A stretch of DNA of 64,000 nucleotides from Candidatus Brocadia sinica JPN1 (GTDB lineage Bacteria > Planctomycetota > Brocadiia > Brocadiales > Brocadiaceae), in the NCBI RefSeq assembly GCF_000949635.1, contig NZ_BAFN01000001.1, positions 1,426,001-1,490,000 of the forward strand, written 5' to 3'. Both the position numbers and the translations under genes were made by a program. The notes under the pieces were generated by a model. The model was not told where the DNA came from. It worked only from the letters and a program-made list of their open reading frames with translations, and ran no database searches. Position 1 is the stretch's first letter. Each line of letters starts with the position of its first letter. Of this stretch, positions 1 to 64,000 are shown in pieces.

Positions 1-2
1 CA

Positions 3-134
3 TCAGCGCGGGGTGAGATATTTGCCGAAGATAAACATGTGATTAAAACGGAGATCAAGGCCGTTACCTATCATTGCTTATCGATCGTCCAGGAAGATCA
101 CCAATGGAAGGCTCGGATTATATTTGATATATAG
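3..134 (+). CDS. Archease, C-terminal fragment (5' end outside window)
   Basis: The reading frame is open from the left edge and stops at TAG 132-134, giving 43 residues. The end reads EIKAVTYHCLSI, then a Trp, then ARIIFDI, which matches the conserved archease C-terminus (KAVTYH and a final FD[IV]). Archease is the small protein that activates the RNA ligase RtcB, helping its guanylylation and turnover. The next gene downstream, 97 bp away on the same strand, is rtcB, and archease-rtcB is a recurrent pair, which supports the call. Only the last third is visible, so metal ligands in the N-terminal part cannot be checked. Confidence 0.8.
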   Translation, partial: SARGEIFAEDKHVIKTEIKAVTYHCLSIVQEDHQWKARIIFDI

Positions 135-230
135 GTAAGCAGTAGGGGCAAAACGTCTGTTCGCTCCTATATCGTTTATCCATTTAGCTGAATGCTAAAT
201 GCTTATGTTTATGAAAAGGGGTTTTGTTTT

Positions 231-1682
231 ATGACAGATGACAAATATAAAATTCAGAAGATAGATGACTATCGCTGGCGAATTCCAAGGGAAGGCAAGA
301 TGCGGGTAGATGGCATTGTGTACGCCGATGCGCACATGCTGGAAGATATTCAAAAAGACGAAAGTTTGCAACAGGTGATTAATGTCTCTTTTCTTCCGGG
401 GATTATAAAACATTCGCTCGCAATGCCAGACATCCATTGGGGGTATGGTTTCCCTATCGGAGGCGTAGCGGCATTTGATATGGACGAGGGTGTGGTTTCC
501 CCCGGCGGCGTGGGCTATGATATCAACTGCGGGGTAAGATTACTGAGAACCGGGTTGTATCGTGTTGAGCTTGTCAATAAGCTGGAATCTGTAGTGAATA
601 CCCTATTTGCCAATATCCCATCTGGGGTAGGGTCCCATCGCAAAGATTTGAAACTTTCTCAACAGGAAGTAAAAAACGTGCTCAAGAACGGCGCGCGATG
701 GGCGGTCTCGCTGGGTTACGGCACAAAAGAAGATTTAGAACATATCGAGGAAAAGGGATGCATTGCGGGGGCTAACCCTGAACTGGTTTCAGGGCGGGCC
801 ATTGAACGTGGCCTGGCTCAATTGGGCACCCTTGGTTCCGGAAATCATTTTGTGGAGGTTGGCTACGTATCAGAGGTTTATCATGTGGAGATTGCACGTG
901 TGCTGGGACTCGAAAAAGATGGCATTACCATCGTGGTGCACACGGGCTCAAGAGGATTGGGTTATCAGGTTTGTGACGACTTCCTTCGGGTCATGATAAA
1001 TGCAGCTCGAAAATATAGCATAGAACTTCCGGACCGGCAACTCTGCTGTGCCCCGATTAACTCTCAGGAAGGGCGGGAATATCTTGCCGCAATGGCCTGC
1101 GCGGCCAATTATGCATTTGCCAACCGGCAGATGATTACCCACTGGGTTCGTGAATCCTTTGAAAGGGCATTACACATTGGTCCAAAGGAGTCCAAAATTT
1201 CCCCGGTCTATGATGTGTGTCATAATATTGCCAAATTTGAAGATCATATCGTGGAAGGTGAGAAGAAGCGGTTGTGTGTGCATCGGAAAGGGGCAACACG
1301 TGCGTTTCCACCTAATCATCCCGATACCCCCGATGCATATAAAGCAGTGGGTCAACCCGTTTTGATACCGGGGGATATGGGTCGTTGTTCCTATGTGCTT
1401 GTGGGCACTGAGAAGGCATATGCTGATACCTTTGGGAGTACCTGTCACGGGGCAGGAAGGGTGATGAGCAGAGGTCAAGCGACGAGGACGGCCAAAGGCC
1501 GAAGCATTGCCCAGGAGCTGAAGGAAAAAGGCATCCTTGTCCGTGCCGACAGCCGTGCCACGCTGGACGAAGAGATCCCAGAGGCATACAAGAATGTAAC
1601 TGAAGTTGTGGATGTCGTCGAACACGCCGGTATCAGTAAAAAAATTGTCCAGTTAAAGCCGTTGTGTGTTGTTAAAGGGTAG
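231..1682 (+). CDS. rtcB: RNA-splicing ligase RtcB
   Basis: RtcB joins RNA 2',3'-cyclic phosphate or 3'-phosphate ends to 5'-OH ends through a GMP-histidine intermediate and needs Mn2+. The protein is full length (483 residues from the chosen start) and has all family landmarks: RIPREGKMRVDG near the N-terminus, DINCG with the metal Cys at about residue 100, GSGNHF (His 206), VVHTGSRGLG (His 237), DVCHN (His 331) and the guanylylated His in STCHGAGR (about 406). I chose ATG 231 because an A/G-rich ribosome site (GAAAAGGGG) lies about 10 nt upstream. An ATG at 192 in the same frame would add 13 unconserved residues. It lies just downstream of archease, so the two probably form an RNA repair or tRNA-splicing operon. 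Confidence 0.95.
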   Translation: MTDDKYKIQKIDDYRWRIPREGKMRVDGIVYADAHMLEDIQKDESLQQVINVSFLPGIIKHSLAMPDIHWGYGFPIGGVAAFDMDEGVVSPGGVGYDINCGVRLLRTGLYRVELVNKLESVVNTLFANIPSGVGSHRKDLKLSQQEVKNVLKNGARWAVSLGYGTKEDLEHIEEKGCIAGANPELVSGRAIERGLAQLGTLGSGNHFVEVGYVSEVYHVEIARVLGLEKDGITIVVHTGSRGLGYQVCDDFLRVMINAARKYSIELPDRQLCCAPINSQEGREYLAAMACAANYAFANRQMITHWVRESFERALHIGPKESKISPVYDVCHNIAKFEDHIVEGEKKRLCVHRKGATRAFPPNHPDTPDAYKAVGQPVLIPGDMGRCSYVLVGTEKAYADTFGSTCHGAGRVMSRGQATRTAKGRSIAQELKEKGILVRADSRATLDEEIPEAYKNVTEVVDVVEHAGISKKIVQLKPLCVVKG

Positions 1683-1841
1683 CTTGGTAGTCCTGAAGTG
1701 CATTTTGGCAAACCATACAGAGTTGGTGCAAGAAAACTGTACGCATTGGACTTAATTAGAAAAAAAGAGATATATGCGACTGAAAAGATTTGAAGACAAC
1801 TTTTTGTGTTGTCGAGCCCTACAGGTATCGCATCCGTCATA

Positions 1842-1871
1842 TTGACAAATAATGTTTTAGAACGGTACACT
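1842..1871 (+). promoter_or_regulatory. Sigma-70-like promoter for pcm
   Basis: TTGACA at 1842-1847 is followed after 18 bp by TACACT at 1866-1871. It sits about 50 bp upstream of the pcm ATG chosen at 1920. Read by eye only; no transcription data. Confidence 0.5.
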
Positions 1872-1919
1872 TTGGATACTTCACAAAACATTGAGATATA
1901 TGCAGCACAAAGGTTTCAG

Positions 1920-2537
1920 ATGGTGCAGTACCAGCTCGTAAGCCGTGGTATTCAGGACGAGCGCGTGCTAAAGGTGATGTCGGAAGTGCCCAGACATCTT
2001 TTTGTGCCAGAATCATACCGGCACGCTGCGTATGATGATTGCCCTTTGCCCATAGGAGAAGGGCAGACGATCTCACAACCCTATATGGTAGCTATTATGA
2101 CACAATGCCTTGAATTAAAAGGAAAAGAGAAGGTATTGGAAATAGGGACAGGTTCAGGATATCAAGCTGCAATACTGAGCAAATTGGCAAGCCATATTTA
2201 CACAATAGAGCGGCATGTAACACTTGCGTCAAGAGCAAAAACTATTTTAAAACAAATGGAATATGATAATATAGACGTAATCGTGGGAGACGGGAGCCTG
2301 GGATTGACAGAGAAGGCGCCATTTCATGGGATCATTGTCACGGCCTGTGCGCCTCATGTCCCAGAGTGTTTATTAGATCAGCTTGAAATCGGCGGGCGAT
2401 TGGTAATACCCATTGGCGATCCTTACAATCAGGTATTATATCAGGTTCTGAAAACGAAAAACGGGGTAGAAAGCCGAGCCATCTTGGAATGCGCCTTTGT
2501 ACCTTTAATCGGTGAAGAAGGCTGGAAAACGGAATAA
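1920..2537 (+). CDS. pcm: Protein-L-isoaspartate O-methyltransferase
   Basis: PCM uses SAM to methylate isoaspartyl residues in aged proteins, starting their repair. The SAM-binding motif EIGTGSGYQAAIL is clear, and the N-terminal VPRHLFVPE and the GEGQTISQPYMVA segment are hallmarks of the family. From ATG 1920 the protein is 205 residues, the usual length. This start has AAAGG 7 nt upstream and directly follows a promoter-like TTGACA-N18-TACACT. The frame stays open upstream to a GTG at 1806, but that extension lies partly inside the promoter and has no ribosome site. The gene is cytoplasmic and is followed 39 bp later by the GH15 gene on the same strand. Confidence 0.9.
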   Translation: MVQYQLVSRGIQDERVLKVMSEVPRHLFVPESYRHAAYDDCPLPIGEGQTISQPYMVAIMTQCLELKGKEKVLEIGTGSGYQAAILSKLASHIYTIERHVTLASRAKTILKQMEYDNIDVIVGDGSLGLTEKAPFHGIIVTACAPHVPECLLDQLEIGGRLVIPIGDPYNQVLYQVLKTKNGVESRAILECAFVPLIGEEGWKTE

Positions 2538-2576
2538 TCATATTGGAAAATATACATTATCTGAAGAAAGACAATA

Positions 2577-4904
2577 ATGCCTAGAGATATTCCCGTTGGC
2601 AACGGTTCATTATTGGTTGCATTTGATGCGGACTACACCATTCGAGATCTCTATTACCCACGTGTGGGAAAGGAAAATCACGCGCTGGGAAATCCAAGCA
2701 GATTTGGTGTGTGGACCCGTGAAGGGTATTCGTGGATCAATGCACGCGATTGGAAGCTTTCCCTGGGATACCAAAAAGAAACCCTCGTAACTAACGTACG
2801 GGCGTTTCATGAAAATCTGGGTCTTCAGCTTGCCTCCAACGATGTTGTTGATTTTGAGAAGAATATCTATATGCGCAAGGTGACCGTTCGGAATCTAAAA
2901 GATAAAGAAAGAGATGTCCGTCTTTTCTTCCATCAAGACCTGAGTGTAATGGAGAACGAGATTGGCGACACGGTATTTTATGATGCAAAGCTAAATTGCC
3001 TCATCCATTACAAAGGTCCGCGCTATTTTTTGGTGAACTGTTCTGCCGGAGACGTCTGGGGCGTAAGGGAATATGCAACGGGAATCAAGAGACATCGGGG
3101 CGCAGAGGGAACATGGCGTGATGCCGAGGATGGCATTCTGGAAAGGAACCCCATAGCGCAGGGGTCTGTGGATTCAACAATCGGTATTCCGTTGAAAATT
3201 CCGTCTCTCGGAGAATCTGTTGTGTATTACTGGATCACTGCCGGCAGGAATTACGGTGAGGTTGATGCCCTGAATGACATTATTTTAAGCGAAAAACCAC
3301 AAAAGATAATTGACAGGACGGCAAGTTACTGGCGCCATTGGGTAAATAAAGAGGAATTTAACTTTGGAAACCTGCCAACTGACGTCGTTGATCTTTTTAA
3401 GAGGAGTCTGCTGATCCTCATGACACAGATTGATAGCGGTGGCGCTATTATCGCCGCAAATGACTCAGACATCCGACAATATGCAAAGGACACCTATAGT
3501 TATATGTGGCCAAGAGACGGCGCGCTGGTATCCCATGCACTGATGAAGGCGGGATACACCAACGCATGCCGGAATTTTTTTAACTTTTGCGCAAACGTTA
3601 TTACACCATACAATTTCTGTGCAAGCGTTATGGTGGAGAATGGTTTTTTATTGCACAAATACAATCCTGACGGCTCTTTTGGCAGTTCCTGGCATCCATG
3701 GGTAAAGGGTGAGGAGATACATGTGCCGATTCAGGAAGACGAAACAGCCTTGCTTCTCTGGGTACTATGGCAATACTATAACCTGTACAGAAAGATTGAT
3801 GAAATACGCCCCCTCTATCACTCCTTTATTGAAAAAGCAGCGGACTTTCTTGTGAGTTATCGAGATGAACAGACGGGGCTGCCACTTCCCTCCTATGACC
3901 TGTGGGAAGAACGGCGTGGTATCCTCTCCTTTACAACAGCCACCGTATATGGCGGACTCATGGCTGCCGCAAACCTTTCTGATATATTTTATCACACTGA
4001 AAAGGCGACGTTATACAGACAGACTGCAACACAGATTAAAAAGGCAATCGATCAACATCTTTACAGCGAGAAACATAAGAGATTTTTGCGCATGATCTAT
4101 CCAAAGGAAGACGGGGAATATGAGATCGATGCAACAATTGATGCCAGTTTGTATGGGATGTTCGCTTTCGGTGTATATGATTCCAATGATATCAAGATAC
4201 AAAATACGATGGGAGCAATCGAAGAGGTCTTATGGATCAAGACCAAGATAGGAGGAATTGCACGGTATGAATATGACCAATATCAACGTGTCGGAAATGA
4301 TGACACGATTCCGGGAAATCCATGGATAATCTGTACCATGTGGTTAGCACAATACTATGCATCAACGGCAAAGTCTGTTGAAGATCTCGAACGTGTGGTA
4401 AATTATCTACGCTGGGCCGTGTCCCGCGCATTGCCCTCCGGCGTGCTGGCAGAACAGATAAATCCATATACCGGAGAACCTATTTCCGTTTCTCCGTTGA
4501 CGTGGAGCCATGCTACCGTAGTACAGACGGTAATGGATTATCTTGAAAAGCTGCAGGAATTACATACCTGTGATCGATGCGGGAGGTCGATATTCCGTTA
4601 TGATCGGGCAGGTCGGCAACAGGTAAAAAAACATTCTCCGACACAGGGAGGAGAAATTTCTGACCAGGAACAGATCCAATACCTTGATCAGGCAAGTCTG
4701 AAAAAAGGCAGTGACAACATTCATGTGAGCGTGGATCAAAAGCAGTGTGTTGGTTGTGGAATTTGTGTTGAGAAATCACATGGAGTTATGGATGTGGTCG
4801 AGGACAAGGCAAAGATTATTGCCGAGAAGGCGGCAGACTGGGATATCCCGCCAGGATTTGAAAAGTGCTGCCCGTTAGGGGCAATTACGGTGGAAAAGAA
4901 ATAA
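2577..4904 (+). CDS. GH15-family glucoamylase-like protein with C-terminal ferredoxin domain
   Basis: Residues 1 to about 650 form a glycoside hydrolase family 15 protein of the bacterial glucoamylase/dextranase type (hydrolysis of alpha-glucans from the non-reducing end). Visible family signatures are GNGSLLVAFD at the start, YMWPRDGALV, DLWEERRG and SPLTWSHATVV near the end of the barrel. No signal peptide is present, so it should act in the cytoplasm on glycogen-like glucan. The last ~110 residues are unrelated. They hold a CDRCG pair (about 665), then CVGCGIC (about 723) and CCP near the end, which is the ligand pattern of a small 4Fe-4S ferredoxin domain. GH15 enzymes need no redox centre, so the fusion is unusual. 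Neither end shows a frameshift; the single frame runs cleanly through the junction. Confidence 0.85.
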   Translation: MPRDIPVGNGSLLVAFDADYTIRDLYYPRVGKENHALGNPSRFGVWTREGYSWINARDWKLSLGYQKETLVTNVRAFHENLGLQLASNDVVDFEKNIYMRKVTVRNLKDKERDVRLFFHQDLSVMENEIGDTVFYDAKLNCLIHYKGPRYFLVNCSAGDVWGVREYATGIKRHRGAEGTWRDAEDGILERNPIAQGSVDSTIGIPLKIPSLGESVVYYWITAGRNYGEVDALNDIILSEKPQKIIDRTASYWRHWVNKEEFNFGNLPTDVVDLFKRSLLILMTQIDSGGAIIAANDSDIRQYAKDTYSYMWPRDGALVSHALMKAGYTNACRNFFNFCANVITPYNFCASVMVENGFLLHKYNPDGSFGSSWHPWVKGEEIHVPIQEDETALLLWVLWQYYNLYRKIDEIRPLYHSFIEKAADFLVSYRDEQTGLPLPSYDLWEERRGILSFTTATVYGGLMAAANLSDIFYHTEKATLYRQTATQIKKAIDQHLYSEKHKRFLRMIYPKEDGEYEIDATIDASLYGMFAFGVYDSNDIKIQNTMGAIEEVLWIKTKIGGIARYEYDQYQRVGNDDTIPGNPWIICTMWLAQYYASTAKSVEDLERVVNYLRWAVSRALPSGVLAEQINPYTGEPISVSPLTWSHATVVQTVMDYLEKLQELHTCDRCGRSIFRYDRAGRQQVKKHSPTQGGEISDQEQIQYLDQASLKKGSDNIHVSVDQKQCVGCGICVEKSHGVMDVVEDKAKIIAEKAADWDIPPGFEKCCPLGAITVEKK

Positions 4905-4959
4905 AAAGGAGTGGGAGAGTTTGCTCAAACCGTGTCGCTGGTTACCACTGATAAAACCA

Positions 4960-5345
4960 TTACGGATTCCAAACTTGTGTCAGTGGTTTGGCAAGTGTTC
5001 TTTCAGCCAATTTAAAGATCATGCGGTGTTTAATGCGAACACCTTGTGGCCTCTTCTTTGTATCCGTTATAATCTCGCCTTGAAAGTTATCTGTGAACTT
5101 TCTCCCCAAAAGGCCATGACATCAGAGGCATCGAAGTTCACCAAGGCATGTTCTACCAGTTCAGAGTAGATCTCAACCAGGCTTTGCCGATCCTTGAACA
5201 TCACATCGGTAGCATATTCCCCTTGATCCAGCGCCCAATAATATCCTTTGGAAAATATCTTTTTGATTCAGGGCAGAACGGCATTTATTTGCCGGAAAAG
5301 AGCATCAAATGCCTTTGCAAAATTGACGCCAGGAAAGAGACATCA
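4960..5345 (-). pseudogene. Decayed hypothetical gene (frameshifted)
   Basis: This gap holds no intact gene, but the minus strand contains protein-like sequence in two frames. One frame reads NFAKAFDALFRQINAVLP, then a stop, then YYWALDQGEYATDVMF and SLVEIYSELVEHALVNF. Near 5104-5112, at a run of C and A, the sense shifts frame and continues as GRKFTDNFQGEIITD and RPQGVRIKHRM before stopping at 4960. The alternation of meaningful peptide with a stop and a frameshift is what a gene remnant looks like. I believe it belongs to a recurring uncharacterised family, but I cannot name a function. The remainder of 4905-5509 shows nothing else. Confidence 0.55.
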
Positions 5346-5509
5346 TTGATTTGCAAGGAATAGCCATATTACTGGCAAACTGAAGACCAGGAATTGTGCC
5401 ACAATGACATTATTAAATGGTTGGATTAAAAGAAGAAGATGATATAATAATATAGAAAATTTTCAACTTTTCAGAATTCATTTTTTCACTCTATGCAGGA
5501 AAATATTTC

Positions 5510-6676
5510 ATGACAAAAATATATATGGACAATGCTTCGGGTACACCCATGCACCCGAAGGTAGTAGAGGCTATGATGCCGTTTTTAAAGGAGGGTTTTG
5601 GCAATCCCTCGAACCTGCATCAATTTGGAAGAATTACGAATGATGCCATACAAACAGGACGGGGACAAGTAGCCAATCTTATTAACGCAAAACCGAATGA
5701 AATCACATTTACATCGAGTGGTACGGAGGCCAACAATTTTGCCCTGAAGGGCATACTCGCTGCCCACAAAAAGAGGGGAAATCATGTTATCACCTCACAG
5801 ATTGAACATTTTTCCGTGCTTAATCCCTTAAAATCATTAGAAAAATCAGGATACGAAGTTACCTATCTGCCTGTTGATAAATATGGGATGATAAATCCCG
5901 ACGATGTTAAAAAGGCAATGAAAACCACTACAACAATGGTGTCCATAATGTATGCTAACGGAGAGATTGGAACGATTGAACCAATGAAAGAAATCGGGGT
6001 AATCACAAAGGAAAAGGGTGTCATTTTCCATACTGATGCCGTTGCCGCAGCAGGAAACATACCCATTGATGTCAGAGAAGCAAATATTGATGTCCTGAGC
6101 ATGTCTGCCAATCAATTTTACGGCCCGCCGGGGGTTGGGGCGCTTTATTTAAGGGAAGGAGTAAGAATACTCCCTTTCATGGAGGGTGGTGTGCAGGAAG
6201 GTGGCCGCAGGGCAGGAACGGAAAATATTATTGGCATTGTGGGTATGGGAAAGGCCTCTGAACTGGCAAAGACAGAAATGACCCAGCGCATGGATAAGGT
6301 TCAGAACTTGAGAAACCAGCTAAGAGATGGCATAGTAAAAAATATTAATCATGTGCATATCAATGGACACCCGATGAATCGCCTGCCGGGGAACCTCAGT
6401 TTGTGTTTAGAATATATAGAAGGTGAATCGGTTTTATTATTCCTGGATATGCAGGGAATAGCTATTTCCAGCGGATCTGCATGTACCTCCCGGTCGCTCA
6501 AGGCGTCTCACGTCATCATGGCCACGGGCGTAGACGCTGCACTTGCACAGGGAACGGTACTTTTCAGCTTAGGAATTGATAATTCCGGGGATGATGTCAA
6601 ATACGTCCTGGAAAAGCTGCCTTCCATCGTTGAACGGTTAAGGCAAATGTCCCCGTTATATACGAAAGGGAAGTAA
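5510..6676 (+). CDS. NifS/IscS-like aminotransferase-fold protein lacking the PLP lysine
   Basis: The 388-residue protein aligns along its length with NifS/IscS cysteine desulfurases, which strip sulfur from cysteine as an enzyme persulfide. The catalytic cysteine loop SSGSACTSRSL is present (Cys 325), as are the stacking His (EH at 99-100) and the PLP-ring Asp (HTDAV, 176). Three key positions differ. The Schiff-base lysine of the usual SGHKFYGPKG is glutamine here (SANQFYGPPG, Gln 202). The PLP-phenolate Gln is Ala 179. The substrate-binding Arg before FSLG is Leu 351. It therefore may not do PLP chemistry and could act as a persulfide carrier or scaffold. The start has AGGA 10 nt upstream. 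Genes for a Uma2 protein, an IscU-like scaffold and a TusA-like carrier follow on the same strand. Confidence 0.85.
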   Translation: MTKIYMDNASGTPMHPKVVEAMMPFLKEGFGNPSNLHQFGRITNDAIQTGRGQVANLINAKPNEITFTSSGTEANNFALKGILAAHKKRGNHVITSQIEHFSVLNPLKSLEKSGYEVTYLPVDKYGMINPDDVKKAMKTTTTMVSIMYANGEIGTIEPMKEIGVITKEKGVIFHTDAVAAAGNIPIDVREANIDVLSMSANQFYGPPGVGALYLREGVRILPFMEGGVQEGGRRAGTENIIGIVGMGKASELAKTEMTQRMDKVQNLRNQLRDGIVKNINHVHINGHPMNRLPGNLSLCLEYIEGESVLLFLDMQGIAISSGSACTSRSLKASHVIMATGVDAALAQGTVLFSLGIDNSGDDVKYVLEKLPSIVERLRQMSPLYTKGK

Positions 6677-6740
6677 AGTCTTTACAATATCTTATATTTT
6701 ACCAAAGTGATGTGAGGTAAAAAAGATCAGGAGGTCTATC

Positions 6741-7292
6741 ATGGTGACGGTCATTATAGAAAAGAAAAAATATACCTATGAGGATTATCTGAAAACCCCC
6801 GATGATAAGAGGTATGAACTTATCAATGGAGAATTACTTATGACCCCCTCACCGATTCCAAAGCACCAACAAATCTCCGGGAAACTTGAATTTATGTTGA
6901 GAAAGTTTATTACAGAAAATAATCTTGGTGAGGTGTTTGATGCGCCATGCGATGTTTACCTTGACAATGAAAACGTAGTGCAGCCCGATATACTGTTCAT
7001 CTCTCAGGATAGATTGGGTATTATAGGCGAAAAAAATATACAGGGTGCACCCGATCTTGCAATAGAAATAATTTCAGAAAATAGTGTTTACAGGGATATG
7101 GTGCAAAAAAAGAGACTCTATGCGAGCTTTGGCGTTAAAGAATATTGGATAGTACTTCCAAAAGAGGAAGAAATAGAGGTCTATGTCCTGAAAGATAACA
7201 CCTACCAGCTTTATGATACCTATAGGAACACCGGTATTCTTGAATCACCCTCTCTGAAAGGTTTGAAAATAGTTTTAAAGGAAATATTTTGA
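6741..7292 (+). CDS. Uma2-family (DUF820) putative PD-(D/E)XK endonuclease
   Basis: The 183-residue protein has the Uma2/DUF820 pattern: YTYEDYLKTPDDKRYELING at the start, QPDILFIS in the middle, and the core LAIEIISENSVYRDMVQKK with the Glu and Lys of a PD-(D/E)XK-like site, followed by GVKEYWIV. The family is common in planctomycetes and cyanobacteria and its biological role is largely unknown. A strong ribosome site (AGGAGG) precedes the ATG. It sits between the NifS-like and IscU-like genes, 64 and 16 bp from them. This may be an insertion into a sulfur operon rather than a functional link. Confidence 0.8.
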   Translation: MVTVIIEKKKYTYEDYLKTPDDKRYELINGELLMTPSPIPKHQQISGKLEFMLRKFITENNLGEVFDAPCDVYLDNENVVQPDILFISQDRLGIIGEKNIQGAPDLAIEIISENSVYRDMVQKKRLYASFGVKEYWIVLPKEEEIEVYVLKDNTYQLYDTYRNTGILESPSLKGLKIVLKEIF

Positions 7293-7308
7293 GATTAGGA
7301 GTTCTAAT

Positions 7309-7734
7309 ATGCAATATAGCGCAAAGGTAATGGATCATTTTGCAAATCCCCGCAATGTAGGAGAGTTCCCTGATGCTGATGGTGTGGGGGAGGTTGGAAA
7401 TCCAGCCTGTGGCGACATTATGAAGATGTCCATCAAGGTCAAGGATAACGTAATTGTCGATGTGAAATTCAAGACCTTCGGTTGCGGCGCTGCCATAGCA
7501 ACCAGTAGTATTTCCACAGAAATGATTAAGGGAAAGACCCTGGACGAGGCCTTACAACTTACCAACAAGGCAGTGGCAGAGGCATTGGATGGGCTGCCCC
7601 CGGCCAAGATGCATTGTTCCGTACTTGCCGAAGAGGCTATTGAGGCAGCCATCGATGATTATCTCAAGAAGACGACTGGTAAAGGACTTGAAAAGAAGAA
7701 GGAACATGCACACGATGAACATCATGGGCATTAA
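7309..7734 (+). CDS. iscU: IscU/NifU-N-like Fe-S cluster scaffold with His-rich tail
   Basis: This 141-residue protein matches the NifU N-terminal/IscU fold on which iron-sulfur clusters are built. It starts YSAKVMDHFANPRNVGE and keeps all three cluster cysteines, in NPACGD, FGCGAAIA and KMHCS. The last ~16 residues are charged and His-rich (EHAHDEHHGH), an addition that could bind Ni, Zn or Fe. Start ATG 7309 has AGGAG upstream. Its presumed sulfur donor is the NifS-like protein encoded at 5510, but that protein lacks the PLP lysine, so sulfur may arrive by another route such as the TusA-like protein encoded downstream. Confidence 0.9.
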   Translation: MQYSAKVMDHFANPRNVGEFPDADGVGEVGNPACGDIMKMSIKVKDNVIVDVKFKTFGCGAAIATSSISTEMIKGKTLDEALQLTNKAVAEALDGLPPAKMHCSVLAEEAIEAAIDDYLKKTTGKGLEKKKEHAHDEHHGH

Positions 7735-7837
7735 ATTCGATTCCATAAGAAATTGTTTCAAAAAAGATCGGTTTATTCGTGAAAAAAATTGAGCAACTCT
7801 CTATAACGTAAATCAAAATTTAAAGTAGGAATTTTTC

Positions 7838-8068
7838 ATGCAGGCAGATGAAACACTGGATTGTTATGGGCTCATGTGCCCTATGCCCATCTTTAAAACT
7901 TCCAGCAAAATCAGGAATGTTGAAATAGGGAAGGTGCTTGAGGTCATTGCCACAGACGAAGGTATCAAGAAGGACATTGTTTCCTGGTGCAATACTACAG
8001 GAAACGAACTCCTGGAAATCAAAGAGGAAGATGGAGAAATTCACGTTTTTATCAGAAGGCGAAAATAG
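7838..8068 (+). CDS. TusA/SirA-family sulfur carrier protein
   Basis: A 76-residue protein of the TusA/SirA/YedF family. The hallmark Cys-Pro-X-Pro is present (CYGLMCPMPI), where the Cys carries persulfide sulfur. The rest follows the two-layer alpha/beta pattern (KVLEVIATDEGIKKDIVSWC, then a beta end). Start ATG 7838 has AGGA upstream. It closes the NifS-like/Uma2/IscU cluster, about 100 bp after iscU. In context it probably passes sulfur to or from the IscU-like scaffold or a sulfur-oxidation or thiolation pathway; which one cannot be read from sequence. Confidence 0.88.
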   Translation: MQADETLDCYGLMCPMPIFKTSSKIRNVEIGKVLEVIATDEGIKKDIVSWCNTTGNELLEIKEEDGEIHVFIRRRK

Positions 8069-8088
8069 GTATTGCCATAAGTAAATCC

Positions 8089-8115
8089 GTAGGGACATGG
8101 AGCGCCGTGTCCCTA
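8089..8115. repeat. Palindromic repeat, GTAGGGACA family
   Basis: TAGGGACATGG at 8090-8100 pairs with CCGTGTCCCTA at 8105-8115 with one G-T mismatch. A second, perfect copy lies at 12589-12616. It sits between convergent tusA-like and mlaD, so it could also act as a bidirectional terminator. Confidence 0.75.
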
Positions 8116-8194
8116 GCTATCCCAATCTGATAAAAAAAGCAAAAACAAGCCATCTCTTATGGCCCCCCCTAAGCAGTTATACGGTTATAATTCT

Positions 8195-9010
8195 TCATTT
8201 CTCTTCTTTTCCCTTTTCAATGCTCTTTCGAATCAACTTGCGCAGGATAAAGCTACGTTCTGCACCACCCAAAAGTATTTTTAGATTTTCGTACAGGGTC
8301 GGATCCGCTATCAGGGCACCCACAGTACCTTCCCCATCGGCAATCTTTCCGGTAATCTCATGCAGAGACCCGGTAGTCTTAACCAGTTTTTCCATGAGTT
8401 GTTTGCCTTTCGGGTCGTACATAAGGGAATAGAGTAATCCGTCGCCTTTTTGGAAGGCATTAATACTTTCATTGAGTGACGCAGAGATTTTGTTTAATGA
8501 TTCTGCAAAACCGCCCTCCTCAAGCTTTTTAAAAATTTTTGAAAAGGATTCAACGGTGCTGAGAGAGTTCTCAAGTGCAGCGGTATAATTGATCGGCTCT
8601 ATACTTTTTATTGAATCGCCATCCTCCACCACAGGCTCAAGGCATGCACCAGACATAATTTCCACATAAGAATCCCCCGTCACATAGCTCAACCACTTAA
8701 TAGTAGCAAAGGAATCACGGGTTATATTTTTCTGAACCGATTTATCCACCTTTAGTAACACTTCAATCCCTTTACAAGGCAATTCATTGGGCAAAACAAC
8801 GTTCTTTACCTGTCCTATTCCCACACCCATAAATCGTACCGGGGCACCTGGCTTCAATCCGTATACATTCAGAAACTTCGTTTTTACTGTAATCTGAGGC
8901 GCAAAATATCCTTTTTGAGAACCGAGAATAAAGACCATGGCGCCAAAGCCTGCCAAAGTTATCAGGGTAAAGATCCCTGCCCGCAATTCAGCAAATTGTT
9001 CTTTTGTCAT
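8195..9010 (-). CDS. mlaD: MlaD-like MCE-domain lipid transport protein
   Basis: A 271-residue protein with one N-terminal membrane helix (LRAGIFTLITLAGFGAMVFI) and an MCE domain: VYGLKPGAPVRFMGVGIGQV is the diagnostic stretch. It is expected to sit in the inner membrane with the MCE ring in the periplasm, handing phospholipid between the membrane complex and carriers. The C-terminal half is a helical segment after the MCE fold. It is the last gene of a minus-strand mlaE-mlaF-mlaD operon, 11 bp after mlaF, matching the usual Mla/Ttg2 gene set. No mlaB or mlaC is present here. Confidence 0.9.
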   Translation of the reverse strand: MTKEQFAELRAGIFTLITLAGFGAMVFILGSQKGYFAPQITVKTKFLNVYGLKPGAPVRFMGVGIGQVKNVVLPNELPCKGIEVLLKVDKSVQKNITRDSFATIKWLSYVTGDSYVEIMSGACLEPVVEDGDSIKSIEPINYTAALENSLSTVESFSKIFKKLEEGGFAESLNKISASLNESINAFQKGDGLLYSLMYDPKGKQLMEKLVKTTGSLHEITGKIADGEGTVGALIADPTLYENLKILLGGAERSFILRKLIRKSIEKGKEEK

Positions 9011-9021
9011 ACGAAGCCCCT

Positions 9022-9765
9022 TTACTCACAGATAGTGCCACTGATAAAATCTTTCACAATCGGTATCTTGGAGGTTGCAAGTTCCTTCCATGTCCCAACG
9101 ATAATAATCTTTCCCTCATGAAGCATGGCAATCCTGTTGGAAACGGTTTTCACACAGTGCAGGTCATGCGTCACAACAATTGTGGTAACCCCCAACTTCT
9201 TCTGCAATTCAATAATCAACTCATTAATGCGTTGTGCTGTCATCGGATCTAGTCCTGTCGTGGGTTCGTCGTACAAGATAATATCAGGTTCTGTAGCAAT
9301 CGCCCTTGCCAGTCCGACCCGCTTCTTCATCCCACCGCTCAATTCTGCCGGCATCTTGTTTTCAATACCGCCTAATCCCACGAGCTGTAATTTTTCAGCT
9401 ACCCGTACTCGTATTTCTCCCTCGGTAAGTTGAAGGTGCTCCCGGAGCGGATAAGCGATATTTTCAAACACCGTGAGTGAGTCAAAGAGGGCCGCCCCCT
9501 GAAACAACATCCCCACATGTTCCCGCAACTGAATCAGTTCGTCTTCCCCCATTTTGGTCACATTTTTACCAAAGACCATAATGTCGCCTTTATCAGGCTT
9601 CATAAGCCCAATTAATTCTTTCAGGAGTACACTCTTTCCAGAACCACTCCCACCAAGGAGGGACATAATTTCGCCCTCCAGGATGGACAAGTTTATCCCA
9701 TTATGGACCGGAAGTCCATTAAAGGATTTGTGGACATTTTTAAATTCGATAATTACCTTAGACAT
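9022..9765 (-). CDS. mlaF: MlaF-like ABC transporter ATP-binding protein
   Basis: The 247-residue ATPase has a Walker A (GGSGSGKSVL), Q-loop, ABC signature LSGGMKKRV, Walker B (IILYDEPTTGLDP) and the switch His (VVTHD). LSGGM followed by KKRVGLARA is typical of the MlaF/Ttg2A subgroup, which powers intermembrane phospholipid transport. It lies 47 bp downstream of mlaE and 11 bp upstream of mlaD on the same strand, so it is surely the nucleotide-binding subunit of that complex. Confidence 0.93.
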   Translation of the reverse strand: MSKVIIEFKNVHKSFNGLPVHNGINLSILEGEIMSLLGGSGSGKSVLLKELIGLMKPDKGDIMVFGKNVTKMGEDELIQLREHVGMLFQGAALFDSLTVFENIAYPLREHLQLTEGEIRVRVAEKLQLVGLGGIENKMPAELSGGMKKRVGLARAIATEPDIILYDEPTTGLDPMTAQRINELIIELQKKLGVTTIVVTHDLHCVKTVSNRIAMLHEGKIIIVGTWKELATSKIPIVKDFISGTICE

Positions 9766-9812
9766 TAAATCTGCGGTATCAAAGTTTTTTCATTGGTCTT
9801 ATGATTACATTG

Positions 9813-10589
9813 CTAGAACAGAATCAGAAACAATTTTGTCAGGAAAAAATCAGAAATCAGGATCAGGATCGATATGGTCACGACGGTAATGGTCGTAGAA
9901 CGGCCGACACCCGTTGTGCCTCCGGTAGTTTGCAGGCCAAAATAACAACCAAGCACAGCAATAAGAAACCCAAAAAACACCGTCTTCCCAATGCCACTCA
10001 ATAAATCAGAGATCGTAATCGTTGTTAAAACGGAATCGATATAGAAAGTACGATCTATCTCAAGCTCAAACAGCGCAATAATCATACCCCCAAATATCCC
10101 AACGATATCTGCCGTAACTGTAAGCAATGGTAATGTAATCATTGCGGCGAGTATCTTGGGGGTCATCAGTTTTTTCACAGGGCTTGCCCCCAGGGCACGC
10201 ATGGCATCGATCTGTTCCGTTACCTGCATGGCGCCAATCTCTGCCGCAATACCGGACCCCACCCTTGCGCCTACCATGATTGACGCCATGACAGGACCCA
10301 ACTCCCTGACAAGGGATAAGGCAACTACACTGCCGACATATATCTCGGCACCGTACATACTTAATCCATAAATCGTCTGCAAAGCCATCACCATCCCTGT
10401 AAACAGGGCAATGAGATCAACCAACAGCAGCGATCCTGCCCCGAAGTTGTCTATTTCCCGGAGTACCAGCTTCAGGTTGAACGGGGGTACAAAAATCCCC
10501 ACAAATCCCTTGATCGCCAACAAGGTCACCTGACCCACCGAGAGGATAAACTTTTTAGCTGCAACATCGATGGATAATAAAATATTCAT
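9813..10589 (-). CDS. mlaE: MlaE-like ABC transporter permease
   Basis: A 258-residue inner-membrane protein of the MlaE/Ttg2B family (DUF140). Family signatures are SLVRELGPVMASIMVGARVGSG and EIGAMQVTEQIDAMRALG, which form the ATPase-coupling helix, plus about five hydrophobic helices. It is the first gene of the mlaEFD operon. The transport direction of such systems is debated, so I call it only phospholipid transport across the periplasm. Confidence 0.93.
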   Translation of the reverse strand: MNILLSIDVAAKKFILSVGQVTLLAIKGFVGIFVPPFNLKLVLREIDNFGAGSLLLVDLIALFTGMVMALQTIYGLSMYGAEIYVGSVVALSLVRELGPVMASIMVGARVGSGIAAEIGAMQVTEQIDAMRALGASPVKKLMTPKILAAMITLPLLTVTADIVGIFGGMIIALFELEIDRTFYIDSVLTTITISDLLSGIGKTVFFGFLIAVLGCYFGLQTTGGTTGVGRSTTITVVTISILILISDFFLTKLFLILF

Positions 10590-10665
10590 AGGTTATTCTT
10601 ACTGTCCCTTAATAATAAGTAACCGCTTCTCTAAGTATCGTTTAATATTTCCACAAAACCTATGT

Positions 10666-11193
10666 TCACAAGGAATTATTTTTTGTAAATCTAAAAGTCC
10701 TTACCATATTCTCAAAATCACCCTTCACAGAATCAAATGAATCTGCCGGAGCCCAGTACACCAGATCGTAAACCTTATCTCCCACCTTGATGACATAGGA
10801 GTTGATCTTTAATTTGTTATTGTCCATTTTACCCTCTAAAATGGTATGTAGCGCACTTTGATTATCTACAAGCACAGAGTCCTCCGATACGATTTTCTTG
10901 GCTGTCATTCCAATAAGAAGATGTCTCTTGAGCATTTCCAGAGAAAACCCTTTATTTTCTATTTTACTGGAGATGATGGCAATCATGGCTTTATATTGTT
11001 TATGCCATAAGGCTATATCCACTTTATCTGCCATAACCGGTTCCCATCCATTTCCAGGTATGCCTACAGTATATCCTTCGTGCCGAGGGAAAAAGATGCC
11101 CTCTTTAATTTTTAGCGCGGCGCAACCACAGACATAAAGGAAACTTGATATGCTTAACCAGCAGATTGCCTTTTTGATTGAAAAACAACTCAC
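10666..11193 (-). CDS. Putative lipoprotein, unknown function
   Basis: A 175-residue protein with a signal peptide (KKAICWLSISSFLYVCGC) ending in a plausible lipobox, VCG before Cys, so it is likely lipidated and held in the periplasm. The mature part is a mixed alpha/beta domain with no motif I can name; the end SFDSVKGDFENMVRTFRF resembles C-termini of small PsbP/DUF1795-like stress lipoproteins, which is only a guess. It lies 76 bp upstream of mlaE on the same strand, so it may be cotranscribed. A TTGACA-N17-TATAAG promoter precedes it. Confidence 0.7.
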   Translation of the reverse strand: MSCFSIKKAICWLSISSFLYVCGCAALKIKEGIFFPRHEGYTVGIPGNGWEPVMADKVDIALWHKQYKAMIAIISSKIENKGFSLEMLKRHLLIGMTAKKIVSEDSVLVDNQSALHTILEGKMDNNKLKINSYVIKVGDKVYDLVYWAPADSFDSVKGDFENMVRTFRFTKNNSL

Positions 11194-11238
11194 TATGGGC
11201 TCCTTTTGTTACAAAAACATCTTGATAAGAGTTAAGTC

Positions 11239-11267
11239 CTTATATACATTCGGTTTCTTTCTGTCAA
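11239..11267 (-). promoter_or_regulatory. Sigma-70-like promoter for lipoprotein/mla genes
   Basis: On the minus strand TTGACA (11267-11262) and TATAAG (11244-11239) are 17 bp apart, about 45 bp upstream of the lipoprotein start. It is divergent from the moeA promoter. Confidence 0.6.
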
Positions 11268-11311
11268 GTATTTTTCAAAAGAAAGGGTGTCTGTCTTTTG
11301 AGTAACAATAC

Positions 11312-11340
11312 TTGACATATCGTTACCATTCATTTAACAT
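11312..11340 (+). promoter_or_regulatory. Sigma-70-like promoter for moeA, implying a leaderless mRNA
   Basis: TTGACA 11312-11317 and TAACAT 11335-11340 are separated by 17 bp. Transcription would start near 11347, only about 3 nt before the moeA ATG at 11350. No Shine-Dalgarno sequence lies in between. Confidence 0.55.
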
Positions 11341-11349
11341 AGAAAAACT

Positions 11350-12546
11350 ATGATTTCAGTTGATACAGCGATAAAGATTGTTGCGGATACCGTCGAACCA
11401 CTGCCATCCAGAACAGTACCCTTTGAAAATACCCTGGGGTTCTGCTTAGCCCAGGATGTGCAATCCGATATCGATATGCCTCCCTTTGACCGCTCGGCAA
11501 TGGATGGCTACGCTATCGTTGCGGAAGACACTACTGCCGCTCCCTTGGAACTAGCCGTTATTGAAGACATTGCAGCGGGTCACATGCCCACAAAAAAGGT
11601 ATTACATGGACAAGCATCCAAGATTATGACAGGAGCCGCCGTACCTGAAGGGGCAGATGCCGTGGTCAAGTTTGAGGAAACAGAAGATATCTCAAATAAT
11701 CGTGTAAAAATTCTCAAGTCCGTTCGCAAAGGTAGTAACATCTCAAGGCGCGGCGAGGACATGCAGGCAGGGCAAACCGTTCTTCACAAAGGTATGCCTA
11801 TAAGGCCTCAGGAAATTGGCATCCTTGCTATGGTGGGAAAATCCCGTGTAGAGGTATTCTCTGCACCAACGGTAGGCATCATCTCTACCGGCGATGAGCT
11901 GGTGGATGTGGGATGTAAGCCTTCCACTGCACAGATCAGGAATAGCAATGGTTATTCTCTGTCTGCACAGGCCAGACGTTTAAAGGCAGAGGTTGAAATC
12001 CTGGGTATTGTTAAGGACACGAAGGAAGAAATTTCAGATATTATGCGCAGGGGTTTGCAAAAGGATATACTGATCCTTTCAGGCGGCGTCTCCATGGGGG
12101 AATACGACCTGGTAGGAGACGTAATGAAGGATTTCAACACAAAGATCTATTTTGAGAAGGTGGCGTTAAGACCCGGGAAACCTGTCATTTTCGGCAGAAA
12201 GGACAAAACCTTTATCTTTGCCCTACCGGGAAACCCGGTAGCATCTTTTGTTACCTTTGAATTATTCATTTACCCGGCCATCCGAAAGATGATGGGATTC
12301 TCCGACATCCACAGGACTATGCTAAAGGCATCTTTGGAGACTGAGATACTCGTTAAGAGAAAGCGTCGTGAATACCGCCCCGCATCCCTTCGCATGCATA
12401 ATAACGCATGTCTGGTTTCTCCGGTAGAATGGCATGGCTCTGCCGACCTGTTGGCTACTACCAGGGCCAACTGCCTGCTTATCGTCCGCGAAGACGCAGA
12501 AAAGCTTGCCTTAGGGCAACTGGTCGACGTTATACCCCTGGATTAA
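11350..12546 (+). CDS. moeA: Molybdopterin molybdotransferase MoeA
   Basis: MoeA inserts molybdate into adenylylated molybdopterin, the last step of Mo cofactor synthesis. The 398-residue protein has all landmarks: PPFDRSAMDGYA near residue 45, the MoCF domain with GIISTGDELV, SGGVSMGEYD and ALPGNPVASFVTFELF, and the C-terminal beta domain. No other Mo cofactor genes are nearby. A molybdenum enzyme such as nitrite/nitrate oxidoreductase would need it, which fits an anammox-type lifestyle (inference). The predicted promoter places transcription start almost at the ATG. Confidence 0.96.
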   Translation: MISVDTAIKIVADTVEPLPSRTVPFENTLGFCLAQDVQSDIDMPPFDRSAMDGYAIVAEDTTAAPLELAVIEDIAAGHMPTKKVLHGQASKIMTGAAVPEGADAVVKFEETEDISNNRVKILKSVRKGSNISRRGEDMQAGQTVLHKGMPIRPQEIGILAMVGKSRVEVFSAPTVGIISTGDELVDVGCKPSTAQIRNSNGYSLSAQARRLKAEVEILGIVKDTKEEISDIMRRGLQKDILILSGGVSMGEYDLVGDVMKDFNTKIYFEKVALRPGKPVIFGRKDKTFIFALPGNPVASFVTFELFIYPAIRKMMGFSDIHRTMLKASLETEILVKRKRREYRPASLRMHNNACLVSPVEWHGSADLLATTRANCLLIVREDAEKLALGQLVDVIPLD

Positions 12547-12588
12547 ATTAGGCCTTCGGCAATTTTTTATCGCGAAATATATCAACCT

Positions 12589-12616
12589 GTAGGGACACGG
12601 TGCACCGTGTCCCTAC
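12589..12616. repeat. Perfect 28-bp palindrome, GTAGGGACA family
   Basis: GTAGGGACACGGTG at 12589-12602 is followed immediately by its exact reverse complement at 12603-12616. The same family occurs at 8089-8115. It lies between moeA and lnt. Confidence 0.85.
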
Positions 12617-12638
12617 TTTGAATTCCTTACGTTAAATT

Positions 12639-14378
12639 ATGCCTTTGGCAGTTTCCAAAACCTTGAGCAAAACAAATTTTGTAAAAATCCTCATCCTTTC
12701 CCTCCTAACCATTCTTTTTTTATGCCTTTCTTTTCCACCTGCTGACCTGGGGTATCTTGCATGGATTGCTTTTATTCCATGGCTCTTCCTTATGGTAACC
12801 GAAGAAAGGTATATTTGCCTTACTGCCTTGTTTGTCGGGGCGGTATTCTTCTTTATCCAGCTTTCGTGGTTACGCCATATAGCTATTATTGCCTGGATTT
12901 TGCTGAGTTCGTATTGCTCTGCATATTTTCTCACCTTTGCATTCTGTACCCGATTTATTGTCTTTAGATTGAAATATCCACTCGTTATCGTTGCACCCGC
13001 AATATGGATAGCGCTTGAATTTATACGATCATTTCTCCTTTCCGGATTTCCCTGGTTTTTTATTGGACATACACAGTCTCAGTATCTGCCGGTAATACAG
13101 GTCGCCGATATCACCGGCGTTTACGGCATCTCCTTTGTCATTGTCACGGCCAACGCGGCTCTTGTCGATCTCATAATCTGCTACCTCATAAACAGGCGCA
13201 AAATCCCCCCCCTCTCCCCCCACCCTTACAAAGGAAGGGAAAAAGAGTCGATAAAAAATTTATTGAAAAGGGAATATTTTGCAGAACAATATGCTAAGTG
13301 TTTGCTCCCTGGACGAAAATGTATCTTTTTCAACCTGACGTGCACCCTCCCTCTAACGCTCCTGACGGCTGTCCTGTTATACGGGTTGTACTGTCTCAAT
13401 CACTATGAACCTGAAGAAGGTCCCATCGTATGCATGGTACAGGGGAATATACCCCAGGATTTAAAATTTGAGTCTACCGAAGAAGATCAAATCCAAATCC
13501 TAAAGAAATATGCTGACCTTTCAAAGGGTGTTAAAGGGAGAGCAATTGACTTGCTTGTATGGCCAGAAACGATGATGCCCGGATTACTCAACATCAACCC
13601 TGAGCTCACGGGCAGAAAAATCGATTTCCTGTCCCAGCTAACCGCTACCCAATTAGCACAGGATTTAAACACAAACTTACTTTTCGGAGGGATCGCCCTA
13701 ACCCTGGCCGGAGAGGAACAGGTTTATTTTAACAGCGCCTATTATTATAACAGAGGCGGAACCTTATTAGACCGCTACGACAAGGTTCATCTTGTGCCAT
13801 TCGGAGAATTTACACCCCTGAAAAGATATTTCCCTTTCCTGGCGAATCTTGTGCCTTACGAAATTGGTTTAACCTCTGGTAACAAGAGGACATTATTCCA
13901 TTTGGATACCCTCAAAAATGGAAGTTTTACGTTTGGTTCGTCTATCTGCTATGAGGATACAGTGCCATCTTTGATCAGAAAATTTAAAAAAGACGGGGCA
14001 GATTTCATGTTAAATATAACGAATGATGGCTGGTTTCGCGATAGCGCCGAGCTTGACCAGCATCTTGCCATTATGGTATTTCGGGCAATCGAGAACCGCA
14101 TCTGTATGGCACGCGCAGCCAATACCGGCATATCTTCCTTTGTCGCTCCCGATGGCACTATTTATGACAAGTTATCAGACGGCAGGGGAAGATACAGAGA
14201 AATTAGTGGCACGCTCATAAACTGTATAAAATTCGTGAAAAAATATAATCCTTTCTATACCATCTACGGGGATTGGTTTGCAATTCTTTGCACAGCGGCA
14301 ACGGGAATTGTACTTTTCATAGCCATCTTGAAATCCAGGGTTATTTGTTACCAAAATTCCAGGAGGGGAACCAGCTAA
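12639..14378 (+). CDS. lnt: Apolipoprotein N-acyltransferase
   Basis: Lnt transfers an acyl chain from phospholipid to the N-terminal Cys of lipoproteins in the inner membrane. The protein is 579 residues: an N-terminal bundle of membrane helices, then a nitrilase-like periplasmic domain and a final helix. The catalytic triad is visible: Glu in WPETMMPG (about 310), Lys in DKVHLVPFGEF (about 381) and Cys in SSICYED (about 437). Odd feature: residues about 185-203 (IPPLSPHPYKGREKES) lie where the DNA is a C-rich tract like the intergenic palindromic elements seen elsewhere in this window. This suggests an in-frame insertion in the loop before the nitrilase domain. Confidence 0.93.
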   Translation: MPLAVSKTLSKTNFVKILILSLLTILFLCLSFPPADLGYLAWIAFIPWLFLMVTEERYICLTALFVGAVFFFIQLSWLRHIAIIAWILLSSYCSAYFLTFAFCTRFIVFRLKYPLVIVAPAIWIALEFIRSFLLSGFPWFFIGHTQSQYLPVIQVADITGVYGISFVIVTANAALVDLIICYLINRRKIPPLSPHPYKGREKESIKNLLKREYFAEQYAKCLLPGRKCIFFNLTCTLPLTLLTAVLLYGLYCLNHYEPEEGPIVCMVQGNIPQDLKFESTEEDQIQILKKYADLSKGVKGRAIDLLVWPETMMPGLLNINPELTGRKIDFLSQLTATQLAQDLNTNLLFGGIALTLAGEEQVYFNSAYYYNRGGTLLDRYDKVHLVPFGEFTPLKRYFPFLANLVPYEIGLTSGNKRTLFHLDTLKNGSFTFGSSICYEDTVPSLIRKFKKDGADFMLNITNDGWFRDSAELDQHLAIMVFRAIENRICMARAANTGISSFVAPDGTIYDKLSDGRGRYREISGTLINCIKFVKKYNPFYTIYGDWFAILCTAATGIVLFIAILKSRVICYQNSRRGTS

Positions 14379-14436
14379 CCAGCTTCTTTCTCCAAATTTT
14401 TTCAACTTACTTTTTAGGGGGTTAAGAGATTTCCAC

Positions 14437-14466
14437 TTGACATTTTATAAATAATAACCGTATAAT
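14437..14466 (+). promoter_or_regulatory. Consensus sigma-70 promoter for mreBCD
   Basis: Perfect TTGACA (14437-14442) and perfect TATAAT (14461-14466), separated by 18 bp. It sits 92 bp upstream of the mreB ATG and after the end of lnt. Confidence 0.75.
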
Positions 14467-14558
14467 TAGATTTGATTTAGTACTAACTATAAAATACAAC
14501 AATACTTGTGAAAAATGCACAGTAAAATCGAGTTCCCAGCAGAAAAACAATACTCCGA

Positions 14559-15614
14559 ATGCACCCATTAGATTTCATATTAGGTTTTGTCTCAACGGAC
14601 ATGGGGATCGACCTTGGTACGGCGAACACGCTTGTTTGCATTCCTGGACAAGGGATTGTGTTGTCGGAACCGTCTGTTGTTGCGGTAAAACCAGGAACGA
14701 ATAAGGTTCTGTTAAATGGGAACGCGGTAGGAAACGTTGCCAAGTCCATGCTGGAAAAGGCGCCAAGCAGTATCTCTGTTATACGCCCGCTCAAAAATGG
14801 CGTCATAGCGGACTTTGATATCACCGAGGCAATGCTCAAATATTTTATTACAAAGGTACATAAACGCAAGTGGGGCGTTCGGCCAAGGATATTGATTGCA
14901 ATTCCATCGGGTATTACGGCTGTGGAGAAACGGGCGGTAGTCAATTCAGCAGAGCGCGCCGGTGCACGAGAGGTTTACCTTGTCTCTGAGCCGAAAGCGG
15001 CAGCAATTGGAGTAGGCCTACCGGTAGGCGAACCTGTAGCAAGCATGATCGTTGACATCGGCGGTGGAACTACAGAAGTCGCGGTCATCTCACTAGGTGA
15101 TATATTCACGCACCAAAGCCTCAGGATTGCAGGAGATGAATTTGACGAATCCATCGTCCAGTATATACGGAAAACCTATAATCTGGACATTGGACACCGC
15201 ACAGCAGAACAAATAAAGATTGAAATCGGCTCTGCCTATCCTTTGGAAGAAGAACTTTCCATGGAGGTCAGAGGCCGTGATGCCATCGCAGGGTTACCCC
15301 GGGCAACGACTATTACCTCTGTAGAGATCAGAGAAGCCTTAAAAGAGGCCTTCGATAAAATTGTAAGCGGCGTGAAGTCTACCCTTGAAAATACAGCCCC
15401 GGAGTTAGCATCGGATTTAATAACCAATGGTCTGGTATTAGTGGGTGGTGGCGCATTGATCAGGGGCATGGACAAACTCCTGGCAGAAGAAACGGGACTA
15501 CCTGTACAAGTGGGTAATGACCCACTGACAGCCGTTGCAAGGGGAACGGGTTATCTCCTCGAAAACCTTGATTTATTTAAGTCTGTTTTACAGGATGAGG
15601 ACATCCACTCCTAG
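14559..15614 (+). CDS. mreB: Rod shape-determining protein MreB
   Basis: Bacterial actin that forms membrane-associated filaments and positions cell-wall synthesis. The 351-residue protein has the actin-fold nucleotide motifs: DMGIDLGTANTLV (phosphate 1), MIVDIGGGTTEVAV (phosphate 2) and LVGGGALIRGM (adenosine). ATG 14559 gives the usual N-terminus before GIDLGTANT, although no clear ribosome site precedes it. The stop overlaps the start of mreC by 20 nt, so translation is probably coupled. A perfect sigma-70 promoter lies upstream. Presence of mreB is consistent with anammox rather than typical planctomycetes. Confidence 0.96.
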   Translation: MHPLDFILGFVSTDMGIDLGTANTLVCIPGQGIVLSEPSVVAVKPGTNKVLLNGNAVGNVAKSMLEKAPSSISVIRPLKNGVIADFDITEAMLKYFITKVHKRKWGVRPRILIAIPSGITAVEKRAVVNSAERAGAREVYLVSEPKAAAIGVGLPVGEPVASMIVDIGGGTTEVAVISLGDIFTHQSLRIAGDEFDESIVQYIRKTYNLDIGHRTAEQIKIEIGSAYPLEEELSMEVRGRDAIAGLPRATTITSVEIREALKEAFDKIVSGVKSTLENTAPELASDLITNGLVLVGGGALIRGMDKLLAEETGLPVQVGNDPLTAVARGTGYLLENLDLFKSVLQDEDIHS

Positions 15615-16425
15615 TTTCAGCGATCTCATAAAAAATCCCCTTGTAACCATCAGTACCCTTTTAGCAGTATCCCTGGTCTTGCTATTTTCATCGCCAAAAT
15701 TTTCAAATCGTATCAAAATGACCTGCGTTGCCCCCATCAGACCAGTGCAGTGGGCAACCTGTTTCTGCAGTAATTCAGCCAGTAATTTTTTTGATAAAAT
15801 CATCTCTGCGTGGCAAGATGCGCACGGGAAGAAACAACTGGAAGATCAGGTAACCCAGTTCAAAAATAAAGTTGTAGAACAGCAGGATACCATATACAAA
15901 TTACAAAATAAATTACACACCTTATCAAAATTCCAGACAGAAAATAAAAATACCAAAACAAAATTGATACCGGCAGACATAATCGGATATGACACATCAA
16001 ATTTGAGAAAAAGCATCATCATCAATGCCGGCTCAAAACATGGTGTAAAACCCGATGACATAGTCGTATCAAATAATGCACTTGTTGGAAAAATTACCTT
16101 GGTAAGCGGAGGAAACAGCGTTGTTCAGCTTATTACAGATCCCGCGTCGCGCATACCTGGAAGGATTGTTCAAACGCGGGAACAAGTCATTGTTGAGGGG
16201 GATGCTACGGTTTTTTGTAAATTAAAATATGTACCGCGCTGGGCAAAGTTAAAAACCGGTGATGATATCGTCTCTTCCGACATTGGCGGATTCTATCCAT
16301 CATCTCTGCCGATAGCTACGGTAATGGAAAACAAAACGAAAGATGGCGACCTCTTTCAATCGGTAAAGGTATTGCCCAAGGTAAACATTTCAAGAATTGA
16401 GAGCGTACTTGTCGTTTTGAATTAA
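15595..16425 (+). CDS. mreC: Rod shape-determining protein MreC
   Basis: MreC is the periplasmic scaffold of the elongasome. From ATG 15595 it is 276 residues: a short cytoplasmic start, one membrane helix (VTISTLLAVSLVLLFSS), a coiled coil at about 80-125 (KKQLEDQVTQFKNKVVEQQ) and the beta-barrel pair with GAVGKI-type sequence (NNALVGKITLVSGG, then TDPASRIPGRI). An in-frame ATG at 15535 would overlap mreB further and add 20 unconserved residues, so I prefer 15595. It is followed by mreD. Confidence 0.92.
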   Translation: MRTSTPSFSDLIKNPLVTISTLLAVSLVLLFSSPKFSNRIKMTCVAPIRPVQWATCFCSNSASNFFDKIISAWQDAHGKKQLEDQVTQFKNKVVEQQDTIYKLQNKLHTLSKFQTENKNTKTKLIPADIIGYDTSNLRKSIIINAGSKHGVKPDDIVVSNNALVGKITLVSGGNSVVQLITDPASRIPGRIVQTREQVIVEGDATVFCKLKYVPRWAKLKTGDDIVSSDIGGFYPSSLPIATVMENKTKDGDLFQSVKVLPKVNISRIESVLVVLN

Positions 16426-16510
16426 GACTCATGTAGACCGAAGAAACTGTCGCTCTACTTTCTGTATCGTACAGATTTTTACAAACGAATATACTGGTAT
16501 ACAATACATT

Positions 16511-17008
16511 ATGCGGTGGCTTACATTTTTTTGTATCCTATTCTGCATCTCTCTCTTTCAGTCAACTATGATACATTGGATCAATCTCGGATCGGCAGTG
16601 CCCGATCTGTACTTTCCTTTCGTAGTATTTTATTCCTTTCTGACAGATGTGAAAAAAAACACCCTTGCAAATTGGCTCACGGGCTTTTCAAAAGATCTAT
16701 TTTCGGAAGGAAGCCTTGGAATAAATTCCATATTTTTTGTTGCTCTCGGTTTTTTTATCTGGTCCTTCAGAGACATACTGTTTCGGGGACATTTGGCTAC
16801 CCAGGTTCTCATCACATTTATCTTTTCCGTCATATACAACATCCTTTACGCATTGTACATCTCGGTCTCTTTTCATTCACTCCGTTTTCCATCAACACTC
16901 TGGATAATCTTTTCCTGCTCCTTTTATACAGCTATGCTTGTCCCTATCCTGTTTTGGATATTTAATAAATTTCAGCCCACCCGGAAGCTTTTTTTCAATC
17001 AAGGGTAA
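16511..17008 (+). CDS. mreD: Rod shape-determining protein MreD
   Basis: A 165-residue, very hydrophobic protein with about five predicted membrane helices. Sequence identity in this family is always low, but position between mreC and the PBP2 gene, length and topology all fit MreD, the membrane linker of the elongasome. KDLFSEGSLGINSIFF matches the recurrent MreD pattern of a Gly-rich turn after the second helix. It ends 7 bp before the PBP2 start. Confidence 0.85.
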   Translation: MRWLTFFCILFCISLFQSTMIHWINLGSAVPDLYFPFVVFYSFLTDVKKNTLANWLTGFSKDLFSEGSLGINSIFFVALGFFIWSFRDILFRGHLATQVLITFIFSVIYNILYALYISVSFHSLRFPSTLWIIFSCSFYTAMLVPILFWIFNKFQPTRKLFFNQG

Positions 17009-17015
17009 ATAACCG

Positions 17016-18944
17016 ATGTATCCCTTTCGTTTCAAGATGATACTCATTATTTTTTTCCTGCTTTTTACCGGCATTGTTGTCCGGCTTTTTCAACTCCAGA
17101 TTATTGAGAGTGATAAATACAAGGGCATCTCCAAAACACGCCGCCTTACTTCTTATGCATTAGATTCCATACGGGGTTCTATTGTTGACAGACATGGAAA
17201 TGTCCTTGCGGTAGACCATCATACCTTTGATATAACTGTCCAATACAAGAACTTACTCTATTGCGCCATCACGTACAAGAACAAAACAATCTCACGGATT
17301 CCTGAGATGGAAGTGCATAAAAAGACAAAAAAATCCTGCAAAGAATGTCATGAGAAGCAAGATGTCTGGCTAAAAAAACTATCCCAATTGTTAAATATCC
17401 AGCCGGAGAAATTGTTGGAAGGCACAAACCAGATAATCGAAAGGGTGGAGAAACTGAAGCAAAATATAGAAAAAAAATATGGCAGGGCCGTTCGCATCAA
17501 GGAGGAAACGGACTTTTACCCCGTTGCTGCCAATGTTGCCTGGGAAAAGGTTATTCAAATAGAAATAAACCAGGACAATTTCCCGGGTACACGTATTACT
17601 CCCAAACCAAAAAGAATTTACCCTGAACAAGAGCTGGCAGCACACATTTTAGGCTATATGAGTAACCTCAACGAGGACGAATGGAAGGTACACAGCAACA
17701 ACTGGAATAATTTCATCCTGGCATCCAGCAGTGCCGGCGACGATACCTCTTCGTTACTTTACGACGGTTACGCTAAAAATGATACGGTAGGAAGGGCAGG
17801 CGTTGAATCACAATACGAGGAAGAACTGCGCGGACTACGCGGCAAAAGATTTGAGGAAATTATTTGCAAAAATACACAAATTGAAAAAACCGTATTGGAA
17901 AGACCGTCCATTCCCGGGAATACCCTTTATCTGACTCTCGACAGTCAAATACAAGCTCATGCAGAAAAATCACTTGGTAAAAATCTCGGCGCTATTGTTG
18001 TTATGAATCCAGGGACGGGAGAAATACTCGCCATGGCAAGCAACCCGCGCTTTAATCCCAATACTATCGATAAAGATTTCAGCAAACTTATCAGGCGCCC
18101 CTCAAAACCGTTTCTCAATCGGGCTGTACAGGGTGCATTGCCACCAGGGTCTATCTTTAAGATTATTACAGCAACAGCCGCCCTGAGTTCAAATTCCATA
18201 ACCACCCAAACCCCTTTTGAGTGCCCTGGTTATACGAAGTACAAAAATATCGTTTTTAGATGCTGGTCAGACTATGGTCATGGATTAGTTACCCTGGAAG
18301 ATGCCATCCCCTATTCATGCAATGTATTCTTCTTCGAGACGGCAAAGATGCTTGGCGGAGATACCTTGTATGCATGGGCAAAAAAATTCGGCATCGGTGA
18401 GAAGACGGGTATCGATCTTCCTCATGAAAAAAGCGGGAATTTGCCCAAAACGGCTACTACGGCATCTGTCATGAACGTTGCCATTGGGCAGGGGGCATTA
18501 CTCACCACGCCACTTCAACTGGTTCGGGCATACGCTGTTATTGCAAATGGAGGCACACTGGTACAACCTCATCTATTATTAAAAATCACCAATAGCCGGG
18601 GGGAAACTGTCCGGTCATTTCAATCAGAGAATACACAAAAACTTCAAATACCACCCGCTATTATAAGCACCCTGCGCATGGCTCTTCAGGATGTAGTTAC
18701 CCGCGGCACTGCCAAAGACAAAGGACTGGATATATACAAGGTCGCAGGTAAGACCGGCACCGCAGAAACAGGACGCCACAAAGACAATCATGCCTGGTTT
18801 GTCGGTTATGCGCCCTACGATAACCCGCAATACTGTTTTGCCATTCTCGTGGAACATACATCAGGACATGGCGGAGATATTGCAGGTCCCATCGCCACGG
18901 AGCTTATGTCGTATCTGTTTCCCGAAATGAATCCGGCATCGTAG
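17016..18944 (+). CDS. mrdA: Penicillin-binding protein 2 with a CxxCH motif
   Basis: Transpeptidase of the elongasome that cross-links peptidoglycan with MreBCD and RodA. The 642-residue protein has an N-terminal membrane anchor (MILIIFFLLFTGIVVRLF), a dimerisation domain, and a transpeptidase domain with all three catalytic motifs: SxxK (GSIFK), SxN (YSCN) and KTG (KTGTAETG). Odd feature: within the periplasmic N-terminal region, at residues 108-112, there is CKECH, the covalent c-type haem attachment motif, inside a lysine-rich segment that looks inserted. In a multihaem-rich organism this could bind haem, or a metal. No rodA follows. The operon seems to end here. Confidence 0.94.
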   Translation: MYPFRFKMILIIFFLLFTGIVVRLFQLQIIESDKYKGISKTRRLTSYALDSIRGSIVDRHGNVLAVDHHTFDITVQYKNLLYCAITYKNKTISRIPEMEVHKKTKKSCKECHEKQDVWLKKLSQLLNIQPEKLLEGTNQIIERVEKLKQNIEKKYGRAVRIKEETDFYPVAANVAWEKVIQIEINQDNFPGTRITPKPKRIYPEQELAAHILGYMSNLNEDEWKVHSNNWNNFILASSSAGDDTSSLLYDGYAKNDTVGRAGVESQYEEELRGLRGKRFEEIICKNTQIEKTVLERPSIPGNTLYLTLDSQIQAHAEKSLGKNLGAIVVMNPGTGEILAMASNPRFNPNTIDKDFSKLIRRPSKPFLNRAVQGALPPGSIFKIITATAALSSNSITTQTPFECPGYTKYKNIVFRCWSDYGHGLVTLEDAIPYSCNVFFFETAKMLGGDTLYAWAKKFGIGEKTGIDLPHEKSGNLPKTATTASVMNVAIGQGALLTTPLQLVRAYAVIANGGTLVQPHLLLKITNSRGETVRSFQSENTQKLQIPPAIISTLRMALQDVVTRGTAKDKGLDIYKVAGKTGTAETGRHKDNHAWFVGYAPYDNPQYCFAILVEHTSGHGGDIAGPIATELMSYLFPEMNPAS

Positions 18945-19000
18945 AATTTTAATTTAGGCCCTGGTGACTTATAAATACAAATTTTCATGACAGGTATCCA

Positions 19001-19075
19001 CCCCCCTCGCCCCCGCCAGCGGGGGACAGTTGATTGTCCCCCTCAGTGAGGGAGATTAAGGGGGAGGAACCTTTT
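19001..19075. repeat. C/G-rich palindromic intergenic element
   Basis: The gap between mrdA and rfbA contains a C-rich then G-rich tract. Its core hairpin pairs GGGGGACA (19021-19028) with TGTCCCCC (19035-19042), flanked by CCCCCTCGCCC and GGGAGATTAAGGGGG. Similar tracts occur at 13199, 21660, 46940, 59391, 59577 and 61565. The rest of 18945-19174 is AT-rich with nothing recognisable. Confidence 0.7.
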
Positions 19076-19174
19076 GTTTGAAATTCCTGCAAAAATAATT
19101 TTTACATTTTTATCTGTATTTTTCATCTTAAATCTTTTATCTTTAATTTCTTTCTTTATAAAGAGGGTTAACGA

Positions 19175-20041
19175 ATGAAAGGCATCATCCTGGCAGGTGG
19201 CAGGGCTACGCGGTTGTATCCGGTAACAAAAGGCATCTGCAAACAATTGCTCCCTGTGTATGACAAACCGATGATTTATTATCCCTTATCGGTCTTATTG
19301 CTGACAGGGATAAAGGATGTCCTTATCATTTCTACTCCTGAGGCACTTCCCAGATTTAACGACCTGTTAGGCGATGGGAAAGATTACGGAATAAAAATCG
19401 GCTATGCTCAACAACCAGAACCCAAAGGATTGGCCGAAGCCTTCATTATCGGGGAAAAATTTATCGGCGGTGACAGGGTCTGCCTCGTTTTGGGTGACAA
19501 TATCTTCTTTGGCCATGGCCTTTCAGACATCCTCAAAGAAGCCGCTGCTCAAAATGAAGGAGCAACGGTCTTTGGATATTATGTAAAAGACCCGCAGCGA
19601 TATGGTGTCGTTGAATTTGACAGGAATAACCATGTCATCTCCATCGAAGAAAAACCAGCACATCCAAAATCTAATTGGGCAGTTACAGGGCTCTATTTTT
19701 ATGATAACAGCGTGGTCGAAATAGCAAAAAAAGTGAAACCGTCGAAACGGGGCGAACTGGAGATTACCGACATCAACAATGCGTATTTACAGAAAAACCA
19801 ATTAAAGGTCCAGTTAATGGGACGTGGTTATGCCTGGCTTGACACGGGGACGTACGATTCGTTAATTGATGCCTCCCTCTTTATAAAAACCATTGAGGAC
19901 AGGCAGGGATTAAAAATTGGCTGTATCGAAGAGATTGCCTACCGGATGGGGTTTATCGATGCTGAGCAGGTGCGGAAGTTTGCAAACCAGATCAATACCA
20001 GTTACGGAGAATATTTAAGGAAAATATTACAGGAAGGATAG
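19175..20041 (+). CDS. rfbA: Glucose-1-phosphate thymidylyltransferase
   Basis: Makes dTDP-glucose from dTTP and glucose-1-phosphate, the first step to dTDP-rhamnose and related sugars. The 288-residue enzyme has the nucleotide-binding start [20 protein letters not shown], with [27 protein letters not shown] and the sugar site [20 protein letters not shown]. The start is set by GAGGG upstream of ATG 19175. It is followed 4 bp later by rfbC and then a reductase-like gene. The rfbB dehydratase is not in this window. Confidence 0.96.
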
Positions 20042-20045
20042 CAAC

Positions 20046-20603
20046 ATGCCTTTCTCTTTTACAAAACTGGAGATACCAGAGGTACTCGTAATCGAACCAA
20101 AGGTATTTCCCGATTCCCGGGGCGTTTTCGCGGAACTCTATAAATATCCCGATTTTTCAGACTGTGGTATAACAAAACACATCGTCCAGATCAACTACTC
20201 GAAGTCTGAAAAAAATGTGCTGAGAGGACTCCACTATCAGAAAAACCCCATGGCTCAAGGGAAGATCATGCGGGTAATATCCGGTGAGATTTTTGATGTT
20301 GCTGTAGATATACGGCAAGGGTCTCCCTCTTACGGAAAATGGGTGGGCGAAACATTATCATCGGAAAATATGAAAATGCTGTATATACCCGAAGGGTTTG
20401 CCCACGGATTTTGCGTGCTCTCTGATACAGCGGAAATTACCTATCAATGCACAAATACCTACTCTCCGGAAAATGAAAGGGGAATTCTCTGGAATGACCC
20501 TGATATAAATATACCATGGCCCGTAAAAAATCCGCTTTTATCTGAAAAAGACGTCCGGTTCCCTTTGCTGAAGAAGGCGGATAATAATTTTCGTTTTGCT
20601 TAG
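20046..20603 (+). CDS. rfbC: dTDP-4-dehydrorhamnose 3,5-epimerase
   Basis: Cupin-fold enzyme (185 residues) that epimerises C3 and C5 of dTDP-4-keto-6-deoxyglucose. Family residues are visible: the catalytic His in LRGLHYQ, AQGKIMRVISGEIFDVAVDIR, and the YIPEGFAHGFCVLSD segment. Lies 4 bp after rfbA. Its substrate would come from an RfbB encoded elsewhere. Product probably feeds surface polysaccharide. Confidence 0.95.
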   Translation: MPFSFTKLEIPEVLVIEPKVFPDSRGVFAELYKYPDFSDCGITKHIVQINYSKSEKNVLRGLHYQKNPMAQGKIMRVISGEIFDVAVDIRQGSPSYGKWVGETLSSENMKMLYIPEGFAHGFCVLSDTAEITYQCTNTYSPENERGILWNDPDINIPWPVKNPLLSEKDVRFPLLKKADNNFRFA

Positions 20604-20619
20604 ACTGGCGAGTGATACG

Positions 20620-21612
20620 ATGTCTTTACCCTCTTTTTTACCACTTTTAATTACCGGTGTGACCGGGGTGCCCGGTTATAGCGCCTTTCAGTATTTTCAT
20701 GCAAAGTACCCAAACCACGTTACGGCTATCCGTCCCGTCCGATACTGGCCGCTAAGAGGAGAAGGTATTATTCCTCTGGATATAGAAGACCGTAAAGGAC
20801 TTGCGGAATTGATGAAAAAGAAACGGTTCAGGTCTGTTTTGCATGGAGCAGGTTCCTGCGCCTTAAAATCCTGTGAGATGAATGCCGTGCTGGCCTATCG
20901 TGTGAATGTGCAGTCGGTCTTAAATGTACTGGAAATGATCGGGGGGCATGAAGTTCGGCTGGTTCATCTCTCTACAGATTTAGTATTCCCGGGAAAACCG
21001 GAAGGATTATACACGGAAGAGGATCCCGTATCCCCCGTCACGATGTATGGCAAGACTATGGCCATCGCCGAGGAAGTTGTTCTGCTCAGGTATCCGTCTG
21101 CGGCAATTTTCCGGATATCGCTGCCCATGGGGGTCAGCGTAAACGGACATGCCGGGGCCATTGATTGGATACTGTCCCGGTTTAAAAAAAATAATCCAGC
21201 CACGTTATATTTTGATGAAGTACGGTCGCCTTTCTATTGTGAAGATTTCAATAGGATTATGGAGCTAACCCTGGGAAACGAAATCAAGGGCATTTATCAT
21301 CTCGGTTCGCACCGGCATCTCAGTCTTTATCAGATCGGACAAATTGTAAACAAGGTCGGCGGTTATATCCCACACCTTCTGAAAGGGTGCATGCGGAAAG
21401 AGGCCGGCCCAATGCCCCCGAGGGCAGGAAATGTAACGATGAGCAACCGGAAACTCATCCATGCTTTGGGGGCAGACCCATTCCGCAAGTGGCCTTACCT
21501 TGAAGACCATGTCCCTGACGGAAAAGACTGGCATCATCACCGCCCTTCCCATATGGTTTTCCATTCGGAACAAATTCATACATGTCTCTACCGAATCCCC
21601 ATTGCCTGTTGA
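20620..21612 (+). CDS. SDR-family sugar-nucleotide epimerase/reductase (RfbD-like)
   Basis: From ATG 20620 the protein has 330 residues, with an NAD(P)-binding Rossmann start that is atypical (LITGVTGVPGYSAF, in place of GxxGxxG). It has LVHLSTDLVFPG and the YxxxK pair in MYGKTMAIAEE, matching dTDP-4-dehydrorhamnose reductase and related extended SDRs. By position after rfbA and rfbC it may do the final reduction step, but the deviating glycine motif and a longer C-terminus leave room for another sugar substrate. It begins just after the rfbC stop. A degenerate copy of its last ~300 bp lies at 22371-22679. Confidence 0.75.
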   Translation: MSLPSFLPLLITGVTGVPGYSAFQYFHAKYPNHVTAIRPVRYWPLRGEGIIPLDIEDRKGLAELMKKKRFRSVLHGAGSCALKSCEMNAVLAYRVNVQSVLNVLEMIGGHEVRLVHLSTDLVFPGKPEGLYTEEDPVSPVTMYGKTMAIAEEVVLLRYPSAAIFRISLPMGVSVNGHAGAIDWILSRFKKNNPATLYFDEVRSPFYCEDFNRIMELTLGNEIKGIYHLGSHRHLSLYQIGQIVNKVGGYIPHLLKGCMRKEAGPMPPRAGNVTMSNRKLIHALGADPFRKWPYLEDHVPDGKDWHHHRPSHMVFHSEQIHTCLYRIPIAC

Positions 21613-22000
21613 ATTGGGACATACTTCAGCCCAACTTTCTGCGAAAGTGGGTTAGCTACTGTGCCCCGCTGGCGGGGGTAAGGGGGTGGAAAGGCGTAAG
21701 TAAGAATCCGTGCAGGTTTGCAATTTGAAGCCGTTATTGTGCCTGTACTGTACCAGGAAAATTTCCATGACAAAGCCAAATATTATTTAGCAGGTTACCG
21801 GAATTATTCTTAGGGGTCGTACAAACGGTACGGGTGTGGAAATTGCCATTGCTAAAAACATCGTTTTTGCGCAAATGGCCTTGACGCTATCTGATTTAAA
21901 CTGTATTATTGCCGGAAAATAGATCAGAAAGATAAAAATAAATGTTGTGCTACATGAACCCGCGCAAGTGGTGTTACAATTAAACACAGGAGACGAAATC
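21613..22000. other. Intergenic region between sugar gene and DUF433 gene
   Basis: No gene is supported here. Around 21662-21690 there is a short C/G-rich element (CCCCGCTGGCGGGG then a G-run) of the dispersed type. The rest is unremarkable. AGGAGA just before 22001 is the ribosome site of the DUF433 gene. Confidence 0.5.
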
Positions 22001-22249
22001 ATGAGAGACGAACAACTGCTAGAACGGATTACGACGAATCCCAAAATTATGGTTGGAAAGCCTGTTATACGGGGAACACGTCTGACGGTCGAATACATTC
22101 TGAATCTGCTGGCGCACGGGGCAACGGTGGAGGAAATCCTCCAGGAGTATAAAGGTCTTATGCGAGAAGACATTCAAGCCTGTATTTTATTTGCTACCAA
22201 GGCGCTGGAAAATACCACGTTTATGCCGTTAATCATGGAGTCGGCGTAG
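22001..22249 (+). CDS. DUF433-family antitoxin
   Basis: An 82-residue DUF433 protein: NPKIMVGKPVIRGTRLTVEY and VEEILQEYKGLMREDIQACI are the family's helix-turn-helix-like core. Such genes usually pair with a DUF5615 PIN-like gene and behave as antitoxins or DNA-binding regulators. ATG 22001 has AGGAGA 8 nt upstream, better than an earlier ATG at 21947. The stop is directly followed by the start of a broken DUF5615 gene, so this antitoxin seems orphaned. It lies inside a partial duplication of the upstream sugar gene. Confidence 0.85.
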   Translation: MRDEQLLERITTNPKIMVGKPVIRGTRLTVEYILNLLAHGATVEEILQEYKGLMREDIQACILFATKALENTTFMPLIMESA

Positions 22250-22411
22250 ATGCGCTTTCTTGTGGATGAGTGTACAGTACCTGCCGTTACTGAATGGTTG
22301 CGTAGGGAGAAACACCAAGATTGCGGTTTGCTCACAAATAATGCACAGTCCAGAAGGGTAAGCTCAGCTCGCATCGACATCTCACCCTCTATCAGATCGG
22401 ACAAATTGTAA
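22250..22411 (+). pseudogene. Truncated DUF5615 PIN-like toxin
   Basis: Starts directly after the DUF433 stop with MRFLVDECTVPAVTEWLRRE, the typical DUF5615 N-terminus with its acidic site (VDE). It then jumps to GLLTNN, matching the later ITND motif, so the central part is deleted. After residue ~36 it runs into the duplicated sugar-gene fragment and ends at TAA 22411. The protein cannot have a complete PIN-like site. Confidence 0.75.
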
Positions 22412-22679
22412 ATAAGGTCGGTGGTTATGTCCCACACCTTCTGAAAGGGTGCATGCGCAGAGAAGCAGGACCAATGCCCCCGAGGGCAGGAAATGTCACG
22501 ATGAGCAATCGGAAACTCATCCATGCTTTTGGGGCAGACCGTTCCGCAAGTGGCCTTATCTTGAAGACCATGTCCCTGATGGAAAAGACTGGCATCACAT
22601 GACCGCCCGGACCACATGGTCTTTCATCCGGAGCAGATTCGCAGGTGTCTTTATCGGATTCCAGTTGCTTGCTGAATAA
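22371..22679 (+). pseudogene. Partial degenerate copy of the 3' end of the RfbD-like gene
   Basis: The stretch matches 21306-21613 nearly throughout: YQIGQIVNKVGGY, GNVTMSNRKLIHA and the ending YRIP[IV]AC are recognisable in both. The copy has many substitutions and a one-base deletion near 22540 (GACCGTTCC against GACCCATTCC), which shifts the frame. It has no start of its own. Probably left by a duplication or recombination that also captured the DUF433/DUF5615 genes. Confidence 0.85.
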
Positions 22680-22899
22680 TTTATACTACTTCACTGTAGA
22701 GATGCAGAGGGTTTACAGAAAAATAATTACGAAGACGCCAGTAATCTTTTATAGAACTTTACTTTAGATGGTTTTAAGATTTTTCTTTATAGAGTTGAAA
22801 AGCCACAAATCACTGGATATACTCATACTGCAAATGTACCTGTTTGTAATAATCGGGATTACATTACAAATCTAAAATACATCACACCGAGACTCAATT

Positions 22900-24228
22900 A
22901 TGCCAGATCAAAACTTAGTGGCTTTCAACCCAAAGCATATCCAAGAAGAAATTATTGACCAATATTTCGCAAAAGACAACAATCGGCCTTGGATTGTTGG
23001 GTTTAGTGGCGGAAAAGATTCTACCATGTTGCTACAGTTAGTATGGTATGCTTTAAAAACCATACCGGTAGAGTCGCGAACAAGGAAAATTTATGTTGTC
23101 TGCAACAATACATTAGTAGAAAATCCAAAAATTCTAGAATACACTGAAAAAATATTGGATAAAATCCAAAAGGCGGCTGTGGAGCAATCATTGCCAATAA
23201 CTGTACATCGCACTGCCCCCAAACTTGAAGATACATTTTGGGTAAATTTGATAGGGAGAGGGTATCCGGCACCAAATAATGTTTTCAGATGGTGTACTGA
23301 AAGAATGAAAATCAACCCGACCACACAATTTATCCTTGAAAAGATTTCTGAAGAAAACGAAGTAATAATTCTCTTGGGAACAAGGAGTGAGGAGAGTGCC
23401 CGAAGGGCAAAGAGTATAAAGAAATTTGAGATTCAGGGACAAAGATTAGGAAAACACATTTTGCCTAGTGCATATGTTTATGCGCCCATCAAGAATGTGC
23501 TAACGGAAGAACTTTGGCAGTACCTTTCGCAAGTTCCTTCACCCTGGGGAGCTTCAAATAAGGAATTAATTACTCTTTACAGAAATGCTAATAATGGTGA
23601 TTGCCCACTCGTAATTGATAATACCACTCCGCCCTGTGGCAATAGTCGTTTTGGTTGTTGGGTTTGTACCGTTGTTAATAAGGACAATTCAATGGAAGCC
23701 TTGATTGAAAATGGCGAAGAATGGATGGAGCCTTTGATGGAACTTCGTGATTTATTGGTTACCTCACGGGGCAGCGAAGAATACCGTGAAAAAAGAAGGC
23801 GGGACGGTACAGAGAAAGAAGGTATTTTGGGACCGTACAAATCTTGGTTCAGGGCATTCTTCTTAGAAAAACTATTCCTTGCTCAAAAAGAAATCCAACA
23901 GACGCAACCGAATATTACCTTAATAAGCTATCAGGAATTAGTGGCTATCCAAGTTACGTGGTATAGAGATAATATTTTTAACTATAAAGTATCTGATATT
24001 TACAACAAGGTGTTCGGAACCAATATTGTCCTGAATGCGGGCGATGACAATTTAGTAAGAGAAAAAGAATTGCTGAAAGAGTTATGTAAGGAAAACCCTA
24101 AAGATTTTGAATTAATCAATGACTTGCTTGCGTTGCAAAAGACAAAAACAATTTTAATGAACAACAGAGGATTACAAAATGTACTGGAAAACCGGCTTGA
24201 ACAATTTGTTCGGGGAAAAACGGGCTAA
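22900..24228 (+). CDS. dndC: DNA phosphorothioation protein DndC
   Basis: DndC is the PAPS-reductase-like ATP pyrophosphatase that, with DndA/IscS, DndD and DndE, swaps a non-bridging oxygen for sulfur in the DNA backbone. The 442-residue protein has the PP-loop SGGKDS (36-41), a WCTERMKI segment, and a cysteine group (GDCP, then PPCGNSRFGCWVC) fitting the 4Fe-4S cluster. It appears intact. Base composition is AT-rich relative to its upstream neighbours, suggesting transfer. The dndD start follows after 2 bp. No dndB or dndE is seen, so modification is unlikely to be complete from this locus alone. Confidence 0.92.
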   Translation: MPDQNLVAFNPKHIQEEIIDQYFAKDNNRPWIVGFSGGKDSTMLLQLVWYALKTIPVESRTRKIYVVCNNTLVENPKILEYTEKILDKIQKAAVEQSLPITVHRTAPKLEDTFWVNLIGRGYPAPNNVFRWCTERMKINPTTQFILEKISEENEVIILLGTRSEESARRAKSIKKFEIQGQRLGKHILPSAYVYAPIKNVLTEELWQYLSQVPSPWGASNKELITLYRNANNGDCPLVIDNTTPPCGNSRFGCWVCTVVNKDNSMEALIENGEEWMEPLMELRDLLVTSRGSEEYREKRRRDGTEKEGILGPYKSWFRAFFLEKLFLAQKEIQQTQPNITLISYQELVAIQVTWYRDNIFNYKVSDIYNKVFGTNIVLNAGDDNLVREKELLKELCKENPKDFELINDLLALQKTKTILMNNRGLQNVLENRLEQFVRGKTG

Positions 24229-24230
24229 AT

Positions 24231-25229
24231 ATGTTTGTTGATAAAATTATTTTGGAAGATTTCCGTATTTACTATGATTATCATGAATTAAATTTTTCTA
24301 AGAGCAGCAAAAAGAATGTTTTTATTATATCCGGGAGCAATGGTTTCGGGAAGACTACACTTCTCAATTCGTTAGTTTGGTGTCTCTATGGCAAGTTGAT
24401 GGTGGACGTAGATGAAAAGTTTAGAAAAGAAATATATGAATCCGGTGGATATAAACATTTTGCCATTGAAAATTTAAACAAGCTTGCACGAGAGAACGGA
24501 AAACTTTCTTATCAGGTTTCCATAACATTATCAGATATTATTATTCCTTCTTTGCCCTGTAAAGAAGTTAAAATTACAAGAACTTTTGACGTTGAAAAGG
24601 GTGAAGATTCTGTGGAGGTTTTAGTAGATGGAATGGAAAATGAGCTTACACGGGAGGTCGGACAAGAAATCTTTATCAACGATTTTATTCTCCCGAAAGA
24701 AATTGCCAAATTCTTTTTCTTCGATGCTGAAAAAATTGTGTCCCTTGCAGAAATAAAGTCCATTGATGACAAACGCAATCTCAGCAAGGCATATTCGGAA
24801 GTATTAGGGATAAAGAAGTATGAAGATTTGAAAACTAATTTAGAGGATTTAAGGATCCGCTTTAAACGAAACTCAGCTTCTGAAAAAGACAGAAATAAAT
24901 TTGAAGAACTCCAAAAAGAAATAACACAATTCAAAAACGTAATTCAGGAATGCGAAAGACAGATTACGATATTACAGGAGGAAAAGGCCTCTAAAAAACG
25001 ATCATCGGAACAGTATCAGGAAAAACTTATTCGTGAAGGAAATACCATCACGGTTGAAGAATTAAACGACCTTAAAAAACTAAAGGTGAAACTTACAGAG
25101 GAAGCGGATGCAATCAAAGCGAAACTAACAGAACTGTTGGACCTTATTCCTTTTGCCAATGATGAATATTGTTCCGAGTTTATTGGAGTAAGAATCAAAC
25201 GATTTTTCTCGGATCAACTTGCTGCTTAA
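24231..25229 (+). CDS. dndD: DndD, truncated (N-terminal half only)
   Basis: DndD is an SMC/Rad50-like ATPase of about 650-670 residues needed for phosphorothioation. This copy has 332. It keeps the start LEDFRIYYDYHELNF, Walker A (GSNGFGKTTLL), the KFFFFDAEKI segment and the first coiled-coil arm (about 190-300). Coherent sequence ends near LLDLIPFA (about 309), after which ~23 unrelated residues lead to the stop. The second coil, ABC signature and Walker B are missing, so it should not hydrolyse ATP normally. A deletion that removed the rest of dndD and any dndE, bringing in the HNH gene, is the simplest explanation. Confidence 0.88.
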   Translation: MFVDKIILEDFRIYYDYHELNFSKSSKKNVFIISGSNGFGKTTLLNSLVWCLYGKLMVDVDEKFRKEIYESGGYKHFAIENLNKLARENGKLSYQVSITLSDIIIPSLPCKEVKITRTFDVEKGEDSVEVLVDGMENELTREVGQEIFINDFILPKEIAKFFFFDAEKIVSLAEIKSIDDKRNLSKAYSEVLGIKKYEDLKTNLEDLRIRFKRNSASEKDRNKFEELQKEITQFKNVIQECERQITILQEEKASKKRSSEQYQEKLIREGNTITVEELNDLKKLKVKLTEEADAIKAKLTELLDLIPFANDEYCSEFIGVRIKRFFSDQLAA

Positions 25230-25231
25230 GA

Positions 25232-26218
25232 GTGAAAGATAAAATCAAAAAGTTATCCTATTATATAAACGCTTTTCAAAAGCTAAGAAGGGATTATAAA
25301 AAGGGAGGTGCTCCCCATAAACCTATCTTGCTTTTAAGCATCATTCAAGCATATGAAAATAATCTGATTGCAAGTAATAAAATTTACATTACTCCAGAAT
25401 TGGTTGGCTTCTTCAAAAGCAATTGGGCTACTTTAGTAAAAACCGACCACGATTTAACATTTGCACTTCCGTTTTATCATATGAATTCTGAACTTTTTTG
25501 GAGAATTATTCCAAATGCCGGGTGTGAAAAATGGATAGAAGCTAAAGGCTCAATGAGAAGTTTCAAAAATTTAAACACTGCGGTTGCATATGCCGAAATT
25601 GATTCTGAATTATTTGAATTACTTAAAGGAAAAGAAAACAGAGAGATTTTAAGACAAACTTTATTGGACAAATATTTTCCAGACACGAAAGGTAGTTACA
25701 CGAGTCACAATGAAAACGATTACCTAAACAATTTAACAAGTGAAATTTTGGAAGAGGAATCAGCAGAATATCGTAAGCATGTTCAAGAGTTGAAAAAGAA
25801 GTTGGATGAAGAGAACTATCAAGAAGAGATTTATTTAAGAGGAGGTATCTTTAAAAGAGAGATACCAAAAATTTATAACAACACCTGTTGTATTTCTGAA
25901 TTTAGGGTGGATGCAACTATTAGTATCTCAATGATTGATGCGTGTCATATCATCCCATTTAGTGAAAGTTATGATGACACAATAAAAAATGGGATTGCTT
26001 TGTGTCCTAATCTACATAGGGCATTTGACAGAGGGCTAATTTCAATTGATGATAATTACAAAGTAATTGTTTCAAAGAAATTTATAGAAAGCAAAAGCAG
26101 TTATTTATTACGACAATTTGAAGGTAAAATGATTTTATTACCTACAGAAAAGAAATTTCATCCCAGCATTGAAAATCTTTCTCAACACAGAAATTACCAC
26201 AAGGATAACTTATCATAA
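25232..26218 (+). CDS. HNH endonuclease with N-terminal phosphorothioate-sensing-like (SBD) domain
   Basis: The chosen GTG start (25232) is 2 bp after the dndD stop; the frame stays open upstream inside dndD. N-terminal ~150 residues (APHKPILLLSIIQAYE, FALPFYHM, then FWRII) resemble the sulfur-binding domain of phosphorothioate-dependent McrA-type restriction enzymes. The C-terminal third has an HNH site: CHIIPFSES for the DH-like part, then GIALCPNLHRAFDRGLI with the N-x8-H pattern. Known relatives cut DNA with phosphorothioates, i.e. type IV restriction. Finding it fused in order with dnd modification genes is paradoxical unless the modification is lost here, as the truncated dndD suggests. 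The SBD assignment is from motif memory only. Confidence 0.7.
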   Translation: MKDKIKKLSYYINAFQKLRRDYKKGGAPHKPILLLSIIQAYENNLIASNKIYITPELVGFFKSNWATLVKTDHDLTFALPFYHMNSELFWRIIPNAGCEKWIEAKGSMRSFKNLNTAVAYAEIDSELFELLKGKENREILRQTLLDKYFPDTKGSYTSHNENDYLNNLTSEILEEESAEYRKHVQELKKKLDEENYQEEIYLRGGIFKREIPKIYNNTCCISEFRVDATISISMIDACHIIPFSESYDDTIKNGIALCPNLHRAFDRGLISIDDNYKVIVSKKFIESKSSYLLRQFEGKMILLPTEKKFHPSIENLSQHRNYHKDNLS

Positions 26219-26605
26219 TTGCTATTAAAAATAGATAATCACTTCCTATAGTCTTTATATCTAAAACTTCCTTTGGAAACAAACCAATTATGACAATTAT
26301 TGATAAATCATTAGAAGTATTTAAGGAATACAAATCTAATTTTGATAAATATAGAACAGAAACTCTTTCAGAATCTGATACACGGAGTAAAATATTAGAT
26401 AAATTGCTAATCGATGTTTTAGGATGGTCTGAAACAGATATAAAAAGGGAAGGATATGTAAAAGTTGGTTTTTTTGATTATGAGTTAAGCACTTCCACTA
26501 TAATGTACCCCAAAAACTGGACAGTATGTTAAGATAGAAAATCATGCCTGGCTAAAGGCAGGCATGGAAGAGAAAAAGGTTTGGAAAGGGGGTATAAAAT
26601 AAGAG

Positions 26606-26890
26606 GTGGAGAGGAAGCAATATAATGGGGAATTTAAGGCGAGAGTAGCGATAGAAGCGATAAAGGGGGAGAAGACTGCAAACGAGCTAGCAGGGCAATA
26701 TGGGGTACACCCAACGCAGATAGCACAGTGGAAGAAGCAGGTAATAGAAGAGATACCGAGGATATTTTCGCTGAAGAAGGTGCAAGATGCCAGAAAGGAG
26801 GATGAATTGCGTGCGTCGTTGTACCAGCAGATAGGGCAATTGAAGGTTGAACTGGATTGGCTGAAAAAAAAAGTTGGGATCAACGGTTGA
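26606..26890 (+). CDS. IS3-family transposase OrfA
   Basis: A 94-residue HTH_Tnp_1 protein (RKQYNGEFKARVAIEAIKGEKT, GVHPTQIAQWKKQ) with a leucine-zipper-like C-terminus (LYQQIGQLKVELDWLKKK). It binds the IS ends. Its last codons include nine consecutive A (26864-26872), after which the OrfB sense lies in the +1 frame. The start is the first codon of the open frame near a GAGG-like site. Confidence 0.88.
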   Translation: MERKQYNGEFKARVAIEAIKGEKTANELAGQYGVHPTQIAQWKKQVIEEIPRIFSLKKVQDARKEDELRASLYQQIGQLKVELDWLKKKVGING

Positions 26891-27758
26891 GGAAAGGAAG
26901 AGGTTAATAGAGCCAGAAAATGAGGAGATAAGTGTAAGTCGGCAGTGTGAGTTACTGGGGATATCCCGTTCAGTCTTTTATTATAAGGCGATTGGTGAGA
27001 GTGCATATAATCTTCAATTGATGAACCTGATAGATGAGTATTATACGGGGTATCCGTTTTATGGGGTAAGGCGGTTGACGGCATGGTTAAGAAAGGAAGG
27101 GCATGAGGTAAACCCTAAGAGGGTAAAACGGTTAATGAGGAAGATGGGATTATATGCGATCTATCCGAAGCCTTGGCTAAGTAAAGGAGGTGAAGGACAC
27201 AAGAAATACCCATATTTACTCAGAGGATTGAGTATAGAGTATCCAGATCACGTGTGGTGTGCGGATATAACGTACATACGGCTCAATCAGGGGTATGTAT
27301 ATCTCATGGCAATAATGGACTGGTATAGTCGGTATGTGCTGTCGTGGGAGACATCAATAACCCTGGATGTGGGATTTTGTCTGGAAGCATTAGACAGGGC
27401 AATAAGGAAGGGATGCCCTGAGATATTTAACACGGACCAGGGATCGCAGTTTACGAGCAATGCGTTTACTGGGAAATTAGAGGGAGCCGGGGTAAAGATC
27501 AGCATGGATGGAAGGGGACGAGTGTTTGATAACATTTTTATAGAGCGTTTGTGGAGGTCGATAAAATACGAGGAGGTGTATTTAAAAGACTATAAGACGG
27601 TAAGAGAGGCAGTGGATGGTTTAAGGAGGTATTTTGATTTTTATAACAACGAGAGATTACATCAGTCGCTTGAATACAGAGCGCCAGCAACGCTGTATTG
27701 TAGTAACAAAAAGGCACGGAAAGGAGAGATGGTAAATACTCTTGAACTGACCGGGTAA
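26874..27758 (+). CDS. IS3-family transposase OrfB (DDE integrase core)
   Basis: Encodes the rve catalytic core: the first Asp in VWCADITYIRL, the second in FNTDQGSQFTS, and the Glu in FIERLWRSIKYEEVY, plus the leading SVSRQCELLGISRS. The listed start is a TTG (26874) without a ribosome site. The frame opens just after a TGA at 26862, i.e. within the nine-A run of orfA. Expression as an OrfAB fusion (WLKKK joined to GSTVEERKRLI) would need a +1 (or -2) slip at that run, or transcriptional slippage. Otherwise intact. Confidence 0.88.
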   Translation: MGSTVEERKRLIEPENEEISVSRQCELLGISRSVFYYKAIGESAYNLQLMNLIDEYYTGYPFYGVRRLTAWLRKEGHEVNPKRVKRLMRKMGLYAIYPKPWLSKGGEGHKKYPYLLRGLSIEYPDHVWCADITYIRLNQGYVYLMAIMDWYSRYVLSWETSITLDVGFCLEALDRAIRKGCPEIFNTDQGSQFTSNAFTGKLEGAGVKISMDGRGRVFDNIFIERLWRSIKYEEVYLKDYKTVREAVDGLRRYFDFYNNERLHQSLEYRAPATLYCSNKKARKGEMVNTLELTG

Positions 27759-30314
27759 AAATGGCAAGAAAGCAAGAACGGAGAAATGCACAGCGGATGA
27801 GCAGAAAAACTCCATTCCGCTCCGCTCCATTCCGTTTTCCTGCTCATCAAATAATTAAAAGATACTTCGCATAAACAATACTAAAATTCTATCTTATTTT
27901 TATTAAATAATTGTCTAGACAATGGGGTACACCTTACACTTTCAAATTTGTTATAGAGGCCAAAAAAACTTTAGAAGTCTTAAAATTACCTGATAAAGGG
28001 GATAAATTTAAAATAAAAACTCTATTAAAAGGTAATGGAGAATTCATAAAACAGATTAGAAATTACATCATACATAGAGACTTATCTTATGGTGTTATCT
28101 CAAATGGACATCAATTTATTATCGGAAAATTTGTCAATACAGATGGTAGTAGTTGGGAAGAAAATGAATGTTACGTTTTTCAAACCTTGGATAAAATTGA
28201 AAAAAACTTCATCGCTTTTTATGGGTTGCTTTCAAAAGAGAGTATTTTACATAATGGAAGAATTAAACTCTTCGAAGATTCTCACATAGGCAAAAGAATA
28301 GCTAAATCTTCTCAAATTGATAAGAGAGATGAAGAGCTTATTAGAAATGATCTTAGTGCTCATATAGTACCAATCATATCACAGATATTTAGAGAGATTG
28401 ATAATCCCGATGAGCTAAATAATTATGAGACGTTAAAAGCTTGCTATATTAAAAATGAAGATGTAGAAAAACATAACTCAGAGCTAAATATTCTTTTTGA
28501 GGACAACCCGCCAACTTTTGATGCAAGAGTTCTGCGAGTTAGAAACACTGAAAACACTCAAAAACAGATTAAAGAAGCTATTTGCCAACAACAAAATAAT
28601 ATATTTGATCCAATCATAATTATAGGCGGCAAAGGTGTTGGAAAAACAACGTTTATCAAATATTTTACAGAAGTTATCTTAACTAAAGATATAAAAAGAA
28701 ATAGACCCATTCTTTATCTAGATTTTAGAAATTATACAAAACAACAAATACAAGATACCAAAACAATATATGCAAATATCCTAAACCAACTATATGAGAA
28801 ATATACAGACTTAAATCTAAGTAATTTTAATATCTTGAGAACAATTTACCAAAAAGAGATACAGAGAAAAATTGATGGTATTTGGAATCCATTTAAAGAT
28901 AAAAAAGAAGTGCTAGATAGTAAAATTTCTACTTTTCTTGAGGAATTATTAAAAGATAACATTGAAAATTTAATTAAAGTCTCAAAATATCTAATATCTA
29001 AATGTAGAAAAAAGTTATGCGTAATTTTCGATAATGCAGATCAACTTGACGGTGAATCACAAAAGGAAGTGTTTCTTCTTGCACAAAGTATTCATAGAAA
29101 CGTTGATTGTTTAGTAATAATTTCTTTAAGAGAAGGTTATTTTTACCGATGGAAGAATAAACCCCCGTTTGATGCTTATCATTCAAATATCTTTCATATT
29201 ACAGCACCTTCTTATAGAGAAGTTTTGAAAAAGCGACTAGAATATGTTATTAAAAATTTCAATTTTAACAACATTAAAGAAATTAAAGGCTATAACAATA
29301 ATAAATTATTTGAACTATCAGGAAGTTGCCTTTCTAATCTTTTTAAAAGCTTATATAAAACATTATTTAATGTAGGTAATTCAGAAGTTTTAAGATTTTT
29401 AGAAGAGACATCTTATCCTAATATTAGAGACGGTTTAGAAAAATTCAATTTATTCCTCATATCAGGCCATACTAAAATTGTAGATTATATGATGAGTGAC
29501 TCTTACAATATTCCAATATGGGAGTTTATAAAATCTGTTGCTCTTGAATCTAAATATTATTATCAACACGAAAATCATAGTTGTATATACAACATGTTCA
29601 ATCCTTGTAAAAACAACAAAAATCATTTTACAAAAATTCGACTTTTGAATTATTTGTATAACATTGCAGAAAGTACCTCTTATAAAGAGCACTATACTGT
29701 ATGTGATTATCACATAAACTTATTTATTAAAGCTGGTTATACTAAAGAAATTATTTTAAATGAATTATCTGAACTACTTGAATTTAAATTAATTGAAACC
29801 AAAAATTTATCCTCTGATATTGAAGATGATTCCAATCTATATGAAAATTCAGAAATAAAAATTACCCAAGCTGGAATTTACTATATAAAAGAATTAATAA
29901 ATCGTTTTCATTATATCGATTTAGTTTTACAAGATACTCCTATTTATGATGATCAATATTATGAACAACTATTAAATGTATTTCCTCAATCGGATCATTC
30001 TGGGAATAGAGATATTAATGCTAGGGTAAACTGTGTTAAGATTTTTTTGGATTATTTAAAAAAACAAGAAATCTTAGATCATACTAGAAACGAATTAAAC
30101 TTAGGGGAAAAGGCACTAGATTTACAAATAGTTGATTCTATTTACAATGGTGGATTAAAGCATGATTTAGAAAGAATAAAAGTTAAAACTTAAATAAAAA
30201 ATTATTCCTTTCAATAATATAAATTGAAAATTAATAAAATAAGTACAAATATAAAGCTTAAAAACAGTCTTGACTTACTCTAAAATGCTTTAGTGGAACA
30301 CAAGATTCATGATA

Positions 30315-31190
30315 TTACTTTATAAGTAAATACAGTATAGGTATTTTCAAAAGTTCCCTTTCCAAATAATCCCTGAGTTCTCCAATCCTTTTTGCATCGG
30401 TTTCCATTTCCTGTTTGGCAATTTCAGAAGCTTTCCCTAAGCCGACAATACCAGGGACATTCAGTGTGCCGCTTCTCAGGCCCTTTTCATGTCCACCACC
30501 GTGAATTAGCGGGTTTAGTTTTACTTTATTTGGTTGTCTGCATCGTATATACAAAGCTCCAATTCCTTTTGGTCCGTAAAATTTATGACCAGAAAAACTC
30601 ATTAAATCAATCCCAAGGGCATTTACATTTATCGGAAGTTTTCCCACTGCCTGTGTTCCATCCGTCATAAAAAATGTCCCTTTGGAGTGAGTGATTTCGG
30701 CGATTTCCTTTATCGGCTGTACGACCCCAATTTCGTTATTAACCAGCATCACGCTAACAAGAATGGTATCCTCCCGAATACTTTTCCTGACTATATCTAA
30801 ATCAAGCAGCCCATCAGATCGTACAGGAAGATAGGCAATCTCGAAACCCTTACCTTCCAAATATCGGCAGGTATCCAAAACGGCAGGATGTTCTGTAGCA
30901 ACTGTTACAATATGTTTACCTTTATCTTTATAGGTTTCAGCTACTCCTTTTATAGCAAGGTTAATTGCTTCCGTAGCGCTGGAAGTAAAAATGATCTCAC
31001 TCGTTTCACAGCCAATTAAATCAGCCACCATTATCCTTGCATTTTTAACCGCCCCGTGTGCCTCAACACCAAACGGGTGTATACTGGCAGCATTGGCGTA
31101 ACTCTCCGTTAAAAAAGGCATCATTGCCACTAAAACACGAGGGTCAAGCTTAGTTGTGGCGTTATTGTCTAAATAGATGATTTTGGACAT
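30315..31190 (-). CDS. Cysteine desulfurase (DndA/IscS-like), C-terminally truncated
   Basis: The 291-residue protein matches IscS/NifS to about residue 285 and keeps PLP-site residues: His 101 (TEH), Asp 177 and Gln 180 (TDGTQAVGK) and the Schiff-base Lys 203 (SGHKFYGPKG). It then ends in KIPILYLLIK and stops. The usual last ~95 residues, with the mobile-loop catalytic Cys (SSGSAC) and the substrate Arg, are absent. It therefore should bind PLP but cannot form a persulfide. Placed near dndC and dndD it is most simply a decayed dndA, whose deletion end abuts the NTPase gene. An unrelated iscS remnant is possible. Confidence 0.85.
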   Translation of the reverse strand: MSKIIYLDNNATTKLDPRVLVAMMPFLTESYANAASIHPFGVEAHGAVKNARIMVADLIGCETSEIIFTSSATEAINLAIKGVAETYKDKGKHIVTVATEHPAVLDTCRYLEGKGFEIAYLPVRSDGLLDLDIVRKSIREDTILVSVMLVNNEIGVVQPIKEIAEITHSKGTFFMTDGTQAVGKLPINVNALGIDLMSFSGHKFYGPKGIGALYIRCRQPNKVKLNPLIHGGGHEKGLRSGTLNVPGIVGLGKASEIAKQEMETDAKRIGELRDYLERELLKIPILYLLIK

Positions 31191-31426
31191 TTTTTGTACT
31201 AAAAGCAGTGCAATATTTTAAGGCAGATATATTCGTAATATACCCTTTGCCTCTTTTTCTACAAACAGAAATTCAATAAATTGAGTATTTCCTTCGCTGC
31301 ATGTTCAGGTATACTGGAACTGCCAACTTTATATTGAAAACAGGGCTGTAGTTAGTTATAGTAAACATCATTCTTGTACCAATTACCACGCTTTTAGATA
31401 CTTTATTTGAGATTCTTAACCTATCT

Positions 31427-31651
31427 ATGAAATATCAGGAAATAATAACAATCGAACCTGGCAAACGTTGCGGGAAACCGTGTATTCGCGGTATGCGCAT
31501 TACGGTGTATGATGTATTGTCATATTTAGCGGCGGGAATGACCACACAAGAAATACTAAAAGATTTCCCTTACCTGACGAAGGAAGACATTCAGGCATGT
31601 TTGAGTTATGCTGCTGATCGTGAGCGTCAGTTATTGATAACGCAGTCATGA
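31427..31651 (+). CDS. DUF433-family antitoxin
   Basis: A 74-residue DUF433 protein with the family core KRCGKPCIRGMRITVYDVLSY, then TTQEILKDFPYLTKEDIQAC. The stop overlaps the ATG of the next gene by 4 nt, the common arrangement for DUF433/DUF5615 pairs. Function as antitoxin or autoregulator is inferred from the pairing. Confidence 0.9.
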   Translation: MKYQEIITIEPGKRCGKPCIRGMRITVYDVLSYLAAGMTTQEILKDFPYLTKEDIQACLSYAADRERQLLITQS

Positions 31652-31980
31652 ATCTCCTTTTCGACCAAAACCTATCGCCAAAATTGGTTGAAAGTCTTGC
31701 TGATATATTTCCAAATTCGACTCATGTATATTTGAATGGACTTGACCGTGCGACAGATAACGAAGTCTGGAGATGGGCGCATGAACATGGTTTTACCATT
31801 GTGACTAAAGATGCAGATTTTAATGAATTAAGTATTTTGCAAGGTTTCCCCCCTAAAATAATTTGGATTAAAGCGGGTAACTGTACTACTGCCCAAATTG
31901 AGAGATTAATACGAACACATTATGAAGCCATACAACAGATGCAAAACGATCCGAGTGTTGGAATTCTTTTGCTAAAATAG
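31648..31980 (+). CDS. DUF5615 PIN-like putative toxin nuclease
   Basis: A 110-residue DUF5615 protein. It has the acidic N-terminal site (MNLLFDQNLSPKLVESL) and the conserved VTKDADFNELSILQGFPPKIIWIKAGNC. The fold is PIN-like, and the acidic residues could hold metal for RNA cleavage. ATG overlaps the DUF433 stop by 4 nt, implying translational coupling. Of four DUF433 loci in this window, this is the only one with both partners intact. Confidence 0.9.
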   Translation: MNLLFDQNLSPKLVESLADIFPNSTHVYLNGLDRATDNEVWRWAHEHGFTIVTKDADFNELSILQGFPPKIIWIKAGNCTTAQIERLIRTHYEAIQQMQNDPSVGILLLK

Positions 31981-32019
31981 AACGTTCTGTAAAATACCGT
32001 GTAAATCATGTTCTGTAAA

Positions 32020-33159
32020 TTAGGCTCTCCATATAAGTTTTAATACCTCTTCTGCTGCATGCTCAGAAGCCCCTGGCTTTCCCATCTTATCCATAAGCAG
32101 GGATAACTCGTGAATACAAGCAAGTCTTTTTTGAGGATCGTTGAGTAATTGTATAGCTTGACTGGCAAGCCAGGCGTAATTCTTCCTGCACATGAGGAGT
32201 TCCGGAACAATCATCTTTTGGGCGAGTGTATTCACAAGTCCGATGTAAGGGGTAATAAGAAACGGCCTTGCTATGAAATAGGCGAAGGGAGATATTTTGT
32301 AAACAATAATCATCGGTTTGAGATAGTAAGCGATCTGTAATGTAATCGTACCTGCACCGGCGATGCAAAGATCGGATGCCTTGATTACTTCATGGACGTT
32401 TCCCACCATAATCTTACAATTGACTCCAGACTCTCTTGTAATGGTTTGCACAAGATCAAGGTGTTGTTCATCACTGCAGGAGACAAGAAATTTTACGGAA
32501 GGGATTATTTGCTGTATCCGTGCCGCAGATTGCAGTAACAGCGGCAGTATGCGAACAATTTCCTGTTTACGACTGCCTGGAAGAAAGGAGACTATGGTTT
32601 CCCTTTGTTTTTTTAGTTCCGAAACAATGCCTTCGTCAATGCCCTCTTTGGAAATCTCATCGAATAATGGATGCCCCACGTAAGTAACAGGAATACCCGC
32701 ACGTTCATAAAAGGGTTTTTCAAAAGGATAAACGACTATCAGTTTGTCGACCAGCTTCTTCATCTTTTTTACACGCCATGGCGCATGTGCCCAGAGCTGG
32801 GGACAAATATAATAAATAACGGGAATCCCCAGTTTTTTCGCCGCCCTGGCCAGATGGAAATTGAAACCGCAGTAGTCGATCAGGATGACGGCATCGGGTC
32901 TTTCCTGCTGAAAGAAACGGATGCAATCCCTTTTCATTTGCAGGAAGGTTGTTAACTCCGTTAAGACATGGAGCCACATTAAGGATTTTGTAGACATATC
33001 GTGGAGGCAGTGCAAACCTGCCCGTTTCATATTTTCTTTTCCGAGCCCGTAAAATTTTAGAGAAGGGTTTTTTTTCATCAGGCAGCGCATGAGGTTTGCG
33101 CCATGGATATCTCCTGATGATTCGCCTGCACTGATAAATATTTTGCAAATGTTAGCCAT
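32020..33159 (-). CDS. lpxB: Lipid-A-disaccharide synthase
   Basis: LpxB condenses UDP-2,3-diacylglucosamine with lipid X, a peripheral inner-membrane step of lipid A synthesis. From ATG 33159 it is 379 residues. Motifs: IFISAGESSGDIHGANL at the start, ICPQLWAHAPWRVKKM, VTYVGHPLFDEI, FLPGSRKQEI, CIAGAGTITLQIAYY and MIVVYKISPF. The frame runs 27 nt further upstream, but the motif starts right after MANICK. It overlaps the preceding membrane-protein gene by 8 nt. Its presence argues for a lipopolysaccharide-type outer membrane. Confidence 0.96.
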   Translation of the reverse strand: MANICKIFISAGESSGDIHGANLMRCLMKKNPSLKFYGLGKENMKRAGLHCLHDMSTKSLMWLHVLTELTTFLQMKRDCIRFFQQERPDAVILIDYCGFNFHLARAAKKLGIPVIYYICPQLWAHAPWRVKKMKKLVDKLIVVYPFEKPFYERAGIPVTYVGHPLFDEISKEGIDEGIVSELKKQRETIVSFLPGSRKQEIVRILPLLLQSAARIQQIIPSVKFLVSCSDEQHLDLVQTITRESGVNCKIMVGNVHEVIKASDLCIAGAGTITLQIAYYLKPMIIVYKISPFAYFIARPFLITPYIGLVNTLAQKMIVPELLMCRKNYAWLASQAIQLLNDPQKRLACIHELSLLMDKMGKPGASEHAAEEVLKLIWRA

Positions 33160-33499
33160 GGACAATCTTGAGGATATACCGTACAAGGTTTATGATGAAA
33201 AATAGGGGCATGAGTAACCAGACAAGAACGAAGACAAAAGAGGTGTCTGTACAAAATATCGCAAAGTACATATCAACAGCGAAGATGATAAGACAGATGA
33301 TGGGGAGTGCAACAAAGAGTGTTACTATTACAGAAAAGAGGACGGTCTGATGAGAGAATAACAGAAATGAAAGAAAGGTATTAGACGTATAAAACAGAAG
33401 AAGCGTACATGACAACAGCCTCGCTTTGGCAAAAAAATAGGTCACCGCAGGCGCTATGAGGGTCACAAATGCAATAATTAACAATACATAAAGTGGCAC
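33152..33499 (-). CDS. Small integral membrane protein, unknown function
   Basis: 115 residues, mostly hydrophobic, with three or four predicted helices (PLYVLLIIAFVTLIAP, SVIVTLFVALPIICLIIFAV, FVFVLVWLLMPLFFII). No motif recognised. It ends 8 nt inside the start of lpxB, so the two are likely translated together; a role near lipid A or envelope synthesis is possible but unproven. The IS66 element lies 31 bp upstream of its start and probably separates it from its former promoter. Confidence 0.6.
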   Translation of the reverse strand: MPLYVLLIIAFVTLIAPAVTYFFAKARLLSCTLLLFYTSNTFLSFLLFSHQTVLFSVIVTLFVALPIICLIIFAVDMYFAIFCTDTSFVFVLVWLLMPLFFIINLVRYILKIVHG

Positions 33500-33537
33500 T
33501 TCACTTCCTATCCTTATTTCGGAATCGTACTTTTCCC

Positions 33538-35254
33538 GTAACTATTCAGCGTATATTCGCTCATAATTGCTATGAGCGAACAAAATCAGGCAATTCGCCA
33601 TGAAATAGCATCTTTAATGCCTGTCTCAAATTTACCCCTTGTTTTCGACAAGTTGAGAGGTAGCTGCGAATGCGGCAAAAAATCCTGGCTCCCTCCAAAG
33701 AACGAAAGCAGCCCGATATTTTCTGCTGAACCTTTGTCATCCTGATGTCGTTTTCAGCCAAATTATTCGTAAAAGGGACGTTTTTATTGTCCATAAACCT
33801 CAGGACATCATCCTCATACTTTCGTAATCGTTCCAGAAGATTTCTGGCTTTTGTCCTTTTCACTCGCCCCCTTTTCCCCTTACGGTTTGTTTCATCAGGG
33901 GGAGGGCTTTCGGCTTCTGCGTTTTGCAATATCACCCGGTACCTGTGCCGATATTTTTCAGACTCATCGGCGCCCAACATTCCTCCGGCATCGCATGTTG
34001 CACGATTTATCTCTTCAAGCAAGGCCTTCATCTCTTTCGCCCACTGCTGCTTATTGTCCTCTTCCCACACACCCTCTAATTCTCTCAGGTGGTGCGCATT
34101 ACAGAGCGCGTGCGTACAGGGATAGGTGTAATACGCCTTCAAATGGTCGTGACAAAGAATCCCACGAAATTGGGGCAATATTCCTATGCTATCTATTGCC
34201 TCTGTCCCTCTCCCTTCGTGAGGATAAAAACATGTCCACTGCCTATTGGATGCGCTATGCAACCAATATCTATCCCCGTTCTTGTTAATACTCGTTTCAT
34301 CCACATGCAACACCTCTGACTTGGTGAGTTCTGCTTTGCTTTTCTCCTCAAAGATTTCCAGATATTCGTAGGCTTCCTGATTAAAATTGTACAAGGAACC
34401 TTCACTCACCGGCATCGACATCTGCTCTTCAAAATACTCCTGAATCCTCTTGTAGGGTATCAGTTGATACTGTGACATATATACTGCATGCGCCTTCAAA
34501 TCCGCCCCATACTGCGCCGCCTTTGTTATTCCTTCAGGAAAGGGCGCGATAAATCGGTTCCCCTCCGCGTCCTCAACTATCTCTGCACGATACTCTGTTA
34601 CCTCCCGTGAAATCTTCATATCAAACACCTGGCGCGCTTCGTAACCCACCACCGTATATTCCCCACGCGGCAACTTCCTTTGGTCTACTTTTATCACTTC
34701 CACCTTATCAGGGTTCTCAACCCTTTTCAGCGTCACCCCCTCACGACCCTTTTGTCCACCCGCCTTCCTCTCGCCCTTCGCCTTGCTTTCTCTCTTGCGA
34801 TTCGGATCACTTGAGGGAGGCTTACTGCTGTTGCGACTGTTACGGTTTAAACGACCAACCAGCAGCGTTATTACTACTACCAATAACTCTACCATGGACC
34901 TCATGGCTGGCGACAGCACTTTCTCTTCAGAAAGAAGCTTCTCTACTTTTTGGAGCGTTACCTCTATGTCTATATTGTCTATCGTCAATGAATCCGCCTG
35001 TATGATGAGCCACCCATTTATTTACTGCGGCTATTATATCACAGGCTTTTTCATCCTTTTTATTGGCGCTATAAGACACGACAAAAGCACGAATTCCTCT
35101 TACCAACACCAGCCTGTCCATGTCTGTGCTCTCTCCTCATGTAGGCTGTACTAACCACCTCTACAGGCCATATATGCCACAAACTAATCCAAACGACTCT
35201 CTGTCCCGGATATCCTGTCAAACATATTTTAAAATATTTTCACTGAATAGTTAC
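33538..35254 (-). mobile_element. IS66-family insertion sequence, complete
   Basis: A 1717-bp element. Terminal inverted repeats GTAACTATTCAG (33538-33549) and CTGAATAGTTAC (35243-35254) are exact. Both sides are flanked by the same 8 bp, CTTTTCCC (33530-33537 and 35255-35262), the target duplication length expected for IS66. It carries only the transposase gene, without tnpA or tnpB, as in single-gene IS66 relatives. The perfect duplication points to a fairly recent insertion. Confidence 0.95.
33570..34988 (-). CDS. IS66-family transposase
   Basis: 472 residues with the IS66 order: N-terminal coiled/HTH region with the basic NSRNSSKPPSSDPNRKRE stretch, a zinc-binding-like segment, DDE core (LHVDETSINKNGDRYWLH, then GILCHDHLKAYY, and the Glu in NNLAENDIRMTKVQQKISG) and the C-terminal RSYLSTCRKQG. 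The gene is intact. It is transcribed towards lpxB, so readthrough might drive the membrane protein and lpxB. Confidence 0.93.
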   Translation of the reverse strand: MTIDNIDIEVTLQKVEKLLSEEKVLSPAMRSMVELLVVVITLLVGRLNRNSRNSSKPPSSDPNRKRESKAKGERKAGGQKGREGVTLKRVENPDKVEVIKVDQRKLPRGEYTVVGYEARQVFDMKISREVTEYRAEIVEDAEGNRFIAPFPEGITKAAQYGADLKAHAVYMSQYQLIPYKRIQEYFEEQMSMPVSEGSLYNFNQEAYEYLEIFEEKSKAELTKSEVLHVDETSINKNGDRYWLHSASNRQWTCFYPHEGRGTEAIDSIGILPQFRGILCHDHLKAYYTYPCTHALCNAHHLRELEGVWEEDNKQQWAKEMKALLEEINRATCDAGGMLGADESEKYRHRYRVILQNAEAESPPPDETNRKGKRGRVKRTKARNLLERLRKYEDDVLRFMDNKNVPFTNNLAENDIRMTKVQQKISGCFRSLEGARIFCRIRSYLSTCRKQGVNLRQALKMLFHGELPDFVRS

Positions 35255-35261
35255 CTTTTCC

Positions 35262-35321
35262 CTTGAAAAAATCCCGACATTTCATGATATCTAGTTTATT
35301 CCATGCCGGGATTTTTTCAAG
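35262..35321 (-). terminator. Probable terminator after the FNT channel genes
   Basis: CTTGAAAAAATCCCGACAT (35262-35280) pairs with ATGCCGGGATTTTTTCAAG (35303-35321) with one mismatch over 19 bp. The A/T tracts at the arm ends would make it work in both directions. It lies 34 bp beyond the stop of the second FNT gene (minus strand). The left end abuts the IS66 target duplication. Confidence 0.75.
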
Positions 35322-35354
35322 AGAATTCTTAAGACTTTGGCAAGATGCGATTAT

Positions 35355-36269
35355 CTATTTATGGAAAAAGTCCTGTTTCACACTAAAGGCCAAGCTAATG
35401 TGTGGTCGCAGATAAACAAACCAGAATACGATACCCACGAGAACAACACCACCGACGATATTCCCCATAGTGACCGGCAAGAGGTTATTTACAAAAAACC
35501 CACTCCAGGTAAGTTGCGAGAGGTCTAATGTTTTCCCCGCCATTTTTTCTGCAGCTGCAACGATGTCTGGATTTTTCCGGAGTACTATCCCGATAGGAAT
35601 AAAATACATGTTAGCCACACAGTGTTCGAATCCGCTGGCAACGAATCCGCCTATGGGAAATACAATGGAAAGAACTTTATCTGCCACGCTCCTCCCGCTA
35701 AAACACAACCAGACGGCAAGGCATACCATTGCATTGCAAAGGACACCCCGTGCCAAAGCCGTCTTAAAGGTGAGATTAACCTTTGTATGGGCAATTAACA
35801 GCGCCTTCGCACCGACCATATTATGGAAAAATTCCCATTGGTGTGTTTTATACATCCAGCAGACCATCGTTAAGCTGCCGACTAAATTGCCAAGAAATGA
35901 AATGATCCAGTTATTCAGTAGTTCACGCGTTGTAATCCTTTTGCCAACATATCCCATAATAATGAGGCAGTTGCCGGTAAAGAGTTCCGCGCCTCCAATG
36001 ACAACAAGCATAAGACCAAGAGAGAATACAATGCCTGCAATGAGTGAAGTAAGCCCATAGTGCAGGGTAGAGTCGCATGTTACAAAGGTGGCAAATTGCG
36101 CGCCGATTCCAATATAGACCCCAGCCAAAATGCCCAGAATAAAGGTCTGTGCAAAGCTTAACCTTGCCTTTGCGGTAGCGACTTTGTCGATTCGGGAGGC
36201 AATTTGCGGGGGTGAATAGGCATCTATATCTATGACCTGGATAGTTTTTGGAACATTATTTTCTACCAT
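35355..36269 (-). CDS. Formate/nitrite transporter (FNT) family channel, second copy
   Basis: About 304 residues from ATG 36269, which has AAAGGAGA 11 nt upstream. Six-helix FNT fold with the pore signatures GAELFTGNCLI, ALARGVLCNAMVCLAVWL and the central His in GFEHCVANMYFIP. FNT channels pass formate, nitrite or hydrosulfide. In an anammox-type genome nitrite is the likely solute (inference). It follows the first FNT gene after only 17 bp. The N-terminal ~60 residues (KTIQVIDIDAYSPPQIASRI) are a cytoplasmic extension shared with the upstream copy. Confidence 0.92.
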   Translation of the reverse strand: MVENNVPKTIQVIDIDAYSPPQIASRIDKVATAKARLSFAQTFILGILAGVYIGIGAQFATFVTCDSTLHYGLTSLIAGIVFSLGLMLVVIGGAELFTGNCLIIMGYVGKRITTRELLNNWIISFLGNLVGSLTMVCWMYKTHQWEFFHNMVGAKALLIAHTKVNLTFKTALARGVLCNAMVCLAVWLCFSGRSVADKVLSIVFPIGGFVASGFEHCVANMYFIPIGIVLRKNPDIVAAAEKMAGKTLDLSQLTWSGFFVNNLLPVTMGNIVGGVVLVGIVFWFVYLRPHISLAFSVKQDFFHK

Positions 36270-36286
36270 ATCTTCGGTCTCCTTTA

Positions 36287-37186
36287 TTATTTTTTTGAAG
36301 GACGTAAATAGATAAACCAATATACACCTGCAATGAGTACAATACCGCCAAACAGGTTTCCAAGAACGACAGGGAAGAGATTATCTATCAAAAAACCTTT
36401 AAAAAAGGTAAGGTTTGAAAGGTCCAATTTTCCCTCGTGCACCTTTTCTGCGGCTGCAAGGACAGCGCTGTTGCCTTTGAGAACAAGGCCCATCGGGATG
36501 AGCCACATATTGACGACACAGTGCTCAAATCCACAAGCGATGAGACAAGATATGGGCCAGAGTAATGCCAGTATTTTATCCATATTACTTCTGCCACTAT
36601 AACATAACCAGATACCCAGACATACCAGGGCATTGCAGAGCACTCCTCTCGAAAAGGCAGCGCCAAATGGTATATTTACTTTGTCATTGGCTGCAAGCAC
36701 AATTTTAGCGCCAAGGAGATGGTTGTTGATCGTCCATTGGTTGGAGTTGTATATCCATAAAACGAGGGTTAATGCGCCGATAAAATTACCAATAAATGCA
36801 ATAATTAAATTTCTGGCCAGGTCTTTTCCGGTAATTTTTCTGGCCATAAAAGACATCGCGATAAGACAGTTTCCGGTAAAAAGCTCTGCGCCGGCGATTA
36901 CAATTAAAACGAGGGCCAGGGTAAAGGCAACTCCTCCTACCAGCTGATTTAAACCATAATTAGAGGTTGCCGTATGTGTTACGAGCATGGAAAGCTGCAT
37001 CCCCAATGCAATAAATACGCCGGCAAGAATACTTAAGGCAAATGTCGTTAACGTACTCAGCTGCGACTTTGCAACGCCTACTTGTCCCACCCTGTCGGCC
37101 ATTTTTGCTGGCGCATAGGCATCGATCTCAATAACCGGCATGGCATATTCCTGCGTATTTATACCACTATTCTGCGCATCAGTCAT
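36287..37186 (-). CDS. Formate/nitrite transporter (FNT) family channel, first copy
   Basis: 299 residues, close relative of the downstream copy: IEIDAYAPAKMADRVGQVGVAK, GAELFTGNCLIAMSF, AFSRGVLCNALVCLGIWLCYSG, GFEHCVVNMWLIPMG. Together the pair looks like a tandem duplication that has diverged, perhaps with different substrate preference or used at different nitrite levels. The upstream gap holds a hairpin at 37241-37267. RBS GGGAGGTAATG-type sequence precedes the ATG. Confidence 0.92.
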   Translation of the reverse strand: MTDAQNSGINTQEYAMPVIEIDAYAPAKMADRVGQVGVAKSQLSTLTTFALSILAGVFIALGMQLSMLVTHTATSNYGLNQLVGGVAFTLALVLIVIAGAELFTGNCLIAMSFMARKITGKDLARNLIIAFIGNFIGALTLVLWIYNSNQWTINNHLLGAKIVLAANDKVNIPFGAAFSRGVLCNALVCLGIWLCYSGRSNMDKILALLWPISCLIACGFEHCVVNMWLIPMGLVLKGNSAVLAAAEKVHEGKLDLSNLTFFKGFLIDNLFPVVLGNLFGGIVLIAGVYWFIYLRPSKK

Positions 37187-37240
37187 ACATTACCTCCCTT
37201 CATTTCATTTGTTTAATGTTGAGGATTTCACAATTGTGGT

Positions 37241-37267
37241 GCAGAGCGAAGAGCATCTTCGCTCTGC
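37241..37267. repeat. Palindromic repeat, AGAGCGAAGAGC family
   Basis: GCAGAGCGAAGA (37241-37252) pairs perfectly with TCTTCGCTCTGC (37256-37267) around a 3-nt loop. A near-identical element lies at 61500-61526. The rest of the 37187-37546 gap, between the TDT gene's end and the FNT start, shows no gene. Confidence 0.85.
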
Positions 37268-37546
37268 AGTAAAAAAGCATAATTTATTATATATAATTAA
37301 TTCATTTATACTGAATATTCAGCTTACACATATCCCCTGACAGTGAGTAACCAATTAAAAATCATCTGATTTGGAAAAGGTCTGTGCTAAGTACGCTGGC
37401 GACGGATTATTGCCCGACGATTTTTGATAACCTTGTTTACCGCCGCAGTTTTATTGCAAAAACCAAAAAATCAACTCAATGCAGATGCGGTTTCTAAAGA
37501 TAGCATCAAGTTCTGAGATTCAATCTCAGAACTTAATGCAAGGAGT

Positions 37547-38641
37547 TTAACCTTTCACAGCAGAGGTCATCTGAGGCTGAACAATCTTTTCCTCCTTCTT
37601 TAGCGTTGCCTCTTTTGCTGTCGCCGCTTTCACCATGGAAATTATCATATTCACAAAGATAAAACCCCATGCGATGTACGCGGCATAGATGAAATAACTA
37701 GAAATATTAGCGATAAAAGGGAGTTGAATAGCCTGAGAAAGTCTTATGGTACAGACTGTATACATGCCTAAAGGGAAGACCATGCCCCAGTAGAGGGGGG
37801 AATATTTAAACGGCGTTCTATTATAGATATACTTCCATACCCCAATGATTACCAGAAACGGTATCCACCACGTGCCAAACGACCAGAAAAACAGGGTGAG
37901 CCCCTTTGTGAATCCCAGGAAATCGGCATAGGGTCCCTCTATTTTAGGGATATTTATACATAAGATAGATCCGGCCAGGGTTGTGATGGCGAGCGCACCC
38001 ATATTAATCCAGTAAGGAGGCACAAGCGCATCCGGGGATACCTTGAAAAACACGAGCCGATAAATAATGAGCGTAATAAGGATCATGTAAAGGAAGGAAC
38101 CAATCATCCACCACACGAATGAGGAAAACATGACAAAGCTGCCAGATCCCCCGAATTTCGGCGCAAGCAAGGCGCCAAGTACGGCGACAGATTGTGTTCC
38201 AACAGTGGCGATCAGCCATCCACCATGCATTACAACTTCAATCCTTTGATCACACTTGATAAAGAGCACACTAAAAGCGGACAATGAAACGATCGTCCAG
38301 AGAAAGATGCCAAAATACCAAAATATCTTCGCAACTTCCGGTTGGTTTACCACTGTAACGAATTGAGCCCCCAGCACGTTTGTTCCTGCAACGGTGGTAA
38401 AAAAAACAAGACTCAATTTCGGATTTGAAAAATCATTGTAGAGATTACTCCAGAACATTCTTACCCGGAGTACTTGGAGCGATAGAACCGTGGCATATGC
38501 AAAGAGGTTTATATAAAAGAGTGCATATGCAATACCTTGAAAACCTAAAAGACCGGATGCAATTGAAATTATACCCGTGGACATTACCATTGCAAAATAC
38601 GCAGGATGGAATGTTTTTATTGAATTCCGAATAACACTCAT
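37547..38641 (-). CDS. TDT-family (TehA/SLAC1-like) transporter
   Basis: 364 residues with about ten membrane helices. The start (IKTFHPAYFAMVMSTGIISIAS) and the FWSFGTWWIPFLVIIGVWKY segment match the tellurite-resistance/dicarboxylate transporter family, which includes TehA and plant SLAC1 anion channels. The substrate cannot be read from sequence. Its place upstream of two FNT channels on the same strand suggests small anions (nitrate, nitrite, chloride or sulfite). It is transcribed into the FNT pair, but a 360-bp gap separates them, so they may be separate units. Confidence 0.85.
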   Translation of the reverse strand: MSVIRNSIKTFHPAYFAMVMSTGIISIASGLLGFQGIAYALFYINLFAYATVLSLQVLRVRMFWSNLYNDFSNPKLSLVFFTTVAGTNVLGAQFVTVVNQPEVAKIFWYFGIFLWTIVSLSAFSVLFIKCDQRIEVVMHGGWLIATVGTQSVAVLGALLAPKFGGSGSFVMFSSFVWWMIGSFLYMILITLIIYRLVFFKVSPDALVPPYWINMGALAITTLAGSILCINIPKIEGPYADFLGFTKGLTLFFWSFGTWWIPFLVIIGVWKYIYNRTPFKYSPLYWGMVFPLGMYTVCTIRLSQAIQLPFIANISSYFIYAAYIAWGFIFVNMIISMVKAATAKEATLKKEEKIVQPQMTSAVKG

Positions 38642-39018
38642 TTGCTCAATACCCTTTTCTAAAATGTTGACCGATAAGATGACTAACCCCCTAAATAACG
38701 AACAAATAATATTCCAAAGTAAATAATTTATTTATATATATTTTCCCGGATGCAAATACCTGTGCATGTTGACTTTATCGATCGGGATGATTTTCACCTC
38801 CTATCAACGTCAGTTAAATAACAAAATTGCATTTCAAAGCTGTTATGGGTATTTCAACTTGCTGGCTGAAGTTTCTCCGCTATTTTTGTGGCGTGGAAAT
38901 AAAAATACATTGCTTTTTGATTATATTCTGCTTTATTATTAACAAGTTTCAATAATTGTTATTTATTATAGCACAAATAAGACAGACTGACAGATAAAAT
39001 AATTTTCGGAGGTAACTT
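38642..39018. other. Divergent intergenic region, no gene
   Basis: This 377-bp AT-rich gap separates the TDT gene (minus) from the ScdA_N-type gene (plus). On the minus strand near 38795 there is AGGAGGTGAAAATC, a strong ribosome-site look-alike, but no start codon follows at usable distance. Near 38985 TATTATAG precedes the plus gene and could be a -10 box, without a clear -35. No repeat seen. Confidence 0.4.
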
Positions 39019-39216
39019 ATGGGAGAGAAAATGATTATTACGAAGGATATGATTATTAATGATGTTATAAAAAAATATCCAAAAACAATTACTATTTTTA
39101 GTAAATTTAAGGTGGATTCCTGTTGCGGTGGTGGGGCGAGTATTGAAAAAACGGCGGGAATGAGTGGTGTGGATATAGATTCTTTACTTCAGGCGCTGAA
39201 TAAAGCTGCAGTATAG
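39019..39216 (+). CDS. Stand-alone ScdA_N (DUF542) domain protein
   Basis: A 65-residue protein: DMIINDVIKKYPKTITIFSKF, then VDSCCGGGASIEKTA. This CCGGG pattern is the N-terminal domain of ScdA/YtfE (RIC) di-iron proteins that repair nitrosatively damaged Fe-S centres; here it occurs alone, without the haemerythrin-like part. Short homologues occur near nitrogen-oxide and Fe-S genes in anaerobes. A strong GGAGG lies 8 nt before the ATG. Its position beside nitrite channels suggests a NO or nitrite stress role (inference). Confidence 0.85.
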   Translation: MGEKMIITKDMIINDVIKKYPKTITIFSKFKVDSCCGGGASIEKTAGMSGVDIDSLLQALNKAAV

Positions 39217-39337
39217 CAGAAAGCAAATAGGCCGTGGCTGTTTCATTGCCATTGTGATTTCAGCCGGAACAAACTGTGTTTTAGTATGTCTCCATGGTAA
39301 ATGCATGGTTATCCACAATTTTTAATATCATTAATTC

Positions 39338-40873
39338 ATGCTGGCAAAAGTCAAGAGTGTTGCCGTTTTCGGTATAGATGCGTACTTGCTGGATATTGAA
39401 GTTTATGTCGCCACGGGTGACATGCCTTATATTGCCATCGTTGGTTTACCGGACACTGCGGTTAAGGAGAGCCGTGACAGGGTAAAGGCGGCAGTCAATA
39501 ATAGCGGTTATAGGTTTCCTTATAAACCCATGACAATAAATCTTGCGCCAGCAGACCGCAAGAAAGAAGGCCCGGTTTTTGAATTACCCATAGCGGTTGG
39601 TATACTTATAGCAACACATCAAATCGAGATTCCAGATATCCAGGAATATGCCATTGTGGGCGAGCTATCTCTGGATGGCAGGCTGCGTCCTGTTAAGGGA
39701 TGTTTATCAATGGCGTTTAAGTGTAAAGAACTGGGGATAAAAAAATTTTTGCTTCCCCCTGAAAATGCGTCTGAGGCTGCTGTCGTTGACGGACTTGACA
39801 TTATTCCCGTTGAAACCCTGGCAGATACCGTAGGGATTCTGACCAATTCTTCCCCCTTTACACCGTATCGGATTGACCTGGAAGCAGTGTTCAAGGAGTC
39901 TTCCGACTACGATATGGATTTTGCTGACGTAAAAGGGCAGGAGCATGTCAAACGGGCATTGACAGTTGCCGTTGCGGGAAGTCATAATGTGATAATGGTA
40001 GGACCGCCCGGCGCCGGCAAAACTATGCTTGCACAGCGTATCCCGACAATCATGCCTCGCCTCACCTTAGAGGAAGCCCTGGATACAACCAAGATTTATA
40101 GCGTATTAGGCATCCTCGGGCCGAGACAGTCATTAATTGCAACACGGCCTTTTCGTGCTCCGCACCATACGATTAGTACCGCCGGGTTAATTGGCGGTGG
40201 TTCATTTCCAAGGCCCGGCGAGATTAGCATTTCACACAATGGCGTGCTTTTTTTAGATGAACTCCCGGAATTTGAACGAAAGACACTGGAAGTGCTTCGT
40301 CAGCCCCTTGAGACAGGCAATGTGACGATTTCCCGCGCCTTGAATTCCGTCACCTATCCTGCCAATTTTATGCTGGTATGTGCCATGAATCCCTGTCCGT
40401 GCGGATATTACACGGACAACCGGAGAGAATGCCATTGTACGCCGCACCAAATTCAGAGGTACATGTCAAAGGTCTCGGGCCCGTTATTAGACAGAATGGA
40501 TATTCAAATAGAGGTGCCAGCCGTACGGTATAGTGAGCTTGTTACAGAGAGGGAAATGCAATCTTCTGTGGATATACGGGAAAAAGTGACGGTTGCCCGC
40601 ACAATGCAAAAAGGGAGGTTTGAAGGCCAGCCAATAAAAGCAAATGCGCATATGTCTTCCAAACAAGTCAAAAAGTACTGTGTAATGGAGAAATCCGCAG
40701 AGACGTTGCTTCATCAGGCACTGACGGAATTGGGTCTTTCGGCACGCGGATACACTAAGATTTTAAAAGTTGCACGCACCATTGCAGACCTTGACGAGAG
40801 TGAACATGTAAAAGTAGAGCACGTATCTGAAGCGATACAATACCGGGGTCTTGACAGGAGTTTATGGAAATGA
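39338..40873 (+). CDS. YifB/ComM-family Mg-chelatase-like AAA+ ATPase
   Basis: 511 residues. N-terminal ChlI domain (GLPDTAVKESRDRVKAAVNN), then an AAA+ module with Walker A (GPPGAGKTML), Walker B region (GVLFLDELPEF), a Cys-rich insert (CAMNPCPCGYYTDNRRECHC) and a C-terminal domain with SARGYTKILKVARTIADL. ComM/YifB proteins are helicases aiding branch migration in natural transformation. The start has no upstream rival. The stop overlaps the next gene by 4-10 nt. Confidence 0.92.
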   Translation: MLAKVKSVAVFGIDAYLLDIEVYVATGDMPYIAIVGLPDTAVKESRDRVKAAVNNSGYRFPYKPMTINLAPADRKKEGPVFELPIAVGILIATHQIEIPDIQEYAIVGELSLDGRLRPVKGCLSMAFKCKELGIKKFLLPPENASEAAVVDGLDIIPVETLADTVGILTNSSPFTPYRIDLEAVFKESSDYDMDFADVKGQEHVKRALTVAVAGSHNVIMVGPPGAGKTMLAQRIPTIMPRLTLEEALDTTKIYSVLGILGPRQSLIATRPFRAPHHTISTAGLIGGGSFPRPGEISISHNGVLFLDELPEFERKTLEVLRQPLETGNVTISRALNSVTYPANFMLVCAMNPCPCGYYTDNRRECHCTPHQIQRYMSKVSGPLLDRMDIQIEVPAVRYSELVTEREMQSSVDIREKVTVARTMQKGRFEGQPIKANAHMSSKQVKKYCVMEKSAETLLHQALTELGLSARGYTKILKVARTIADLDESEHVKVEHVSEAIQYRGLDRSLWK

Positions 40874-42360
40874 ACGTCCTTTTGATAGACCCGCCTTTTT
40901 ATCGGTTTTTCAATTACTATAACCGATATTTCCCTCTGGGATTAAGTTATCTGTCCTCAGTACTGAAAAAAGCCGGGCATCAGGTGACTGTCTATGATGC
41001 CGACTGTAACAAAAATTCAAAGGGGATGGATTACACGAGATTGCCTGAAAAATATCGTATCTATTTGAAGGAATTGAAGAACCCGGAAAATCCGATCATA
41101 AAGGAGATTTCTGAAACCCTTGCACGATACCAACCGGATGTTATCGGAGTGACAGTTATGACCCCCAAGGCAGCCTCTGCGTTTACCATTGCCTCCCTTG
41201 CAAAAAAATATAATGAAAACTGTGCTGTTGTCTTTGGCGGTCCTCATGCAACTTTAAAGGCAGATGAGATCCTGAAAAATACGAGAGGTGTTGATTTTGT
41301 TGTAAGTGGAGAAGGCGAGGTTGTATTGGTTGAACTGGTAAACACATTACATACAAAAAATAACAATTTCAGTACCATACAGGGACTTTCCTATCGGCAG
41401 GGGGACAAGATTATCCACAACAGTACGAGAAATTTTATTGATAATTTAGATTGTCTTCCCTTTCCAGACAGAGAAACGTTACTCGGCCTGGATACTTATA
41501 CATCGGAAGATATGGGTTTGCTCATGGGCAGTCGTGGCTGTCCCTATAGCTGTTCCTATTGTGCAACGCAGATATGGACGAGAAAGGTACGGTATCGTTC
41601 CTTGGCAAATATTTTGGAAGAAATCAGGTATGTACACCAACGGTATGGCACCCGCCAGTTTACCTTTAAGGACGATTCTTTTACTGTTAACAGAAAGAGG
41701 GTCATGGAATTTTGCACTACATTAATTGATACTAACTTAAAAATCAATTGGGACTGCAATACGCGGGTGGATTTAGTGGATTTAGAACTCTTAAAGGCGA
41801 TGAAGAAGGCGGGATGTAATAGCATCAAGGTGGGGATTGAGTCAGGGAGTGAAAGGATATTAAAGTTAATGGACAAGGGCATTACCCTGAAACGCATAGG
41901 AGAAGCAGCAAGGCTTTTTCGAGAAGTGGGCATTCATTGGACGGCCTATTTTATGATGGGTATACCTACAGAGACCAGAGAAGATGTCCAAAAAACCCTG
42001 GATTTACTATATACAATAAAACCCAGTTTTGCCTCTATTGGCGTCTATGAGCCATTTCCGGGGACAAAACTCTTTGAAGTCGGCGTTGAGCATGGGCTTG
42101 TGAACAGAGAAATGTCCCACGAAGATTTCTTCACCCGTATACCGAGCGACTATTATCTGAAAGACGTGAATCAAAGAGTTGATACCATGGGCTATGAAGA
42201 TTTTGTCATGCTGGAAAACAAAGTAAAAAGCGCCTTTCATAATTATAATAGAGGCATTATGCGGATCTTTGAGAGGGCAAAGTCCAGAAGTCATGTCTAT
42301 TTACACAATCCCAGGATCTTTTTCAATGACATTGAAAAATTTTTAGGATGGATACGGTAG
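40870..42360 (+). CDS. B12-binding-domain radical SAM protein
   Basis: Residues 1 to about 165 form a cobalamin-binding-like domain (PPFYRF, LGLSYLSSVLKKAGHQVTVYDAD, VFGGPHATLKADEIL); the canonical DxHxxG is not seen, as is common in this group. The radical SAM core has CPYSCSYC (Cys 224, 228, 231) for the 4Fe-4S cluster and WDCNTRVDLV and GIESGSERIL further on. Similar proteins modify lipids such as hopanoids or bacteriochlorophyll, or act as methyltransferases; the substrate here is unknown. ATG 40864 or 40870 overlaps the yifB end. The sugar transferase gene follows after 64 bp. Confidence 0.85.
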   Translation: MNVLLIDPPFYRFFNYYNRYFPLGLSYLSSVLKKAGHQVTVYDADCNKNSKGMDYTRLPEKYRIYLKELKNPENPIIKEISETLARYQPDVIGVTVMTPKAASAFTIASLAKKYNENCAVVFGGPHATLKADEILKNTRGVDFVVSGEGEVVLVELVNTLHTKNNNFSTIQGLSYRQGDKIIHNSTRNFIDNLDCLPFPDRETLLGLDTYTSEDMGLLMGSRGCPYSCSYCATQIWTRKVRYRSLANILEEIRYVHQRYGTRQFTFKDDSFTVNRKRVMEFCTTLIDTNLKINWDCNTRVDLVDLELLKAMKKAGCNSIKVGIESGSERILKLMDKGITLKRIGEAARLFREVGIHWTAYFMMGIPTETREDVQKTLDLLYTIKPSFASIGVYEPFPGTKLFEVGVEHGLVNREMSHEDFFTRIPSDYYLKDVNQRVDTMGYEDFVMLENKVKSAFHNYNRGIMRIFERAKSRSHVYLHNPRIFFNDIEKFLGWIR

Positions 42361-42424
42361 CTGTAAATGAAAATTAAAAAAATCGAAAGGTAAAATAAGG
42401 TTTTATCCCACATAAAATGAAATT

Positions 42425-43816
42425 ATGACAATAAAGATTTTTAATTATCCCATCGCAAAAAGACTCATTTTGCTCATAGTAGGGGATTTGCTGATTGTCA
42501 ATGGCTCAATCTTTTTATCGGCGATAATTCGCCTGGGTTTGAGTGGTGGCTGTGAATACCTGAGAAGTAATTCCGCATCATTTGCATTGACAGCCTTAGC
42601 TTTTCTCTTTACGTTTTTCTTTTTCGAACTTTACGATATCCGAAAGGATTTCAAATCCATCGGAAATATCCTAACGATTGCCTTTGCGTCTGGCAGCGCC
42701 TTTATTATTACAACGTTTTTATTTTATATAAGCTGGTCTTTGCGGATAGGACGAGGGGTATTTATTATCAATGGTGTATTAATTACCCTTTTTATCATCG
42801 GCTGGAGGCTTTTATACAGCTATATGCTGGATCAACCCATTTTTAAGAGAAATGTATTAATTATTGGCGCCGGCTGGGCTGGAAAAACTATTTTACAAGA
42901 AATAAGCAGGTCGAAAAAATCTGGGTTACGGTTGGTAGGTTTTATTGATGATGACCCGGCGAAGCAAGGGAAACTTATTGGCGGGTTTCCTGTATTCGGT
43001 AACCGATATAGTTTGAATACGGTGATACATCAAAATGAAATTGGTTTGGTCGTAAATGCTATTACCCATGAAAAACATGCTGATCTCATTAAGGCACTGA
43101 TTAATTGTTCTTGGAATGGAGTGGATATTGTCGACATGCCTACCCTTTACGAACAGCTCACGGGGAAAATACCGTTTAAACATATTAATGATATGTGGAT
43201 GTTGCACGTTGTTATTAGTAAACCCAAATTGTATGGTAAATTGGTTAAGCCCATTATTGAAGTATTTTTTGCATTGATGTTATTTGTGTTATTAATACCG
43301 GCCATGATAATTATAGCCATAGTAGTGAAAATGAGTTCCAGGGGCGGTGTTTTTTATACGCAAGAACGTATCGGTAAAGACGGTACAGAATTTACCATAA
43401 TAAAATTCCGTACCATGGTAGAGAACGCGGAATCAAATACCGGTGCAGTTTATGCAGCAGATAACGACCCCAGGATTACAAAGGCCGGAAGGTTTTTGAG
43501 AAAGTGGAGGCTGGATGAGATTCCTCAATTGCTCAATGTAATTAAGGGAGAAATGAGTTTGGTTGGGCCACGGCCGGAAAGGCACATCTTTATCAGGGAG
43601 TTTGAGGAAAAGATACCTTTTTATACCCAGCGGCTTGCAGTCAGGCCTGGATTAACTGGCTGGGCGCAGGTAAAGTATCCTTATGCATCTTCAATAGAAC
43701 AAACAGAAGAAAAATTGCAGTATGACCTCTATTATATTAAAAATATGTCCTTTATTCTGGATGTAGTGGTAGTACTGAAGACGATAAAGGTTGTTTTGTT
43801 TGGAAGTGGAAAATGA
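42425..43816 (+). CDS. Polyprenyl-phosphate sugar-1-phosphate transferase (exopolysaccharide initiation)
   Basis: 463 residues. The first half has four membrane helices and a Rossmann-like CoA-binding-type domain (LIIGAGWAGKTILQEI). The C-terminal catalytic domain has a fifth helix (LMLFVLLIPAMIIIAIVVKM) and the bacterial sugar transferase motifs GGVFYTQERIGKDG, IIKFRTM, RKWRLDEIPQLLNV and GEMSLVGPRPE. It starts a repeat unit on undecaprenyl phosphate. The sugar (glucose or galactose) cannot be told. It likely starts capsule or matrix polysaccharide. Confidence 0.93.
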   Translation: MTIKIFNYPIAKRLILLIVGDLLIVNGSIFLSAIIRLGLSGGCEYLRSNSASFALTALAFLFTFFFFELYDIRKDFKSIGNILTIAFASGSAFIITTFLFYISWSLRIGRGVFIINGVLITLFIIGWRLLYSYMLDQPIFKRNVLIIGAGWAGKTILQEISRSKKSGLRLVGFIDDDPAKQGKLIGGFPVFGNRYSLNTVIHQNEIGLVVNAITHEKHADLIKALINCSWNGVDIVDMPTLYEQLTGKIPFKHINDMWMLHVVISKPKLYGKLVKPIIEVFFALMLFVLLIPAMIIIAIVVKMSSRGGVFYTQERIGKDGTEFTIIKFRTMVENAESNTGAVYAADNDPRITKAGRFLRKWRLDEIPQLLNVIKGEMSLVGPRPERHIFIREFEEKIPFYTQRLAVRPGLTGWAQVKYPYASSIEQTEEKLQYDLYYIKNMSFILDVVVVLKTIKVVLFGSGK

Positions 43817-43850
43817 AAATGATACAAATAGGTGACTCCTTGCTGAGCGT

Positions 43851-45272
43851 TTACTCTTGTTTTGCCTTCCCGGCCGTTTTGTTCTTCGCTATTTTTTCCT
43901 TCAGCCGGTAAGCTTCCTCGATACTATGTAATGCCTCCTGAAGCTCGGGCGATATTTCTAATGCCCGCTTATATTCAGCAATTGCATCCTCGATCTGCCC
44001 CTCTTTTTGATAAACATCTCCAAGCATATGGTGAGCAGCAGCCAGCTTTGGATTGTGCTCAATTATTTTTTTCATGTCAGCAGAGGCATCAGGTAGTCTG
44101 CCATTTTCCAAGTAAAGTACGCCACGGTTGTAAAGCGCCAAAAGATCGTTTGGCGTAAGCCTTAAAACTTCATTATATTCATCAATAGCTTCTGGCTTCA
44201 TTCCTTTTTCCGAGTAGATTACTCCTAAGTTAAAATGGGCGCCTGCATGGTTTTTGTTTAAAGACAGCGTTTTTTTGAATATAGAAACAGCCTCATCATA
44301 AGCCTTGTTTTTTGTATAGGCTACCCCCAGATTATTATAAGCTTCTCCAAAATTTGGACTGATTTCAATCGCTTTTTTGTATGTGGCAATTGCATCGTCA
44401 ATCATTCCTTTATCGACATAGGCAGCGCCAAGATTATTATACACTTCTTTAAAATCTTCTTTATTTTGTAAGGCCTCTTTATACGCCACGATCGCTTCAT
44501 CCTTTTTTCCCTGTAATGCAAGTGATACACCTTTATTGTTATAAAGCATGGCAAGTCTGTTTTTTGCCTCTTTATGGTTGAGGTCTATGGATAGTACCCT
44601 TCTATATGTGAGAATGGCATTGTCAGGCGACCCGTTTGATTCATATAAGGAGGCAAGATCAAAAAGCAGACCCGTGTCTTTGGGGATGAAATTGGCGGCC
44701 TTTTCAAAAGAGGAAACAGAGTCTGATATTTGCCCTTTTTTCTTGTAAAGGTATGCAATACTTCTATAGCTTTCTGCAAGTTTCGGGTTGATTTCAACGG
44801 CCTTCTTGTAAGAGGAAATGGCATCATTAATCATCCCTTTGCTGGCATAGGCATTCCCTAAGTTATGAAATACTTCTGCATCCCGCGGATTCATCGCCAG
44901 GGCTTTTTTATAAGAGTTAATGGCATCATCAAAAAGCGCCTTTTTGTTGAAAATATTCCCTAGGTTGTAATATGCCTCGGAATCATTAGGGTTAATTTCA
45001 AGAACTTTATTAAATTCACGAATGGCTTCATCGAGATGGGCATTTCTATAGTAAAGAATGCCGAGATTAAAGTGCGCGTTAAGATTGGAAGGGTCCTGCA
45101 GGACTATTTTTTGGTATTTTTTCATGATTTCTCTATCGAGAATTTCACCTTCCGGAGATGCAGACATTGCAAGTTTAAGGCACAAAAAGAAGGAAACACC
45201 GATCATACCGAAATAGGGATATCTTATTGTATTGCCTTGTACAAACCATTTTTTTTGTAAGTTTTTGCTCAT
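43851..45272 (-). CDS. Exported or anchored TPR-repeat protein
   Basis: 473 residues with a hydrophobic N-terminal segment (MIGVSFFLCLKLAMSAS) that is a signal or anchor, then about 12 consecutive tetratricopeptide repeats (pattern NLGxxYxxKGxxDEAIxxYKKALxxNP) from about residue 55 to 455. TPRs bind partner proteins; the partner is unknown. The ending is basic. It is convergent with the sugar transferase gene. Downstream of the PH-domain gene's stop by 16 bp on the same strand it might be cotranscribed. Confidence 0.9.
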   Translation of the reverse strand: MSKNLQKKWFVQGNTIRYPYFGMIGVSFFLCLKLAMSASPEGEILDREIMKKYQKIVLQDPSNLNAHFNLGILYYRNAHLDEAIREFNKVLEINPNDSEAYYNLGNIFNKKALFDDAINSYKKALAMNPRDAEVFHNLGNAYASKGMINDAISSYKKAVEINPKLAESYRSIAYLYKKKGQISDSVSSFEKAANFIPKDTGLLFDLASLYESNGSPDNAILTYRRVLSIDLNHKEAKNRLAMLYNNKGVSLALQGKKDEAIVAYKEALQNKEDFKEVYNNLGAAYVDKGMIDDAIATYKKAIEISPNFGEAYNNLGVAYTKNKAYDEAVSIFKKTLSLNKNHAGAHFNLGVIYSEKGMKPEAIDEYNEVLRLTPNDLLALYNRGVLYLENGRLPDASADMKKIIEHNPKLAAAHHMLGDVYQKEGQIEDAIAEYKRALEISPELQEALHSIEEAYRLKEKIAKNKTAGKAKQE

Positions 45273-45288
45273 GAAAAATCGCTAAAAG

Positions 45289-45810
45289 TTATAATATTTT
45301 TCTCAATAAGGTGCGTCTTTCATACTCTGAAACCTTTTCTTTATTGATAACTTCTTTTATTTTATGGGGATTTTTTATACCCTTCCATACACTCTTAGCA
45401 TCTTTTATGCTTATCGTAAGATTGCCAACCCTTAATCGCTTTTGCATCCTTCCTTGTTTGACCGAGATATTATTAATGTCATGGTAAGATATTTCCTTAA
45501 ATTTTCTTGAAAAAGGGCCTTTTCTAACCAAAACACCCTGATGTGTAATTACATATTTCGTTGTGTAAACGGATAGCATTTTATAAACAATGAAGAGTCC
45601 GCTGATTGACAACAGGCATAACCCCGTTATGGTATTGGTGCCAAATGAGGTAAAGGCCAGAAGAATCGAAATTGCAGAAATGGAAAACAATAGCCAGTAT
45701 TGCCGAACGCTTGGTTTGGAGGATTGAATAATTTGTGTTTCTGTGTTTTTAATAAAAACAGGTTCCTTATTGAGAGTTTTCACAGGTGTTTCTATAGTTT
45801 TAATTGACAT
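45289..45810 (-). CDS. Bacterial PH-domain (bPH_2/YdbS-like) membrane protein
   Basis: 173 residues with two membrane helices (YWLLFSISAISILLAFTSF, ITGLCLLSISGLFIVYKM) followed by a bPH_2 domain: KYVITHQGVLVRKGPFSRK, then ISYHDINNISVKQGRMQKRL and GNLTISIKD. Function of such proteins is poorly known; they likely bind membrane or partner proteins. The gene is upstream of the TPR gene on the same strand. Confidence 0.8.
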   Translation of the reverse strand: MSIKTIETPVKTLNKEPVFIKNTETQIIQSSKPSVRQYWLLFSISAISILLAFTSFGTNTITGLCLLSISGLFIVYKMLSVYTTKYVITHQGVLVRKGPFSRKFKEISYHDINNISVKQGRMQKRLRVGNLTISIKDAKSVWKGIKNPHKIKEVINKEKVSEYERRTLLRKIL

Positions 45811-46011
45811 TAGCTAACCTTCGGGTATATTCCTGAAACCTTCCCATCGATTTGAAGCAAATATCTTGCCAGGGTCTGTTCTTAACGGTTAAAATGCATT
45901 CTATCTCAAATTATAGGTAAGGAGGAAGGGTATGTCAAGGTAAATGCGGGGCAATCGTTGAGCGCTGTGCATACCGGGAACATAGGGAAAAACCTGAAAT
46001 GAAACGTTATA

Positions 46012-46686
46012 CTAGTGAAGTGGATAGAATGGTTTTATGTGGTGAAATATCCAGCTGCCAAAAAAGGCAAAACATAAGAGGGTTGCCCAGAAAGACTTTA
46101 AAAAGTCAGTATATTGGGTATTTTTTGTATAAAATTCAATCCCTTTTACGACAAGGGTAATTAGTGCCGGATTCATTAAAATATCGTTCGTGCCGGGAGG
46201 AGTAGTATTGCCAATATAATTGATAAGTATACCAATTGTAGCGCTGACAACCAAAGAGAGATACCGGTTTCCTTTCACAAGGGTGATACAAAAGATCACG
46301 AATGAATGCGATGCTATGGATTCTATTACTGCATAGAAACTCCTGTAAAATTCGTAAGAGGTAAGAAAGTAAGGGATGAGAAACATAAATAAGAGGGGAT
46401 CATTTTTCGAATCTTTTCTGTGCATCAGCAGGAAGAAAGAAATAGGGGCAATGAACTTAAGCACATCATTGTCGCTCCAATGACCAATATCGCCTAAAAA
46501 AATGCAGGCGACACCAATAGCCGTAGACAGGAATAAAAGTACTACTTCCCTGGAATTCCAGCTGATAACCCACCGAACTAAGAGAAAAACTAATGCTGAT
46601 TCGAATGCTGTAATACATTCTTTAAGCCAAAATACCTCGCCGTGGATATAAAGCAGGCCTTCAATAGTATCAAGTATAAGTTCCAT
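46012..46686 (-). CDS. Multi-pass membrane protein, unknown
   Basis: 224 residues with about six predicted membrane helices. No family motif recognised. A few charged loops (MHRKDSKND) separate helices. It lies alone on the minus strand between the PH-domain gene and the histidine kinase. Length and clean frame support a real gene. Confidence 0.6.
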   Translation of the reverse strand: MELILDTIEGLLYIHGEVFWLKECITAFESALVFLLVRWVISWNSREVVLLFLSTAIGVACIFLGDIGHWSDNDVLKFIAPISFFLLMHRKDSKNDPLLFMFLIPYFLTSYEFYRSFYAVIESIASHSFVIFCITLVKGNRYLSLVVSATIGILINYIGNTTPPGTNDILMNPALITLVVKGIEFYTKNTQYTDFLKSFWATLLCFAFFGSWIFHHIKPFYPLH

Positions 46687-47039
46687 GATAGTAAATCAAA
46701 AAGCTGTGACTGTAAACGACGCCGCATTATTACGTAGATTGACCTTGCTGAGAAAAATCCTTATTTAAATATCTATCTGAAAGCAGGGATTACGGAAGGG
46801 TTACAATTCCAGATAGTTACGATGTTAAAAGAGCTCATTATTTTACTACCTATTTCCAAAATTTAAAATGAATTTTTTGCGCTTCTTGGGTTCGGCCACC
46901 TACAATTCGACGCAATTTCCGCAAATTGCCTGTATCTCCCCCCCCTATCATTCGGCGAGCTTTCGACTGGACTCACGCCGAAGACTCACAACGAAATCCC
47001 CCCTTGCGAAGGCGGAAGGAAAGGTGGTCATAACTTGTC
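46687..47039. other. Intergenic region with C-rich element
   Basis: Upstream of the membrane-protein gene and downstream of the histidine-kinase stop. It holds a C-run near 46938-46948, then TTCGGCGAGC and CACGCCGAAG, which pair weakly, and TCCCCCCTTGCGAAGGCGG, typical of the dispersed C/G elements in this window. No coding sequence supported. Confidence 0.5.
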
Positions 47040-48467
47040 TTATGCTGCGTATTTTGGCTGTTGCAGGGGTATTGTAATGATGAATTTACTTCCAACGTTT
47101 ACCGTACTTTCAACTTTAATGGACCCATGATGAAGATGAACAATATGCTTGACGATGGAAAGTCCCAGCCCCGTTCCACCCATTTCCCGTGAACGGGCCG
47201 GGTCAACACGGTAAAATCTCTCGAAAATACGTGGGATATGCTCTTGCGGAATGCCAATACCAGTGTCTAATATTTCAAACCGGACGGATTTATTGACGAG
47301 TTCAACCTTCAAACCTATTCGGCCACCTTTCGGGGTATATTTTATTGCATTGTCGAGTAAGTTGGTCAGCAACTGGCGCAAGAGGTATTCATTTGTTTCT
47401 ATTGCCGGTATGCGATGGGGTATATCCAGCTCAAAAGTTTGGTTTTTTCCCACACAGTGCTCCTGATACTGTAAAAAAATATTGTCTATACAAGGATGTA
47501 TATCCAATGTGTGAAGTTCTATCTTTAAATCGTGGGAGTCCAGCCTGGATAGTTCTAAAATATCTTTGATCAGATTGTCGAGTCTCTGTGTGTGTTTCAT
47601 GATAATAGTAAGAAATTCTTGTGTATCTTCACGTCGCAGTACCTTATTTTCGAGTAATGTTTCTACATATCCCTTAATAGAGGTAAGGGGGGTCCTGAGT
47701 TCGTGGGACACATTGGCAACGAATTCCCTGCGGGTATTTTCCAGTTTTCGCAGTTCGGTAATATCGTGGAAAACCATGAGTATTCCGTATGTATTTTTAT
47801 CGATCTGGATTGGAGAAAGATGTGTTTGCAGTAATTTTTTTTCGGGCGAAGGAATCTCGATTTCGGATGTTCTGGTTGCTTGAATTTTGATTATTTCTCT
47901 GACCAAATTGCACAGTTTTTCATTTCTTATCTTTTCCCACAAATAGTCTTTATCCAAAACAACCTTTGATATGCCAAACATGGTTTTTGCTGCATTGTTG
48001 ATGAGGATAATTCGTTCCTCCAGGTCTGTGGTAATAATGGCATCACCCATGTGAGCCATGATAGCGTCCAGTTTATTTTTATCATCCAGGATCGTTTGCA
48101 TCCTGGATTGAAGCTCAATGCCCATAGTATTGATTGCATTTGCCAGGTCTCCCATTTCATCTGAAGAAGCGATCTCTGCTTTTCGTGCAAAATTGCCGCG
48201 TGCAAAATTTTGCGCTATTCGAGTAATATTTAACAGGGGAGATGTATTTATTCTCAAGAGGACAAAACCAATGACCAAGGTTATCGCAAAGGTAAGGAGT
48301 ATGTATAAAATAATTGTTTTGATATCAGACTCCGGACTTCCGGTTAATTGATTCGAGTAATGCCCTTTTATGACCTTGCTCACAAAATATCCTATGAGCG
48401 CCAAACCTAGGGATAAAAGGGAGATAAAACTGGTAAAAATTTTCCAAAATAATTTATTTTTAAACAT
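47040..48467 (-). CDS. PhoR-like sensor histidine kinase
   Basis: 475 residues: two membrane helices (about 11-30 and 51-72) with a short loop of ~20 residues between them, HAMP (about 73-125), PAS (about 135-235), HisKA with the phosphorylated His 255 in NVSHELRTPLTS, and an HATPase with NLLDNAIKYT, DTGIGIP and GGTGLGLSIV. The tiny extracytoplasmic loop suggests sensing through the membrane or a partner, as in PhoR. It lies directly downstream (6 bp) of the response regulator gene. Phosphate-uptake genes are not nearby, so the signal is unproven. Confidence 0.9.
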   Translation of the reverse strand: MFKNKLFWKIFTSFISLLSLGLALIGYFVSKVIKGHYSNQLTGSPESDIKTIILYILLTFAITLVIGFVLLRINTSPLLNITRIAQNFARGNFARKAEIASSDEMGDLANAINTMGIELQSRMQTILDDKNKLDAIMAHMGDAIITTDLEERIILINNAAKTMFGISKVVLDKDYLWEKIRNEKLCNLVREIIKIQATRTSEIEIPSPEKKLLQTHLSPIQIDKNTYGILMVFHDITELRKLENTRREFVANVSHELRTPLTSIKGYVETLLENKVLRREDTQEFLTIIMKHTQRLDNLIKDILELSRLDSHDLKIELHTLDIHPCIDNIFLQYQEHCVGKNQTFELDIPHRIPAIETNEYLLRQLLTNLLDNAIKYTPKGGRIGLKVELVNKSVRFEILDTGIGIPQEHIPRIFERFYRVDPARSREMGGTGLGLSIVKHIVHLHHGSIKVESTVNVGSKFIITIPLQQPKYAA

Positions 48468-48473
48468 GCTGAT

Positions 48474-49157
48474 TTATTCCCTGAATTTGTAACCAATTCC
48501 CCGTATCGTGATTATACGGTTTGCAAAGGCCTTTAATTTTTTCCTTAGAGAAGCGACATGTACATCAATCGTCCGGTCAATGACAAATGTCTCAGAGCCA
48601 GAAACTGCATCGAGTAATTGATCCCGTGTAAATACTCGCCCTGGCTTGCTGGCGAGTTGGTGAAGCAGCTTGAATTCTGTAAGGGTCAGTGGAATGGGTT
48701 CATTCTTTATGGTCACCTCATGTTTATACAAGTCGATGATAAGGTCACCTATCGCAATATAATCTTTTGCTGTCGAAACAGTTTTTGTTCGCCTGAGGAC
48801 TGCCTGTACGCGCGCCACGAGTTCTTTTGGGCTAAAGGGCTTTGTCATATAATCGTCGGCGCCCAGTTTTAAGCCCATCGTTATATCGGCCTCCTCCCCT
48901 TTTGCCGTTAACATTACAATGGCAGTGTTAGCAAGTTCCTGATCTGCCTTTAATTTCTTGCATACCTCAAGACCATCAATTCCGGGTAACATGAGGTCTA
49001 ATATGACAAGCTCCGGCCTTTCTTTTCTGGCCAGGAACAACGCATCTTCACCATTAAAGGCAGATATTACTTTATAACCGTCTTTTTCAAGGTGATAGCG
49101 GATTAATTTTACGAGGTCTTGCTCGTCATCTACAACAAGGATCTTTTCTTTTGACAT
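48474..49157 (-). CDS. PhoB-like OmpR-family response regulator
   Basis: 227 residues: receiver domain with acidic pocket (VVDDEQD), phosphorylated Asp in LVILDLMLPG, Thr in MLTAKG and Lys in MTKPFSPKEL, followed by a winged helix DNA-binding domain (TLTEFKLLHQLASKPGRVFTRDQL, VDVHVASLRKKL-type sequence). It is upstream of its kinase on the same strand, 6 bp apart. Likely autoregulated. Phosphate control is the default guess from similarity to PhoB. Confidence 0.93.
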   Translation of the reverse strand: MSKEKILVVDDEQDLVKLIRYHLEKDGYKVISAFNGEDALFLARKERPELVILDLMLPGIDGLEVCKKLKADQELANTAIVMLTAKGEEADITMGLKLGADDYMTKPFSPKELVARVQAVLRRTKTVSTAKDYIAIGDLIIDLYKHEVTIKNEPIPLTLTEFKLLHQLASKPGRVFTRDQLLDAVSGSETFVIDRTIDVHVASLRKKLKAFANRIITIRGIGYKFRE

Positions 49158-49229
49158 GGGAGTATCTTATGCCTCAATTCAGTAACAATCTGCTCAATGC
49201 ATTTTTCTGCCTCTTGCCTTCAACTTCTA

Positions 49230-49511
49230 TCAGTTTTTCTTCAGACTTCTTAAATCAGATGCATTAATAGCTAATTCCTTATCTATTTTTTCCTTATTTT
49301 CATAATAATAGGAAAGTGCATCATAGACTTGTGGAAGGGTAAGGTGAGAAAACTCTTTTACCAGCTCTTCTGGCGTCATACCCTGCCTGAGGACATAAAA
49401 TACAACAGACCGTACGGGAAACTTGGTGCCAGCAATGACTGGGCTTCCGCCGCAATGGGTTTTAAGAGAAACAATGTAGGGATGTTTTTTTGTTTTCTAT
49501 GTTAGGGGCAT
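49230..49511 (-). pseudogene. DUF433-family gene with early nonsense codon
   Basis: On the minus strand AAGGA precedes ATG 49511, then CCC CTA ACA and an in-frame TAG as codon 5. After it the frame is perfect DUF433: HPYIVSLKTHCGG, SPVIAGTKFPVRSVVFYVL, RQGMTPEELVKEFSHLTL, PQVYDALSYYYENKEKID, ending in TGA at 49230. A CAG-to-TAG change would explain it. No other ATG lies between. It may be silent or restart at a rare codon. Confidence 0.7.
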
Positions 49512-49555
49512 AAAGATTTTCCTTATATAAAGACCTTAATATAATTACCGTCAAA

Positions 49556-49962
49556 TTATGAAAACACCGTATTCAAATAAACTGCAAAGATTGAATATTT
49601 TCCATTGAGGATAGTTTCATTCAATATTTCCTCTCCCCACACTTCTGCAATAATCCGTTCAATCCGCGTTTCAGCCTCTTGCCGTAAGAGTCGCACGCCT
49701 TCCAATATCTCCATCTCCTTATCAAGTTTGGCGCGGAGCAGTATTACTTTCCCTCGTCCCCACAATGTGCCAAATTCGATGAGTCCGCCAAAATCTTTAT
49801 CGCCAGAAAGTAATATCAAATCGTACCTTTCAGAATATTCTAAAATCTTTAGATCATCGCACCCGGCAAGTTCTACTTCCGGAATAAAGAGAATCTCAAA
49901 GCCTGCTTTGCGTAGTTCGTTGATAATGCCAATATGGATATTTCATCTGCAAGTATTTTTAT
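49556..49962 (-). pseudogene. DUF5615 PIN-like toxin, frameshifted and start-less
   Basis: Sense begins at ATA (49962) right after the DUF433 stop: KILADE, matching the DUF5615 start, then one base is missing near 49941 (GATGAAATATCC, where GATGAAAATATCC would keep frame). From there the frame reads HIGIINELRKAGFEILFIPE, then LILLSGDKDFGGLI and an intact tail to 49556. Part of it (87 residues from 49819) could still be translated but lacks the first acidic site. Confidence 0.75.
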
Positions 49963-49964
49963 GG

Positions 49965-50210
49965 TTACTCTTTGTTTACAAAAACATTTACCTCTTCTCC
50001 CTGGAATTGTCTTGCGGCAAAATCCAGAGCCGCATCTAATCCTTCTTCCGTCGGTGTTGGATAACCTCGAAGGATTTCCTCTCGGGTCATGCCTGAAGCA
50101 ATATTTTGCAGTATCAGGGCCACAGATATTCTTGTACCCTTAATGATAGGCTTGCCATTAAGAATGTTTGGATCGCATACGATGAGACTTTTTTGTTGGT
50201 GACCATTCAT
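49965..50210 (-). CDS. DUF433-family antitoxin
   Basis: 81 residues: LIVCDPNILNGKPIIKGTRI, then ASGMTREEILRGYPTPTEEGL and DAALDFAARQ, the DUF433 core. AGGAGAG lies upstream of the ATG. The partner toxin directly downstream is broken, so this antitoxin is presumably free or now a lone regulator. Confidence 0.88.
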   Translation of the reverse strand: MNGHQQKSLIVCDPNILNGKPIIKGTRISVALILQNIASGMTREEILRGYPTPTEEGLDAALDFAARQFQGEEVNVFVNKE

Positions 50211-50407
50211 TTCTCTCCTTAAAAACTTTTATACTGTAAATTTGTTAGCTAAAGATATTCTATTCATTTCTCAATATTTTAACAATAAATGGTTCGTGCG
50301 CGTTTCCGCCTCTTGCCTGTTTACAAATAGGACGCTGAGCGTTGCTTCTACCGATTCATATCGTCTTCAATAAAAACCGGGAAGATGTCCAAATTGTTTT
50401 AAAAACT

Positions 50408-51148
50408 TCACTTTGTTTCAATCCACTCAATCAGTGACATTATCGAGTTCCACCCACTCTCTACAGTGTTATAATCAACAGGTTGAGTAACGCCACTATC
50501 GTCTCGATATGATAGTTCACCCCTGTGAGCGATCTTGTTCCGGCATCTAAATAGGTGGTCGATGTCCTTATATTGGTCGGGGTGGTTGGCGCGAAAACTC
50601 CTGCTAAACGCCTCTTCAGCAATCCCTAATTTCAGGACGCCAAGCTGCCCCATGCGTCCAGGGGCGCCCTTGCTAACAAATACTAGTGGGCATTTCTCAA
50701 CTATATTTCCAAGATGGTCAGTCCACTTGGCGTTCTGAAAGACACGATGTTTAGATGGTAGTTCCATCAAAAAAGGCGTTTTTCAAATGGAATTTGAAAA
50801 ATCGTATCAATCGATTGATCGCTTTACAGGCTGCATCACCATATTGTTCAATTCTCTTGTCAAAGTATGCAGCCTGTATAGTGTAGTCTTTTTGGCCCTT
50901 TTCGTCAGGTATGATCGCTGGTGGTTTCTCATCTTCATCTTTTGAAACACTTACCATAGCTCGGCGGAGCACGTAAGTCCAATATGCGTCTTTGGCCCCT
51001 TCGCCCGTTCTGATGAATCTACCACGAGTTGCACAGCAACATCGAACTCCCCAATAGTGCAGTCAAGACGGATAACTTGATCTTCCGGCCATCTAACCAG
51101 ACACTGTCCTGGCAGATCAACTTCAAAGCGTGCAAATAGTTTACTCAT
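50408..51148 (-). pseudogene. Hypothetical gene with HEPN-like C-terminus, two frameshifts
   Basis: Three overlapping minus-strand frames (51148-50951, 50972-50751, 50770-50408) read as one ~245-residue protein if two single-base shifts are corrected, one at a GGGG run near 51000 and one at T6 near 50770. The merged product begins SKLFARFEVDLPGQCLVRW and ends with a helical domain with FRCRNKIAHRGEL; RNKIAH fits the R-x4-6-H motif of HEPN ribonucleases. Both shifts are at homopolymers, so sequencing error is possible. Function unknown; HEPN proteins are often part of antiviral systems. Confidence 0.6.
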
Positions 51149-51237
51149 GCTCTTTTCTCAGCGTTTAACACTCCAGTTGTACAACCTTGCTTCAGCAAAG
51201 TTGGAAGGCGAACCCGGCCCAAAGTTCTAAATTTCTA

Positions 51238-52254
51238 TCATTTCCCATATAAATCAGATCTCTTAACATTAGTAATGTTTTTGTTTTCGCAGTATTTCTT
51301 TATTGTTTCAACAGTCCAATCATCTGCTCTTGGATCTATTCTCACTGCTTCAATAAAACCATCCTCCATTGATGTATAAATAATTTGCCTTTTGTTTAAA
51401 AACAATTCTAATAGTTTTCTATTTAACATTTTAATATTAATCATATCTTCTAATAATTCCGTCTGTTTTTCAGAAGATGCGCCAAATAAAAAACCACCTT
51501 CTTTTTCAAACCCACGTAATATTCCATGGTGTAAAAAGGCAGATCTCAATTTCCCATAAAGACGTTTAATAAATTCAACATGATTGTTAACATTATTTCC
51601 CGTCAGTAAATCTTTAACAAGCTTTTCTATTTCGGATATACGGCTTGTTTCATGCTTCTTACTTATTTTTGTTCCACATTCTTCGCAGGCAATATTACCA
51701 TTACAAATTATCTGAGAGGCATTTGCTAATTGATCAATTGAAGATAAATAAAGCATCATATAAAGGGTATATTTTAAGTGAAAATTTGGAAGTCTTTCAA
51801 TCTCTTGAGCCCATGTGTAAGTGTTAAGAGAATTATCAAATTTCTTGAAATCCTCGTTCTTCAGTTTTTGCATCAACATACGATAACTTGCTACTCGACT
51901 AATAGGGCTTCTATCAGATACAAGTCCATGAATAATAGTGGGATCGTAAAATATATTACACTTATAATCATCATATAAGTCTTCAAAGTTATTATACTGT
52001 TCGATATCTTCCGTTAAATATTCAACTGGGAGGCCTGTAGCAAGCCATATTAAGTTTAGTAGTCTTTGCACATTTTTATAATAATTATTTTCATTTATTT
52101 CTTCTTCTGTCTCTAAATATAAACAAGTCGGACCTAAATTATTTGATGAAGTAATATTTTTTGAGTATCTACCAGCAAATACTACAGACCTTTTGATGTC
52201 TGAGTCTCTTAAAGGTATTATTTCATATTGAACTGGTCGTTCGAACAATCTCAT
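51238..52254 (-). CDS. Hypothetical protein, ApeA-like HEPN features
   Basis: 338 residues, intact. No full-length family recognised. A CEECG pair at about residue 190 could bind zinc. Further on YGKLRSAFLHHG fits the R-S-x-x-x-H signature of ApeA-type HEPN domains at the C-terminal third. The gene overlaps the tail of the degraded MT-A70 gene; ATG 52254 lies in what was the methyltransferase's end. Neighbours (R-M genes, toxin genes) suggest a defence role, which is inference. AT-rich compared with the MT-A70 fragment. Confidence 0.6.
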   Translation of the reverse strand: MRLFERPVQYEIIPLRDSDIKRSVVFAGRYSKNITSSNNLGPTCLYLETEEEINENNYYKNVQRLLNLIWLATGLPVEYLTEDIEQYNNFEDLYDDYKCNIFYDPTIIHGLVSDRSPISRVASYRMLMQKLKNEDFKKFDNSLNTYTWAQEIERLPNFHLKYTLYMMLYLSSIDQLANASQIICNGNIACEECGTKISKKHETSRISEIEKLVKDLLTGNNVNNHVEFIKRLYGKLRSAFLHHGILRGFEKEGGFLFGASSEKQTELLEDMINIKMLNRKLLELFLNKRQIIYTSMEDGFIEAVRIDPRADDWTVETIKKYCENKNITNVKRSDLYGK

Positions 52255-52323
52255 CTGGGCTGCAATATGGCCTTTTCTTCGGGCAACTCCATGTAAACTG
52301 TTTTCCTCCGCATCTTCGTTTCC

Positions 52324-52924
52324 TCACTGATCCCATTCCTCCCGCCTGAATCTGACGAACAACTCCAGGTAATGACCGGGCGAGCAGTTTTCGATAAGAT
52401 CGTAGATCTGATTTGGTTTTCGTGAATGCTCCCTCTTCCGGGATGAGATGATGTTTACCTGAGTCCGCCCCGGTTGAAGCGTTCTCATATGCCCGCGAAC
52501 ACCAAACAAGACGAGTTCTGTAACATTTCGAAAATAGAATCCACCCCCCCCGGCCGTCAGGACCTCCGTCCTTCCTGATCTTATACCAGACGATGTTGGT
52601 TTTGTAAGTAAAACCCCAACGTTTCATAGCCTCGAGGCCTTCGGCGAGCAAGGCATTTGGAACCCAGAGATAAAGATGCGAGTTCGCAGCGGCAACTTGA
52701 GACACCGGAATTTCGCAAATCTCTTCAATGGTCATTGTCGGATAGCGAAGGAGTCTCTGGTGCTCTGGCGCCATCTTCCCGGTGCGGTTCTCGAAACGCC
52801 AGGGAGGGTCAGCCAGAATAGTTGAATAAAGGCCACAGGCCTTAGACATGGAATCCTGTGCTGCCGTGGGCTGAGTAATATTAATAATCTTCTGCATAAA
52901 GATTTCTTCTGATTCCAAAGACAA
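52324..52924 (-). pseudogene. MT-A70 adenine methyltransferase with G8-tract frameshift
   Basis: The first part is a clear MT-A70 N6-adenine methyltransferase: ILADPPWRFENRTG holds the DPPW catalytic motif, with ANSHLYLWVPNALL and GFTYKTNIVWYK. Near 52554-52561 (C8 on the plus strand, G8 on the coding strand) the sense jumps frame: GGFYFRNVTELVLFG, then RKREHSRKPNQIYDLIEN and HYLELFVRFRREEWDQ. With seven G it would be in frame. The frame then meets TGA at 52324 where relatives have Trp and continue about 25 residues. Could be phase-variable, decayed or a sequencing artefact. Confidence 0.8.
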
Positions 52925-53081
52925 GAAGAGGACATCCGGCGCCGCCTCCGCCTTGAATTCTCGGAAGAAGTTTAGGCATATGTGTGGTCGAGTGGCTCCT
53001 TATGATGCCCCACAACCAAGACTATCAAAAATCTCCTGCAACCCTATTTCAAGTGCAACCCGGTTCTTGAAACAATCAACT

Positions 53082-53306
53082 TTAAATGCTTTTATTACGA
53101 TTTTTGATGGATTCTACACCAGAATTTAACTTAACAATTTTATCCCACAGTATCTTGCTACCATCTGAACTGCAAAACTCATCCATGAATTGCTTGGTAA
53201 ATTTATTCACAACCTTTACATACTCTGCCAAGAATTCTTCATTCTTTTCCTTTGCTTTCATCAATTTCGCACAATTTTTTGGTTTAAGGTTTGATATTTG
53301 ATGCAT
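53082..53306 (-). CDS. Small hypothetical protein
   Basis: 74 residues, lysine- and glutamate-rich, predicted helical. No family recognised. Overlaps the previous gene's end by 23 nt, so may be coupled to it. Could be a fragment of a larger decayed protein. Confidence 0.4.
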   Translation of the reverse strand: MHQISNLKPKNCAKLMKAKEKNEEFLAEYVKVVNKFTKQFMDEFCSSDGSKILWDKIVKLNSGVESIKNRNKSI

Positions 53307-53586
53307 ACATTGTATTGAGAATGGCTTCGTACCAATTTATGTGATTTCCTATTTTACCTTCGACCAATCGTAATTCTTTCGCTGTTAGTTTCCTTTCCAA
53401 TTCCTGTTCTGCAACGTTTTGAACATCTTCAATGTAGAGCCAGGGTAACCAATTAAAGTAGTTTGAATTTGCGAATTTGTTTGTTTGCGTGTGCCGTAAG
53501 TCATTCCTAACGTCAGAATATTTTTGATTTTGTCTTTTATAATTTTCTAAATGTGAATTATTCCCTTTCCACAACAATGAGGACAC
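53284..53586 (-). CDS. Small hypothetical protein
   Basis: 100 residues at most. The stretch YFNWLPWLYIEDVQNVAE and GNHINWYEAILNTM looks like real coding sequence. The first ~40 residues overlap the previous gene and may not be translated; a later start is possible. No family recognised. Confidence 0.45.
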   Translation of the reverse strand: MSSLLWKGNNSHLENYKRQNQKYSDVRNDLRHTQTNKFANSNYFNWLPWLYIEDVQNVAEQELERKLTAKELRLVEGKIGNHINWYEAILNTMYASNIKP

Positions 53587-53807
53587 TGTTTTTCTTTAAC
53601 CTGTTTTATATTTTTGAATGATGCCCACCATACTCCTTCTTCCCAACGCCAATCTTCAAAACTTTTGAATTCTTTGATTGGGATTTTCATTTTCTTCGCA
53701 AAACTTTTAAGTGCTTGTTTTTGGGTGGCCGCTTTAACATATTCTTGCCCCCAATCATCTATTTCAGCGTATCTGAGTTTGTAATTTATTTCAAAAGTTT
53801 TTTTCAT
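53547..53807 (-). CDS. Small hypothetical protein with CxxC zinc-binding-like end
   Basis: 86 residues beginning KKTFEINYKLRYAEIDDWGQ and ending CPHCCGKGIIHI, where CPHCxGKG resembles one zinc finger strand of DnaJ-type proteins. No wider family recognised. First of three overlapping small genes downstream of the TdeIII-like gene on the same strand. Confidence 0.45.
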   Translation of the reverse strand: MKKTFEINYKLRYAEIDDWGQEYVKAATQKQALKSFAKKMKIPIKEFKSFEDWRWEEGVWWASFKNIKQVKEKQCPHCCGKGIIHI

Positions 53808-53832
53808 ATCAGTATAAATATGTTTTTAAAAA

Positions 53833-54576
53833 CTAAACTATTAATGATTTTAGTTCTATCATTCGTTCAACATTATATTCACCGTCTTTAAAAATGGACT
53901 GATTAAATTTTCTTGTTAAACGATTGTTATTTTTTACTTTTTGACTAATGCTTGTTTTGTTGCTGATTAATTCAATTTCGCTAATCAAATTCCATTCTGT
54001 TAGATATTGGATGTAATCATTTTTGCCGGTTGTTTTATTTGTGCTATTATTTAAAAACTCATACTTTTCAGCAAATTGAGGAGTAGCAATTCTATTGATA
54101 ATATCTATCAATTGTTGCATTGTGTCAGTATCTCCTGAAAGAAAGTCCCATAATTCAGATGCTAATAGGAATTCATTTTCTGAAAAATATTTTCTAAATC
54201 CCACACAATAATCCATAAATCTTTGTTTATCATATCCTGTTGGCGTATCACTCAAAGGATCGAAAGGGAATGCCAAAAAATATCGAATAACTTTGTCTGG
54301 ATAAATATTTTTTAATGCTATTTTTGCTTCTAAAACTTTCTCTTTTTCAACTTTAAAAACACCTTTATTGGGTTTAACTGTTTTTAATTCAATGCATACG
54401 ATTTGCTCATCGTCTTGGAAATAAACATCTGCGATAAAATCAGTTGCATCCATAGTGGGTATTTCGCGAATTGAACATTCGTCATTTTCTTGGTTTAAAT
54501 CAGGTTTGCTGTACCCGTTTGTTAATTCTGTAATGATTCTATTGATTATACTTTTCTGATTTATAGAAATTTTCAA
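53833..54576 (-). CDS. TdeIII-like type II restriction endonuclease
   Basis: 247 residues from a TTG at 54576; the same frame is open to about 54728 (preceding residues include FLEKTAHILCGGEKKEF), so the true start may be upstream. The core DATDFIADVYF, then VCIELKTVKPNKGVFKVEKE and RYFLAFPFDPLSD resembles TdeIII-family enzymes, with a PD-(D/E)XK site formed by the Asp and the E-L-K. No matching C5 or N4 methyltransferase is seen nearby except the broken MT-A70 gene. Such an unprotected enzyme should be toxic unless inactive. Family recall is not certain. Confidence 0.6.
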   Translation of the reverse strand: MKISINQKSIINRIITELTNGYSKPDLNQENDECSIREIPTMDATDFIADVYFQDDEQIVCIELKTVKPNKGVFKVEKEKVLEAKIALKNIYPDKVIRYFLAFPFDPLSDTPTGYDKQRFMDYCVGFRKYFSENEFLLASELWDFLSGDTDTMQQLIDIINRIATPQFAEKYEFLNNSTNKTTGKNDYIQYLTEWNLISEIELISNKTSISQKVKNNNRLTRKFNQSIFKDGEYNVERMIELKSLIV

Positions 54577-54650
54577 ACCAGTTCTTTTGTTTGCCGTAAA
54601 TTCCTTTTTCTCGCCACCGCAAAGAATATGAGCGGTTTTTTCTAAAAATG

Positions 54651-54714
54651 AAACGTCAACAGCTCTATCAATTCCTTCCTCGAAAACTTTTGGAACACGG
54701 CATCGTCTGATTCG
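54651..54714 (-). pseudogene. Remnant copy of the 3' end of the SNF2 helicase gene
   Basis: Minus-strand sequence here reads ESDDAVFQKFSRKELIELLT, nearly the same as the SNF2 gene's end at 55437-55499 (ESDDAVFKSFSRKELIELLT). The DNA similarity is high and stops close to where the TdeIII-like sense begins. It marks a recombination or duplication junction. Confidence 0.85.
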
Positions 54715-54773
54715 TCTATAAATTTATGGAAATAGCTTTTGGGGTAATCTTTGCAGTAGCACGGTTATCTTTC

Positions 54774-55013
54774 TTAAGCCTTATCATAAGCTTCCAGGAA
54801 TTCTTCCCTGGAAATACCTGCTTGGGTACAAATTACTCTGAGGGTAGAAGCCTTTATCTTTGTATGATTTGGCATGGTCAAGGGGGTTTTGCTTCCGTCG
54901 GGGTTATCACGTATCATTGAAATATGTTCTCTTTCTCGCACAATTCGAAAGCCTAAAATTTCCAGTGCCTTGATCACCCTACGTTTCGGTGCATCAACAG
55001 GAAATTTTATCAT
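54774..55013 (-). CDS. hicA: HicA-family toxin
   Basis: 79 residues with the YcfA/HicA fold: KRRVIKALEILGFRIVREREHISMI carries the catalytic His, then TMPNHTKIKASTLRVI. HicA is an mRNA interferase. ATG overlaps the hicB stop by one nt (TGATG), so translation is coupled. Order is hicB then hicA, the less common but well-known one. Confidence 0.92.
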   Translation of the reverse strand: MIKFPVDAPKRRVIKALEILGFRIVREREHISMIRDNPDGSKTPLTMPNHTKIKASTLRVICTQAGISREEFLEAYDKA

Positions 55014-55237
55014 CAGACTTCAATTCCCGCCTCTGCAACAAATGCCTCAAGTATTGGAGGGTCGATATTAAACATTTCACTTCCAAAACTCTCAATATGA
55101 AACCGAATTGCTGATTTTATATCAGAAAGGGCTTCCTCATAAGTTTCGCCCTGCCCAACGACAACACCTTTGAGTCCTAAAGGATAAGCCACGCATCCAT
55201 CCGGATGTTTTTCTACAATAATCTTAAATTGTCTCAT
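55013..55237 (-). CDS. hicB: HicB-family antitoxin
   Basis: 74 residues with the HicB fold (FKIIVEKHPDGCVAYPLGLKG, GETYEEALSDIKSAI). It lacks a long C-terminal DNA-binding domain, so it is a short HicB. Antitoxin to HicA encoded downstream. GGGAAACGC-type sequence precedes the ATG. Confidence 0.9.
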   Translation of the reverse strand: MRQFKIIVEKHPDGCVAYPLGLKGVVVGQGETYEEALSDIKSAIRFHIESFGSEMFNIDPPILEAFVAEAGIEV

Positions 55238-55433
55238 GCGTTTCCCTCTTTTAAATACATCTCTATTATTTACCGATTAGCTTACCTTGTATATTTAAGC
55301 GATTCGCAAAATATTCTCAAGATAAATCTGAAGTACTTGCTGAATTAATGGGTTACTCTGTCCTTTGCTTTTATCGGGTTTGAAGTATATGCAATTTTTA
55401 AGGCTGTGAACTCTGTGGTTTAAATGCCATATC

Positions 55434-58175
55434 TCAAAACGTCAACAACTCAATCAGTTCCTTCCTCGAAAATGACTTGAACACGGCATCGTCGGACTCG
55501 ACGATGGAGTTCATGAGGGCGGCCTTGGTGGTGATCATGGAGTCGATCTTTTCCTCCAGGGTGCCTCTGGTGATGAGCTTGAAGACCTGAACGCCTCGGG
55601 TCTGGCCGATGCGATGGACACGGTCGGTGGCCTGATCTTCCCGCGCGGCGTTCCACCACCGGTCGTAGTGAATGACCACCGAGGCAGAGGTCAGGTCAAT
55701 ACCCAAACCGCCAGCCATGAGGCTTCCCAGGAAGACGTTGCAGTCAGGGTCGTTCTGGAATCTCTCGACAACCTTGCCGCGATTCATAGTGCTGCCACGC
55801 AAGGTCTCGTATCTGACGTCGATGTTATTCAGCCAGTCACCAATAATATCAAGCATCTCCAGATATTGTGAGAAGACCACGACCTTTTCTCCTGACTCCA
55901 GGGTCTCTTCCATGATCTCCTTGAAAAGCTCGAATTTGCCCGATGTGGCGCTTTTGGGGCTAGTGCCATTCAATATCAGCTTTGGATGGTCACAGAGCCG
56001 TTTCAATTTGGTAAGCAAGGCAAAGATGTGGATGTATTCCACCGGTTGACTTTCATCCCTTAACTTTGCAATAAGCTTGCTTCCCCGTTCACTAATTATG
56101 TCTTTATACATGACAATCTGGGCTGGCGCCAGGGTGCAATAGCGCTTCTCTTCAGACTTTGGCGGGAGTTCTGTGAGCACGTCCTTCTTGAGCCGCCTCA
56201 ATTTAAAAGGGTGGATGATCTTTTTCAAAACCTCTCGTTTTTCGCTATCCTGATATTTTGTGATGGGATTCTCGTACCGTTTTCTGAAGTCATCTATGCT
56301 TCCCAGATAGCCTGGCATGAGGAAATCAAAGATCGACCATAATTCTGTCAGCCGGTTTTCGATAGGGGTGCCTGTCAGCGCCAGGCGGCGCTTTGAGTTA
56401 AGACACTTCGTTGCTTTGCACATCTGGGTATTGTGGTTCTTGATCTTTTGTGCCTCGTCCAGAACTACGTAGTTCCATTGAACCTTGTTAAGAACTTCCG
56501 CATCACGGGAAAGGATGCTATAGGTGGTTAATACAACAGAGGGCGTGTTGCCTGAAAAGAGGGTATTTCTTTCTTTTCCGTAAAACAGGGCTATCTTCAA
56601 TTCGGGTGCATAAATCTGGAACTTTGATTTCCAGTGATCCAGCACAGATGTAGGACAGATGACCAGGTTGGGCACGTTCGGTTCGGTTTGTAAGGCGGAG
56701 AGGATCACCACCATTGCCTGATGCGTCTTGCCCAGCCCCATCTCATCAGCCAGGATACCGTTAAAACCGTTCGTATGCAGGAACCAGAGCCAGTCATAGC
56801 CCGACTGCTGATAGGCGCGCAATTCCCCTTTGTAGGAAGAAACGGCAGGCGCCGGTTGTGGCGGTGTGATACGGTCAAAGTTCGCCAGGTATTTTTGTGT
56901 CTCGTTGCATGCGGTTACCTTTACTTCCTTGCCGTATTCTGCACGAGTGCGCAGGTATCCCAATTTGGACATCTTGATACGTCCATTTTCAATAATACCG
57001 CTGCCGCGCTGCCAGAGGTCCATGATGTCTTTGGGAATTTCTATATAGGCAGTGTCCTTTCTTATGCAGTGGTCTTTATCAAGACATGATAAGATTTCAG
57101 AAAGAGTGACGGTGTGCCTTCCTACGGTATAGGTTGGATCCAGCCACAGCCAGTCATTGCCACAAGACTCCACCTGCACATGGGAAACGTCCGGGCTGTC
57201 ATGAACCTCTATGCTTTGTAATCTTTCAGAAGACTTAAAGGAATCGTCATTGAGTAATGGGTCGAGATCGTGCTTAAGGAAATCAATCGCGGCTTTTTCT
57301 TTATAAACCAGCGGTTTTTGTTTATTGAAATAGGGTTTCAAGGTGTAAGGAATGGGCTCGATTGGTCTGTAGGCATTGTTCTGCCATACCCACTGTTCAC
57401 CGATCCTGTTCCCAGCAGCTTCTTCCCACCGGACGGCCTGCTCATCTTTTTTGCTGGAGCCCTTTAGTTTTAGGATGGGGGATAATTCTATATGTCCTTC
57501 TGTGTTTATATCAGCATGGAGATAGGGGACGAGTGGATTCTTATAAAGCTTGACCTTTCTTGCCCGTTCCGATAATTCCACGGTGTTGCTGGAAAATCTT
57601 GTTATCTTTTCGAAAACATGCGGGCTTTTTTCTGCTGAGATGTGAACCACGGTTTCGCCGCATTGGCCCGAAACGAGTTTAAGTTCGAGCTGTGGTCCAC
57701 CGTTGAGCATGTCAACCTTGATGTTGAAATGGCCGAAGTCAGAAAAGATTTCGGTTAACATATCCGTCTGGTTCGGTTCATACGAAGAAAATGGCGAGAT
57801 CCTGGTAAAAATATTGTCCGGGTCAAAAAGCGTTTTTTGTTGCGGATAGAGTGGTTTATTATGACGTTTCGGTTTATTTCGTTGTGCAATCCACTCCAGG
57901 AGAGTAGCAACAATGTGCTTACATATCTCTCCATCCGAGGCATACAAACACTCACAATCCATTTCGTATATTTCTTTTTCATTGGCAAGGATAAAGACGC
58001 TGTACGGTACCGATTCGCTCCCTGCAACTTCTGCCGTTAATTCTCCGTCATTATCATATCTTAGATTATGCACACGGCCACTTTTGTAATACGAAAGTCC
58101 ACGATTGAAGACGCCATTGTTGGCAATAGATTTAATATGTTCTGGTGTGATGGAATCAAAAAAGAATTTCTTCAT
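55434..58175 (-). CDS. SWIM zinc finger SNF2-family helicase
   Basis: About 913 residues from ATG 58175; an upstream ATG (58262) adds 29 unconserved residues. N-terminal SWIM finger (CEC then CKH: Cys 74, 76, 85, His 87), a middle SNF2-associated domain, and a C-terminal Swi2/Snf2 motor: ADEMGLGKTHQ (Walker A), VVLDEAQKIKNH (DEAQ), LTGTPIENRLTELWSI, then GLGIDLTSASVVIHYDRWWN and DRVHRIGQTRGVQVFKLI. These are DNA translocases often in defence or repair contexts. A partial copy of the 3' end lies at 54651-54714. The 3' half is GC-richer than the surrounding genes. Confidence 0.92.
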   Translation of the reverse strand: MKKFFFDSITPEHIKSIANNGVFNRGLSYYKSGRVHNLRYDNDGELTAEVAGSESVPYSVFILANEKEIYEMDCECLYASDGEICKHIVATLLEWIAQRNKPKRHNKPLYPQQKTLFDPDNIFTRISPFSSYEPNQTDMLTEIFSDFGHFNIKVDMLNGGPQLELKLVSGQCGETVVHISAEKSPHVFEKITRFSSNTVELSERARKVKLYKNPLVPYLHADINTEGHIELSPILKLKGSSKKDEQAVRWEEAAGNRIGEQWVWQNNAYRPIEPIPYTLKPYFNKQKPLVYKEKAAIDFLKHDLDPLLNDDSFKSSERLQSIEVHDSPDVSHVQVESCGNDWLWLDPTYTVGRHTVTLSEILSCLDKDHCIRKDTAYIEIPKDIMDLWQRGSGIIENGRIKMSKLGYLRTRAEYGKEVKVTACNETQKYLANFDRITPPQPAPAVSSYKGELRAYQQSGYDWLWFLHTNGFNGILADEMGLGKTHQAMVVILSALQTEPNVPNLVICPTSVLDHWKSKFQIYAPELKIALFYGKERNTLFSGNTPSVVLTTYSILSRDAEVLNKVQWNYVVLDEAQKIKNHNTQMCKATKCLNSKRRLALTGTPIENRLTELWSIFDFLMPGYLGSIDDFRKRYENPITKYQDSEKREVLKKIIHPFKLRRLKKDVLTELPPKSEEKRYCTLAPAQIVMYKDIISERGSKLIAKLRDESQPVEYIHIFALLTKLKRLCDHPKLILNGTSPKSATSGKFELFKEIMEETLESGEKVVVFSQYLEMLDIIGDWLNNIDVRYETLRGSTMNRGKVVERFQNDPDCNVFLGSLMAGGLGIDLTSASVVIHYDRWWNAAREDQATDRVHRIGQTRGVQVFKLITRGTLEEKIDSMITTKAALMNSIVESDDAVFKSFSRKELIELLTF

Positions 58176-58420
58176 AAGTTCAAACTTTTGTAAAGAGGGT
58201 ATAAAGAATAGGGGATTGTACTCAGATACAACATATATATCAATTTGTAAGCAAAAAGTCAACTAATGACCTTAAGTTTTATATCATCTTTTTGACACAA
58301 AATTGTTTTTAAAGATTATGGATAAGGAATCTCAATATTAAATGACATTTTTTGTTCTCCAGAAGGCTTTTCCTTCTCTTTTTCATTTTCTTAAGTGCCA
58401 ATTTCTCCTCACTCTTTTGT

Positions 58421-58462
58421 GGTTGCCGACGTAGCTATGCCTAGTCAGCTACGTCGGCAACC
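58421..58462. repeat. Perfect 16-bp inverted repeat
   Basis: GGTTGCCGACGTAGCT (58421-58436) and its exact reverse complement (58447-58462) flank a 10-nt loop. No T-tract follows, so a simple terminator is unlikely. The rest of 58263-58583 shows no gene. Confidence 0.9.
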
Positions 58463-58583
58463 CCGTATGATAGACAACCTATCTTTGAAATAGACTCAGA
58501 TAGCGCTGCAAGAATCTTGTAGTCAAGTCCGGTACATAGAATAGTTTCAGGATGAACGAAGTCTCCTGCGATACGAAACATCC

Positions 58584-59297
58584 TTAGCGATTCTCCTCAG
58601 TGCCTTCTGAGCACATACCTTTTCCTATTCGACGGAGGAAATGCGCCGGCTCCATCACTTCAGGCCGTACCTGCCTACGGAGGGCTTCACGAACAAAAGC
58701 CACATGATCCACAAGGTGCAATTCCGGATACACCCGGTCGATTGCTTCAATCAGCACCAACTCCTCAACGGCGATGGCTATTCCTGGATCAAACCAGTGT
58801 GCAGGCTCTTGCCATTCCCACCCCTGTTTCAATGCCTTACCACCGATTCCGGCTACTGACTTAGCTCGAATGTCGGTCGTGAGTCTCTCCTTAAAGAAAT
58901 GGGCTGGCTCCATCCAGTCTGTCCGCAGTTTTAAATGGAGGGCATCAAACCAGATTAAGTACAGATTGTAGCTCCCCGCCGCTACCTTCCATGGGTCCGG
59001 CAGCGGTCCGAATACTTTGGATAACTCTTTATCAAAAAGCGTATCTTTGAGGTGCTCTGCTCCCATGCACATACGCTTAAATACCCCCTTATCTCCTATC
59101 TCGAACACGACAGGCACAGTGGTAGTTACCACAAACCCGATTTGCCGTGATATCCTGTCAAATGCATTATCAATTTCCTTCTGAAATTTCTCCCGAATCC
59201 TGATGTAGATGTCGATCAAGTCGTCGTATAGCCTTACGACGGCTGGATGTGCCGGTTCCACCCAATCACGTATACGAGCAAAAGTTTTTTCGTCCAT
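58584..59297 (-). CDS. Protein with four EPAH motifs, unknown function
   Basis: 237 residues, single frame, strong ribosome site AAGGAGGTG before the ATG. The tetrapeptide EPAH occurs four times: residues 14-17 (DWVEPAHP), 130-133 (DWMEPAHF), 164-167 (EWQEPAHW) and 216-219 (EVMEPAHF); three have Trp two before and three an aromatic after. The four copies use different codons (GAACCGGCACAT, GAGCCAGCCCAT, GAGCCTGCACAC, GAGCCGGCGCAT), so they are kept at protein level. The intervening sequence is ordinary helical, non-repetitive, without a signal peptide. Downstream of a cobalamin-type radical SAM gene on the same strand; the motif may be its target or a metal ligand set. I know no family for it. 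Confidence 0.75.
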   Translation of the reverse strand: MDEKTFARIRDWVEPAHPAVVRLYDDLIDIYIRIREKFQKEIDNAFDRISRQIGFVVTTTVPVVFEIGDKGVFKRMCMGAEHLKDTLFDKELSKVFGPLPDPWKVAAGSYNLYLIWFDALHLKLRTDWMEPAHFFKERLTTDIRAKSVAGIGGKALKQGWEWQEPAHWFDPGIAIAVEELVLIEAIDRVYPELHLVDHVAFVREALRRQVRPEVMEPAHFLRRIGKGMCSEGTEENR

Positions 59298-59390
59298 ATT
59301 GCACCTCCTTATGATTGTGTAATGTCAAATGTGAGAGAAACTCGTCTTCCCCTCATTTTTTACTGACAGCTTCAAGTTATTCCGTTCAAG

Positions 59391-59473
59391 TCCCCCTTAG
59401 TAAAGGGGGATTCAGGGGGTTGTGTTTTTCCTGGGCTATTTTACAACCCCCTAGCCCCCTTTTCTAAGGGGGA
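59391..59473. repeat. Long imperfect inverted repeat, C/G-rich element
   Basis: Left arm 59391-59422 (TCCCCCTTAGTAAAGGGGG onwards) pairs with the right arm 59443-59473 (ending CTAAGGGGGA) around ~20 nt. Each arm also has its own small hairpin. A related C/G element follows at 59577-59627. The whole 59298-59671 gap has no gene; it separates the radical SAM and EPAH genes. Confidence 0.8.
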
Positions 59474-59671
59474 TTTTTATGCTTCATACTACCCAGAAAC
59501 CCGCTTAAAAAAATGAAAATTCCCTGTATAATTAAGGTTTTCCATAGTACCCTATAAAAACTTCTTCTTTTTTTATTTCCCCCTTGTCTCCTCCTGGCAA
59601 AGGAGGGGATTTAGGGGTGGTTAATCTGTTTGCGGTTTAGCCGCACCATGGGATAGTTCTGGGAAATAAGT

Positions 59672-61450
59672 TCACCTCCTTTCTTCTTTTGGTTCTGCAA
59701 ATCGGCTCTTAAATACGTTATAGGGAATTGGCGCTGACGTCACTCCCAACAAATCTGTCTCATCCATCCTTTCGGCCTCTGACGTCACAAATTCCAACTT
59801 CTCCAGATTGTCCCTGCTAGAATATGGCATAGGTTTGCAGTTCAGGAAGGACAGCGCTCCGGTATTTGACATAAACCTCGGCACCCTGGCATCCTGACCA
59901 CGACGGTCGTACGTGTTGCTCAACCAACGCAGAATCGACTCACCCTGGACATGCAAGCCCCTGCTCCTTTCGTCAACACGTTCTCTCATCTCGCGTGCAA
60001 AGCCCCGTATCATGACATGATCGTTCGGATCTGCGGTTGTCACGAAGTCATAGATCTGGCAGAGACACTCGTAGGTATCAAGGTTGGTCTGCTTGATAAA
60101 GTTACGCACAGATGCACGCAGTGTTTGCGTTAGCACTTCCGGGTGGAAGCGCCGCAGGAGCTGGAAATAGAAATCCACTTGCATATTGAAGTAGTGCAGT
60201 CCGAAATCGCTGAAATTGCGATCAAAGAATGTGTAGTTAGCGATTTGATGGAAAGCCTCCGAGCGCGGGTCTTTAAGCCGGTAATCGTATCCAAAGTAGT
60301 CACCAAGCAACCTGCCTTCAGTCTTCAGTTTTGCCTCTAACCCGGTACCGGGGTAAGCCTCTGCACGGCAGAAGTTAAATGGATTCTCAATATGCCGTTC
60401 GATAAAACGTAAGTTGACCAGGATGTCATCTAAGACTGTGTCAGGCTCAAACATGAGTAAGTTATAGGCGAGATGCACATCAAAGTCATTGAGAATACGC
60501 AGTGCATTTAAAATCTGATCGAGGGTGCATTTGCGGTTCAGATTGCGTAGCCCATTCTCATGGGCGTTTTCTACTCCTAAAAATACGCGAAACAATCCAA
60601 GGTCGTCCAGCACGCGGATTGAGTCGTGGGTAATGCTATCGGGTCGCGCCTTGACCGCTATGGCAATTCCTTCGATTCCTTCCCGCTGCAGTCCTTCTCG
60701 CAGCTCCTCAAAGCGGCGAAGAGCCTTTTCTGGTTTTGGGAGAAAGAAGTTGTCGTCCTGGAAATTAAAGATACGAACATCATGATGAAAGTAGAGATCC
60801 TTCATCTCTGCTACGATGTTCTCCACGTTTCGCACCCGAAACTTCTTTCCGCCTCCCCTTTCATACCAGGCGTTGATGCTGCAAAAGGCACAGTTGCGCC
60901 AGCATCCCCGGCTGGTCAGAATGCTGGCAATGGGCTTATCAAAATATTCATGGAATGTTATACGTTTTGGAAATGATAATGCGTCAAGATTATCTTGATT
61001 GTCCGTTGCAAGGTTGGTTGTTACTGATCCATCAGATTTTCGATAGCAAAGGCCATATACCCTGGATAGATCTTCTAGATGATCAGCCAACATACTAACG
61101 ATATGTTCGCCCTCACCCAGACAGACCGAATCAAATGCGGTAAAATCCCTGAGCAGATGCTCTGAGTTGAACGAGGCGAAGGGACCACCTGCCGTCAAGT
61201 GACCATGATAACAGCCTTCCCGGAGCGCCTGCGCCAGGTGGCAGAATTCTCGCGCGCGGCCTGTGAACATCATAGACAAGCCGGTGATCTGTGGTGAAAA
61301 GGCGATTACCCGCTTTACTGCATCCGATATGTCAAACTCTGAATTGAAAGGAACGATTTCCACTTTATGTCCTTTGTGTTCTAATGCAGAGGCTATGTAT
61401 CGGAGACCAAGGTTTTCTTCCAATTCTGCGCCTACCAATGCAACTTTCAT
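59672..61450 (-). CDS. Cobalamin-domain-type radical SAM enzyme
   Basis: 592 residues. Residues 1 to about 150 form a B12-binding-like Rossmann domain (LGLRYIASALEHKGHKVEIV, then GGPFASFNSEHLL and VCLGEGEHIV) without the classic DxHxxG. The radical SAM domain begins at SRGCWRNCAFC (Cys 183, 187, 190), followed by FNFQDDNFFLPK and ARPDSITHDSI. A C-terminal region of ~200 residues has no domain I recognise and could hold the substrate. RBS AGAGGTG precedes the ATG. Upstream of the EPAH gene (374-bp gap, same strand). Class B-type enzymes methylate or rearrange; some modify peptides. The substrate is unproven. Confidence 0.82.
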   Translation of the reverse strand: MKVALVGAELEENLGLRYIASALEHKGHKVEIVPFNSEFDISDAVKRVIAFSPQITGLSMMFTGRAREFCHLAQALREGCYHGHLTAGGPFASFNSEHLLRDFTAFDSVCLGEGEHIVSMLADHLEDLSRVYGLCYRKSDGSVTTNLATDNQDNLDALSFPKRITFHEYFDKPIASILTSRGCWRNCAFCSINAWYERGGGKKFRVRNVENIVAEMKDLYFHHDVRIFNFQDDNFFLPKPEKALRRFEELREGLQREGIEGIAIAVKARPDSITHDSIRVLDDLGLFRVFLGVENAHENGLRNLNRKCTLDQILNALRILNDFDVHLAYNLLMFEPDTVLDDILVNLRFIERHIENPFNFCRAEAYPGTGLEAKLKTEGRLLGDYFGYDYRLKDPRSEAFHQIANYTFFDRNFSDFGLHYFNMQVDFYFQLLRRFHPEVLTQTLRASVRNFIKQTNLDTYECLCQIYDFVTTADPNDHVMIRGFAREMRERVDERSRGLHVQGESILRWLSNTYDRRGQDARVPRFMSNTGALSFLNCKPMPYSSRDNLEKLEFVTSEAERMDETDLLGVTSAPIPYNVFKSRFAEPKEERR

Positions 61451-61499
61451 AAATCACCTCTTTCTTGTAATTAAATTAGGACTTCAGCTATTTTTCAAT

Positions 61500-61526
61500 G
61501 TAGAGCGAAGAGCCTCTTCGCTCTAC
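61500..61526. repeat. Palindromic repeat, AGAGCGAAGAGC family
   Basis: GTAGAGCGAAGAG pairs with CTCTTCGCTCTAC around one base; near-identical to 37241-37267. Within the 61451-61799 gap, which also has a C/G-rich tract at 61565-61620 and no gene. Confidence 0.85.
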
Positions 61527-61690
61527 AACCGCACCTTTGAAATTCCTTGTATAATAGGCCTACAGCAACTTACATTTGGCCACCTCCCTCTCCCCCCTTT
61601 TACGGGGGGATTATGGGGGGTATTTGAAATTGCTGTACATCAATGAGTCGTTATACGATAACTTTACCTTAGAAAATCTTTGAATGTTCC

Positions 61691-61729
61691 GTTTGAGGGG
61701 CGCGGCATAAAGCGCCGCTCCCCTCAAAC
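61691..61729 (-). terminator. Hairpin after the large repeat protein gene
   Basis: GTTTGAGGGGCGCGG (61691-61705) pairs with CCGCTCCCCTCAAAC (61715-61729) with one mismatch and a 9-nt loop, 71 bp after the stop at 61800 on the minus strand. It lacks a clear U-tract, so terminator or dispersed repeat remains open. Confidence 0.5.
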
Positions 61730-61799
61730 GATAGTTAGGCAAAACCGCTCGGTCCGTGTTTTACCTCATTTTCCTCGAGCCGGGATGCCAAAGCAGCAG

Positions 61800-64000
61800 T
61801 TAGACTTCCTGTGAAATTGGCGACTCCTCCAAACAGAATCCGATATCAGCTGTGACGCAAAACGCAATCCCATGGCTGCCATAGTTGGTGCGGTCGCACA
61901 CCACCATGTGAATGACGTATCCGCAGGGGTCCATGCCGGCCGTGTCCAGCCTCCAATGGCCAGACTCGCCTGTGGTAGGCACCGTTGGGAAGGAACGGCT
62001 GGTCGCGAAGGTGTAAGTAATTCCTCCGTCACCCGAGAGCATGACCGTGGCCCCATGGGCTGGCCCATCTGGGATGACGTCGAGGCTTATGCTCCCGAAG
62101 TGCTGGTTCACCAGGTCGCTCGTGCCAGGGTCATGAGCCTCATACGTGCCGGTCAGGATCGTCCCCACGGGGAATTTACCGCAGTCTATAGCCGGAACGG
62201 GGTTGCCGTTGAACTCGGCGCCGGTGATGGTCAAGGTAACCGGGGCGTATGGCTGAAGTGCAATATTTGCCGCAGGAACTGACGATGGGGCGGTGTTGTC
62301 AACGCGTACCCTGATTACCTGGGCGCCGGGATAGAATGTGGGAGGACTGACATTCGGATCCTTCGCCTCCATCCTGATTTCCCATTCTCCCTCCATTGAT
62401 GCGTTCGTCAGCCACCTGGCGAGTTTATCTACCAGCAGGAAGCGGGTGGAGGGAGCCGTGTGGTCTTCCAGGTACTCATACCAGCCCTCGCCAAGGCCAT
62501 CCGCATCGTCGGTGGCCGTGAGGTTGAGGTTAAATATCGTGTCTCCAGGCGATTCCTCCAACTGTACTGCACCCACGAATTTTGTGACATCAACGTCAAC
62601 CGTGTTGGTAAGCGGATGCCAGGTGTCAATACCGTCGTCTTTTCGTACCAGGATTCTGTACTTTAGCGGCAAAGCCCCGCCGCCAAAAGAATCAGGCAGG
62701 GTGCCCGCAATACGTCCGGTGATGGTAATACCACCTCCAAAGGGGCTCAAGTTCACTGAAAAGATACCAATCTCCGCATCGCCTGTAGCCAGCCCGGTTG
62801 CTGGATCAATGTCATCAACCGAGATGTCGCCAACGGTCTCGATAACCGGGGTACGTGCCTCCGCCTTTCCGTGCCGTAACTGGATAAGGCACTCCTCGCG
62901 GTTTCCCCAGACCGGGACATAGTTCGGGTTTGCGGGGGGAGGTGGGGTCTCCCAGGATAGAATGGCGCGTAGACGGACGACCTTCGGCCCGGCCTCACAG
63001 GGCACTAGATATTGGGTGAAGTCTTTTTTGAGAAAAACAGCATACTGGACGTCCTCCGGCGGGATGGTCTGGAGGTCGTGGACCTGTACGGTGGCCGTGC
63101 CCATATAGATGAAACCACTGCCGTCTCCGAAGTCGATCCAGAAGGCTACGTACTCCGTTGACCCCTTGCCGCATAGCCCGCCGGAATAACCGTAAGGCCT
63201 TTTGACCGTGAGTACCGCCTCCAGCAGATCACGCTTGGAGCGAAGCCCGATGCACTTTAGCTCTTCAAAGCTGGTGTCTCCGTCCGTTACGACCTGAAGT
63301 TTGCCGAAAAGATCCGCGATTTCATTCGCGTTGAGTCCAAGGGACGCTAAAGGGCTGTCCCCGTTTGCTGTGACTAAGGCTGAGGTTGTTGTCTTAGCTG
63401 CCAGGAGCTTCTGTGCCTCTGCGAAGCCGAACCGGTGGACTGGCACGCCCTTGTCCGCATAGAGCGCCTTCCTCTGTGACAACGTTGGCGTCGCCAAAGG
63501 AGCGGCTTTGACCTTTATATTTGGGTCCAGGCCGGCAATAATTGGGCCAATCGGGTCGGGGATCTTGACCTGAAGGTTTTCCAGCCCTTTTGGCACATCA
63601 CCCACGAAGAAAGAGTACTTGGGATGAATCTGTACCTGGACGGTCATGACGTTCCCATAGACCGGCGTCCAATTGGGTTGATTTGCCGGCGGCGGCGTGT
63701 CCCAGGAAAGGATGGCCCGCACCCTGACAATGTTCTCGGTGGAGCAAAGCCTCTTGAACGGGGTGAAGTCCTTCCTCACGGCGTAACAGAGGGGCTTTTC
63801 TCCGGGGATGTTATGGACTCTCACGCTGTCCATTCCCACATCGTGCCAGACCCCGTTGTCGAATATGTCTACGTAGAATCGGACATACTCAAATGACCCC
63901 GGGCTGCAGATATCGCCTCCGTATCCAAACTCCTGCTTAACGTGGAGCGCGGCTTCCAGACGGTTGGATGGAGGGTTTAGCCCTACGCACATAAGCTCTT
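61800..64000 (-). CDS. Large protein with duplicated Cys-containing beta module, 5' end beyond window
   Basis: Open at the right edge; at least 732 residues. Two similar modules of about 130 residues: one at the edge (LMCVGLNPPSNRLEAALHV, FGYGGDICSPGSFEYVRF, VRAILSWDTPPP) and one from about residue 250 (LKCIGLRSKRDLLEAVL, YGYSGGLCGKGSTEYVAF, VRLRAILSWETPPPP), both ending PVYGN or PVWGN. Each has paired Cys. The C-terminal half looks like Ig-like or cadherin-type beta domains (FNLNLTATDDADGLGEGWYEY, WEIRMEAKDPNVSPP). No enzyme motif. It may be secreted or surface-exposed; the signal peptide would lie outside the window. GC-rich compared with the rest of the window. Confidence 0.7.
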   Translation of the reverse strand, partial: ELMCVGLNPPSNRLEAALHVKQEFGYGGDICSPGSFEYVRFYVDIFDNGVWHDVGMDSVRVHNIPGEKPLCYAVRKDFTPFKRLCSTENIVRVRAILSWDTPPPANQPNWTPVYGNVMTVQVQIHPKYSFFVGDVPKGLENLQVKIPDPIGPIIAGLDPNIKVKAAPLATPTLSQRKALYADKGVPVHRFGFAEAQKLLAAKTTTSALVTANGDSPLASLGLNANEIADLFGKLQVVTDGDTSFEELKCIGLRSKRDLLEAVLTVKRPYGYSGGLCGKGSTEYVAFWIDFGDGSGFIYMGTATVQVHDLQTIPPEDVQYAVFLKKDFTQYLVPCEAGPKVVRLRAILSWETPPPPANPNYVPVWGNREECLIQLRHGKAEARTPVIETVGDISVDDIDPATGLATGDAEIGIFSVNLSPFGGGITITGRIAGTLPDSFGGGALPLKYRILVRKDDGIDTWHPLTNTVDVDVTKFVGAVQLEESPGDTIFNLNLTATDDADGLGEGWYEYLEDHTAPSTRFLLVDKLARWLTNASMEGEWEIRMEAKDPNVSPPTFYPGAQVIRVRVDNTAPSSVPAANIALQPYAPVTLTITGAEFNGNPVPAIDCGKFPVGTILTGTYEAHDPGTSDLVNQHFGSISLDVIPDGPAHGATVMLSGDGGITYTFATSRSFPTVPTTGESGHWRLDTAGMDPCGYVIHMVVCDRTNYGSHGIAFCVTADIGFCLEESPISQEV

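Follow-up and report, generated by a model that had tools for sequence, protein, structure and literature searches.

The substrates of the B12-binding radical SAM (B12-rSAM) enzyme PbsB are ribosomal peptides that carry a motif and are encoded beside it, and the B12-rSAM superfamily includes enzymes that form residue crosslinks at motifs in precursors encoded nearby (PMC12257519). TVGG repeats of TvgA are modified by the radical SAM enzyme TvgB, giving cyclopropylglycine (PMC9062424), and Mmp10 methylates an arginine in a large enzyme, methyl-coenzyme M reductase (PMC5943407). Here we describe two adjacent genes in a window of 64 kb, the whole stretch of DNA that was analysed, which probably encode an enzyme and its substrate. 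Judged from sequence, the enzyme belongs to a B12-rSAM family predicted to act at several copies of a [D/E]-P-x-[H/P] motif, carried by a dedicated partner or by a tail fused to the enzyme.

The window enzyme shares its B12-binding plus radical SAM architecture with PbsB/BpmD, ApyD and rSAM_ocin_1, but differs from them in its candidate substrates, which are longer proteins along which [D/E]PxH/P motifs are dispersed. The TvgB/TvgA and His-Xaa-Ser (Hxs) systems resemble the window pair in that the gene for a radical SAM enzyme adjoins one for a protein in which a short motif occurs many times, although the motif differs. To our knowledge, the TvgB and Hxs radical SAM enzymes have no B12-binding domain. 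Mmp10 (Arg) and the Gln C-methyltransferase (TIGR04014) modify residue carbons in a full-length protein, whereas the candidate substrate here is a dedicated multi-motif protein. As in the biosynthesis of RiPPs, a precursor-like gene with a conserved, repeated, core-like motif adjoins the putative modifying enzyme. A literature search on the motif names and on B12-rSAM enzymes in anammox bacteria, with coverage that mostly excluded subscription papers, returned no report.

A B12-binding radical SAM enzyme and its EPAH-bearing neighbour

The pair lies on the minus strand and comprises the following features.

59672..61450, minus strand: B12-binding radical SAM (rSAM) enzyme, 592 aa, upstream of the EPAH gene on the same strand
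61094..61420, minus strand: B12-binding domain, enzyme residues 11-119 (PF02310, E 1.5e-15, above the gathering score)
60440..60919, minus strand: radical SAM domain, enzyme residues 178-337 (PF04055, E 1e-17, above the gathering score)
59675..60268, minus strand: C-terminal about 198 residues of the enzyme, without a family match
59298..59671, minus strand: spacer of 374 bp between enzyme and partner, with an inverted repeat (59388-59409 / 59455-59476)
59302..59311, minus strand: Shine-Dalgarno-like TAAGGAGGTG before the EPAH gene, read from the sequence
58584..59297, minus strand: EPAH partner protein, 237 aa, without a Pfam, NCBIfam or PDB relative; homologues in loci L002, L003 and L004
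59247..59258, minus strand: EPAH copy 1, residues 14-17, DWVEPAHP, same in 4 homologues
58899..58910, minus strand: EPAH copy 2, residues 130-133, DWMEPAHF, same in 4 homologues
58797..58808, minus strand: EPAH copy 3, residues 164-167, EWQEPAHW, same in 4 homologues
58641..58652, minus strand: EPAH copy 4, residues 216-219, EVMEPAHF, same in 4 homologues; it begins the tail that is expanded in ANME

The B12-binding domain precedes the radical SAM domain, which is the layout of the B12-binding radical SAM superfamily (class B-like). The CX3CX2C motif at C183, C187 and C190 is invariant in all 13 aligned family members. Past residue about 394 the enzyme has zero matches to Pfam or NCBIfam models, in line with the first-pass annotation, which had described a B12-type radical SAM enzyme with an unassigned C-terminus upstream of the EPAH gene. 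This C-terminus is conserved among the four EPAH-type enzymes and can be aligned to about residue 472 in diverged members.

None of the curated cut-offs was reached by the window enzyme, whether for rSAM_ocin_1 (TIGR03975, 78.5 bits against 282), ApyD (NF050148, 62 against 750), TIGR04014 (63 against 360), HpnR (TIGR04367, 107 against 650) or BchE (TIGR02026, 94 against 481), and other family members likewise fell below the cut-offs of the named B12-rSAM models. HpnR and BchE, whose substrates are a lipid and a porphyrin, are the nearest curated models over the catalytic core, and the enzyme C-terminus lies outside the matched part. Neither an MNIO nor an RRE partner was recognised at the pair, with no RRE model match in Pfam or NCBIfam. 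That the core scores nearest to models for hopanoid and porphyrin enzymes, though far below their cut-offs, is one point in favour of an alternative that we consider unlikely, in which the enzyme binds the [D/E]PxH/P repeats of a scaffold partner and modifies another site or another substrate (protein, lipid or small molecule). Strict EPAH invariance and the tandem expansion in ANME (both described below) fit a substrate at least as well.

The EPAH copies are spaced 116, 34 and 52 residues apart, with Trp at position -2 in three of the four and an aromatic residue directly after the motif in three of the four. Codons differ among all four copies. The first-pass annotation had reported the four unevenly spaced copies and their Trp and aromatic flanks, and we find them at residues 14, 130, 164 and 216. 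Composition alone predicts 0.003 EPAH, against the four present, and at least four matches to [DE]Px[HPQ] arose in 1 of 5000 residue shuffles; a six-frame scan of the 64-kb window found no EPAH elsewhere. A PDB sequence search with an EPAH profile returned only weak matches, to haemagglutinin HA2 coiled coils (best E 0.03), which we judged to be chance. AlphaFold models built from 4-sequence alignments reached a pLDDT of 34 for the EPAH protein and 37 for the enzyme, too poor for assessing whether the EPAH copies cluster.

The inverted repeat in the spacer has 22-nt arms that are 91% complementary and 45 nt apart, and blastn found no second copy of the spacer with its inverted repeat in the 64-kb window. 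The AAGGAGGTG core of the Shine-Dalgarno-like element also stands directly before the start of the EPAH gene in L002 and L003. The 374-bp gap had been read at first as weakening the case for an operon. We do not regard it as a strong objection, because the corresponding gap is 205 bp in one relative, 327 bp in another and 84 bp in a third with swapped gene order.

Conservation of the pair and selection on EPAH

When 84,980 species genomes were scanned, the EPAH protein had three close relatives: one in Ca. Brocadia carolinensis, at 83% identity, one in a Nitrospinae MAG (85%) and one in an ANME-2 MAG (58%), the last on a 3.3-kb MAG contig for which mis-binning is possible. Judged by the Ca. 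Brocadia locus, the window very probably comes from an anammox planctomycete. The corresponding enzymes are 88%, 89% and 69% identical to the window enzyme. In all three relatives the enzyme gene adjoins the EPAH gene on the same strand, which bears out the co-occurrence that the first-pass annotation had proposed to look for. The two bacterial relatives keep the order enzyme then EPAH; on the ANME-2 contig the EPAH gene comes first.

In wider searches, 2 of the 392 planctomycetes encoded the EPAH protein, as did 1 genome among 295 from the ANME phylum, and this patchy distribution suggests horizontal transfer. The same patchiness would fit chance neighbours on a shared mobile island, but the adjacency survives 31% divergence of the enzyme and a swap in gene order, and analogous partners stand beside distant family members, so that we give this explanation only a very slight chance. 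Viral contigs yielded zero relatives of the EPAH protein or the enzyme. On plasmids the EPAH protein had zero relatives, and the B12-rSAMs found there were all distant (at most 307 bits, compared with about 700 bits for members inside the training set), none with an adjacent plausible gene carrying at least two motifs.

Across the four homologues, the whole sample for these counts, the EPAH columns are invariant (16/16, against 112/221 of the other columns; Fisher p 4e-5), and the codon differences within EPAH over all pairs are 51 synonymous and 0 non-synonymous, against 381 and 397 in the rest of the gene. These counts indicate that EPAH is under strong purifying selection, and the earlier proposal that selection had kept its amino acids, made from the differing codons of the four copies, agrees with them.

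The homologues range from 232 to 336 aa with a conserved N-terminal region, and EPAH number varies among them, as had been suggested for checking: four in each of the three bacterial proteins, and seven plus one EPAQ in the ANME protein. Past its first three copies, the ANME protein carries units starting at residues 240, 252, 264, 276, 288, 300 and 312, an exact 12-residue period, which read in order EPAH, DTAQ, EPAQ, EPAH, EPAH, EAAQ and EPAH. As these units hold EPAH or degenerate forms of it, the motif multiplies and degenerates as a unit.

Distant family members and their partners

Distant members were found through enzyme profiles, not motif searches, and the family-depth searches covered Planctomycetota and the ANME/methanogen phylum. 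The planctomycete-wide search gave seven further members (E 1e-118 to 1e-152), the next B12-rSAMs scoring 1e-77 or weaker; the archaeal members are in genomes G686, G445, G863 and G853. These distant enzymes are 28-43% identical to the window enzyme.

At the methanogen loci L035, L041 and L043, the enzyme adjoins a protein with two hydrophobic segments (identified by eye) followed by three DPVH-type motifs, in the contexts CDPVHDPG, CD(P/Q)VH and (F/Y)DPVH. The motifs are DPVH three times in L035 and L043, and DPVH, DQVH and DPVH in L041. These partners also have conserved Cys, and no homology between the EPAH and DPVH proteins was detectable (hhalign probability 0.1). The other loci are listed below; the motif number in the partners of L036, L077, L079 and L075 is within chance by shuffling, and the fused tails of L074 and L076 carry a repeated motif whose residue order, E-M/R-A/V-P, is other than [D/E]PxH/P.

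L036: 111-aa neighbour with ADPAPPW and ADPAVGM
L078: neighbour with five DP(P/V/S)P
L079 and L080: neighbour with two DPxP each
L077: neighbour with one DPIP
L075: secreted HEAT-like tandem proteins with YGVxxP-like and EMVAPDP segments
L074 and L076: without a separate partner; enzymes of 791 and 777 aa, each with a tail carrying EMAP, EMVP, ERVP or ERAP

The DPxP-type partners are small proteins with one to five DPxP, found in planctomycetes and one archaeon, and the partners at L036 and L077-L080 have in common a coiled-coil-like C-terminus. As the searches indicate, the enzyme family is rare, spans bacteria and archaea, and lies repeatedly beside otherwise unrelated multi-motif proteins.

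These partners bear on whether EPAH could instead be a structural or metal-binding motif that is independent of the enzyme, the two proteins sharing a pathway with no enzyme-substrate relation. The invariant His and Glu in each EPAH could bind metal, and the conserved Cys of the methanogen partners would suit such a role. Against this, Gln replaces His in some ANME units, and in the DPxP partners, which accompany enzymes of the same family, the motif contains no His. The pure metal-binding reading, which the first-pass annotation had offered beside modification, is weakened because of these DPxP partners, and we regard it as improbable.

The partners are also scaffold-like, with a coiled-coil end or as membrane proteins, and short proline motifs often serve as binding motifs, both of which would favour docking of the enzyme on the repeats with action elsewhere. 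Conversely, the archaeal loci have no constant third gene beside the pair.

Pairing statistics and enzyme phylogeny

For the pairing test we counted ORFs that lie no more than 450 bp from the enzyme, on its strand, and carry at least two [DE]Px[HPQ]. Such an ORF adjoins the enzyme at 11 of 15 family loci and at 1 of 38 other B12-rSAM loci (Fisher p 2e-7), a contrast to be read with the facts that the pattern was widened from EPAH during the work, after DPVH and DPxP had been seen, that the 38 control loci are mostly orthologues of one another and that the 15 family loci include near relatives. A further archaeal search, made after a prediction had been written down, found no new family member.

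In a maximum-likelihood tree, the enzymes of the EPAH, DPVH, DPxP and fused/EMxP types each fall on one side of a single branch (bootstrap 98-100), and the whole family stands apart from the control B12-rSAMs (support 92/92). Motif type and enzyme phylogeny thus agree, as enzyme-substrate specificity would give. Such clades are also expected from partners simply inherited with the enzyme, though the partners have no detectable homology across types. One of the tree controls was a second B12-type radical SAM gene of the window (40864-42360), which is distant from the enzyme studied here.

Neighbouring genes

Upstream of the pair lies a further large gene.

61800..64000, running past the window edge (in L009 to 2158), minus strand: large protein with N-terminal LERERAQFRSLILQNPNYFGNL; homologues upstream of the pair in L002 and L003

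The protein is about 780 aa, with the N-terminal pattern LERERAQFR(S/A)LIL(Q/A)NPNYFGN and two internal repeats (TTYEELxCVGL...). It stands upstream of the enzyme in three genomes, with the homologues at 4187-6400 in L002 and 5359-7704 in L003, and has no confident Pfam match, one homologue giving a weak match to GEVED. Further upstream, past the right edge of the window, L009 carries a caspase-family gene (2704-3540; C14, E 8e-28), and a secreted 420-aa protein (3679-4941) and a small LNPQPLPPG protein (5096-5497) are also encoded upstream of the large protein. The LNPQPLPPG protein has a relative on a Thiothrix plasmid (35% identity). We considered the large protein, the caspase and the LNPQPLPP protein as parts of the system and left them out because the methanogen loci showed none of them; the ANME contig is not long enough for a decision.

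Protease genes also occur near other family loci, at 6638-7228 in L002 (C70/C39), 3458-4855 in L077 (C13) and 4362-5960 in L079 (S8). Together with the caspase C14 near the window pair and the 12-residue tandem units of the ANME protein, they would fit a classical RiPP pathway, a narrower form of the enzyme-substrate reading in which the active product would be short modified EPAH peptides cut from the partner by a protease. The proteases, however, belong to differing families and none is constant, the first three EPAH copies are embedded in a conserved protein more than 200 residues long, and neither a transporter nor a leader peptide was recognised. We therefore hold this form to be doubtful.

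Two other sets of genes were noted. Beside the fused enzyme of L074, in planctomycete G208, is a CRISPR-like repeat array (7615-7992), one reading frame of which gives CRNPSIHGRLK units, and beside the array a 776-aa gene (8490-10820) resembling a Cas12f/TnpB-type nuclease. In the window, positions 22900-26218 hold DndC-like and shortened DndD-like genes (DNA phosphorothioation) and then an HNH-type gene, followed by an insertion-sequence transposase at 26874-27758.

Discussion

The recurrent pairing suggests that the motifs are what this B12 radical enzyme recognises and chemically modifies, and the locus is best read as a RiPP-like system not described before, whose dedicated B12-rSAM enzyme would act at repeated [D/E]PxH/P sites. 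Counting against an enzyme-substrate relation, the EPAH protein differs from a typical short RiPP precursor in its length and in its conservation beyond the motifs. No maturation gene is constant near the family loci. The modification system that the first-pass annotation had put forward gains from linkage across phyla, purifying selection, copy-number variation and the non-homologous [D/E]PxH or [D/E]PxP partners; it is the metal-binding part of that proposal that has lost ground.

In the proposed mechanism, the enzyme would act on the motif of its dedicated partner, here EPAH, so that the motif itself would be the modified site. Other B12-radical SAM enzymes suggest, by analogy, that the reaction may draw on SAM and cobalamin for a carbon-centred modification located at each motif or next to it, either C-methylation or the formation of a C-C bond. 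What the EPAH, DPVH and DPxP types share best is the acidic residue and the Pro, and these two may form the common core. We propose more tentatively that this is a previously undescribed family of bacterial and archaeal B12-rSAM enzymes devoted to [D/E]-P-x-[H/P] repeats in soluble, membrane-anchored, coiled-coil or cis-fused proteins, and that its Asp/Glu-Pro chemistry would be new.

If the enzyme-substrate relation is true, a new post-translational modification is predicted at a simple motif that lends itself to testing, and both domains would supply enzyme-substrate pairs for such tests. Multi-site B12-radical SAM enzymes are wanted as a means of doing chemistry on unactivated carbons; the motif would also offer a route to the substrates of otherwise unassigned enzymes in the large B12-rSAM superfamily. 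The carriers include anammox bacteria and methane-cycling archaea.
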